Origin: Myxococcales bacterium
GTDB lineage: Bacteria; Myxococcota_A; Polyangia; Polyangiales; Polyangiaceae
Length of the DNA stretch: 35,689 bases
Assembly (NCBI GenBank): GCA_020430845.1
Contig: JAGQJA010000060.1
Coordinates: forward strand, 1 to 35,689
Direction: 5' to 3'
The notes beneath the pieces were generated by a model, which ran no database searches, had not been told where the DNA came from, and saw only the letters and a list, made by a program, of their open reading frames with translations. Position 1 is the first letter of the stretch; every line of letters starts with the position of its first letter. Shown here piece by piece: positions 1-35,689 of this stretch. Position numbers and translations under genes: made by a program.

Positions 1-121
1 TTGCACCATGGACGGAAGATTACCAACTGCCTGAAACTCGCTAAACCGCCCCTCAAGTGCTTGATTTTACTAGAGCGCAATTCTGCCTACATGTGGCCTA
101 CCGTGTGCAAGACGGGACGGC

Positions 122-2005
122 ATGCTCGGTCGACAGGCTTCGCCTTGGCTCCGCCGCGCCGCGCTTGCCGCCGCCGCGATCGGACTCTCCGCCGCCGCCG
201 CCGCGTGCGCGGACGCAGAGGAAATCGACGACGACACCAGCGTCGCCGCGCTGACCGCCCCGCGCACCCTCGCGATCGACGAGGATCCGAGCGTCCTCGT
301 CGAGCACCCGGACACGCTGCGGGCCCTCGAGGCGCGTGGGTTGGATCTCGGCTCGATGCTCACGGGCGCCGCGATGGACGACAACCGGGCGTTTGCCGCG
401 TCGGGCGAGGGCCGCGCGATCATCTCCGCGATCGACGCCGACGTGGCCGCGACCAAGGCGCGCGACCGGCAGGTCGGCGTGGGCATGCGCTACTCGCACC
501 GCGCGTTCGACACGTCGTGGCTCGCGTCGAGCGAGGGGCGCTTCGAGCTGGTGCTCGTGGCGAACCGCATGGACCGCCGGCACAAGGACGACGGCGCGTG
601 CGGCGAGGTCCACCTGGTCTACCGCCTCGCCTACTCGAACCGCCAGGCCACCTCGCGCCTGCCGATGACGCTGATGCTCGTCTACCCGCAGGCCAAGCGC
701 GGCGACTGCGCGGCCACCGCGAACGACTGGCTCCGCATGCCACGCGAGGGATCGGCGGAGGCCAAGGCCACGGCGCTCGCCGGCGGACCGCTCGCGCGTC
801 TGGGCAAGGCGAGCAAGGTCGAGCTCAACGTGCAGCTCGTGCGGTGGCCGTCGACCACGCGACAGGACATGGGCGGCCACGCGGAGTACGACCTGCGCGT
901 GCTCGAGCGCGTCGGCGGACAGCTCGTCCCGGCCAAGCTCGAGAACACGCCGCGCACCGATCTCACCGAGGCCGAGCGCGCCGGGCTCGCCCAGTGGGTC
1001 ACCGGCAACCTCCCGCAGATCGCGGCGGGAACGGCGTCGATCCCGAGCGCCTACCTCGTCGACCAGGCCATCTCGGCCTCACCCAAGGGCCTGTCGCGCG
1101 GCGCCAACCGCCCGTTCGCCGTGCTCTTCGGAAAAGACGGCGCGGGCCTCGGGGATCTCGACGTCGCCCGGCTCGGCGGGATCGCCTCGAAGACGGCGCT
1201 CGTGCGACGGCTCGACACGATGACCTGCAACGGCTGCCACCAGGCCCGCTCGATCGCCGGCTTTCACGCGCTCGGTCACGATCGCGCCGACATGGCCACG
1301 GTCAACGCGCTCGTCGACGGCGTGTCGCCCCACCTGCACGAGCAGGCGGCCTTTCGCCGGCGCGATCTCGAGTCGGTCGCGCGCCGGAGCGCGACGCGCG
1401 CGCCGATCCCGTTCGCCGAGCGCGGCTCGACCTACGACGGCTACGGCGCGGCGTGCGGCACGGGCGACGTGGGCTTCGCCGCGTGGACATGCGGCGCGGG
1501 CCTCACGTGCTCCGATCTCAACGGCGACGACGTCGGCATGTGTGTGTCGGAGGGCAAGCGCCAGGCGGGTGAGGCCTGCGAGGAGTCCACCGTCTCGTTC
1601 TCGGCGGACGCGTCGACCGACAAGGTGTCGGGCGCCCGCGTGAAGGCCTGCGAGCTCCCCAACGGCAACGCCGGGCGCTGCGTGCGCTCGGGCGGCAACC
1701 CCGGCGGCTTCCCCACAGGCATGTGCTCGGGCGGCTGCGCGAGCGCCGGCAAGGTCGAGGGCGAGGGCATCTGCGGCGTGTCGGTGCCGTCGGGCTTCAA
1801 CGCCTGCATCGCGGCGGGGCGCCCCTTCGAGGGCTGCATCGCAGGCGGCAGCAAGCAGTACCGGCGCGCCTGCAGCGCCGCGGCGCCCTGCGGTCAGGAC
1901 TACGTGTGCTCGGCGGTCGCCAACGCCCCCGCTGGCGTGGGCGCGTGCATGCCGCCGTACTTCATCTTCCAGGCGCGCGTCGACGGGCACCTCGTCGGAG
2001 ATTGA
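122..2005 (+). CDS. Exported single-haem, Cys-rich protein of unknown function
   Basis: A 627-aa protein with an Arg-containing n-region and an Ala-rich hydrophobic segment (residues 10-29) ending at Cys29, so it is exported and possibly a lipoprotein, although the AAAC lipobox is weak. The middle (about 50-360) has no domain I recognise. One CNGCH motif (Cys369, Cys372, His373) could bind a single c-type haem. After about residue 440 the chain is rich in Cys/Gly pairs (YGAACGTG, TCGAGLTCSD, CSGGCASAG, CGQDYVCSA), like the disulfide-rich tails of other myxobacterial surface proteins. It starts at ATG 122; the 121 bases before it are less GC-rich than the rest but hold no convincing promoter. 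It converges on the next gene 28 bases away. I am confident it is a real gene but do not know its function. Confidence 0.8.
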   Translation: MLGRQASPWLRRAALAAAAIGLSAAAAACADAEEIDDDTSVAALTAPRTLAIDEDPSVLVEHPDTLRALEARGLDLGSMLTGAAMDDNRAFAASGEGRAIISAIDADVAATKARDRQVGVGMRYSHRAFDTSWLASSEGRFELVLVANRMDRRHKDDGACGEVHLVYRLAYSNRQATSRLPMTLMLVYPQAKRGDCAATANDWLRMPREGSAEAKATALAGGPLARLGKASKVELNVQLVRWPSTTRQDMGGHAEYDLRVLERVGGQLVPAKLENTPRTDLTEAERAGLAQWVTGNLPQIAAGTASIPSAYLVDQAISASPKGLSRGANRPFAVLFGKDGAGLGDLDVARLGGIASKTALVRRLDTMTCNGCHQARSIAGFHALGHDRADMATVNALVDGVSPHLHEQAAFRRRDLESVARRSATRAPIPFAERGSTYDGYGAACGTGDVGFAAWTCGAGLTCSDLNGDDVGMCVSEGKRQAGEACEESTVSFSADASTDKVSGARVKACELPNGNAGRCVRSGGNPGGFPTGMCSGGCASAGKVEGEGICGVSVPSGFNACIAAGRPFEGCIAGGSKQYRRACSAAAPCGQDYVCSAVANAPAGVGACMPPYFIFQARVDGHLVGD

Positions 2006-2036
2006 CGCGAGACCGCGCCGCAGGGCGCGTGCGTCA
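2003..2036. terminator. Nested hairpin between convergent genes
   Basis: TGACGC (2003-2008) pairs with GCGTCA (2031-2036), and inside it CGCGCC (2014-2019) pairs with GGCGCG (2024-2029) around a GCAG loop. The outer stem contains both stop codons of the two converging genes. No U-tract follows on either strand, so this is a candidate bidirectional terminator or 3'-end stabiliser rather than a classic intrinsic terminator. Confidence 0.4.
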
Positions 2037-2765
2037 GTCGAGCACGCAGCGCACGCTGATCGCGAACGTGGACGGCGGGTTGGTGAAGCGGAACACCGTG
2101 GGCGTGGCGGCGGCGACGCGGCGACGCCACACCTCGCCCGCGCGCGTCGACGACGTCCAGAAGTACGTGCGATCGCCGAGGGCGTCGTAGCCGGCGCCCG
2201 TACCGAAGCCGGCCATCGTCGCGCCGAAGCCCGCGGCGTCCTTGAGCGACTCGCCCTCGCGGGTGCCGCGCGCCGTCGTGTAGCCCTCGCGGTCGAGGTC
2301 GGCGGCTGGCATCCCGAGCGCCGTCTCGAGTGACTTCCACTCGTCGTCGCTGCCGAGGTGCGTGCCGGCGGGGCACGCCGTCTGCGCCGCGGTCCACGTG
2401 TAGAGGCGACCGTGCGCCGCGCAGCTCTGCGGATCGCCGCCGTAGCAGGACGAGCCGGCCATCTCGTGATCGAGGTTTCGCGCGAGCCACACGTGACCGC
2501 CCGCCGCGAACGTCGGGTACGACTTGCCGTCGCGCGGGTCGACGAAGGCGGCGGGTGCGGTCGCGCCGTCCGGTCGCGCGTCGCCCGAGTCCGCCTGAGG
2601 GCTCGCGCCGCCGTCCGCGCCGTTCGCGCCGTCGGCGCCAGCCTCACGGACCCCCGCGGCGGCTTCTTGGGATGCCGAATCGGGCTGCGCGTCCTCCGTA
2701 GACGAGCAAGCGGTGAGGGCGAGGGCGAAGGCGAGCGCCGTAGCGGCGCGGGGCGACAAGCTCAT
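2034..2765 (-). CDS. FISUMP-domain lipoprotein
   Basis: A 243-aa lipoprotein. Residues 1-19 are a signal peptide and LTAC is a good lipobox with Cys20. A disordered Ala/Asp/Gly-rich linker runs to about residue 70. The rest matches the Fibrobacter succinogenes major paralogous (FISUMP) domain: DGKSYPTF, WLARNLDHE, SSCYGGDP, GRLYTWTAA, CPAGTHLGSDDEWKSLE and a C-terminal ISVRCVLD. FISUMP domains are Cys-containing, C-type-lectin-like secreted modules of unknown ligand, so a cell-surface binding role is an inference. The start is ATG 2765; a TAGGGT box at 2780-2775 (minus strand) lies 10 bases upstream and could be the -10 element of a nearly leaderless promoter. The preceding gene on the same strand ends 133 bases upstream, so it is probably transcribed alone. 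Confidence 0.85.
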   Translation of the reverse strand: MSLSPRAATALAFALALTACSSTEDAQPDSASQEAAAGVREAGADGANGADGGASPQADSGDARPDGATAPAAFVDPRDGKSYPTFAAGGHVWLARNLDHEMAGSSCYGGDPQSCAAHGRLYTWTAAQTACPAGTHLGSDDEWKSLETALGMPAADLDREGYTTARGTREGESLKDAAGFGATMAGFGTGAGYDALGDRTYFWTSSTRAGEVWRRRVAAATPTVFRFTNPPSTFAISVRCVLD

Positions 2766-2898
2766 GATGGCCAGACCCTACCGCAGGCCATTGCATCGGC
2801 CATTCGTATGATCGTGACTCTACTGTATGCTCGAGCGTTACAGTTCTCACCCCGCGCGGGACCCGGGCGGCGCGATCCGACGCGTTACCGGCGCGTCC

Positions 2899-4302
2899 TC
2901 ACCGCGCGCAGCGGAAGCCGAGCGCCCAGTACGCGCGCGTCGCCTCGGTGAAGCCGGCGGTCGCGCCGTTCGGGCTCACCGCGTGCCCCTCCCACGATCC
3001 GGAGCCGCTCCACAGGCTGCTGTTGGCGCCCTGCCGCTCGAAGAGGTGCTCGAACGAGAGGCCCGCGAGATCGGCGTGGCCGTACTTGCCGTTGCCCTCC
3101 GGCCGGCGCCCCGGGGCCGCGACGTAGACCCAGTTGCCCTTGTCGAACACCTCGGGCCACGCGTAGCTGTACTTCCAGACGACCTTGCTGTTGTCGAACG
3201 CGCCGCCGCCCCAAGGGTAGGCGCGGCTCTCGCCGCCGCGCCACGCGTCTTGGTACTCGGCCGCCTTCATGAGCCGGCCACCGTCCCACACGCAGAAGGC
3301 CTGGGCGACGTACCAGTCGACGCAGTTGAGCATCTTCTCGTCGAGCACGTCCTTGGAGAAGAGGTGCCCGCCCGGCTCGCCGAGCGCGGCGTTCTCCGCG
3401 TCCGACATCCAGTAGGTGCGCGCCTTGCTCGCGCCGAGATCGCACCCGCGGCGCGCGTTGCCCTGCCCCGTCGGTCCGAGCAGCTCGTTGAAGCGCGCCA
3501 TCGTATCGGGCACGTTCACGTTCCAAGCCTGGTCCCAGAACGGGTGGTTCGCGGGGAGCGACGCGACGAACGCGCGGAAGTTGCCGCCCGTGCGCTCGGC
3601 CATCGCGCGCATGCGTCCTGCCGTCACCTTGTACTTGTCGACCCGCGCGCGGCGCCCCCACGCGGGCTCCACGGGCGCTCCCGGCGCCTCGGCCGACTCG
3701 CAGCAGCTCTCGTGCTGCGCGCCGGCCTCGCCGGTCTCGCCCGATCCGCAGGTGTCACCGCCGCGCTGCCGCGTGCAGCTTCGCGCGGGCGCGCACTTCT
3801 TGTCGTAGCCGCACCCGTCGGACGCGCAGTCGGCGTGATCGCGGCACGCCTTGCCCGCGGCGCACTTGGGCGCCTTCGCCCCGCCGCAGTCGACGTCGGC
3901 CTCATCGCCGTTCTTCACGCCGTCGTCGGGCGCGGCCGCCGCGCACGTCCCGGCCTTGCACACGCCGTCGGCGCAGTCGTTCGCGTCGCGGCACGCCTTG
4001 GTCGCTGCGCACTTGGGCGCCTTCGCCCCGCCGCAGTCGACGTCGGACTCGTCGTCGTTCTTCACGCCGTCGTCGGGCGCGGCCGCGGCGCACTTGCCCG
4101 CCTTGCACACGCCGCTCTGGCAGCTCTTTCCGTCGACGCAGCCCGCGCCCACCGTCGGATAGGGCTTGGCTCCGCACGGCGGCGCGGCGCACGCTTCGGT
4201 CTGCGCCCCCTCCTGCGACGCCGCCTCGTCCGCGCTCTCTGCCGAGCAGCCGGCGACGATCCCCACGACGAGCGTCCCCCAGAGTGTCGAGCTCCACCGC
4301 AT
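2899..4302 (-). CDS. Lipoprotein with Cys-rich repeats and an FGE-sulfatase (SUMF1-like) domain
   Basis: A 467-aa lipoprotein starting at ATG 4302, preceded by GGAG six bases away; an upstream in-frame TTG at 4314 is less likely. The lipobox VAGC gives Cys19. Residues about 40-185 are Cys-rich and contain two copies of the myxobacterial DGVKNGDE-DVDCGG module (about 77-125 and 126-174). Residues about 215-467 form an SUMF1/FGE-sulfatase fold: DKYKVTAGR near its start, NCVDWYVAQAFCVWDGGRLMKAAEYQ in the middle, YPWGGG, and the typical end ALGFRCAR. The usual LPTEAEWE core has become LMKAAEYQ, so formylglycine-generating activity is unlikely; most bacterial members are non-catalytic binding or structural modules. 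A TTATAG box (4359-4354, minus strand) about 52 bases upstream may be its -10 element. Confidence 0.85.
   Translation of the reverse strand: MRWSSTLWGTLVVGIVAGCSAESADEAASQEGAQTEACAAPPCGAKPYPTVGAGCVDGKSCQSGVCKAGKCAAAAPDDGVKNDDESDVDCGGAKAPKCAATKACRDANDCADGVCKAGTCAAAAPDDGVKNGDEADVDCGGAKAPKCAAGKACRDHADCASDGCGYDKKCAPARSCTRQRGGDTCGSGETGEAGAQHESCCESAEAPGAPVEPAWGRRARVDKYKVTAGRMRAMAERTGGNFRAFVASLPANHPFWDQAWNVNVPDTMARFNELLGPTGQGNARRGCDLGASKARTYWMSDAENAALGEPGGHLFSKDVLDEKMLNCVDWYVAQAFCVWDGGRLMKAAEYQDAWRGGESRAYPWGGGAFDNSKVVWKYSYAWPEVFDKGNWVYVAAPGRRPEGNGKYGHADLAGLSFEHLFERQGANSSLWSGSGSWEGHAVSPNGATAGFTEATRAYWALGFRCAR
3845..4116 (-). repeat. Two near-identical tandem units, 147-bp period, inside the lipoprotein gene
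   Basis: Unit A begins at 3845 and unit B at 3992, each about 125 bases long and nearly identical in DNA, starting at the same CACGCCTTG word. The period of 147 bases is exactly 49 codons, so the repeat stays in frame and encodes the DDGVKN/DVDCGG Cys module twice. The DNA similarity suggests a recent duplication or ongoing gene conversion. Confidence 0.85.
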
Positions 4303-4375
4303 GGGGTGCTCCAAAGCACGGTCCGTTCCCGAGCGCAGGGCGGCGCGTGCGTCCTATAAGCACCTGAAATCGCTA

Positions 4376-4424
4376 GCACCGGCGTACGGTGCGAACGGAT
4401 ATTTCATGGGACACTGGAATCCCA
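4376..4424 (-). terminator. Two hairpins downstream of the nap operon
   Basis: Reading leftward after the 109-aa gene ends at 4470, a weak stem (TGGGA 4407-4411 with TCCCA 4420-4424) is followed by a stronger GC stem, GCACCG (4376-4381) with CGGTGC (4387-4392), around a 5-base loop. The downstream flank reads TAGCGATTTC, only modestly T-rich. This is the likely end of the napDAB transcript before the next gene's promoter. Confidence 0.4.
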
Positions 4425-4469
4425 GCGCCTCCCCTGCGTGGATCCGGGGGGCATGTAGGTGCGGGTCGA

Positions 4470-4799
4470 TCAGCGCCGCGCGGTCGTCGGCGCCTCGACG
4501 CGAACGAGGCGCGTGCCCTCGGGGCCGCGGAGCAAGGTATCGAGCCAGACGCGACCGCCGTGCACGTAGCGGAGCTGCACGCCGAGGACGAGGCCCGCGG
4601 CGAGCGCTCGGCGCGCCTCGTCGAGGGACCAGGGATCTGTGCGGCCCTCGGCGCGGGCCTCGGCGCCCGCCTTGACCCGCACGTCGAGCAGCTCGCTGCC
4701 GTGCTCGATGTCGAAGAAGAGCTCGTCGAGCGTCGCCGCGTCCAGCCACGCGTCTTGCAAGTCCGGCAGCGGACCCTCGCTCGCGTCGTCTGCACTCAT
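4470..4799 (-). CDS. Small protein translationally coupled to napB, function unknown
   Basis: A 109-aa soluble acidic protein beginning MSADDASEG. Its ATG (4799-4797) overlaps the napB stop in an ATGA arrangement, so it is translationally coupled and belongs to the nap operon. A longer in-frame start at 4964 would run through napB and is rejected. It has no signal peptide, Cys or membrane segment, so it should be cytoplasmic. An N-terminal acidic stretch (LDELFFDIEHGSELLDV) is followed by a region that looks like alternating beta strands (VLGVQLRYVHGGRVWLDTLL, then TRLVRVEAP). I do not recognise the family. The position suggests a role in maturation or regulation of the nitrate reductase, but that rests on context only. 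Confidence 0.75.
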   Translation of the reverse strand: MSADDASEGPLPDLQDAWLDAATLDELFFDIEHGSELLDVRVKAGAEARAEGRTDPWSLDEARRALAAGLVLGVQLRYVHGGRVWLDTLLRGPEGTRLVRVEAPTTARR

Positions 4800-5515
4800 C
4801 ACGGCCTCCCATCGAGCTCGGCCGACGGCGCGTGGCACTGCGTGCAGCTCTGCCGCCACGGGTGAGTGCTGCGCACACCGAGCGATCCCCCCACGCCGTG
4901 GCAGCTGCCACAATCGCTCCTCATCCGCGTCGAGTGCGGAATGGTCGGCGGCGCTCCGGGCCACGCGCGCTCACCGACCGTGGGGCTCGCGCGACCGACG
5001 AACGTGTTGCCCGCGAGCGGCTCTCGCGGCGGACCGGGGGGCCCACTCGACGGCGCATGGCACTGCGTGCAGTTGTCGTGGCGCTCGTGACTCATACGCG
5101 GCGCGCGCTTTCCCGCGACGACCAGTCCTCGCGCGTGACAGCCGAGGCACTCGAAGGCGCCGCTCGCGACGACGGCGTGAGGGATCGTCGGTGGCGCGCC
5201 GTCGTATGCGCGTCGCGTCGCGCGGTCCTCGAGCACCGCCGCGCGCTGCGCCTCGGTCTGCGGCGGGACCTCGTCGGTCAGCCCCGGCAGCTTGGCCTCG
5301 AGCGCGTCGAAGGCGGTCTCGTACAGGTGGGCGTTGGGGCCCCGTCGCATGTCACGAAGGTCGCGGTAGCCGGGCGCAGGCGCGCTGGTCACCGGGTACG
5401 GCTGCGCCTCTCTCGAGCTCCGCTTGCGCTCCTGCGAGAGGCCCGTGAAGAAGCCGGCAGCGCCGACGCCGACGGCGAGCACCACGAGAATGTGTGCGAC
5501 GCGCCGCTCGATCAC
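4799..5515 (-). CDS. napB: NapB-type cytochrome c with a duplicated dihaem module (tetrahaem)
   Basis: The electron-transfer subunit of periplasmic nitrate reductase, 238 aa. It starts at GTG 5515, overlapping the napA stop (GTGA). Residues 8-23 are hydrophobic and without a clear cleavage site, so it may be membrane-anchored facing the periplasm. The first NapB unit has the family hallmark APPTIPH (His113), CLGCH (123-127), a ligand His143 and CTQCH (149-153). A second unit repeats the pattern: APPTIPH (His194), CGSCH (202-206), His218 and CTQCH (224-228). Canonical NapB carries only one such unit with two bis-His haems, so this protein should bind four. The N-terminal region (about 40-105) is also longer than usual. 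Assignment to NapB is firm from the hallmark and the place after napA; the haem count is read from the motifs. Confidence 0.9.
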   Translation of the reverse strand: MIERRVAHILVVLAVGVGAAGFFTGLSQERKRSSREAQPYPVTSAPAPGYRDLRDMRRGPNAHLYETAFDALEAKLPGLTDEVPPQTEAQRAAVLEDRATRRAYDGAPPTIPHAVVASGAFECLGCHARGLVVAGKRAPRMSHERHDNCTQCHAPSSGPPGPPREPLAGNTFVGRASPTVGERAWPGAPPTIPHSTRMRSDCGSCHGVGGSLGVRSTHPWRQSCTQCHAPSAELDGRP

Positions 5516-7917
5516 GACGCCTTCGCCTTCTTTCTCACGCGCGCCGCGCACTTCTTGTAGTCGGGCTGCTTGGAGAACGGATCGTGCTCGTGCAGCGTGA
5601 GCTCGTTGATGAGCAGGCGCTCGTCGAAGAACGGGACGAACAGCGAGCCGGGCGGCGGGCTGCCACGTCCGTCGATCCACACCGGCAGCTCGATCTTGCC
5701 GCGCCGAGTCTCGAGCACGACCTCTTCGCCGTCCTGGACACCGAGCCGGCTCGCGTCCTCGCGGGACATCTCGACGTAGGCGTGCGGCATCGCCCGAGCG
5801 AGCTGCGGGATGCGCATCGTCATCGTCCCCGTGTGCCAGTGCTCGAGCACGCGGCCCGTGCACAGCCAGAACGGGTAGTCGGCGTCGGGAGACTCGGGGG
5901 GCGCCTCTTGCGGGTTGAACCAGATCTGCGCCCGGTCGTCCTTCGTCACCGACTGATAGAACTGCACGCCCTTGCCCTTGGCGACGTACGGGTCCTCCCC
6001 CTCGGTGAAACGAAAGCGCGTCTCCTTCCACGACCCGTCTGGCTGCTCGACCACGGGCCAGCGGAGGCCGCGCGCGCGCGTGTACTCGGCGTAGGGCGCG
6101 AGGTCCTTCTTGTGATGCTTCGTGAGCTTTCGGTACTCGTCGAAGAGCGCCTCGTCGACGTTCACGTCGAAGAAGTGAGCGAAGTCCCACACCGGGACCG
6201 ACTTGCCGTCCTTCTTGACGTCGAAGAGGTACGCGCCGTCCTTGTCTTTGAGCCCCGGCACGCCGAGCTCGTAGAGGCGACGCGCGACCGCGAGCAGCTG
6301 CCACACGTCGGGGCGGGCCTCTCCCGGAGGCTCGACCATCTTGAACCACTGCTGCGTGCGGCGCTCCGAGTTGCCGAAGACGCCGTTCTTCTCTACCCAG
6401 AGCGAGGACGGCAAGACGAGGTCGGCGTCCTTCGTCGTCGCCGTGGGGTACACGTCCGAGACGATGAGGAACTTGTCCGCGAGCTTTCGGCTCGGCTCGA
6501 AGAGCTCGTGCACGTTGGGCAACGACTGGCCGGGGTTGGTCGTCTGCACCCAGAGGGTCTTGATGTCCCCGCCCTTGTCGGACGGCGTGGAGAAGCGCCT
6601 GAACATCTCCACGGTGTGGTAGCCGACCTTGGCCGAGATGCGTCCGGGCGGCACGTTCCACACGTGCTCCACCTCGGCGCGGTCCTCGGCCTTGGCGACG
6701 ACGAGCCCGCCCGGCAGCGCGTGGCACAGCGTCCCTACCTCGCGCACCGTCCCGCACGCCGACGGCTGCCCCGTGAGGCTCGTGGGCGCATCGCCGGGCT
6801 TGCCGAAGTGACCGCTGAGCAGATGCACGCCGTGGACGAGGCTGTTGATGGCCGTGCCGCGCGTGTGCTGGTTCATCCCCATGCACCAGAGGCTCGTGAT
6901 GCGCAGGTCGCGACGCCCGAAGAGCTCCGCCAGGTAGACGATGTCCTTGGCGGCGACGCCCGACATCTTCTCGACGTTCGCGGGCGTGTACTCCGCGAGC
7001 ATCCGCTTGTAGTCGTCGAAGGAGATCGCCTTGCCCTGCAGCGTCTTCTTGTCGTCGGGCGCGCGAAAGGCGCAGTGCTTGTCGACGAAGTCCTTGTCGA
7101 ACGTGCCGCGCTCGACGAGCAGGTGCGCGATCCCGTTGGCGATCGCGAGGTCGGTGTTGGGCTTGAAGAGCAGCGACCGATCCGCGAACGCCGATGTGCG
7201 CGTGCGGCGCGTGTTGATGTCGATCAGCGTGACCTTCTCGCCGCGCGATCGGCGATCGATGACGCGTGAGAACAGGATGGGGTGCATCTCGGCGGGGTTG
7301 TTGCCCCAGGTGATGAGCACGTCGCATCGGTCGAGGTCGTCGTAACAACCGGCGGGCTCGTCGACGCCGTAGGTCGCGAGGAAGCCCGTCACCGCCGAGG
7401 CCATGCACAGGCGAGCGTTGGCCTCGATCTGATTGTGGCCGAGACCCCCCTTGATCAGCTTGAGCGCCGCGTAGCCCTCCGGGATCGTCCACTGGCCGCT
7501 GCCGTAGATGGCGAACGTCGCCGGATCGGCGGCGACCCGCTTGGCGATCACGTCGATCGCCTCGGCCCACGAGATCGGCGTCTGCACTCCGTTCTTCTTG
7601 AGGAGCGGACGCGTCAGGCGGTCCTTGCCGTAGAGGGCGAGGCCGACGTGGTAGCCCTTGACGCACAGGAGGCCCCGGTTGACCTCGGCCTTTGGGTCGC
7701 CCTGGATGGCGACGATCTTTCCCGCGAGGACGCCGACCTGCACGTGGCAGCCCGTCCCGCAGAAGCGACACGGCGCCTTGTCCCATTTCACGCCGTTGGC
7801 CGGCGCGAGGGGGAGCGTCGGTTTGGGCGGCGCGGCGGCTTGGCCGAACGAGGCACGGGCGGCGGCCATCGTCGCGGCGGCCATCGCGCTCTGTTTGAGG
7901 AACGCTCGCCTGTCCAT
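5512..7917 (-). CDS. napA: Periplasmic nitrate reductase catalytic subunit NapA
   Basis: The molybdenum enzyme that reduces nitrate to nitrite in the periplasm. From ATG 7917 it is 801 aa; GTG 7920 is possible, but AAGGAG lies at a better distance from the ATG. A Tat signal (DRRAFLKQS then Ala-rich) covers residues 2 to about 27, meaning export folded with cofactor. The N-terminal [4Fe-4S] site is Cys50, Cys53, Cys57 and Cys85, with the conserved Lys87 between cluster and pterin. Cys171 in NARLCMASAVTG is the expected Mo ligand, which marks NapA rather than Asp-ligated NarG. The C-terminal molybdopterin-dinucleotide-binding domain includes CTGRVLEHWHTGTMT. The start overlaps the napD stop by one base (TGATG), and napB follows with a GTGA overlap, so the three are coupled. 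All recognised catalytic features are present. Confidence 0.97.
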   Translation of the reverse strand: MDRRAFLKQSAMAAATMAAARASFGQAAAPPKPTLPLAPANGVKWDKAPCRFCGTGCHVQVGVLAGKIVAIQGDPKAEVNRGLLCVKGYHVGLALYGKDRLTRPLLKKNGVQTPISWAEAIDVIAKRVAADPATFAIYGSGQWTIPEGYAALKLIKGGLGHNQIEANARLCMASAVTGFLATYGVDEPAGCYDDLDRCDVLITWGNNPAEMHPILFSRVIDRRSRGEKVTLIDINTRRTRTSAFADRSLLFKPNTDLAIANGIAHLLVERGTFDKDFVDKHCAFRAPDDKKTLQGKAISFDDYKRMLAEYTPANVEKMSGVAAKDIVYLAELFGRRDLRITSLWCMGMNQHTRGTAINSLVHGVHLLSGHFGKPGDAPTSLTGQPSACGTVREVGTLCHALPGGLVVAKAEDRAEVEHVWNVPPGRISAKVGYHTVEMFRRFSTPSDKGGDIKTLWVQTTNPGQSLPNVHELFEPSRKLADKFLIVSDVYPTATTKDADLVLPSSLWVEKNGVFGNSERRTQQWFKMVEPPGEARPDVWQLLAVARRLYELGVPGLKDKDGAYLFDVKKDGKSVPVWDFAHFFDVNVDEALFDEYRKLTKHHKKDLAPYAEYTRARGLRWPVVEQPDGSWKETRFRFTEGEDPYVAKGKGVQFYQSVTKDDRAQIWFNPQEAPPESPDADYPFWLCTGRVLEHWHTGTMTMRIPQLARAMPHAYVEMSREDASRLGVQDGEEVVLETRRGKIELPVWIDGRGSPPPGSLFVPFFDERLLINELTLHEHDPFSKQPDYKKCAARVRKKAKAS

Positions 7918-8165
7918 CACGCATCTCCTTCGTCGAGGGATCTGTCGACGCCCACGAGCTCGACGAGCAAGACGCCCGGCACGGACGCGATCTCTCGCAC
8001 GAGCGCCTCGCCCTCGTCGGCCGTACGCGTCTCGAGCACGGCGGGGACGCGCGCGCCGACGCGATTGCCTACCTCGACGCGTTCGTCGTCGCGCAACGCT
8101 GCGAGCGCGGCGTCGTGGAGCGTCGCGCGGGCATCGAGCGTGATCACGACGGATGCGATCGGCAT
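7917..8165 (-). CDS. napD: NapD maturation chaperone for NapA
   Basis: An 82-aa cytoplasmic protein of the NapD family, which binds the Tat signal of NapA and holds it back until the cofactor is inserted. It opens with the characteristic first strand (IASVVITLDA), has a central strand-loop pair (RVPAVLETRTADEGEALVREIASVPGV) and ends with LLVELVGVD, matching the ferredoxin-like fold of NapD; the length is close to the usual 80-95 residues. I chose ATG 8165 because the open frame upstream is not NapD-like; no clear ribosome-binding site precedes it. It is the first gene of the leftward operon and overlaps napA by one base. Confidence 0.85.
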   Translation of the reverse strand: MPIASVVITLDARATLHDAALAALRDDERVEVGNRVGARVPAVLETRTADEGEALVREIASVPGVLLVELVGVDRSLDEGDA

Positions 8166-8332
8166 GCGCGCGCGGCTAGCAAGAGTCGAACCAGCGACGA
8201 ACAGGCGCGACTCCGCAGAATCTCTGCAGAGGAGATGTGCAGCCCTTGCGCGGAGGTGCACTTCGCGCGCCCCCGCGCAGGACGTAAGCGCGGGATTCCG
8301 CGCCGCATTTCGACCCACGACATCTGGCACGG
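8166..8332. promoter_or_regulatory. Divergent promoter region of the two nap-associated operons
   Basis: These 167 bases separate napD (leftward) from the tetrahaem cytochrome gene (rightward) and must hold promoters for both. A perfect 10-base palindrome CTCTGCAGAG lies at 8222-8231 and overlaps a larger imperfect dyad (CTCCGCAGA at 8211-8219 facing TCTGC...GGAG at 8223-8234). It is a candidate operator for a shared regulator. I see no FNR-like TTGAT-N4-ATCAA box and no convincing -10/-35 pair. Confidence 0.45.
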
Positions 8333-8974
8333 ATGGTGCTGTCGCCCGCGGCCGTGACGCCCGTGACCGCAGCGCTGCTCGCCTCGATGCTGGGCGCCGG
8401 TGCGCTCGCGTGCGGACGTGACCAACCGGAGCCGCTTCGACCCGCGCCCGGCGACGCGGAGAGCCCGGTCACGGTGCACCAGCCGCCGAGCCTCACGTCG
8501 GTCGAGACGAAGGAGATCGACGGCCTCGGGCGGCCCGTCCGCGTGGCGTGCGTCACGTGCCACTCGACGCGCGATGCCGGCGGCGCCCTCCCCACTTCGG
8601 CGAACGAGCTGCGTGAGTTCCACGTGGGCCTCACCGTTCGTCACGGCACGCTCGCGTGCGCGTCGTGTCACGCGGCGCGCGCCGGCGGTGAGCCCATGCT
8701 GCACCTCGCGACGGGAGAGGAGCTTCGCACGTCGGAGACCATGCGCCTCTGCGCGCAGTGTCACGGCCCGAAGCTCCGCGAGTACGAGGCAGGCCGTCAC
8801 GGTGGGATGACGGGCCACTGGGATCTGTCGCAGGGTCCGCGCACGCGCAATCACTGCGTGGACTGCCACGATCCGCACGTTCCGGCGTTCCAGCCCTCGG
8901 TGCCGGTGCTGCGACCGCGCGACCGTTTCCTCGCGCCGCCGAGCGCGGCCCACGCCGGAGACTCACATGGATAA
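8333..8974 (+). CDS. Tetrahaem c-type cytochrome of an NrfD-type quinol dehydrogenase module
   Basis: A 213-aa exported cytochrome. Residues 9-26 are a hydrophobic signal ending ALAC, so it may be cleaved by signal peptidase I or lipidated at Cys27. Four haem motifs are visible: CVTCH (73-77), CASCH (109-113), CAQCH (140-144) and CVDCH (175-179). Phrases such as FHVGLTVRHG, RHGGMTGHWDL and GPRTRNHCVDCHDPHVP resemble cytochromes encoded next to Fe-S and NrfD subunits in other phyla (from memory). It overlaps the next gene by 8 bases, so it belongs to the same complex. Its likely job is to pass electrons from the Fe-S/NrfD unit to the periplasmic NapB, replacing NapC; that role is an inference from context. 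Confidence 0.85.
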   Translation: MVLSPAAVTPVTAALLASMLGAGALACGRDQPEPLRPAPGDAESPVTVHQPPSLTSVETKEIDGLGRPVRVACVTCHSTRDAGGALPTSANELREFHVGLTVRHGTLACASCHAARAGGEPMLHLATGEELRTSETMRLCAQCHGPKLREYEAGRHGGMTGHWDLSQGPRTRNHCVDCHDPHVPAFQPSVPVLRPRDRFLAPPSAAHAGDSHG

Positions 8975-9866
8975 GGGGAGGCGGCGCGCGCTCAAGGTCC
9001 TCGGCGGAACCCTAGGCGCAGGCGCCTTTGCCGCCGCCCTCGCCCCGCTCCGGGCCTGGTCCAAGAGCCTGAGCGTCGAGCAGTTCTTACAGAAGCACTA
9101 CAAGGAGCTGTCGCCGTCCGAGCTCGCGGCGACCATGCGCCGGCACGAGCGCGAAGCGAAGGCCAAGTACGGGCGCGACGTGCACATCGAGGACGTACGG
9201 CCGATGGAGGGCGTCCAGTTCGGCTACGCGCTCAACCTCAGCGTGTGCATCGGGTGCCGCAAGTGCGCCGAGGCGTGCCACCACGAGAACAACCACGATC
9301 GCAAGACCAACAACTCCTACATCCGCGTGCTCGAGATGGAGCAAGGCACGTTCGACCTGGAGAAGGGCGACGCGACCTACGATCACCCCGTCCCCGCGCC
9401 CGGAAAGTACTACCTGCCGGTGCAGTGCCAGCAGTGCGACAACCCGCCCTGCGTCAAGGTCTGCCCCGTCCAAGCCACGTGGAAGGAGCGCGACGGGATC
9501 GTCGTGGTGGACTACGACTGGTGCATCGGCTGCCGGTACTGCGAGGCCGCGTGCCCGTATCACGCGCGTCGCTTCAACTGGGAAGCGCCGGAGATCCCCG
9601 CCGACGAGCTGAACACCGAGCAGGCGTACCTGTCCAACCGCGTGCGGCCGCAGGGCGTGATGGAGAAGTGCACCTTCTGCCTGCACCGCACCCGCAAAGG
9701 TCTCCTGCCCGCGTGCCTCGAGGCGTGCCCCACCGGCGCTCGCGTCTTCGGCAACCTCGCCGATCCCGAGAGCGAGATCCGCCGCGTCCTCGCGAACAAG
9801 CGTGTGTTCGTCCTCAAAGAAGACCTCGGTACGAAGCCGCGCTTCTTCTACTTCTTCGACACCTGA
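8967..9866 (+). CDS. Four-cluster Fe-S electron-transfer subunit (NrfC/PsrB/DsrO-like)
   Basis: A 299-aa periplasmic ferredoxin-like protein with a Tat-type start (KGRRRALKVLGG) and a hydrophobic stretch to about residue 30. Sixteen cluster Cys fall in four groups: CIGCRKCAEACHH, CQQCDNPPCVKVCPVQ, CIGCRYCEAACPY, and CTFC with a later CLEACPTGA. This is the four-[4Fe-4S] pattern of NrfC, PsrB and DsrO, the partners of NrfD-type membrane subunits. Its start lies inside the end of the cytochrome gene (8-base overlap) and the nrfD-like gene follows after 3 bases, so the three subunits are made together. It should take electrons from the NrfD quinol site and hand them to the multihaem cytochrome. 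The family is certain; the direction of flow is inferred from the neighbouring nap genes. Confidence 0.93.
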   Translation: MDKGRRRALKVLGGTLGAGAFAAALAPLRAWSKSLSVEQFLQKHYKELSPSELAATMRRHEREAKAKYGRDVHIEDVRPMEGVQFGYALNLSVCIGCRKCAEACHHENNHDRKTNNSYIRVLEMEQGTFDLEKGDATYDHPVPAPGKYYLPVQCQQCDNPPCVKVCPVQATWKERDGIVVVDYDWCIGCRYCEAACPYHARRFNWEAPEIPADELNTEQAYLSNRVRPQGVMEKCTFCLHRTRKGLLPACLEACPTGARVFGNLADPESEIRRVLANKRVFVLKEDLGTKPRFFYFFDT

Positions 9867-9869
9867 GCG

Positions 9870-11156
9870 ATGGCGATGGCGACGACCTCCACCCCCGCTC
9901 CCGACCCCGTGCTCAGCTATCCGCGCTTCATCGCGCGGATGCTCCGGCTCGCGTTCAGCGGCGCTCCCCGCTTCTTCGCGGCGATGAGCGTCCTCACGGC
10001 CGTCGCGCTCGTGGGCCTCAACGGCTGGGCGCATCAGCTCGCGGACGGGATGATCCGTACGAACATGACCGACCACGTGTCGTGGGGGCTCTACATCGCG
10101 AACTTCACGTTCGGCGTGGGCCTGGCCGCGGGCGCCGTGATGATGGTGATCCCCGCGTACCTCTACGACGACGAAGACATGCACGACGTGGTGCTGATCG
10201 GCGAGCTGCTCGCCGTCAGCGCGATCGTCGTCTGCACGCTGTTCGTCGTCGTCGACATGGGGCGCCCCGACCGACTGTGGCACATCGTGCCGGGCGTCGG
10301 CCGGATGAACTGGCCCGTGTCGATGCTCACCTGGGACGTCATCGTCCTCAACGGCTACCTGGCGCTCAACCTGCACATCACGGGCTACCTCGTCTACATG
10401 AAGTACCTCGGGAAGAAGCCAGACAAGCGACTCTACCTGCCGTTCGTCTTCCTCTCGATCGCGTGGGCGATCTCGATCCACAGCGTCACGGCCTTCTTGT
10501 ACTCGGGCCTCGGCGGGCGCCCCTTCTGGAACTCGGCGCTCCTCGCGCCGCGCTTCATCGTGTCCGCGTTCATCACCGGCCCGGCGTTCGTCATCCTGTT
10601 GCTCATGGCGCTCCGCTCCTTCGCGCCGTACTACCGCATCGGCCGAAGACCCATCGACACGCTCGCCAGCGTGCTCCGCGTCACCATCCTGGTGAACCTC
10701 TTCATGTTCGGCTCGGAGCTGTTCACAGAGCTCTACACCGGGAGCGCGCACGGCGCGTCGGCGCGATATCTGTTCCTGGGCCTGCACGGCAAGCACGCGC
10801 TCGTCCCGTGGATCTGGACCGCCGTCGCGCTCAACGTCACGTCCGCGGTGCTCGTGCACTTGCCCCAGAGCCGCACCAAGCGCCGCGTGCTCAACGCCGC
10901 GTGCGTCTGCGCGTTCGGAGGCGTGTGGATCGAGAAGGGCATGGGCCTCATCGTCCCGGGCTTCATCCCGAGCACGCTGCACGAGGTCGTCGAGTACACG
11001 CCGAGCCTCACCGAGTGGAAGGTCTCGGTGGGCATCTGGGCCTTCGGCCTCATGATCTTGGCGATCGCGCTGAAGATCACGCTCCCCGTCCTGAGCGGGC
11101 GGCTCGCGCACAACACGCGCTCCCCCGCGAGCCTCCCTCCCCCCGGAGAACGATGA
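9870..11156 (+). CDS. NrfD/PsrC-family quinone-interacting membrane subunit
   Basis: A 428-aa integral membrane protein with about ten hydrophobic helices, from FFAAMSVLTAVALVGLNGWA near residue 35 to VGIWAFGLMILAIALKITL near the C terminus. It matches the NrfD/PsrC family (Pfam NrfD), which oxidises or reduces quinones at the outer face of the inner membrane and docks a four-cluster Fe-S protein. The start ATG 9870 follows the Fe-S gene by 3 bases, and its TGA overlaps the next start in ATGA. With the two preceding genes it forms a Cyt-FeS-NrfD module comparable in make-up to Qrc, Nrf or Alternative Complex III. No NapC or NapGH is present, so this is the best candidate for the menaquinol oxidase that supplies NapAB. 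Confidence 0.92.
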   Translation: MAMATTSTPAPDPVLSYPRFIARMLRLAFSGAPRFFAAMSVLTAVALVGLNGWAHQLADGMIRTNMTDHVSWGLYIANFTFGVGLAAGAVMMVIPAYLYDDEDMHDVVLIGELLAVSAIVVCTLFVVVDMGRPDRLWHIVPGVGRMNWPVSMLTWDVIVLNGYLALNLHITGYLVYMKYLGKKPDKRLYLPFVFLSIAWAISIHSVTAFLYSGLGGRPFWNSALLAPRFIVSAFITGPAFVILLLMALRSFAPYYRIGRRPIDTLASVLRVTILVNLFMFGSELFTELYTGSAHGASARYLFLGLHGKHALVPWIWTAVALNVTSAVLVHLPQSRTKRRVLNAACVCAFGGVWIEKGMGLIVPGFIPSTLHEVVEYTPSLTEWKVSVGIWAFGLMILAIALKITLPVLSGRLAHNTRSPASLPPPGER

Positions 11157-12277
11157 AGCACGCGCACCGCGCTCTGTTCACTTGGTCGGCGCTCTTGGTG
11201 AGTGGCGCGGCGAGCGCGGCCCAGCCGCAGACCGAGCCCGAGCCCCAACCCGTCGCGCCCGAGCCCGCGCCCGTCGCGCCCGAGCCCGAACCAGCCGCGC
11301 CCCCGCCCGCTGCGCCCCAGCCCGAGGCTCCCCCGCCCGAGGCTCCTCCGGCCCCCGCGCGCGCCACGCCCGAGCCCGATCCTCCTCCCACGCCCGCGCC
11401 CGCTCCTTCGCGCCCCTCCACGCCTGCTGCGCCCTACTCCGTGCCGTGGCAGCTGCGGCCTGTCGTGGCGCCGACGGTCGTACGCATCGAGCAAGGCTTC
11501 GCGCGCTACGAGGACGCCAACGCGAACGGAGGCCTCACCGCCACGACCGTCCTCACGGCCTCGTACAAGATCCCCGGCACCGGCGAGAAGCTCGCGGGCC
11601 TCGCGCCCGTGATGCGCCTCGCGTTCGTGGTGGACGATCCGCCGCCGGGCGGACGTGGCGGGAACAGCTTGGTCAATCCGCTCCTCGGCGCCGCCTACGC
11701 GATGAAGCTCGGGGGCGGGCTCCGCCTCAACGGCTTCTTCGGCGTCACGCTGCCGGTCGGCGGCGGCGGTGGCGCGTCACCCCACCCTGGCACGGTCGAC
11801 GCGCGCACCAAGGGCATCAACGCGCGCGCGCAGATGGACAACGCCCTCTTCGCGGTCAACGACCTCACCGTCATCCCGGGTGTCGGCGCCGCGTGGGTCG
11901 CGCACGGGCTCACCGTGCAAGTCGAGGCCACCGTGCTGCATCTCATGCGAGTGCGAGGAGAGGCCGTGCAGCCCGAGGCGAGCAAGACCAACTTCACCTC
12001 GGGATTGCACGTCGGCTACTACATCGTCCCGGAGCTCTCCGTCGGCGCGGAGCTGCGGTACCAGCGCTGGCTGAACCCGCCCATCGCGTTCGAAAAGGAC
12101 CCCACCGAGCGAACGCTCGACAACCTCACCGCCGCCATCGGACCGCGCGTTCACGTCAAGGCGGGCCCACTCACACTTCGGCCCGGGATCGCGTATGCCC
12201 GAGGGCTCGACAAGCCGCTCGCCGCTGCGACGCCCAACTATCACCTCGTGACGTTCGACGTCCCCGCGTTCTTCTGA
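11153..12277 (+). CDS. Pro/Glu-rich outer-membrane beta-barrel coupled to the NrfD module
   Basis: A 374-aa exported protein whose ATG overlaps the nrfD-like stop (ATGA). A signal peptide covers residues 1 to about 22. Residues about 24-95 are an extreme Pro/Glu/Ala linker of PEP-type repeats, rigid and periplasm-spanning in character. From about residue 97 to the end the chain alternates short amphipathic strands with Gly/Asn/Asp turns and ends in Phe (FDVPAFF), the usual signature of an outer-membrane barrel. No specific porin family is recognisable. Its fixed place in the respiratory operon suggests a channel for nitrate or nitrite across the outer membrane, or an anchor for the cytochromes, but this is inference. 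The linker DNA (about 11220-11435) is repetitive and could vary in length between strains. Confidence 0.8.
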   Translation: MKHAHRALFTWSALLVSGAASAAQPQTEPEPQPVAPEPAPVAPEPEPAAPPPAAPQPEAPPPEAPPAPARATPEPDPPPTPAPAPSRPSTPAAPYSVPWQLRPVVAPTVVRIEQGFARYEDANANGGLTATTVLTASYKIPGTGEKLAGLAPVMRLAFVVDDPPPGGRGGNSLVNPLLGAAYAMKLGGGLRLNGFFGVTLPVGGGGGASPHPGTVDARTKGINARAQMDNALFAVNDLTVIPGVGAAWVAHGLTVQVEATVLHLMRVRGEAVQPEASKTNFTSGLHVGYYIVPELSVGAELRYQRWLNPPIAFEKDPTERTLDNLTAAIGPRVHVKAGPLTLRPGIAYARGLDKPLAAATPNYHLVTFDVPAFF

Positions 12278-12279
12278 GG

Positions 12280-12309
12280 GCGCCTCGCGCTTCTCCCTGG
12301 TGCAGGCGC
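12280..12309 (+). terminator. Weak hairpin after the barrel gene
   Basis: GCGCCT (12280-12285) pairs with AGGCGC (12304-12309) across an 18-base loop, three bases after the stop at 12277. The loop is long and no U-tract follows, so this is only a possible end of the rightward respiratory operon. Confidence 0.2.
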
Positions 12310-12311
12310 GG

Positions 12312-12348
12312 GATAGTCTCGGCCCTCTGGGGGGAGGAGGAGACCGGC
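12312..12348 (+). promoter_or_regulatory. -10 box and strong ribosome-binding site fixing a TTG start
   Basis: A GATAGT hexamer (12312-12317) is a plausible -10 element; no clear -35 is seen. GGAGGAGG (12333-12340) is a strong Shine-Dalgarno sequence eight bases before TTG 12349. Together they support the TTG start and suggest that the following gene has its own promoter. Confidence 0.5.
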
Positions 12349-14577
12349 TTGCGCGCGCGAAACAGGCTCGGACGGCGCATCACCGCGGCGAGCGCGATCA
12401 CCGTCGCGCTCTCTTTCGCAGGCTCGCCCGCGCTCGCGGCCGACGGCGTGGGCTCGCTCACCGCGGCAGAGGCGCGAGAGGCGGCGGCGCGCATCGGCTG
12501 CGGCGCACCGCGGGTCGCCCGCTATTACGCGCGCACGCTCCGCGTCCTCGACCGGCAGCGATGGGGCTCGCTCCGCGACGCGGCCCGGGCAGACGCGATC
12601 GATGCTGCCGCCGACGCCGTCTACCTCGCGGCGCGCTCGGGCAACGCCTCGCGCGATCCGTTCGCGGCGCTCTTCGGAAAGGGCAAGGCGCGCGACGCCT
12701 GCAGCCCGGCGGAGCTCGACGCGGCCGTCGTCGCCCTCGACCGCGTCGACGCGGCCCGCGCCGAGACCGACGTAGACCGGTGCGCCGCGGCGCCCTCCGA
12801 CAAGCTCCGCGCCGATCCTGCGTGCATCGTCGCGATGGCCGCGCGCGCCGCGCTCGAGGGCGACGACGAGCGGGCTGTGGGCACGATGGCCGATCTCCTC
12901 GCGGTGACGACGTTCGCCCAGGTCTACGACGGCGCTCACCTCACGCCGGCGGACCGCGCCGTGCTCCTCGAGAACCTCGCCCGTGGACTCCGCGCGACCG
13001 CCACGGGTGACGACGAGCGCGCGATCGACGAGCCCCTCGCCTACGCCTTTCGCGGCCTCGACCTCGACGCGGTGCGCCCCGAGGCGTGCAAGGACGACGA
13101 GCCGCTCGCGCGTCTCTGGAGCGGCGGATCGCTCCGATCGCAAGAGGCGTTCTGCGCCGCGACCCGCACGTCGCTCGCGCTCGACAAGGTCCCGGTCACC
13201 GTGCGCGGCCCCGCCGGCGAGCGGAGCACCGACCTCGACGCGTTGCTCCGCGCCGCCCACGCCTCGCACCGCGCGCAGCCCCCCGACGAGCCCGCCGGCG
13301 ACGACGCGCTGGTCGAGGAGCTCTTGTGCATGCTCCCCGGGACGCCAGGGGACAAGGCGCTCGTCGACTGCGCCGCGGGCCAGCTCGTCGCGAAGAAACC
13401 TGCATCTTACAAGGTCATCGTCGGCGGCCTCGCGTGGAGCGTCGAGATCGCGCCCGAGAAGGACGGCGCGAGCGTCCACGTCGCGTCGGGCGATCACGAG
13501 ACGCTCTCGGAGCTGATCGACGGCGCGCGGTCCGTCGCGCAGCTGCGCCACGATCTCGCGTTCGCCGTGCGCGACCACCTCCTCGGACGAGAGCCCGCGC
13601 CCGAAGAGCTGCGCGAGCTCGCCGTGGCCGCCGGACGCCTCTGGGCGCTCGCGGAGGAGGTCGCCGCCGCCGCGCCGAACGAGGACGGCGGCGCGGACCT
13701 CGTGAGCTTCGTTGCGTGGCTGCCGGCGCGGACCGCGGCGCAGTGCAGCGCGCCCGCCTCCCCGCTCGACGCCCTGGCGTGCGCGACGGCGCCCGGGAGC
13801 GGCGCACGGCGCTTGCTCGCGGCGGCCGGGGCAGGAGATGTGCGCGGCCTCGCGCTCGAAGCGTCGACGTCGGCCCTGCGCAGCGACGACCGCGCGCGAT
13901 GCTCCGCGTCCGTGACGCACGGTCGATTGCTCGTCGCCACGGCGGCGCAGGCCGACCCGCGTGACGGCGGCGCGGACCTCGACCTCGCGGACGCGGAGCT
14001 CGCGAGCGCCGTGCGCGACGTCACGGCGTGCGCGTCCTCGGGCGCCCGCGCGAGCGGAGGGGGCGAGACCCGCCTCGTGACGTTCGACCTCCTGCCCACG
14101 CCGGGGCTCCGCGTCGCCTACAGCACGGGCTTCACCAACGGCGTCGGCGGCGACGGCTTGCGCGTGCTGCCCTCGCTCGAGTGGCTCGCGGCCCGCGTGC
14201 GCCTCTCGGGCCCCGGGGCGCGCGCGTACGTAGGCCTGCAAGGCACGCTGCTCGATCCCGTGGCGCCGCTCGCCGAGCTCGCGATGCGCCGCGCCGACCT
14301 CGTGTTCGACAACCGCGGCCTCGCGTGGCTCGACGTGCTCCGCCCACGCCTCGAGATCGCGTTCGGCGTGCCGGCGTTCGGCGATCACGTCCTGCTCACG
14401 GCGGGGGCGTCACTCCGCGCGGCGGCGCCGTTCTTCGGGGGCAAGACGTTCAACCCGCTCGCGCCGCCACAGACCGACCGGATGATCTACCTCACGCCGT
14501 TCCACGCCGACCCACGCGCCCGCGACGACTTCGGGCGCTTCGTCGAGGTGGGCGCCGGCGCGCGGTACGTCTTCTGA
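12349..14577 (+). CDS. Large exported protein with a probable C-terminal beta-barrel, function unknown
   Basis: A 742-aa protein starting at TTG. It opens with a Sec signal (RNRLGRRITAASAITVAL, cleavage after ALA near residue 33). Residues about 40-580 are dominated by Ala/Arg/Asp-rich helices with scattered Cys. From about residue 575 to the end it switches to strand-and-turn sequence (VTFDLLPTPGLRVAYSTGF, then LRVLPSLEWLAARVRLSG) and finishes GAGARYVF, typical of an outer-membrane barrel terminus. I do not recognise the family. It follows the nap-linked barrel gene in the same direction after 71 bases but has its own -10 box, so a link to nitrate respiration is uncertain. It converges on the GMC oxidoreductase gene. 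Confidence 0.75.
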   Translation: MRARNRLGRRITAASAITVALSFAGSPALAADGVGSLTAAEAREAAARIGCGAPRVARYYARTLRVLDRQRWGSLRDAARADAIDAAADAVYLAARSGNASRDPFAALFGKGKARDACSPAELDAAVVALDRVDAARAETDVDRCAAAPSDKLRADPACIVAMAARAALEGDDERAVGTMADLLAVTTFAQVYDGAHLTPADRAVLLENLARGLRATATGDDERAIDEPLAYAFRGLDLDAVRPEACKDDEPLARLWSGGSLRSQEAFCAATRTSLALDKVPVTVRGPAGERSTDLDALLRAAHASHRAQPPDEPAGDDALVEELLCMLPGTPGDKALVDCAAGQLVAKKPASYKVIVGGLAWSVEIAPEKDGASVHVASGDHETLSELIDGARSVAQLRHDLAFAVRDHLLGREPAPEELRELAVAAGRLWALAEEVAAAAPNEDGGADLVSFVAWLPARTAAQCSAPASPLDALACATAPGSGARRLLAAAGAGDVRGLALEASTSALRSDDRARCSASVTHGRLLVATAAQADPRDGGADLDLADAELASAVRDVTACASSGARASGGGETRLVTFDLLPTPGLRVAYSTGFTNGVGGDGLRVLPSLEWLAARVRLSGPGARAYVGLQGTLLDPVAPLAELAMRRADLVFDNRGLAWLDVLRPRLEIAFGVPAFGDHVLLTAGASLRAAAPFFGGKTFNPLAPPQTDRMIYLTPFHADPRARDDFGRFVEVGAGARYVF

Positions 14578-14614
14578 CGCGGCGTCGGCGATCGCTGCGA
14601 CCGCTCGGTCGTCA
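14575..14614. terminator. Imperfect hairpin between convergent genes
   Basis: TGACG (14575-14579) faces CGTCA (14610-14614), with further partial pairing inside, including GCGG (14579-14582) with CCGC (14601-14604) and a central GCGATCGC palindrome. Both stop codons sit in the outer stem. No U-tract is present; a candidate bidirectional terminator only. Confidence 0.3.
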
Positions 14615-16153
14615 GTCTCCCTCGCGCAGCCACTCGCCGAAGCGCTCGCCGATCATGAGGCTGGGCAGGTGCGTGTTGGAGCTGGGGATCGTGGGCATGA
14701 TGCTCGCGTCGGCGACGTAGAGGCCGCGCACCCCGCGCACGCGACCGCGACCGTCGACCGCCGCCATCGCGTCGCCTTCGGGGCCCATCGGCACCGTGCC
14801 CGACGGGTGGTAGCCCGAGCCCGTGATCTGCTCGAGCGGTCCGCGGTACTCGCCCGCCTCGTCGAAGGGCCGGCGCTTGGGATAGATGGGACGCGCGAGC
14901 GCCTTGATCGCGCGCGTCTCGGCGAGGCGCGCCACGACGCGGAGCGCCTCTCGGCCCATCGCGCGCTCGGCGTCGTCCGAGAAGAAGCACGTCTCGAGCC
15001 GCGGCCGCGCGGTCGCATGCGTCGAGCGGAGCCGAAGCCGGCCGACGGACCGCGGCTTGCCGATGCACACCGCGATCGTGACGGCGGCGAGCGGCAGGTG
15101 CGGCAACGGCACGAACGAGCCGGGCTGCACCTGGATGTCGCTCGGGCACGTCGAGCCGCCGGTCGTCGACGAGAAGCGATGCACCGTCTGCACGAGCGGA
15201 TGGTCGACGCGGCTCATGCCCGCGCGGTGGGGCAAGAAGAAGATCGCCATCCCCGGGTGATCGAGCAGGCGCGCCCCCACGCCGGGCACGTCGGCGACCA
15301 GCTCCACGCCGAGCCGCGCGAGCTCGTCGCGCGGTCCGACGCCCGAGCGCAAGAGCACCGACGGAGAGCCGATCGCCCCGCCCGCGAGCACGACGCGATC
15401 GGCGAGCAGCTCTCGCACCGCGCCGTGACGCTCGAGCTCGACACCTTGCGCGACGCTGCCCTTGAAGAGCACGCGCCGCACGAGCGCGTGGTCGACGACG
15501 CGCAGGTTGTCGCGCGCGCGCACGTCGCGCGTGAGGTACGCGCGCGCCGCGCTGACGCGCTGGCCGTCGATCTTGTTCATGGCGTGCGGCCCCGCGCCGT
15601 GCGAGCCGGGCCGGTTGGTGTCTTCGCACGACGGCAAGCCGAGCTCTTCGCACGCCTCGAGGAAGGCCGCTTGCCAGGGCACGAGCTCGCCGGGGGTGTG
15701 TCGCCGCACCGGGAGCGGCCCGTCGGTCCCGTGCCACGAATCGCTGAAATCGTGATCACGCTCGAGCCGCTTGAACGCGGGCAGGCAGCGCTCCCAGCTC
15801 CACTCGGGCAGACCGAGCGCCGCCCACTCGTCGTAGTCCTCGGGCTGACCGCGGAGCGCGATGCACGTGTTGACGGCCGACGAGCCCCCCACGACGCGCC
15901 CGCGCGGGTACTCCATGGGGAGCGCGCTCCAGAGCCGGTGCTCGGTCGCGCGGTACCAGTAGCCCCAGTCGTGCCCGTGCAGCGCGTTCTGTCGTCCGTC
16001 GCGGAGCGCCTCGGGCAGCGTCTCTGGGCGTTCGGCCGCGTCGACGTAGTCGGGCCCCGCCTCGACGAGCACCACCTCGTGCCGGCGATCCTCGGTGAGC
16101 CTCGCGGCGATGACCGCTCCCGCCGCGCCGGCGCCCACGACGATCGTTCGCAC
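14612..16153 (-). CDS. GMC-family FAD-dependent oxidoreductase
   Basis: A 513-aa glucose-methanol-choline oxidoreductase, starting at GTG 16153. The N terminus has the FAD Rossmann motif G7xG9xxG12 and Glu31 for the ribose; GGSSAVN (89-95) is the conserved flavin-contact loop. The active site is in GYHPSG (His449) and SNTHLPS (His495), so both catalytic positions are His, as in glucose oxidase, where many GMC dehydrogenases have His/Asn. No signal peptide is present, so it is cytoplasmic. The substrate is an alcohol or sugar that cannot be named from sequence. It lies 44 bases after the CarB-like gene on the same strand and may be the last gene of the arginine operon transcript, although a metabolic link to arginine is not evident. 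Confidence 0.9.
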   Translation of the reverse strand: MRTIVVGAGAAGAVIAARLTEDRRHEVVLVEAGPDYVDAAERPETLPEALRDGRQNALHGHDWGYWYRATEHRLWSALPMEYPRGRVVGGSSAVNTCIALRGQPEDYDEWAALGLPEWSWERCLPAFKRLERDHDFSDSWHGTDGPLPVRRHTPGELVPWQAAFLEACEELGLPSCEDTNRPGSHGAGPHAMNKIDGQRVSAARAYLTRDVRARDNLRVVDHALVRRVLFKGSVAQGVELERHGAVRELLADRVVLAGGAIGSPSVLLRSGVGPRDELARLGVELVADVPGVGARLLDHPGMAIFFLPHRAGMSRVDHPLVQTVHRFSSTTGGSTCPSDIQVQPGSFVPLPHLPLAAVTIAVCIGKPRSVGRLRLRSTHATARPRLETCFFSDDAERAMGREALRVVARLAETRAIKALARPIYPKRRPFDEAGEYRGPLEQITGSGYHPSGTVPMGPEGDAMAAVDGRGRVRGVRGLYVADASIMPTIPSSNTHLPSLMIGERFGEWLREGD

Positions 16154-16197
16154 GGCTCAGCGCGCTCCCCGGTGAGACCGCGCTCGCGCCCGCGGGC

Positions 16198-18252
16198 TCA
16201 CGCGTCGGCGTTCCACGTCGCGAGAGAGCTGGGCGCGCGCGCCGTGCCCTCTTCGAGCGCGCGCACGGCCACCTCGACGAGCTCGACCGTGGTGAAGCAC
16301 GCGACGCGCGCCCCGAGCGCCGCGCGACGGAGCTCGGCGCCTTCTCCGGGGGCGACGACCGCGTGGTAGCGACCGCTCGCGATCGCGCGCGCCGGATCGC
16401 GCTCGAGCTGGTGGGGCACACGCAGCTTGTCGAGCCACGTGGCCGCCTCCGCGGTGGTCACGAGCTCGAAGCCGAGCGCGTAGAGGCGCCGGCCCAGGTC
16501 GGCCATCAGCGCGGAGCCGCCCGCGGACCCCGCGACGAGCACACGCGAGCGCTCGCCTTCGGCCGGGGGCGCCAGATCGACGCCCATCGCCGCGAGGGCC
16601 TTGGCGTAGGCGCGGCCGACCGTCTTGGCGATGCCGAGGACCGTGCCGGTCGAGCGCGCGTGGCGGCCGAGCTTGGTGTCGGCGGCCCCGAGCTCGGCGA
16701 AGGCAAAGACGTGCTCCTCGACCGCCACGTGGCGCGGCACCGGCGGCGGCTCGGGGTCGACCGGACCTCCGAGCGCGACGGCGAAGGCCTCGGAGACGAG
16801 ATCGCGACCGAGCACGTGCTCGAGCGAGAGCACGTGCGTGGTGACCCCACGCGTGACCCCGAGCAGCGTACGCGACGGCGACGCACCGAGCACGATCGCG
16901 AAGCGCGCGGTCACGAGGCCGCGGCCACCGGCGACGCGCGCGACCTCGAGCGCCGCGTCCTCCGCGTCGCGCAGCGCGTCCTCGGGCAAGGTGAGCGACG
17001 GGAAGACGGCCGCGGCGTCGCTCGCGTGCACCCCACGCTCCACGTGCTCGAAGGTGCCGACGACCTTCGCCACGTCTCCGCCGGCGATCGTGACGACGTG
17101 CAGCTCGATGGCCGCCGGATCGACCTCTGCGACCGAGTCCGACGACGACGCGTCGGCGTCAGAGCCAAAATCTCGAATCACTGCGAGCATCTGCGCACCC
17201 GAGAGGGAGCTCGGAGAGTCCCCCAGGACGCGCGCGTCCTCGCCCCGACCGAGGTCCTCGCGGCTCGTGATCACACGCACGGGCCGACCCATGGCGCGCG
17301 CGAGCGCGGCCGCTCGACGCGTCGCGGCGCTCGCCTCTTCGCCGTGGCCCGCGCGGGGCGGCGCCGGTCCGAGGAGCACGACGACGTCGTCCTTGGGAGG
17401 CACGGACGGGATGGGCGCGACCTCGCTGAGGACCACGCGGCCGCCGAGGCTCCGCGCCACGGCACGATCGGCGACCGCGACCTCGGGCGCGCTCTCGTCG
17501 AACGTCGGCGCGCGCAGGTGCGTGCGCACGCGGACGCTCTCGGCGCCGCGCTCCGAGGTCGCCGCGGTCACGGACGCACCGTCGAGCAGGCGCGCGAGCA
17601 CGCGACCGGCCCCGAGCCCCACCGCCGCGGCTCCCCATCCCCACAGCGAGCTGTCGAGCGGCTCCGCGAGGACGATCGCTCCCGCCGCGACGCGGACGGT
17701 GAAGAGCCCGCGCGGCAGCTCGACCCGAGCGAGCGCCGCGGCGACCGGCGCCGGCGGCTCGACGAACGTGTGCGTGGCGTCGCACGGCGCGAGGCCCGCC
17801 GACGTGTCGGCGGCGAAGACCGCGAGGACAGACGCGCCCGCGCCGTCGGAGGCGACGACGGCGTCGAACACGGGACCGCCCGGCGCGTCGAGCTCGGCGC
17901 GGGCCGTGCGGCTCGCGGCGTAGAGCGCCGACGGTGAGCGACCGAGCCAGGGCAGGTCGTCGAGGGTCGACCCGAGCGATCGGGCGACGAAGATCCCCAT
18001 CGCCTCGGCGACGAGCACGTCGGCCTGGGACGCGGCCGCGACGGCGCGCACCGACGCGGGGGTGAGCGGCTCGAGGAAGCGGTGGGCGGTGAAGCCAGGC
18101 TCGAGCAGCGCCGACGTCGGGGACGCGTCGACCACGGCGATCTCGTGCCCGAGCGACGCGAGCGCCGACGCCACCTCGCGCGCGAGCGACGAGGAGCCGA
18201 CGCCGACGCCGGGCCTCACCGGTCCCGGTCCGACGACCAGCACGCGGCTCAT
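16198..18252 (-). CDS. Degenerate CarB-like protein with an MGS domain, probable non-catalytic regulator
   Basis: A 684-aa protein with the full order of a carbamoyl-phosphate synthetase large chain in shortened, eroded form (CarB is about 1070 aa). Residues 3-75 match the first pre-ATP-grasp domain (VLVVGPGPVRPG, then EPLTPASV). Residues 183-225 resemble the end of ATP-grasp 1, and 287-365 the second pre-ATP domain. Residues 375-495 match ATP-grasp 2 (EVDPAAIEL, EHVERGVHASDA, TARFAIV), and 512-560 match the following segment (LGRHARSTGTVLGI, AYAKALAAMGVDL). Residues 568-668 form an MGS domain, the part of CarB that binds ornithine, UMP or IMP. The ATP-grasp IEVNPRAART metal site is replaced by LGASPSRT, so catalysis looks lost. 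ATG 18252 overlaps the argH stop (ATGA). An allosteric or sensory role in arginine synthesis is my inference. Confidence 0.8.
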   Translation of the reverse strand: MSRVLVVGPGPVRPGVGVGSSSLAREVASALASLGHEIAVVDASPTSALLEPGFTAHRFLEPLTPASVRAVAAASQADVLVAEAMGIFVARSLGSTLDDLPWLGRSPSALYAASRTARAELDAPGGPVFDAVVASDGAGASVLAVFAADTSAGLAPCDATHTFVEPPAPVAAALARVELPRGLFTVRVAAGAIVLAEPLDSSLWGWGAAAVGLGAGRVLARLLDGASVTAATSERGAESVRVRTHLRAPTFDESAPEVAVADRAVARSLGGRVVLSEVAPIPSVPPKDDVVVLLGPAPPRAGHGEEASAATRRAAALARAMGRPVRVITSREDLGRGEDARVLGDSPSSLSGAQMLAVIRDFGSDADASSSDSVAEVDPAAIELHVVTIAGGDVAKVVGTFEHVERGVHASDAAAVFPSLTLPEDALRDAEDAALEVARVAGGRGLVTARFAIVLGASPSRTLLGVTRGVTTHVLSLEHVLGRDLVSEAFAVALGGPVDPEPPPVPRHVAVEEHVFAFAELGAADTKLGRHARSTGTVLGIAKTVGRAYAKALAAMGVDLAPPAEGERSRVLVAGSAGGSALMADLGRRLYALGFELVTTAEAATWLDKLRVPHQLERDPARAIASGRYHAVVAPGEGAELRRAALGARVACFTTVELVEVAVRALEEGTARAPSSLATWNADA

Positions 18253-19553
18253 GTGGACAGCTCCGCGCGGAGGCGGTCGGCGCGGACCGCGATCTCGTCG
18301 AGCCGGAGGTCGGCGCACGCGCCCGGAGACACGCGGGCCCGCACGCTGTCTTCTGGTGTGCGCGCGCCGAGCGACGCGAGCTCGCCGGCCACCTGCCGGT
18401 ACGCGTCGCGAAACGGCGCGCCGTCGCGCACGAGCTCGACGGCCCGGTCGGTCGCGTACGTCCCGGGAGAGATGGCGGCGCGCATACGCTCCTTGTCGAA
18501 CGTGAGCTCCGCGACGAGGCGCGGCACGAGCGCGATCGCGGCGCGGGCGTGCTCGACGGCGCGCACGAAGGGCTCTTTCGTCCCCTGGAGGTCGCGGTGG
18601 TAGCCGGAGGGCAGCGAGAGGCACGCCGCGATCTCGGCCTCGGCCCCGAGCACCCGCGCGGCCGAAGCCCGCAAGAGCTCGACGACGTCCGGGTTGCGCT
18701 TGTTGGGCATGATCGATGACCCCGTCGTGAACGCGTCGGGGAGCCCGACGAACGCCAGCTCCTCCATGGTGAAGAGCGAGAGATCCCAGGCGAGCCGTCG
18801 CACGTCGAGCATCGACGAGCGCACCGCGGCGAGAAGCCCGAGCTCGAGCTTGCCGCGCGACGACTGCACGTTCATGGGGTTGAGCTGCAGCGCCGCGAAG
18901 CCGAGCTCGTCGGCCACGCCCTGACGGTCGAGCGGAAGGTTGACGCCGAAGCCCGCCGCGGTGCCGAGCGGCGAGCGATCGAGCCACCGCGCGGTGAGCG
19001 CGAGGTGCTCGGCGTCCTCGACGAAGCCCTCCGCGAACGCGGCCATCCACAGACCGACCGTCGAGGGGACCGCCCGCTGCAGATGCGTGTACCCTACAAG
19101 TGGAGCGTCGGCATCGCCGCGCGCGCGCCCCAGGCACGCGCTCGCGCAGTCGAGCGTCGCCATGGCGAGCTCCTTGGCGCGGGCCCTGCCGTACAGGCGC
19201 AGCGCGACCTGCACCTGATCGTTGCGGCTGCGCCCGGCGTGCACGCGGCGTCCCACCTCGCCCGCCCGGCGCACGAGCTCGGCCTCGATGGCCGAGTGGC
19301 CGTCCTCGAAGCGCGCGTCGAGCACGAAGGCGCCCGACTCGAAGTCGGCGCGGAGCGCGTCGAGCGCCGCGTCGAGGCTCGTCACGTCGTCGGCCGTGAG
19401 CACGCCGATGCGCGAGAGGCCGTGCGCGTGCGCGCGCGTCGCGTCGATGTCGAACGTGAAGAGGTGGCGATCGACGAGGACGTCCTCCCCCGCGCAGAAC
19501 GCCTGGATCGCGCTGTCGGGCGCTCCGCCGCCCTTGGCCCAGAGGAGGCTCAC
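18249..19553 (-). CDS. argH: Argininosuccinate lyase
   Basis: Splits argininosuccinate into arginine and fumarate, the last step of arginine synthesis. The protein is 434 aa, close to the usual 450-470, and belongs to the fumarase/aspartase superfamily. The start is GTG 19553, which overlaps the argC stop (GTGA). Visible hallmarks are HAGRSRNDQV (106-115), YTHLQRAVPST (155-165, with the catalytic Thr-His pair) and the superfamily signature GSSIMPNKRNPD (278-289) with its mobile-loop Ser. The N terminus has LLWAKGG, equivalent to the usual LWGGRF-type opening. The CarB-like gene follows with an ATGA overlap. All catalytic features appear intact. Confidence 0.96.
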   Translation of the reverse strand: MSLLWAKGGGAPDSAIQAFCAGEDVLVDRHLFTFDIDATRAHAHGLSRIGVLTADDVTSLDAALDALRADFESGAFVLDARFEDGHSAIEAELVRRAGEVGRRVHAGRSRNDQVQVALRLYGRARAKELAMATLDCASACLGRARGDADAPLVGYTHLQRAVPSTVGLWMAAFAEGFVEDAEHLALTARWLDRSPLGTAAGFGVNLPLDRQGVADELGFAALQLNPMNVQSSRGKLELGLLAAVRSSMLDVRRLAWDLSLFTMEELAFVGLPDAFTTGSSIMPNKRNPDVVELLRASAARVLGAEAEIAACLSLPSGYHRDLQGTKEPFVRAVEHARAAIALVPRLVAELTFDKERMRAAISPGTYATDRAVELVRDGAPFRDAYRQVAGELASLGARTPEDSVRARVSPGACADLRLDEIAVRADRLRAELST

Positions 19554-20479
19554 GAGAGCACCCCCACGCCCTCGTCGAGCCCGCGCGCGAGGTTCATGGC
19601 ACGGACGGCCTGCGAGGCCGCGCCGGCGAGCAGGTTGTCGAGGGCCGCGACCACCACGACGCGCGCGCCGTCGTCGCCCACCGCGGGCAGCCCCACCCGC
19701 ACCCCGTGCTTGCCCACGAGATCGCGCGGGCGCGGCGGCGCGTCGGTCACCTCGACGAATCGCGACCCGCGGTACGCGTCTCGGTACGCGGCGACGAGCG
19801 ACTCGGCGGCGGTCTTCTCGGCGAGGTCGATCATGACCGTGCACGAGAGCCCGCGAAAGAACGACGCGACGTGCGGCGCGAAGCACACGTCGAGGCCGAG
19901 GTGGCGGCGAAGCTCGCGCTCGTGCGCGTGCCCGACGAGCGAGTACGGCAAGAGGTTGTCGCGCAGCACCTCGGGATCGTTGCGCTCCGACGGCGTCGTG
20001 CCGGCGCCGCTGTAGCCGCTCACACCGAACGCGCAGACGGTCCCCCTGGCGCGGGACGCGACCGGCGCGATCGCGAGCTGCGCGGCGGTGGCGTAGCACC
20101 CCGGACAGGACAGGCGCTTGCTCCCGACGATCGCGTCACGAAAACGGTCGGGCTGCGCATAGACCCAGCGGTCGTCGAACCTGTGATCGCTCGACAGGTC
20201 GACCAGCGTGACGTCGCCCGCGACCTCGGCCCACGCGGGGGCCTCGCCGTTGGGCAGCGCGAGGAACGCGACGTCGACGTCGCGGCGCGCGAGCAGCTCG
20301 ACCGACGCCGGCGCGAAGTCGAGACCGGCCGGCGCCGCCGCGCACGTGGCCTGCACGGGCGTGCCCGCCGCCGACTTGGAGGTCACCCAGGCGACCTCGA
20401 CCTCGGGGTGCCGGAAGAGGATGGGCAACAGCTCGGAGCCCACGTGCCCCCGCGCCCCGACGACGCCGACGCGGATCAC
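19550..20479 (-). CDS. argC: N-acetyl-gamma-glutamyl-phosphate reductase
   Basis: Reduces N-acetylglutamyl phosphate to N-acetylglutamate semialdehyde with NADPH. The 309-aa protein starts at GTG 20479, overlapping the argAB stop (GTGA). The NADP-binding loop is GVVGARGHVG near residue 5, and the catalytic Cys128 lies in SCPGCYATAA, equivalent to the family motif PGCYPTA. Other matches are FLALPNGEAP, LVDLSSDHRF, FGVSGYSGAG and FAPHVASFFRG. The length suits the short form of ArgC. Its place between argAB and argH fits pathway order within the operon. Confidence 0.95.
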   Translation of the reverse strand: MIRVGVVGARGHVGSELLPILFRHPEVEVAWVTSKSAAGTPVQATCAAAPAGLDFAPASVELLARRDVDVAFLALPNGEAPAWAEVAGDVTLVDLSSDHRFDDRWVYAQPDRFRDAIVGSKRLSCPGCYATAAQLAIAPVASRARGTVCAFGVSGYSGAGTTPSERNDPEVLRDNLLPYSLVGHAHERELRRHLGLDVCFAPHVASFFRGLSCTVMIDLAEKTAAESLVAAYRDAYRGSRFVEVTDAPPRPRDLVGKHGVRVGLPAVGDDGARVVVVAALDNLLAGAASQAVRAMNLARGLDEGVGVLS

Positions 20480-21840
20480 GACGCGGCCCCCGGCGCCGCG
20501 ACGACGGGCGGCGAGGACGTGGTGTCGGGCGCGCCGTCCTTGAGCGTCGCCTTCATGGCGCGCGCCCGCTCGACGCACGCGCGGATCTCGTCGAAGTCAT
20601 CCATTCCACACCAGAAGATCCAGAAGTCCTTGGCCTTGACCAATCCGTCGGCCTGCTGCGCGTACCACGTGTTGACCGGATTCTGCGCGCGCGAGCGCCA
20701 GAAGAGCTTGGGGGTGTCGGCGCGCAGCCTGCGCCAGAGCGACCCGCCGATGCCCTCGCCCTGCGCCTCGGGGGTGACGGCGAACTTGTCGAGGTAGGGC
20801 ACCGCGCCCTCGCGCGTGACGATGGCCGTCGCGCGGTACGACTCGGCCAGGTAGACGCGGAGCGGCTCCTTGAGCGCGAAGTAGTCGACGTGGAGCCGAC
20901 GTCCGAAGCACTCCTCGAGCAGCCCGCGCAGCCGCGGCGTGTCGATCGGCTCGAAGCCTGCATGTACACGAATCTGCTCGCCGCGGCGCACGAGCGTGCC
21001 GGCGCCGCGGTAGGTGAAGAGCTCGCGGGCGAGGTGCTCCGGAGAGGTGACCGAGGCCGACGAGGTGGGCGGGAGCTGCGCCAAGAGCTCCGTGAGGATG
21101 ACGAGCTCGTGGCGCGACGCCGGATCGAGATCACGCTCCGCGAGGACGCGCTCGTAGTCCTCGGCGAGGTTGACGGCGGGGATCACCGCGCCGCTCCGCT
21201 CGACCAGGCCGCCGCGGTTGCTCAAGAAGACGACCTTGTGCGGGCGGAGCGCCAGCGCGATCTCGCGGGCGACGACGTCGGCGTGCACGACCGCGATCTG
21301 GCCGCCGATCGTCTCGCCGAACGGGCTCACCACGGGGATCGCGCCGGAGCGCGTCGCGGCGACGAGCGCGGCGTGGTGCGTCTTGACGGGCACCGGCACG
21401 AGCCCGCGCTCGCCCTCGAGCGTGGCGCTCACCTGCAGCACGCCAGACGTGAACGGGCGCGCGCGCGTGCCGAGCGCCTCGAGCGCGTCGACGACCTGGC
21501 CGCCGACGTCGAGCAGCGCTGGGCGCGCGATCTCGAGGACCTGCGGCGTCATGGGCAACATGCCGTCGACGAGCGGCACGGACAGGCCGGCCTCGGACAC
21601 GGCGCGCTCGATCTGCACGCCGCCGCCGTGCACGACGATGGGCGCCATGCCCACCGCCTTGAGGAACGAGAGCGACGAGGCCAGGCTCTCGACCGACGCG
21701 TCGACGACCGACCCGCTGACCTTGATGACGGCGAACTTCGGCGCGTCGCCGCTAGCGTAGTGGCGGAGGTACTGCTCGACCTCCTTCTTGCTCCCGATGT
21801 TGTCGAGGAGCCGCACGATGATGTCGCGGGTGTCGCTCAT
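20476..21840 (-). CDS. argAB: NAGS/NAGK-type acetylglutamate synthase with an amino acid kinase domain
   Basis: A 454-aa two-domain protein of the vertebrate-like NAGS/K class. Residues about 34-285 are an amino acid kinase fold (FAVIKVSG with Lys40, VVHGGG 69-74, LSNRGGL). Residues about 290-435 are the DUF619 GNAT acetyltransferase, with YLDKFAVTPEAQGEGIGGS and WRSRAQNPVNTWY (381-393). In Xanthomonas and Maricaulis such proteins both make and phosphorylate N-acetylglutamate. Here, compared from memory with those proteins and E. coli NAGK, the NVNAD motif is VVHAD (184-188) and the active-site Lys before the helix ahead of LLAQLP appears as Glu245. The kinase may therefore be weak or lost, as in animal NAGS. 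The acetyltransferase half looks intact. ATG 21840 overlaps argE' (ATGA); argC follows. Confidence 0.93.
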   Translation of the reverse strand: MSDTRDIIVRLLDNIGSKKEVEQYLRHYASGDAPKFAVIKVSGSVVDASVESLASSLSFLKAVGMAPIVVHGGGVQIERAVSEAGLSVPLVDGMLPMTPQVLEIARPALLDVGGQVVDALEALGTRARPFTSGVLQVSATLEGERGLVPVPVKTHHAALVAATRSGAIPVVSPFGETIGGQIAVVHADVVAREIALALRPHKVVFLSNRGGLVERSGAVIPAVNLAEDYERVLAERDLDPASRHELVILTELLAQLPPTSSASVTSPEHLARELFTYRGAGTLVRRGEQIRVHAGFEPIDTPRLRGLLEECFGRRLHVDYFALKEPLRVYLAESYRATAIVTREGAVPYLDKFAVTPEAQGEGIGGSLWRRLRADTPKLFWRSRAQNPVNTWYAQQADGLVKAKDFWIFWCGMDDFDEIRACVERARAMKATLKDGAPDTTSSPPVVAAPGAAS

Positions 21841-22931
21841 GCCCGTCCCTCGGCCCCGGCGGAGCGCCGCAAGATGCGCACGTAGTGCTCGGCCGCGCGG
21901 GCGATCTCGTCGAGCATCACGAACTCGTCGGCGCCGTGCGCCTGCGCGATGCGTCCAGGACCGAGCACCATCGCCGGCAGGTCGGCCTCGGAGAAGAGCG
22001 AGGCCTCGGTCCAGAAGTCGACCGAGGCGCCGATGGGCAGATCACAGAACGACGCGAGCTCGCGGGCGCGGCGGCCGAGCTCCGTCGTCTTGGGCAGCGG
22101 CGGGCCGCGGAACGACACGTCGAGCGTCGCGCCCGGCGCGAGCGCCGCGAGGCGCGCGAGGGCCTCGGCCGGGTCGAGCTCGGGCGGAGGTCTGACGCCG
22201 AAGCGCGCCTCCGCACGCCCGGCCACGACGTTGGGCTTCTCGCCTCCCTCGACGCGCCCGACGTTGAGGCGCAGGCCGCGGAGCTCGGTCTCGCCCGAGT
22301 CGGCCATACGCTCGGCCTCGTCGAGCGCGGCCACGGTCCAGCGCGCCATGTCGTGGATCGCGCTGTGCGATCCGGCCACGGACGCGTGTCCCGCCCGCCC
22401 GGTGAACGTCATCTTGCCCGAGCCGATGCCGCGGTGCGCGAGCACGGCCTCGGCGCCCGTGGGCTCGGCGACGACGGCGAAGCGATAGCCCTCGTGCCCC
22501 TTGGCGCGGATGAGCTCGCGGATGCACGTCGACTTGCCCGCCTCTTCGTCGGTGGTGAAGAGCAGCGCGCAGGGCTCCCGCGTCGCGGCCGCGGCGGCGA
22601 TCATCGCGGCCGCTCCGCCCTTGACGTCGCACGCGCCGAGACCGAAGGCGCGATCGCCCTCGACGACGAGCTCGAACGGATCGCGCGTCCAACCGGGCGC
22701 CACGGGCACCGTGTCGACGTGCGCGTTGAAGAGCACGCGCGGCTCACCCCGGCTGGCGAAGACCGACACGCAGCCCTCGCCGTGATCGGTGAGCGACACC
22801 TCGAGGTCGAGCACGCGCAGGCTCGCGGCGAGGCGCTCGACGAGCGCGTCGGGGCGACGCGGCGGGTTCGTCGAGTCGCTCGCGACGAGCCACGTGAGCT
22901 CGCTCAGCGCGTGTTCGAGGAGCGTCTCCAC
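21837..22931 (-). CDS. argE': N-acetylcitrulline deacetylase, M20 family
   Basis: Removes the acetyl group from N-acetylcitrulline to give citrulline. The 364-aa M20 metallohydrolase has the two-metal site: His71 and Asp73 in NAHVDTVP, Asp102 in GACDVKGG, Glu129 and Glu130 in TTDEE, Glu156 in VVAEPT and His332 in AQAHGADEF. Long stretches match the Xanthomonas acetylcitrulline deacetylase as I recall it (AEAVLAHRGI, FTGRAGHAS, IGASVDFWTEASLFS, GPGRIAQAH) better than classical acetylornithine deacetylase. The neighbouring acetylornithine carbamoyltransferase makes the acetylcitrulline assignment consistent. GTG 22931 follows the argG stop with no gap, and the 3' end overlaps argAB (ATGA). Confidence 0.9.
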   Translation of the reverse strand: METLLEHALSELTWLVASDSTNPPRRPDALVERLAASLRVLDLEVSLTDHGEGCVSVFASRGEPRVLFNAHVDTVPVAPGWTRDPFELVVEGDRAFGLGACDVKGGAAAMIAAAAATREPCALLFTTDEEAGKSTCIRELIRAKGHEGYRFAVVAEPTGAEAVLAHRGIGSGKMTFTGRAGHASVAGSHSAIHDMARWTVAALDEAERMADSGETELRGLRLNVGRVEGGEKPNVVAGRAEARFGVRPPPELDPAEALARLAALAPGATLDVSFRGPPLPKTTELGRRARELASFCDLPIGASVDFWTEASLFSEADLPAMVLGPGRIAQAHGADEFVMLDEIARAAEHYVRILRRSAGAEGRA

Positions 22932-24137
22932 TCACGCCCCGTCGGAGCGCGGGTTCACCTTGGCCGACAGCTCGGCGCTCTGACCCAACAGTCGGATGAA
23001 GCCTTCGGCCTCGCGCGCGGTCCACCCCGCGACCTGCGCGTACGTGGCGTCCTTGGCGCGGAGCACGTGTGGGCTGTCGACGGCGACGGCGAGCACGACC
23101 CCGCCCTCGGTCTCGAGCGTGACGTCGCCCGTGACGAAGCGCTGCGAGCTACGGATGAAGGCCTCGAGGTCGTCCTTGAGCGGTTCGAAGAAGAAGCCCT
23201 TGTAGACGAGCTCGACCCACTTGCGCGCGACGAGCGGCTTCATGCCGTTCTGTTGCGAGGTGAGGATCGTCTCTTCGAGCGCGCGGTGCGCGACGAGCAG
23301 CCCCGTGATGCCGGGAGCCTCGAAGACGATGCGGCCCTTGAGCCCGACCGTGGTGTCGCCGGTGTAGATGCCGCGACCGACGCCGTACGCGCCGAGGCGC
23401 TCGTTGAGCGCGCGGAGGATGGCGGCGCCGGCCATCGGCTTGCCGTCGAGGGCGACCGGCACGCCGCGCTCGAACCGGAGCTTGATGCGCAGGCGCTCCT
23501 TGGGCCACTTGGCGGCGGGCGCACACCACAGGTGCGTCTCGTCGCCCGGGGCCTCCCACTCGTCGATCTCCGAGCCGCTCAGCGTGGCGCCGAGCAGGTT
23601 CTCGTTGACGGTGTAGCGCACCTGCTTGGCCGGGATGGGGTGGCCACGCTCCTCGAGGTACGCGCGCTCGAACTCGCGGACCCGCGGGTGGTCGTCTTGG
23701 ATCTCGCGGACCGGCGCGAGGATCTCGTAGTCGCCCTTGGCGCGCACCGCGAGATCGAACCGGACCTGATCGTTGCCCATGCCCGTGCAGCCGTGCGCGA
23801 CGGTGCGCGTGCCGTGCTTCTCGGCGATCGCGAGGGCGCGGTCGACGATGACGTACCGGTCGCTGACGAGCAGCGGGTACTGGTCTTGGTAGAGCTGACC
23901 GCCCATCACGAGCGGCACGACGATCTGCTCGAACACGGCGTCCGCGCCGTCCTCGACGATGTGCTCCACGGCGCCGAGGGCCTTGGCGCGGGCGCCGAGC
24001 GCCTCGCGTTCTGCCGCAGGTACGCCGCCGGTGTCGACGAACACCGTGATCACCTCGTGGCCCTTCTCTTTGAGCCACGGGATGCAGAAGCTGGTGTCGA
24101 GACCCCCCGAGTAGGCCAGGATCACCTTCGAGCCCAT
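22932..24137 (-). CDS. argG: Argininosuccinate synthase
   Basis: Joins citrulline and aspartate with ATP to form argininosuccinate. The 401-aa protein opens with the PP-loop signature AYSGGLDTS (8-16). Other family features are [16 protein letters not shown], which binds citrulline and aspartate, and [17 protein letters not shown] 24137 is preceded by a strong GAGGAGG ribosome-binding site five bases away, and argF' ends ten bases upstream. The sequence phrases ([18 protein letters not shown]) resemble the divergent ArgG found in the Xanthomonas-type operon, in line with its neighbours. Confidence 0.96.
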
Positions 24138-24147
24138 CGTGTCCTCC

Positions 24148-25149
24148 TCAGCCGGCGAGCAGCCGGCACATGACCGCTTTTTGAACGTGAAGGCGGTTCT
24201 CCGCCTCTTCGATGACGAGGCTCCGCTCCGACGAGACGACCCCGTCGGTCGCCTTGACGTTGCGGCGGAGCGGCAAGCAGTGGCTGAAGTACGCCCCGTC
24301 GGTCATGGCCATCTTGGCCTCGTCGACGATGAAGTGCTTGTGCGCGTCGCGGATCGGCTTCTCGCCCTCCCACTTGCCGAAGTACGGCAGCGCGCCCCAG
24401 CTCTTGGCGTACACCACGTGCGCGCCCGCGTAGGCGCTCTCGATGTCGTGCGACATCGTGAACGTGCTGCCCGCCGCCGACACGTTCTCGCGCGCGGCGT
24501 TCATGTAGCGCTCGTCGAGCGCGTACTCGGGCGTGGGGCAGAGCAGCGTGACGTCGAAGCCCATCTTCGTCGCGGCGATGAGCGCCGAGTTGGCGACGGC
24601 CGTGTTGAGCGGCTTGGGGTGGTACGTCCACGTGAGGACGAGCTTCTTCTTCTCGAAGGAGCCGAGCTTCTCGCGCAGCGCCAGCAGCATGGCGAGCTCT
24701 TGGCACGGGTGCGTGATCGTCTCCATGTTGAGCACGGGCACCGTGGCGTACTTGGCGAACGCCTGGATCACGCTGTCGGTGCGGTCTCTGGCCCAGTCGA
24801 CGAACTTGGGAAACGCGCGCACGCAGATGAGGTCGAAGTAGCGCGAGAGGACGCGCGCGACCTCGGCCACGTGCTCCTCGGCCTCGCCGAGCATCTCGAC
24901 GCCGTCCTCGAACTCGATCGGCCAGGCGCCCTTGCCGGGCTCGAGCACGACAGCGTGACCCCCGAGCTCGAAGACGCCGATCTCGAACGACGAGCGCGTG
25001 CGAAGCGACGGGTTGAAGAAGACGAGGGCGACGGTCTTGCCGGCGAGATCGCGCCGCCCCTTGCGCGCCTGCTTGTGGGCACGCGACGCCTCGAGGAGCT
25101 GGTCGAGCTCGGCCCGCGACCAGTCGAGCGTGGAGAGAAAGTGGCGCAT
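24148..25149 (-). CDS. argF': N-acetylornithine carbamoyltransferase
   Basis: Transfers the carbamoyl group from carbamoyl phosphate to N-acetylornithine, giving N-acetylcitrulline. The 333-aa protein closely follows the Xanthomonas campestris enzyme as I recall it: [15 protein letters not shown] (44-58, carbamoyl-phosphate loop), GKGAWPIEF (72-80), [12 protein letters not shown] (90-101), ITHPCQELA (145-153), [17 protein letters not shown] (173-189) and [13 protein letters not shown] (290-302). Lys299 aligns with the carboxylated Lys of that enzyme. Glu91 aligns with the Glu that selects acetyl over succinyl substrates. Ordinary ornithine carbamoyltransferases instead have the SMG loop and HCLPAxR. 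It is the first gene of the operon, starting at ATG 25149 with no strong ribosome-binding site. Confidence 0.95.
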
Positions 25150-25276
25150 GATTTCGAGGGCTTGTCAGTTACACGAGCGATCGCGGGCGCACAAGCGGAG
25201 CGACGCCTTTCGGCCGCTCCAGCGACGGCCGCGCGACGAGGGCCAGACCGGCCGCCGCGGGGGTAGCATGGGGGCC
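25150..25276. promoter_or_regulatory. Divergent arg/Rieske intergenic region with a perfect dyad
   Basis: It holds a 24-base hairpin at 25197-25220. On the argF' strand GGAGCG pairs with CGCTCC, and inside it GCC pairs with GGC around a GAAA tetraloop. A weak leftward promoter may be TTGTGC (25194-25189) with TAACTG (25171-25166), 17 bases apart; the dyad would then sit just upstream of the -35 as an operator. On the other strand TAGCAT (25264-25269) lies eight bases before ATG 25277 and looks like the -10 of a leaderless Rieske transcript. I see no typical ARG box. Confidence 0.4.
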
Positions 25277-26329
25277 ATGGCGCTCCGAGACCTCGTCCAC
25301 CGCTTCGTCCACCCCGTCCTGGCCGCGCGCGCCCTGGGCCGCGGCCGCCCCCGCCTGGTGACCGTAGGCGGTGAGCGGGTGGCGCTCTGGCGAGACGCCG
25401 ACGGGATCCCGCGCGCGGTGGCCGACGCGTGCCCGCACCGCAACGCGCCGCTGTCGCTCGGTCGGGTGCGCGCCGACGGCCGCCTCGCGTGCCGGTACCA
25501 CGGATGGAACTTCGACGGCGAGGGGCGCGGCGCCTGCCCGTCGCAACCCACCCTCAAGTGCCACGCGCGCGCCTTCCACGTGACCGAGCGTGATGGCTAC
25601 CTCTGGCTCGCGAGCGACGCGTCCCGCGCCCCGGTGCCCCTGCCCACGTTCCCCGGCTGCCAGCTCGCGGCGTCGTTCTCGACGCGCTTCGAGGCTCCCG
25701 TGCACATCACGCTCGACAACTTCACCGAGGACGAGCACTTCCCCTACGTGCACGCGCTGCTCGGTTGGGGCGAGGACGACTGGCCCCGGGTGTCGTACGA
25801 GGCGCAGTTGCATGCAGATTACACAGAAGCGACGTACGTCGGCCCCCAGAGGCCGTCGGCGTCGCTCCCGCTCATCGGCGTGCGAGCCGGAGACCTCTTC
25901 GTCAACCACTTCACGACGCGCTTCGACCCCCTCCGCACGGTGTACACGTCGCACTGGGAGTGCCCCGAGACGCGCGTGCGACGACCCGTCGAGTCGCGCA
26001 CCGTGGTGTTCATGGTGCCCGAGAGCGAGGGCGTGACCATGTTCCACACGTTCGTCTACGCCAAGGTCGACCCCCGGTCGGGCTACGCGCGCATCGAGCC
26101 CCTGCTCAAGGTGCTCGCGCACGTGATCGTGCGGGGCGAGTGGTGGATGGACGCGCGATGGGTGAAGAACCTCGCTCACACCGCGCCCACGCTCCACGGC
26201 CTTCGCCTCGGCCGCTTCGACAAGACACTCATCCGCAACCGGCGGCTGCTCCGCACGCACTACTTCGGCGACGCGCCGGCCCCCGGCGAGAGCGCGCGCG
26301 ATCTCACGACCGCGGACGCCCCCGCCTGA
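25277..26329 (+). CDS. Rieske-type non-haem iron oxygenase, alpha subunit
   Basis: A 350-aa oxygenase. The Rieske [2Fe-2S] ligands are Cys52/His54 in ACPHRNAP and Cys72/His75 in ACRYHGW. The mononuclear iron site is in DNFTEDEHFPYVH (147-159), with His154 and His159; the third ligand is probably Asp or Glu in the later EWWMDARW segment. In the usual N-x2-D-x2-H-x4-H pattern the bridging Asp is Glu151 here, with Asp152 next to it. The family hydroxylates or demethylates aromatic and other rings using a separate reductase, which is not in this window. I prefer ATG 25277 over ATG 25268 because a TAGCAT box overlaps the latter. No signal peptide is seen. The substrate is unknown. Confidence 0.9.
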   Translation: MALRDLVHRFVHPVLAARALGRGRPRLVTVGGERVALWRDADGIPRAVADACPHRNAPLSLGRVRADGRLACRYHGWNFDGEGRGACPSQPTLKCHARAFHVTERDGYLWLASDASRAPVPLPTFPGCQLAASFSTRFEAPVHITLDNFTEDEHFPYVHALLGWGEDDWPRVSYEAQLHADYTEATYVGPQRPSASLPLIGVRAGDLFVNHFTTRFDPLRTVYTSHWECPETRVRRPVESRTVVFMVPESEGVTMFHTFVYAKVDPRSGYARIEPLLKVLAHVIVRGEWWMDARWVKNLAHTAPTLHGLRLGRFDKTLIRNRRLLRTHYFGDAPAPGESARDLTTADAPA

Positions 26330-26343
26330 GACGCGCGCGGACG

Positions 26344-26931
26344 TCAGATCACGACCGTGAGCGGCTGCGCGCCGGGCACGCGCCAGCGCGCGTCGGTCGG
26401 ATCGACGAAGAGCAGGTGCGAGTGGCCGTCGACGACGCTCGTGCGCACCGTGGCCTTGCGCCGCTCACGGAGCTCCGCGAGGTCCGCGGCGGTCACCGTG
26501 AACCGGTGCTGCTGGCCGCCGTGCCCGTGCCAGAAAGCGAAGGGCACGTCGACCCCGGCCGCCATCTGCGCCGCGGTCACGATGCCCGTCTTCGGCCCGA
26601 GCGTGCCGTCGAAGTAGAGCGCCACCGCGTACGTGTCGTAGAGCGTGACGACGCGACCGCCCTCGGCCGACGCGTCGCCCGCCTCGCTCGCCGCGTCTCC
26701 GGGCTCCGCCGCTACGCCCGCGTCGACCGGCGCCGCCCCGTCGAGGACGACGCTCGCGTCGCGTGCGCTCGCGTCGACTCCGCTCGCCGACGAAACGTCG
26801 TCCACGTCCTCGGGCGCGGGACCGCGGTCCGCGCAGCCCGACGCCGACGCCCCGCCGACGCCCGAGAGCGCGACACCGCCCGCCCACGCGAGGCACGCCC
26901 GCCGCCCCGGCTCGGGCCCGGTGTTCGTCAT
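26344..26931 (-). CDS. His-rich Tat-type lipoprotein of unknown function
   Basis: A 195-aa exported protein. A twin-Arg signal (GRRACLAWAGGVALSG) leads to a Cys after SASG, a plausible lipidation site. A disordered Asp/Ala/Ser linker (about 35-85) follows. The C-terminal 110 residues form a small domain with clustered His: FWHGHGGQQHRFTVT and VDGHSHLLFVDP, suggesting metal or ligand binding. I do not recognise the family, although similar HSH strand motifs occur in other Tat-exported myxobacterial proteins. ATG 26931 is chosen because it places the Tat motif near the N terminus; ATG 26961 is an alternative, with AAGGGA before it. It is convergent with the Rieske gene, 14 bases away, and divergent from the next gene. 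Confidence 0.75.
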   Translation of the reverse strand: MTNTGPEPGRRACLAWAGGVALSGVGGASASGCADRGPAPEDVDDVSSASGVDASARDASVVLDGAAPVDAGVAAEPGDAASEAGDASAEGGRVVTLYDTYAVALYFDGTLGPKTGIVTAAQMAAGVDVPFAFWHGHGGQQHRFTVTAADLAELRERRKATVRTSVVDGHSHLLFVDPTDARWRVPGAQPLTVVI

Positions 26932-27113
26932 CGAAGTGGCGGGCCCATGAGCCCACGACATTTCCCTTGCACGCATCGTCGCCCTCGTCTCGACCACGAG
27001 CGAAGCGCGACACCTACCAAGCGGGCGAGCGACTACCACGCGCCGGCGCGCCGTGTCACGCCCGACGTGGCGGGGCGGCCACGCGGCGGCGAGGAACGCC
27101 TCGCGTGCCGCGC

Positions 27114-27149
27114 TTGACGAGCGCGTTGCGCAAGCGTCTAGTTTCGCCA
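27114..27149 (+). promoter_or_regulatory. Sigma-70-like promoter ending on the ATG (leaderless)
   Basis: TTGACG (27114-27119) and TCTAGT (27137-27142) are separated by exactly 17 bases, a near-consensus -35/-10 pair. The expected start point about seven bases after the -10 is 27149, the A of the ATG. No ribosome-binding site precedes this ATG, so the mRNA is probably leaderless. The rest of 26932-27113 shows nothing I can identify. Confidence 0.65.
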
Positions 27150-27982
27150 TGGATCCCTACGCTCCGATCAACGGCATCTCCCTCGAACGCTACGCCGAGC
27201 TGGGCGCAGAGCTCGACGGGATCACCGCACCGCACGAGCAGACCAAGAAGGTGGGCGAGCTCGGCGTCTCCGCCGCCGACTGGGAGGCCGCCAAGCAGGG
27301 CTGGACCGCGCGCATGCAGGACATGAGCCTGATGGGCCAGGTCGCGACCCGCTACATGCAGCTCTACAACGCGGCGCTCGCCAGCAAGAAGGGCACCGCG
27401 TCCCTCAGCTTCGAGGACTGGGTGCACGTGTCTGCGGGTATCGCGGTCTTCGGCTACGAAGCGGCCATGAACCAGTTCGGCCTGAGCATGGGCGACTGGA
27501 CGACCATCTCGGCGCACTGGCAGAACGAGCTGAGCCGCGACCCGATGAACCTGGCGATGCGCAAGAACCAGCTGCAGGAGCAAGAGACCCAGCAGCTGCG
27601 CGCCGGCGGCCAGCCGCGCCAGATCCAGGTGACGCGCGGGCCCGCGGGGGCAGCCCCGGCCGGCGGCGCCGCCGCGTTCGATCCCAACGCCCACGCGGCC
27701 ATGCAGATGCAGGGCGCGGCGCAGAACCAGCAGGCGTGGATGGCGTACTCGGCCGGCGTGATGGGCTCGCCCGCCGTACAAGGTGCCATGCAGCTCGGCG
27801 GCGCGATGAACGCGCTCGTCGGCGGCAGCCCGCTCATGCCCGGCCGCCGCGTCATGGTCCGCTGGTCCGACGGCAAGCAGTACCCGGGGACGATCATGCA
27901 GATGCACGGGGCGCAGGCGCAGATCGTCTTCCCCGACGGCAGTCAGCACTGGATCGAGACGCAGCACCTGACCCCGGCCTGA
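27149..27982 (+). CDS. Two-fold helical repeat protein with a C-terminal Tudor-like domain
   Basis: A 277-aa cytoplasmic protein without a signal peptide. The N-terminal half contains two related helical units: one ends LGVSAADWEAAKQGWTARM (about residues 48-66) and the other FGLSMGDWTTISAHWQNEL (about 110-128), pointing to an internal duplication. A Gln/Met/Ala-rich linker (about 140-225) follows. The last 47 residues (GRRVMVRWSDGKQYPGTI through AQIVFPDGSQHWIETQHL) resemble a Tudor/Agenet-type small barrel, with the WSDG and aromatic positions expected for such folds. The function is unknown; binding to a protein or nucleic acid is a guess. The zinc-ribbon gene follows four bases later and is probably a partner. 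Its promoter is unusually clear and leaderless. Confidence 0.85.
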   Translation: MDPYAPINGISLERYAELGAELDGITAPHEQTKKVGELGVSAADWEAAKQGWTARMQDMSLMGQVATRYMQLYNAALASKKGTASLSFEDWVHVSAGIAVFGYEAAMNQFGLSMGDWTTISAHWQNELSRDPMNLAMRKNQLQEQETQQLRAGGQPRQIQVTRGPAGAAPAGGAAAFDPNAHAAMQMQGAAQNQQAWMAYSAGVMGSPAVQGAMQLGGAMNALVGGSPLMPGRRVMVRWSDGKQYPGTIMQMHGAQAQIVFPDGSQHWIETQHLTPA

Positions 27983-27986
27983 CGTC

Positions 27987-28427
27987 ATGCTCAAGACGGT
28001 CCAGAACTGCACGAACTGCGGCGCCAACCTGACGCTCGACGACATGCGCAAGACGGACTGTCCGTACTGCAAGACCGTCTATCCCCACCACTCGCAGGCC
28101 GCCCAGCACGCGCAGATGGCCAACCAGGTGATGGGCAACCTGCTGGCGCAGCAGGCCCAGATCCAGAACCAGTGGCGCGGCGCCTTCGGCGTGGGGCCCG
28201 TCCATCCCGGGCCTCCGGGGGGCCCGCCCCCGGGGATGACGCCGCCCGTCCTCAACCACCCCTACGGCCCGCCCATGTCGCCGTACGGCGATCCCAACCA
28301 GATGGTCCACGCGCACATGGCGCAGGCCAACAAGATGGCGCGCAACATCACGCTCATCGTGGTGGTGTCCATCGTTGCGAGCTTCGTGCTGGTCGGCGTG
28401 ATCGTCGCGCTGACGCTCTTCATCTGA
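27987..28427 (+). CDS. Zinc-ribbon protein with a C-terminal membrane anchor
   Basis: A 146-aa protein. Cys8-x2-Cys11 and Cys25-x2-Cys28 (CTNC and CPYC) form an N-terminal zinc ribbon. A Gln/Ala-rich helix and a Pro/Gly-rich linker (about 65-100) lead to a single hydrophobic helix at residues about 119-145 that ends the protein, so it should be tail-anchored with the zinc ribbon in the cytoplasm. It lies four bases after the Tudor-like gene with no ribosome-binding site of its own and is presumably translated by coupling. The pair may form a membrane-tethered complex. Function unknown. Confidence 0.85.
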   Translation: MLKTVQNCTNCGANLTLDDMRKTDCPYCKTVYPHHSQAAQHAQMANQVMGNLLAQQAQIQNQWRGAFGVGPVHPGPPGGPPPGMTPPVLNHPYGPPMSPYGDPNQMVHAHMAQANKMARNITLIVVVSIVASFVLVGVIVALTLFI

Positions 28428-28448
28428 CCGCGGACCGCGGGGTCCTCA
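28425..28448. terminator. Hairpin between convergent genes
   Basis: GACC (28426-28429) pairs with GGTC (28441-28444), and GCG with CGC inside, giving a short GC-rich stem that spans the whole gap between the two TGA stops. No U-tract is present. Confidence 0.3.
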
Positions 28449-29522
28449 GGCCGTCGCGTCGACCAGGATGCGCAGCCGATGGAGCTGGGCAACGAGCTCG
28501 GCCGGAAAGTCGACGTCGCGCGTCCGCTTCAGGCGTGCCCTCACCTCGTCGCACGTCTCGGCCGCGCTGAACTCGTCGAGCAGCGCCCAGAGCTCCGGCG
28601 GCAGCGCGCTGGGCTCGTACGGCCAGTAGCTCACCACGAGCCTCGCCCCGTCGGAGAGCTCCCTCGCGTCGAGCTGATCGTTCTTGCGGAGGCGCTCGGG
28701 GATACGTGGATTCTGCACACAATCGCGCGCGTTCGAGAGCACCGTGAGTCGCCGCGCGAGCGGCTCACCCGACACGAGCGCGCGCGCCTGCTCGGGCGGC
28801 ATGTCGCGCACCCGCTCGAAGCACGCCACGTACAGCTCCTCCTCGCGGCCGAGCCACGGGCCCCACCACCGGGCGTACTCGTCGTCGTCGGGCGCGCGGT
28901 CCTCGAGCTCCCACCGCGTCACGCGCCCCTCGGCCCGCGTGACAGGCGCCAGCTCGGGCGCGATCTCCGACACCGCCCACTGCGTCAGCGCGATCTCGAG
29001 CTGGCCGACGTAGGCCGCGAGCGCGCGCCAATACGCGAGCCCGTCGGCGCCCGCGTCGTACTTGCAGAAGAACGAGCTGCACACCGACTCGCGGTGCCGC
29101 CAGATCGTGCAGCCGCCGTCGTCGTCGCGGAAGAACGGGCAGAGGAGCGCCTTGGAGCGCCCGAAGCTCGACCGACGTGAGGCGTCGAGGAGCACGCCGT
29201 ACTTCGCCGACGGCGTGACCCAGCGCGGCGTCACCACCACGCGCGACGCGATGCGGGCGCGCATGCGGGCGCGGCCCTCGGCCATCTCCGGCGCCTCGTC
29301 GGCCAGGACGGCCCCGACGAGGAACCCGGGCAGCCGCGGCGAATACGTGCAGCATTTCGTAGACTTGGAGAAGTACTCGCTGGCCGGCGACGGGGCCGCG
29401 TCCTCGGGCGCGCACATGGCGCACGCGGCGCACGTCGCCTTGGACTCGACCACCGCGTCGCGGTCGAACCAGGGCGGCAGGAGCCGTTCGTAGACGGGCG
29501 GGAGCTCGTCGCGGACGCGCAT
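28446..29522 (-). CDS. YkgJ-like Cys-cluster protein
   Basis: A 358-aa cytoplasmic protein with nine Cys in its first 155 residues: CAACAMC (31-37), CC (57-58), and CPFF-x6-GCTIWRHRESVCSSFFCK (128-154). The last stretch matches the YkgJ/UPF0153 zinc- or iron-chelating family pattern (CPFL...GCxIYxxRPxxCRxF). The remaining 200 residues are helical and not recognised. Family members are presumed to bind a metal or Fe-S cluster; their function is mostly unknown. ATG 29522 is preceded by TATCAC (29534-29529) at seven bases, another possible leaderless promoter. A TTG at 29540 is less likely. The gene is divergent from the acid phosphatase gene. Confidence 0.75.
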   Translation of the reverse strand: MRVRDELPPVYERLLPPWFDRDAVVESKATCAACAMCAPEDAAPSPASEYFSKSTKCCTYSPRLPGFLVGAVLADEAPEMAEGRARMRARIASRVVVTPRWVTPSAKYGVLLDASRRSSFGRSKALLCPFFRDDDGGCTIWRHRESVCSSFFCKYDAGADGLAYWRALAAYVGQLEIALTQWAVSEIAPELAPVTRAEGRVTRWELEDRAPDDDEYARWWGPWLGREEELYVACFERVRDMPPEQARALVSGEPLARRLTVLSNARDCVQNPRIPERLRKNDQLDARELSDGARLVVSYWPYEPSALPPELWALLDEFSAAETCDEVRARLKRTRDVDFPAELVAQLHRLRILVDATA

Positions 29523-29555
29523 CGCGCCGTGATACCGCAATCGGCGCGCGCGCGC

Positions 29556-29583
29556 TTGGCAACCTCGCGCGGCGCGCTACGCT
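29556..29583 (+). promoter_or_regulatory. Promoter of the acid phosphatase gene
   Basis: TTGGCA (29556-29561) and TACGCT (29578-29583) are 16 bases apart. The expected start point is about 29590, only a few bases before GTG 29594, leaving almost no leader. Confidence 0.5.
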
Positions 29584-29593
29584 CGGCGGAGCC

Positions 29594-30562
29594 GTGCCGT
29601 CCCGTCGCGACCTCCTCCTGCGCGCCCTGGGCAGCGCGCTCCTCACGGCATGCGTCGCCGCGTCGGCGTCGTGCTCGTCGAGCGAGCCTGCCTCCGACAC
29701 GCAGACCGACGACGTCACCGCGTCGGTCATCCGCTTTGCGGCGATCGGGGACACCGGCTCGGGCAGCAACGACCAGAGGCGCGTCGCCGCGGCGCTCGCC
29801 GACGTGTGCGAGGGCTACGGCTGCGACTTCGTCTTGCTGCTCGGAGACAACTTCTACGAGAACGGCGTCGCGTCGGCGTCCGATCCGCTCTTCGAGTCGC
29901 GCTTCGAGCGCATGTACGCGCGCGTCGACGCCCCCTTCTACGTGGTGCTGGGCAACCACGACTACGGGGGCGACGGCTGGGGCCGAGAGGCCGCCCGCGC
30001 CCGCGCGCAGGTCGCCTACTCCGAGCGCTCGTCCCGGTGGAAGATGGAGCGCGAGTACTACAAGCTGACGTACAAGCACGCGTCGCTCTTCGCGATGGAC
30101 ACGACGATGCAGCTCTTCGGCGACGCGCAGCGCCAAGAAGAAGAGATGGGCGCGTGGGTGCGCGCCTCGCGCGCCACGTGGAAGATCGCGTTCGGCCATC
30201 ACCCGTACCTGTCGAACGGCGACCACGGCAACGCGGGCAGCTACGACGGCGAGGCCGACCCGCTCTACGCCGGCGCCGGCGTCAAAGGCTTCTTCGACCG
30301 CGTGATGTGCGGCAACGTCGACCTCTACCTGTCGGGGCACGACCACTCGCTCCAGTGGATGGAGCGCACGTGCAACGGCACCGAGCTCGCCGTGAGCGGC
30401 GCCGGCGGGCGCGTCGGTGATCTGCCCGGCCGCAACGCCACGCGCTTCGCGGCCGCGGAGCTCGGCTTCATGTACGTGACCATCCGCGGCAAGAAGCTCG
30501 TCGCCGAGGTGATCGACGCCGACCGGCGCGTGCTCTACACGCGTACGATCACCAAGCCATGA
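29594..30562 (+). CDS. Tat lipoprotein acid phosphatase, metallophosphoesterase family
   Basis: A 322-aa phosphatase of the tartrate-resistant (type 5) purple acid phosphatase group. The start is GTG 29594. A Tat signal (SRRDLLLRALGSALL) leads to a lipobox-like LTAC (Cys20), with a further Cys27, so it is exported folded and probably lipid-anchored. The five metal-site blocks are present: GDTG (52-55), GDNFY (84-88, with the Tyr that gives purple phosphatases their colour), GNHDY (120-124), GHHPY (201-205) and GHDH (248-251). It should hydrolyse phosphate monoesters in the periplasm or at the surface. The next gene is 92 bases away, so it is probably transcribed alone. Confidence 0.92.
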   Translation: MPSRRDLLLRALGSALLTACVAASASCSSSEPASDTQTDDVTASVIRFAAIGDTGSGSNDQRRVAAALADVCEGYGCDFVLLLGDNFYENGVASASDPLFESRFERMYARVDAPFYVVLGNHDYGGDGWGREAARARAQVAYSERSSRWKMEREYYKLTYKHASLFAMDTTMQLFGDAQRQEEEMGAWVRASRATWKIAFGHHPYLSNGDHGNAGSYDGEADPLYAGAGVKGFFDRVMCGNVDLYLSGHDHSLQWMERTCNGTELAVSGAGGRVGDLPGRNATRFAAAELGFMYVTIRGKKLVAEVIDADRRVLYTRTITKP

Positions 30563-30654
30563 GCCCAATCCTTTCGGGCACTTACTACCAAGGTGAGGCC
30601 TGAAAGACTCGTTTGAGGCGGCCCCGGGGGCCCCTGCGCGGTAGTAACGCCCCC

Positions 30655-31836
30655 ATGGGGCTCTGGGACGCTGGGTCGACCCTCCGGGGAACGTGTGCAC
30701 TCTACATTCTTCTCGCGGCCGCGTGCGGTGGAAGCGGCGGCGACGGCGAAGGCGCACCTCCGGGCGCCGCCCCCGGGACGTCGTCGTCGGGGGGCGCGAC
30801 GAGCTCGAGCTCGTCCTCGGGCGGCTCATCCTCGGGTGGGTCGTCCTCGGGGTCCGCGGCCGACGCCGGCAGCGACGCCGGGCCGCGCGCTCCCGTGAAG
30901 CTCGTCGCGGTCACCTTCAACACCGGCACCACCGACGGGCTTCCACACGACGACCCGCCGAACGACGGCTACACGTCGGCGCAGGCCAAGATGTCGAACG
31001 ACTACTACGGCGACGGGCTCGCGTGGAAAGCCGCGGTCGAGGACACCAAGGCGTTCTTCGCGCAGGTCCAGCCCGACCTCGTGATGTTCCAAGAGATCTT
31101 CCACTCGCCCGAGTGCGCGAACGTGCCGCAGAACGCGCGCGCGGGCTTCGTGTGCGAGACGTGGCAGGCGGGCGACCCGACGGTCACCCAGGTCGTGCTC
31201 GGCGCCGGCTACCAAATCGCGTGCAACATCGGCAAGACCGACAAGTGCGCGGCCGTGAAGACGAGCTTCGGCTCGTTCCGCGGGTGCACCGGCGCCGTCT
31301 GCCTCGACGGCCTCGCGGGCGCGCGCGTGCAAGACTGCGGCGGCGGCTCGCGCGTGGGCCGGGGCGTCATCGACCTCGTCGGCGGCGGCTCGATCACCGT
31401 CGTCTTGGCGCACGGCTCGAGCGGCTACAAGCCCGCCGACCAGGACTGCCGCACCAAGCAGTTCAAGCAGGTGTTCGAGAACCTCGACGGCGCCCCCGCG
31501 GCCAACGGCGCGCGCAACATCGTCATGGGCGATCTCAACACCGATCCGGGGCGCATGACGCTCGTCGACGGCAGCGCGCGGACGTTCAACGACTATGTGG
31601 GCGGCAACAAGAAGTTCAAGTTCGTCACCGAGGTCGGGTCGAGCGCGCCCGCGACGTACCTGCAGACGCTCGTTCCCGGGCTCGGCGGCGGCTTCAACAT
31701 CGACCACGTGGTGAGCGACGCGTTCGAGGGCTCGTGCTGGGCCGCGGGCGTCACGGCCGGGCACCCCAAGGTGACGCAGATGACGTACTTCGACCACCGC
31801 CCGATCGTCTGCTCGCTCACCGAAAAGACGAACTGA
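30655..31836 (+). CDS. Exported endonuclease/exonuclease/phosphatase-family lipoprotein
   Basis: A 393-aa protein with a short signal ending at Cys24, then a Gly/Ser-rich linker (about 25-75) containing runs of Ser and the DAGSDAG motif. The catalytic domain follows the DNase I/EEP pattern: FNTGT (Asn88), FQEIF (Glu146), a His in VLAHGSS, MGDLNTD (Asp and Asn), NIDHVVSD, and a final FDHRPIV with the catalytic Asp-His pair. These residues appear complete, so it should be an active Mg-dependent phosphodiesterase; nuclease, phosphatase or sphingomyelinase specificity cannot be told apart. Several Cys pairs suggest disulfides. ATG 30655 has no ribosome-binding site. A 7-bp hairpin follows the stop. 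Confidence 0.88.
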   Translation: MGLWDAGSTLRGTCALYILLAAACGGSGGDGEGAPPGAAPGTSSSGGATSSSSSSGGSSSGGSSSGSAADAGSDAGPRAPVKLVAVTFNTGTTDGLPHDDPPNDGYTSAQAKMSNDYYGDGLAWKAAVEDTKAFFAQVQPDLVMFQEIFHSPECANVPQNARAGFVCETWQAGDPTVTQVVLGAGYQIACNIGKTDKCAAVKTSFGSFRGCTGAVCLDGLAGARVQDCGGGSRVGRGVIDLVGGGSITVVLAHGSSGYKPADQDCRTKQFKQVFENLDGAPAANGARNIVMGDLNTDPGRMTLVDGSARTFNDYVGGNKKFKFVTEVGSSAPATYLQTLVPGLGGGFNIDHVVSDAFEGSCWAAGVTAGHPKVTQMTYFDHRPIVCSLTEKTN

Positions 31837-31842
31837 CGCCCG

Positions 31843-31861
31843 GGATCGGCGCGACCGATCC
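31843..31861 (+). terminator. Hairpin after the EEP-family gene
   Basis: GGATCGG (31843-31849) pairs perfectly with CCGATCC (31855-31861) around a 5-base loop, six bases after the stop at 31836. No U-tract follows, so termination would need a factor or be partial. Confidence 0.4.
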
Positions 31862-31903
31862 GCGCCCTGGCCGCGCTGGGCTTTCCTGCGCGCGCGTCGG
31901 CGC

Positions 31904-31916
31904 TATAGTCCGCCGC
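31904..31916 (+). promoter_or_regulatory. -10 box directly before the DUF420 start
   Basis: TATAGT (31904-31909) lies eight bases before ATG 31917, so transcription would begin at or next to the start codon. The -35 region (CTTTCC around 31881-31886) is poor. No ribosome-binding site is present. Confidence 0.45.
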
Positions 31917-32477
31917 ATGCAGGACGTAGAGCAGGCCGAGGCGACGACCATCCGGGGCGACAGGCCGTTCTGGCTCGTCAACGGCGTCGTTTCGGTCTTG
32001 GCGCTGTCGCTCTTGACGTACCTGCTGCTCATCCGTCGCGGCGCGGGCGATCCGGGCGCGCTGTCGTTCATGCCCGCGGTCAACGCGAGCTTCAACGCCG
32101 CCGCCGCGGTGCTCCTGGTGCTCGCCGTGCGCGCCATCAAGCGCAAGGAGGTCGCGCGGCACCAGGCGCTCATGCTCTCGGCGTTCGCGTCGAGCTCGCT
32201 CTTTCTCGTCGGCTACCTCGCCTACCACTACGTGCACGGTGACACGCGCTATCCGGGCACCGGCGGCGCGCGCACGGCGTACCTCGTGCTCCTCGCGAGC
32301 CACGTGCTCTTGTCGATCCCCGTCGTGCCGATGTGCCTCGCCGCGTTCTACTTCGCCTTCCGGCGACGGTTCACGACGCACAAGCGCATCACCAAGGTGC
32401 TCTTCCCCATCTGGCTGTACGTGTCGGTCACGGGCGTCGCGGTCTTCTTCGTGCTCAAGAGCGCGTACGGGCGGTAG
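31917..32477 (+). CDS. DUF420 membrane protein (CtaM-like)
   Basis: A 186-aa inner-membrane protein with about five hydrophobic helices (18-38, 57-73, 84-105, 122-146, 160-181). It fits the DUF420 family: conserved His82, His104, His107, His129 and His155, the YHYVHGDTRYPG loop and the C-terminal PIWLYVSVTGVAVFF. In Staphylococcus the family member CtaM is needed for haem-copper oxidase maturation; a similar role in assembling a terminal oxidase is plausible here, though no oxidase genes are in the window. The following gene begins five bases after the stop, so the two are co-transcribed even though a functional link is unclear. Confidence 0.88.
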   Translation: MQDVEQAEATTIRGDRPFWLVNGVVSVLALSLLTYLLLIRRGAGDPGALSFMPAVNASFNAAAAVLLVLAVRAIKRKEVARHQALMLSAFASSSLFLVGYLAYHYVHGDTRYPGTGGARTAYLVLLASHVLLSIPVVPMCLAAFYFAFRRRFTTHKRITKVLFPIWLYVSVTGVAVFFVLKSAYGR

Positions 32478-32482
32478 GCCGG

Positions 32483-34879
32483 GTGCGATCGCGTCGCCAA
32501 CGCGTCGCGCTCCGCGTCGTCGCCCCCCTCGTGCTCGCCGCCGGCGCGTTGACGTGCGGGGCCCCAACCCTCCGCCCCACGCCGCCGCGACCGATCGCGA
32601 GCGAGGCGAGCGCGCCCACCGACGCGGCCCCCGAAGCGACGACCGACGCGGCCGACCTCGACGCGGGCCCCGCGGAGACGGGCGCCCCGTTCGCGGCCCT
32701 CACCGCGCCGATCGAGCGGGCGATCGCCGAGTCGAAGCTGCCCGGGTGCGTGGTCGTCGTCGGTCGGAGCGACGAGATCCTCTTCCGTCGGGCGTTCGGG
32801 AGCCGCGCCGTCGAGCCCGAGCGCGAGCCGATGACCGAGGACACCACGTTCGACCTCGCGTCGCTCACCAAGGCCGTCGCGACCGGCGCGAGCGTGATGG
32901 TCCTCGTCGACCGCGGCAAGGTGCGCCTCGACGCGCCCGCGTCGCGTTACCTGCCCGAGCTGGCCAAGCTCCCGCCGTTCACCGTCGAGCAGCTCATGCT
33001 CCACACGAGCGGTCTGCCCGCGGTGGCGCGCATCTCCGACCACCGCGCCGGCATGGGCGCGCTCCTGGCCAAGGTCGCCGAGACGGGGCTCAAGGCGCGG
33101 CCCGGAGAGCGCTTCCTCTACTCGGACACGGGCTACATCCTGCTGGCCGAGATCGTCCGGCGCGTGTCGGGCGCCGACATCGCCACGTTCGCGCCGCGCG
33201 AGATCTACGGTCCGCTGGGCATGCAACATACACGCTTCTCCCCTCCCCCCGAGGAGCGCGCGACCGTCGCGCCCACGCAGAAGCGTGACGGCGGGTTCAT
33301 GCGCGGCGAGGTCCACGATCCGCGCGCCTACGCGATGGGCGGTGTGGCGGGGCACGCCGGGCTCTTCTCCACGGCCGACGATCTGGCGCGCTTTGCGCAG
33401 GCGATGCTGGGGCGCGGGGCGGCGAACAAGGCGCGCATCGTCTCGGAGCGCACGTTCGAGGCGTGGACGCGCCGCCGCGACACCCCCGCGGGCGGCCGCG
33501 CGCTCGGCTGGGACGTCGACAGCCGCTTCGCGACGCACCGGAGCCCGAGCCTCTCTGCGCGCGCGTTCGGGCACGGCGGCTACACGGGGACGGCGCTCTG
33601 GATCGACCCGGCGCGCGATCTGTTCTTCGTCTTCCTCAGCAACCGCGTGCACCCCGACGGCACCGGCGCGGTCAACCCGCTCGTCGCCGAGCTCGCCACG
33701 CTCGCCGTCGCCGAGGCAGATACGTCGACCGGCGTCGACGTGCTCCGTGCCGAGGCCTTCGCCCCCATCGCGGGGGCGCGCGTGGCCTTGCTCACCAACG
33801 GGCAGGCGCGCGCGAGGGACGGCACCACCACGCTCGACGTCCTGCGCCACGCCGAGGGGGTCACGCTCGCGAGCGTGTTCGCGCCCGAGCACGGCCTGTC
33901 TGCTCGCGCCGAGGGCCGCGTCGCCGACGGCAAGCTCGACGAGATCCCCGTGTACGGCCTGTACGGCTCACGCACCACGCCGCCCGACGCGGCGCTCGAC
34001 GGGCTCGACGCGATCGTCGTCGACCTGCAAGACGTGGGCGTACGTTTCTACACGTACGCGTCGACGCTCAAGCGCGTCATGGAGGCGGCGTGGCGCCGCG
34101 GTCTGCGCGTCGTCGTGCTCGACCGCCCCGACCCGCTCGGCGGCGCTGCGGTCGACGGGCCAGTGCTCGCAGCCGGCGCGCGATCGTTCGTCCACCACCA
34201 CGAGCTTCCGATCGTGCACGGCATGACCATGGGCGAGCTGGCGCGCATGTTCGCGGCCGAGGAGGGCTGGACCGCCCCGCCACCCGACGGCGGCGCGGGC
34301 GCCCTTCGCCTCGAGATCGTTCAGATGCGGGGGTGGCGGCGCGACGCGCCGTTCGAGCGGACGGGCCTCTCGTGGAACGCGCCGAGCCCCAACCTCGCGA
34401 CGCTCGACGCCGTCCGCTTGTACCCGGCGATCGGACTGCTCGAAGGCACCAACCTCTCTGTCGGTCGCGGCACGCCCGCGCCCTTCGCGATCCTCGGCGC
34501 CCCGTGGGTCGACGCGAACGCGCTGGCCGCCGCGCTGGGGCGCGCCGCGATCCCGGGCGTGTCGTTCGCGCCGACGCACTTCACGCCCACCGTGGTCCCG
34601 TTCGCCAAGACGCCCTGCCACGGCGTCCGCGTGCGCGTCACCGACGGCGCCACGTACCGGCCGCTGCGCACGGGGCTCGCGATCGCCCGCGCGCTCGCCG
34701 AGGTGCACCCCAAGGACTTCGAGCTCCGGCGCGTCGACCGCATGCTGCAGAGCCCGCCCACGATGACGGCGCTCGCGGCCGGCGAGCCGCTCGACGTCAT
34801 CCTGGCGCGCTGGGAGCCCGAGCTCGCGCGCTTCAAGGCGCGGCGCGCACCGTTCCTCCTCTACCCCGCCTCGCGCTGA
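32483..34879 (+). CDS. Beta-lactamase-fold serine hydrolase fused to an exo-muramidase (NamZ/DUF1343) domain
   Basis: A 798-aa exported fusion starting at GTG 32483, five bases after the DUF420 gene. Residues 9-25 are a signal ending ALTC. Residues about 68-412 are a class-C beta-lactamase/PBP-like hydrolase with SLTK (Ser127, Lys130), YSD (Tyr213) and HGG (364-366). Residues about 418-798 match DUF1343, the NamZ family of exo-beta-N-acetylmuramidases: FAPEHGLSA (467-475), DLQDVGVRFYTYASTL, LDRPDPLGG and EGTNLSVGRGT. NamZ removes MurNAc from the non-reducing end of peptidoglycan chains. The hydrolase half could act on the peptide or ester part of the same material, so the fusion probably recycles or digests cell wall, perhaps of prey. 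Both active sites look complete. Confidence 0.93.
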   Translation: MRSRRQRVALRVVAPLVLAAGALTCGAPTLRPTPPRPIASEASAPTDAAPEATTDAADLDAGPAETGAPFAALTAPIERAIAESKLPGCVVVVGRSDEILFRRAFGSRAVEPEREPMTEDTTFDLASLTKAVATGASVMVLVDRGKVRLDAPASRYLPELAKLPPFTVEQLMLHTSGLPAVARISDHRAGMGALLAKVAETGLKARPGERFLYSDTGYILLAEIVRRVSGADIATFAPREIYGPLGMQHTRFSPPPEERATVAPTQKRDGGFMRGEVHDPRAYAMGGVAGHAGLFSTADDLARFAQAMLGRGAANKARIVSERTFEAWTRRRDTPAGGRALGWDVDSRFATHRSPSLSARAFGHGGYTGTALWIDPARDLFFVFLSNRVHPDGTGAVNPLVAELATLAVAEADTSTGVDVLRAEAFAPIAGARVALLTNGQARARDGTTTLDVLRHAEGVTLASVFAPEHGLSARAEGRVADGKLDEIPVYGLYGSRTTPPDAALDGLDAIVVDLQDVGVRFYTYASTLKRVMEAAWRRGLRVVVLDRPDPLGGAAVDGPVLAAGARSFVHHHELPIVHGMTMGELARMFAAEEGWTAPPPDGGAGALRLEIVQMRGWRRDAPFERTGLSWNAPSPNLATLDAVRLYPAIGLLEGTNLSVGRGTPAPFAILGAPWVDANALAAALGRAAIPGVSFAPTHFTPTVVPFAKTPCHGVRVRVTDGATYRPLRTGLAIARALAEVHPKDFELRRVDRMLQSPPTMTALAAGEPLDVILARWEPELARFKARRAPFLLYPASR

Positions 34880-34962
34880 CGAAGCTGCGACGGGCGCAGT
34901 GCGCGCGGTGCGCGAAGAGGCGACGCGGAGCGCGCGGAGACCGGTCGACGTCGCGAGAACCA

Positions 34963-34988
34963 GCGCTTCACCACCCGGCGCGAAGCGC
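34963..34988 (+). terminator. Inverted repeat after the NamZ fusion gene
   Basis: GCGCTTC (34963-34969) pairs with GAAGCGC (34982-34988) around a 12-base loop, in the 170-base gap between the fusion gene and the M15 gene. It could be a terminator. The rest of the gap shows only a possible TTACAT -10 box (35037-35042) eight bases before ATG 35050. Confidence 0.3.
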
Positions 34989-35049
34989 GCGATCTGCGGG
35001 CGAAAAGCGCTGAGTGAGACTTGGTGCGCAGGTTGCTTACATCATCGCC

Positions 35050-35689
35050 ATGCGCCCTCTCTTGTTCGCCCTCGCCTTCGTTCCTGCGCTCGCCGGCTCC
35101 GCCTGCGCGGCCGACACCGACGACGACCACACGGTCACGGACGGCAACGAGCCCACGCTGGAGACCGCCGACGACGAGATCGTCAGCGGCGGCGTGAGCT
35201 GCCGTGAGCGCGGCGACACGGCCTATCGCGGCGGGCGCCCGTACCCCATCAAGGTGATCACGGTGGGCGGCAAGCCCGTGATGAAGTCGACGGGCCACGC
35301 GTTCCTCAAGATGCAGGCAGCCGCCAAGGCTGCGGGCGTGCGCATCGGGCTCTCGAGCGGCTTTCGCACGATGGGCGAGCAGGAGTACCTGTACGGCTGC
35401 TACCTGAGCGGTCGCTGCAACAACGGCAACCTCGCCGCGCGCCCCGGCTACAGCAACCACCAGAACGGGCTCGCGCTCGACGTGACCACGTCGACGTGGC
35501 TCGCGCAGAACGCCGGGCGCTTCGGCTTCGCGGCCACCGTGCGCGGAGAGCCGTGGCACTACGAGCACGTCGCCGGCAAGGACCCGGGCGGGCCGTGCTC
35601 GCGCGGCGCCGACGGCGAGGGCCTGTCGCCCATGCGCCCCGAGCTCTTGCCCTGGGAGTCGCCCAAGCAAGACGGCTGGTACAAGAACG
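35050..35689 (+). CDS. Exported M15-family D,D-carboxypeptidase (VanY-like), cut by the window end
   Basis: The first 213 codons of a secreted peptidase. Residues 1 to about 20 are a signal (LLFALAFVPALAGSACA), followed by an acidic linker. The M15/VanY zinc site is complete: SNHQNGLALD (His137 and Asp144) and EPWHYEH (Glu167 as the catalytic base, His170 as the third ligand), with SGFRT (103-107) contributing to the substrate pocket. Cys117/Cys123 and Cys183 may form disulfides. It should remove the terminal D-Ala of peptidoglycan stems or act on related D,D bonds. The frame is still open at base 35689 after the catalytic domain, so an extra C-terminal region of unknown length is missing. 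The frame is small and begins near the end of the window but is unambiguous. Confidence 0.9.
   Translation, partial: MRPLLFALAFVPALAGSACAADTDDDHTVTDGNEPTLETADDEIVSGGVSCRERGDTAYRGGRPYPIKVITVGGKPVMKSTGHAFLKMQAAAKAAGVRIGLSSGFRTMGEQEYLYGCYLSGRCNNGNLAARPGYSNHQNGLALDVTTSTWLAQNAGRFGFAATVRGEPWHYEHVAGKDPGGPCSRGADGEGLSPMRPELLPWESPKQDGWYKN

Follow-up and report, generated by a model that had tools for sequence, protein, structure and literature searches.

The window, a 35,689-nt stretch of contig JAGQJA010000060.1 from a Myxococcales bacterium, encodes a 684-aa protein (16198..18252, minus strand) that, judged from its sequence, is most likely a pseudoenzyme that descends from carbamoyl-phosphate synthetase and has a predicted regulatory role. 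Profile searches (Pfam, NCBIfam), alignment and hhalign identify it as a reduced paralogue of CarB, of the type that we call CarB2 and that lies in the arginine operon throughout its genus, next to a separate CarB1 elsewhere in the genome. We tentatively favour, as a possibility still short of probable, a maintained CarB2-derived pseudoenzyme that would sense a metabolite of the arginine pathway and act in trans on CarA-CarB1.

The ORF runs from an ATG at 18250-18252 to a stop at 16198-16200 of the minus strand and, as a sequence-only reading of this DNA had described, overlaps argH by ATGA (junction sequence ...CACATGAGCC...). On the same strand, argH (argininosuccinate lyase, 18249..19553; TIGR00838, E 6e-90) is preceded by argC (19550..20479; TIGR01850, E 9.5e-75), an argB-argA fusion combining acetylglutamate kinase with a NAGS acetyltransferase domain (argBA, 20476..21840; NF003387, E 1.4e-146, and Pfam NAT), a deacetylase of the acetylornithine/acetylcitrulline type (21837..22931; NF006439, E 1.1e-118), argG (22932..24137; NF003385, E 6.5e-185) and an N-acetylornithine carbamoyltransferase (AOTCase, 24148..25149; NF003384, 545.7 bits against a cut-off of 288). 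The order AOTCase-argG-deacetylase-argBA-argC-argH-CarB2 gene confirms the proposed embedding in an arginine operon, and the gene sits within an AOTCase/argBA/argC operon as the CarB2 genes of the genus do. The six genes upstream (18249-25149, minus strand) resemble the Xanthomonas operon in their order. A GMC-type oxidoreductase gene (14612-16153), likewise on the minus strand, lies 44 bases past the reduced CarB gene and may share its transcript. Elsewhere in the window, 8967-11156 (plus strand) holds a respiratory module in which a multi-cluster 4Fe-4S protein precedes an NrfD-type membrane protein, and a 1041-aa frame (4799-7924, minus strand) has, towards the C-terminus, multihaem cytochrome domains (NapB, E 4.8e-9; Cytochrome_C7).

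At the sequence level, homology of the window protein to CarB is beyond chance. It matched NF003671 with E 7.7e-30, best over profile positions 750-1050, and TIGR01369 with E 9.6e-23, at scores below the curated CarB cut-offs (103.2 bits vs 599 and 79.8 bits vs 1027, respectively); the preATP family PF25596 matched aa 2-86 (E 1.5e-5, 25.3 bits, slightly below the cut-off of 27). Residues 376-683 were aligned with intact CarB by hhalign at 99.8 % (E 1e-27), and the protein groups with CarB2 proteins in trees, both of which point to descent from CarB. Alignment places, all on the minus strand, a first preATP (Rossmann-like) domain at aa 1-118 (17899..18252; the PF25596 match falls here), a remnant of the first ATP-grasp consisting of the C-lobe only at aa ~119-275 (17428..17898), a degraded second preATP domain at aa ~286-366 (17155..17397), the C-lobe of the second ATP-grasp at aa 372-562 (16567..17139), which is the best-conserved part, and the MGS (allosteric) domain at aa ~563-684 (16201..16566), the last two being also delineated by hhalign and by a structural model. 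A Pfam search of the protein returned no MGS-domain match at E up to 1. The structural model keeps the MGS fold, packed on the second-half C-lobe, in line with the MGS domain that had been proposed; a full-length model (five-row alignment, pLDDT 40.2) was set aside, save as a hint for this domain.

The product is 389 residues shorter than E. coli CarB (1073 aa), matching the earlier estimate of about 390. In E. coli numbering, it lacks 131-202, 394-426 plus 432-554, 608-635 and 674-751, while four reduced relatives in the genus lack 131-196, 416-554 and 673-741 (to 751 in L059). We take 131-202 and 674-751 to be the ATP-grasp lids. The lost segments correspond to both lids, which occupy corresponding positions in each half, and to the oligomerisation domain that precedes the second preATP domain, of which a few residues persist in the window protein (401-552 in E. 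coli CarB, according to PMC6245113). Neither half therefore has a complete ATP-grasp fold with its lid (B) subdomain. The statement that most of the first ATP-grasp had gone stands for the lid, which is chiefly what is missing; it does not stand for the C-lobe, which is kept and shares only ~24 % identity with the remaining reduced CarB2 proteins.

The metal/ATP motif of the second half reads VLGASP--SRT against LIEVNPRAART in the CarB alignment, a degeneration already spotted from the sequence. Among the residues to which we assign Mg/ATP roles (Q285, E299, N301, R303, H788, Q829, E841, N843, R845 and R848), the window protein has lost Q285, N301 and R303 in the first half, where E299 aligns with E, and Q829, E841, N843 and R845 in the second, where H788 and R848 are kept. 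The four reduced relatives have largely lost the first-half ATP/Mg residues and keep E841, R845, R848 and H788. Because the lids are absent, synthetase activity of the reduced copies is very unlikely, and the window protein is apparently dead as a catalyst, as the sequence-only reading had held for this CarB derivative. We regard it as highly improbable that it remains an enzyme with some residual or novel activity, such as an ATP-independent reaction on carbamate or carbamoyl phosphate: the second-half residues kept in the relatives, and the two kept in the window, would suit such an activity, but both halves lack the lid and the window also lacks E841, N843 and R845.

We then placed the protein in a sample of 12 genomes of Labilithrix-like Polyangiaceae, including the window assembly (G000; 8.56 Mb in 806 contigs, 88.7 % complete). 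CarB2, intact or reduced, was found in the arginine operon of all 12, whereas CarB1, whole or in pieces, and a single CarA above cut-off were each found in 11, G147 (72 % complete) being the exception in both cases. G000 itself has one CarA above cut-off and another CarB in two pieces on two contigs (profile 1-545 and 838-1057), so that the expected coexistence with a separate CarB holds. The expectation that homologues always lie next to argH fails, since CarB2 directly follows argC in the other 11 genomes and argH intervenes only in the window. In the stretches around CarB2 in these 11 genomes, the neighbours are limited to AOTCase, argBA and argC and, in G147, where the contig starts at this point, to argC; argG and argH adjoining CarB2 as in the window were not seen in the examined stretches, and an argE-like gene lies farther off from CarB2 in L062. 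AOTCase was found in 11/12 genomes, the G147 contig beginning near argC, and ArgJ in none of the 12. In L063 (G145, contig C90) the AOTCase beside the intact CarB2 is broken (2510-3522; pieces 38-59 % alike, internal stop), and an intact AOTCase lies on a separate contig, C237.

Seven of the 12 CarB2 proteins are intact (L042-L045, L048, L062 and L063; 1067-1084 aa, both ATP-grasp sites intact) and five are reduced: the window protein, L046 (791 aa), L047 (793 aa), L061 (792 aa) and the copy of G144, which is divided between two contigs (L060 and L059) that overlap with small differences. The window protein shares 33-35 % identity with its four reduced relatives, and all five reduced genes start 4 nt within the preceding arg gene. 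A pattern scan of the genome contigs for further reduced copies recovered four loci, all known, with patterns too narrow to imply absence elsewhere. A DNA motif of the reduced clade gave five chance-like matches at two mismatches in 282 genomes of the phylum; the scan is uninformative, since the genomes drawn included none of the four others that carry a reduced CarB2 and the window's own genome gave no match.

In E. coli CarB, ornithine is bound at the interface of the second-half C-lobe and the MGS domain. We take E783, D791 and E892 to be ornithine ligands and K954, T974, T977, K993, N1015, T1016 and T1017 to belong to the UMP site. The choice of site residues is ours, apart from T1042 and S948, named in PMC6245113 as allosteric-site residues of the E. 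coli protein. By alignment, the window equivalents on the minus strand are E405 (E783; 17038..17040), D412 (D791; 17017..17019), E513 (E892; 16714..16716) and the stretch CFTT at aa 652-655 (1040-1043, including T1042; 16288..16299), so that the four residues E783, D791, E892 and T1042 of the predicted ornithine site are all present. Indeed, E783, D791, E892, F895, C1040, F1041, T1042 and T1043 are identical in 12/12 CarB2 proteins (seven intact, four reduced and the window), a Y1040C change being common to all of them. On the other hand, K993, N1015, T1017 and D1025 are replaced or missing in 12/12, intact copies included, and at S948, K954, T974, T977, K993, N1015, T1016 and T1017 the window reads ASTA-APG, keeping only T974. 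UMP sensing by the window protein, the other input that had been suggested, was rejected on these residues.

CarB1 of the genus presents the reverse arrangement, with the UMP residues SKTTKNTT in 11/11 proteins and E892 replaced in all 11 (Q in 10, H in one). As far as these residues indicate, the ornithine and UMP sites are divided between CarB2 and CarB1. Outside the genus, 22/22 CarBs carry E892 with both allosteric sites intact; these are the best 22 of 56 matched non-genus genomes, the 80 of 144 genomes without a match at 1e-20 not being included. A link between AOTCase and E892 was considered and rejected: three other AOTCase-bearing Polyangiaceae genera (g79, g31 and g29; L084-L088 in G156, G134, G174 and G131) have another CarB type, in which residue 892 is A892 and the UMP site is changed, so that E892 is not universal in the family. 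A second full-length CarB of G104 (L049, 7112-10354) has lost the UMP site and kept E892, with no arginine operon around it; its neighbours (5227-7059 and 10362-11408) are an O-carbamoyltransferase and a GDP-mannose dehydratase, and it is possibly a dedicated synthetase for carbamoylated sugars.

To evaluate pocket retention against chance, we took as reference the 172 C-terminal positions that do not vary in intact CarB2; the window keeps 82 of them. It retains 8/9 of the first-chosen pocket sites (P 0.012), 8/8 without site 893 (P 0.002) and 4/4 of the side-chain ligands (P 0.05), as against 3/8 of the Mg/ATP sites of the same lobe (P 0.83). For the positions kept in all four reduced relatives (107/172), the same three pocket tests gave P 0.084, 0.020 and 0.147, and the Mg/ATP sites 5/8 (P 0.65). 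With the 106 positions at which intact and reduced copies all agree as reference, 66 of them kept in the window, P was 0.019 for 8/8 and 0.145 for 4/4. Retention above chance in the window is thus suggestive, not proof, and the outcome varies with the sites chosen. First-half equivalents of E783 and D791 are also kept in the four reduced copies (the window keeps D only), which leaves E892 and the 1040-1043 stretch as the specific part. The persistence of these first-half equivalents, in a half where E. coli has no ornithine site, would fit a ligand-free scaffold, or an adaptor channelling carbamoyl phosphate, with pocket residues kept for packing only; channelling to transcarbamylases is described in other organisms in PMC6022934. 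Packing alone, however, hardly explains why E892 is replaced throughout CarB1 and kept throughout CarB2, and reduced copies conserve the MGS domain slightly better than intact ones do (mean identity 63.5 % over six pairs vs 58.9 % over 21 pairs). We consider such a scaffold unlikely.

The reduced genes bear marks of constraint. NG86 dN/dS was 0.24-0.46 in 5/6 pairs of reduced copies, compared with 0.07-0.08 for CarB1 (two pairs) and 0.10-0.28 for intact CarB2 (four pairs), so that reduced copies are less constrained than CarB1 and, on the whole, than intact CarB2. When split by region, the second-half C-lobe and MGS had the lowest values in three reduced pairs (0.11-0.28, against 0.21-0.48 in other regions), whereas in two intact pairs MGS reached 0.36-0.45 and the second-half C-lobe 0.22 and 0.41, with 0.11-0.25 elsewhere. 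Mean identity of the first-half C-lobe fell from 92.1 % in intact to 55.2 % in reduced pairs, and the MGS/first-half C-lobe divergence ratio was 0.66-0.98 among reduced copies, compared with 3.7-11.5 among intact ones and a mean of 3.3 in CarB1 (36 pairs). These substitution patterns indicate purifying selection on the four reduced relatives. The ornithine sensing first proposed gains indirect backing from this, the C-terminal unit being the most constrained in these relatives, and from the eight shared pocket positions.

For the window gene itself, dN/dS against the relatives is saturated (0.82-0.89). Its GC1/2/3 of 0.796/0.571/0.917, with GC3 of 0.93-0.96 in the other arg operon genes, gives it, by composition, the codon structure of a working gene. 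The open frame alone is weak evidence for function, because two other frames of the stretch, one sense and one antisense, have a single stop each. In neutral simulations from a reduced relative, 0.25 changes per site left 4/300 runs without a stop and 0.5 or more left none, and the GC3-GC2 difference, 0.346 in the window gene, fell to 0.003 at 5 changes per site. That CarB2 is a dispensable duplicate shrinking without function, the window copy being further along, would agree with the long stem of the reduced group (1.0 change per site), the extreme window branch and the modest pocket statistics. Such a decaying relic is, however, rather improbable in view of the purifying selection, common deletions and lack of stops in the relatives, and of a GC3-GC2 difference that neutral simulations erase.

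Trees were used to ask whether the reduction occurred once or twice. The four other reduced copies form one clade in C-terminal CarB2 trees (99/100 and 92/100) and also in a tree of AOTCase, argBA and argC (99/98). Full-column CarB2 protein trees join the window to them (97/95 and 99/97), and a tree with the window outside the reduced group has an AU p of 0.006; the window branch over all columns measures 5-8 changes per site, which makes long-branch attraction a real risk. With C-terminal columns only, AU p for the window placement was 0.31, and one tree puts the window outside the other CarB2. The CarB1 tree, without G147, which has no CarB1, rejects grouping of the window genome with G119, G142 and G144 (AU p 0.023). 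Taken at face value, these trees would mean either that the same modules were lost twice or that the reduced gene has its own history, by transfer or hidden paralogy.

The mechanism that we propose builds on what can be read in the DNA, that is, the operon, the reduction, the loss of catalytic residues, the division of allosteric sites and selection on the four reduced relatives; from there we infer the bound ligand and its identity, the partner and the direction of control. Having lost both lids and most Mg/ATP residues, the window protein would not bind ATP productively, and it would keep the second-half C-lobe packed on MGS, the interface of ornithine binding in E. coli CarB. There it may sense ornithine or, in the AOTCase pathway, N-acetylornithine. 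The AOTCase route does not pass through ornithine; as it proceeds via N-acetylornithine and ArgJ was found in none of the 12 genomes, N-acetylornithine is as good a ligand candidate as ornithine, and the CarB2-wide Y1040C change, which adjoins the pocket, would suit a bulkier ligand. CarA-CarB1, as the only remaining synthetase, with E892 lost and the UMP site kept, would respond to UMP inhibition only, and the reduced CarB2 may bring it the arginine-side signal by pairing via regulatory domains.

According to PMC6245113, E. coli CarB protomers do pair via regulatory domains, and oligomerisation as such has no effect on regulation of the E. coli synthetase, so that a signal need not follow from pairing by itself. 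The same sensor could instead target the operon's AOTCase or another arginine enzyme. This target would suit the co-directional position behind argC or argH, the 4-nt overlap in the five reduced cases and the occurrence of AOTCase in 11/12 genomes; we regard it as improbable, since the kept C-lobe and MGS unit includes the domain through which E. coli CarB dimerises, as stated in the same source. A decoy for CarA was also considered and is disfavoured because the small subunit's contacts in E. coli, which according to PMC6245113 are the carboxyphosphate and oligomerisation domains, include one that is gone here.

An evolutionary extension of the CarA-CarB1 reading, which we regard as quite unlikely in its entirety, is that CarB duplication split the inputs (UMP to CarB1, ornithine to CarB2) and that two lineages, the window's and the four-species clade, independently shed the same three CarB2 modules. 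What remained would be a free-standing effector-sensing subunit that puts CarB1 back under arginine-side control in trans and whose pocket, with Y1040C, has shifted from ornithine to N-acetylornithine.

Set beside known systems, the window protein differs from E. coli CarB (PDB 1jdb, 1m6v) in lacking both lids, the oligomerisation domain, most Mg/ATP residues and the UMP site, and in its length (684 vs 1073 aa). It resembles intact CarB2 of the genus in its AOTCase operon, kept ornithine pocket and lost UMP site, and differs from them in size (1067-1084 aa there), in their intact ATP-grasp sites and in their position directly behind argC. With the other reduced CarB2 (L046, L047, L061, L059/L060) it shares the three missing modules, the pocket and the 4-nt overlap; these are longer (791-793 aa in the three complete ones), 33-35 % identical to it and located behind argC, not argH. 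The effector of human CPS1 also acts via the C-terminal domain, but on an active enzyme and with N-acetylglutamate as the effector, as given in PMC4655335. A literature search of limited open-access scope found no description of a lidless or dead CarB.

Arginine and pyrimidine synthesis diverge at carbamoyl phosphate, and in E. coli a single enzyme that reads ornithine and UMP keeps both pathways in balance. In this genus, each paralogue appears to have taken one of the two signals, and one paralogue then to have discarded catalysis. That the predicted ornithine-binding unit is the best-preserved part of this catalysis-free paralogue suggests an enzyme turned sensor, and since intact, reduced and far-reduced stages occur side by side in the genus, the path from enzyme to sensor would be testable step by step.
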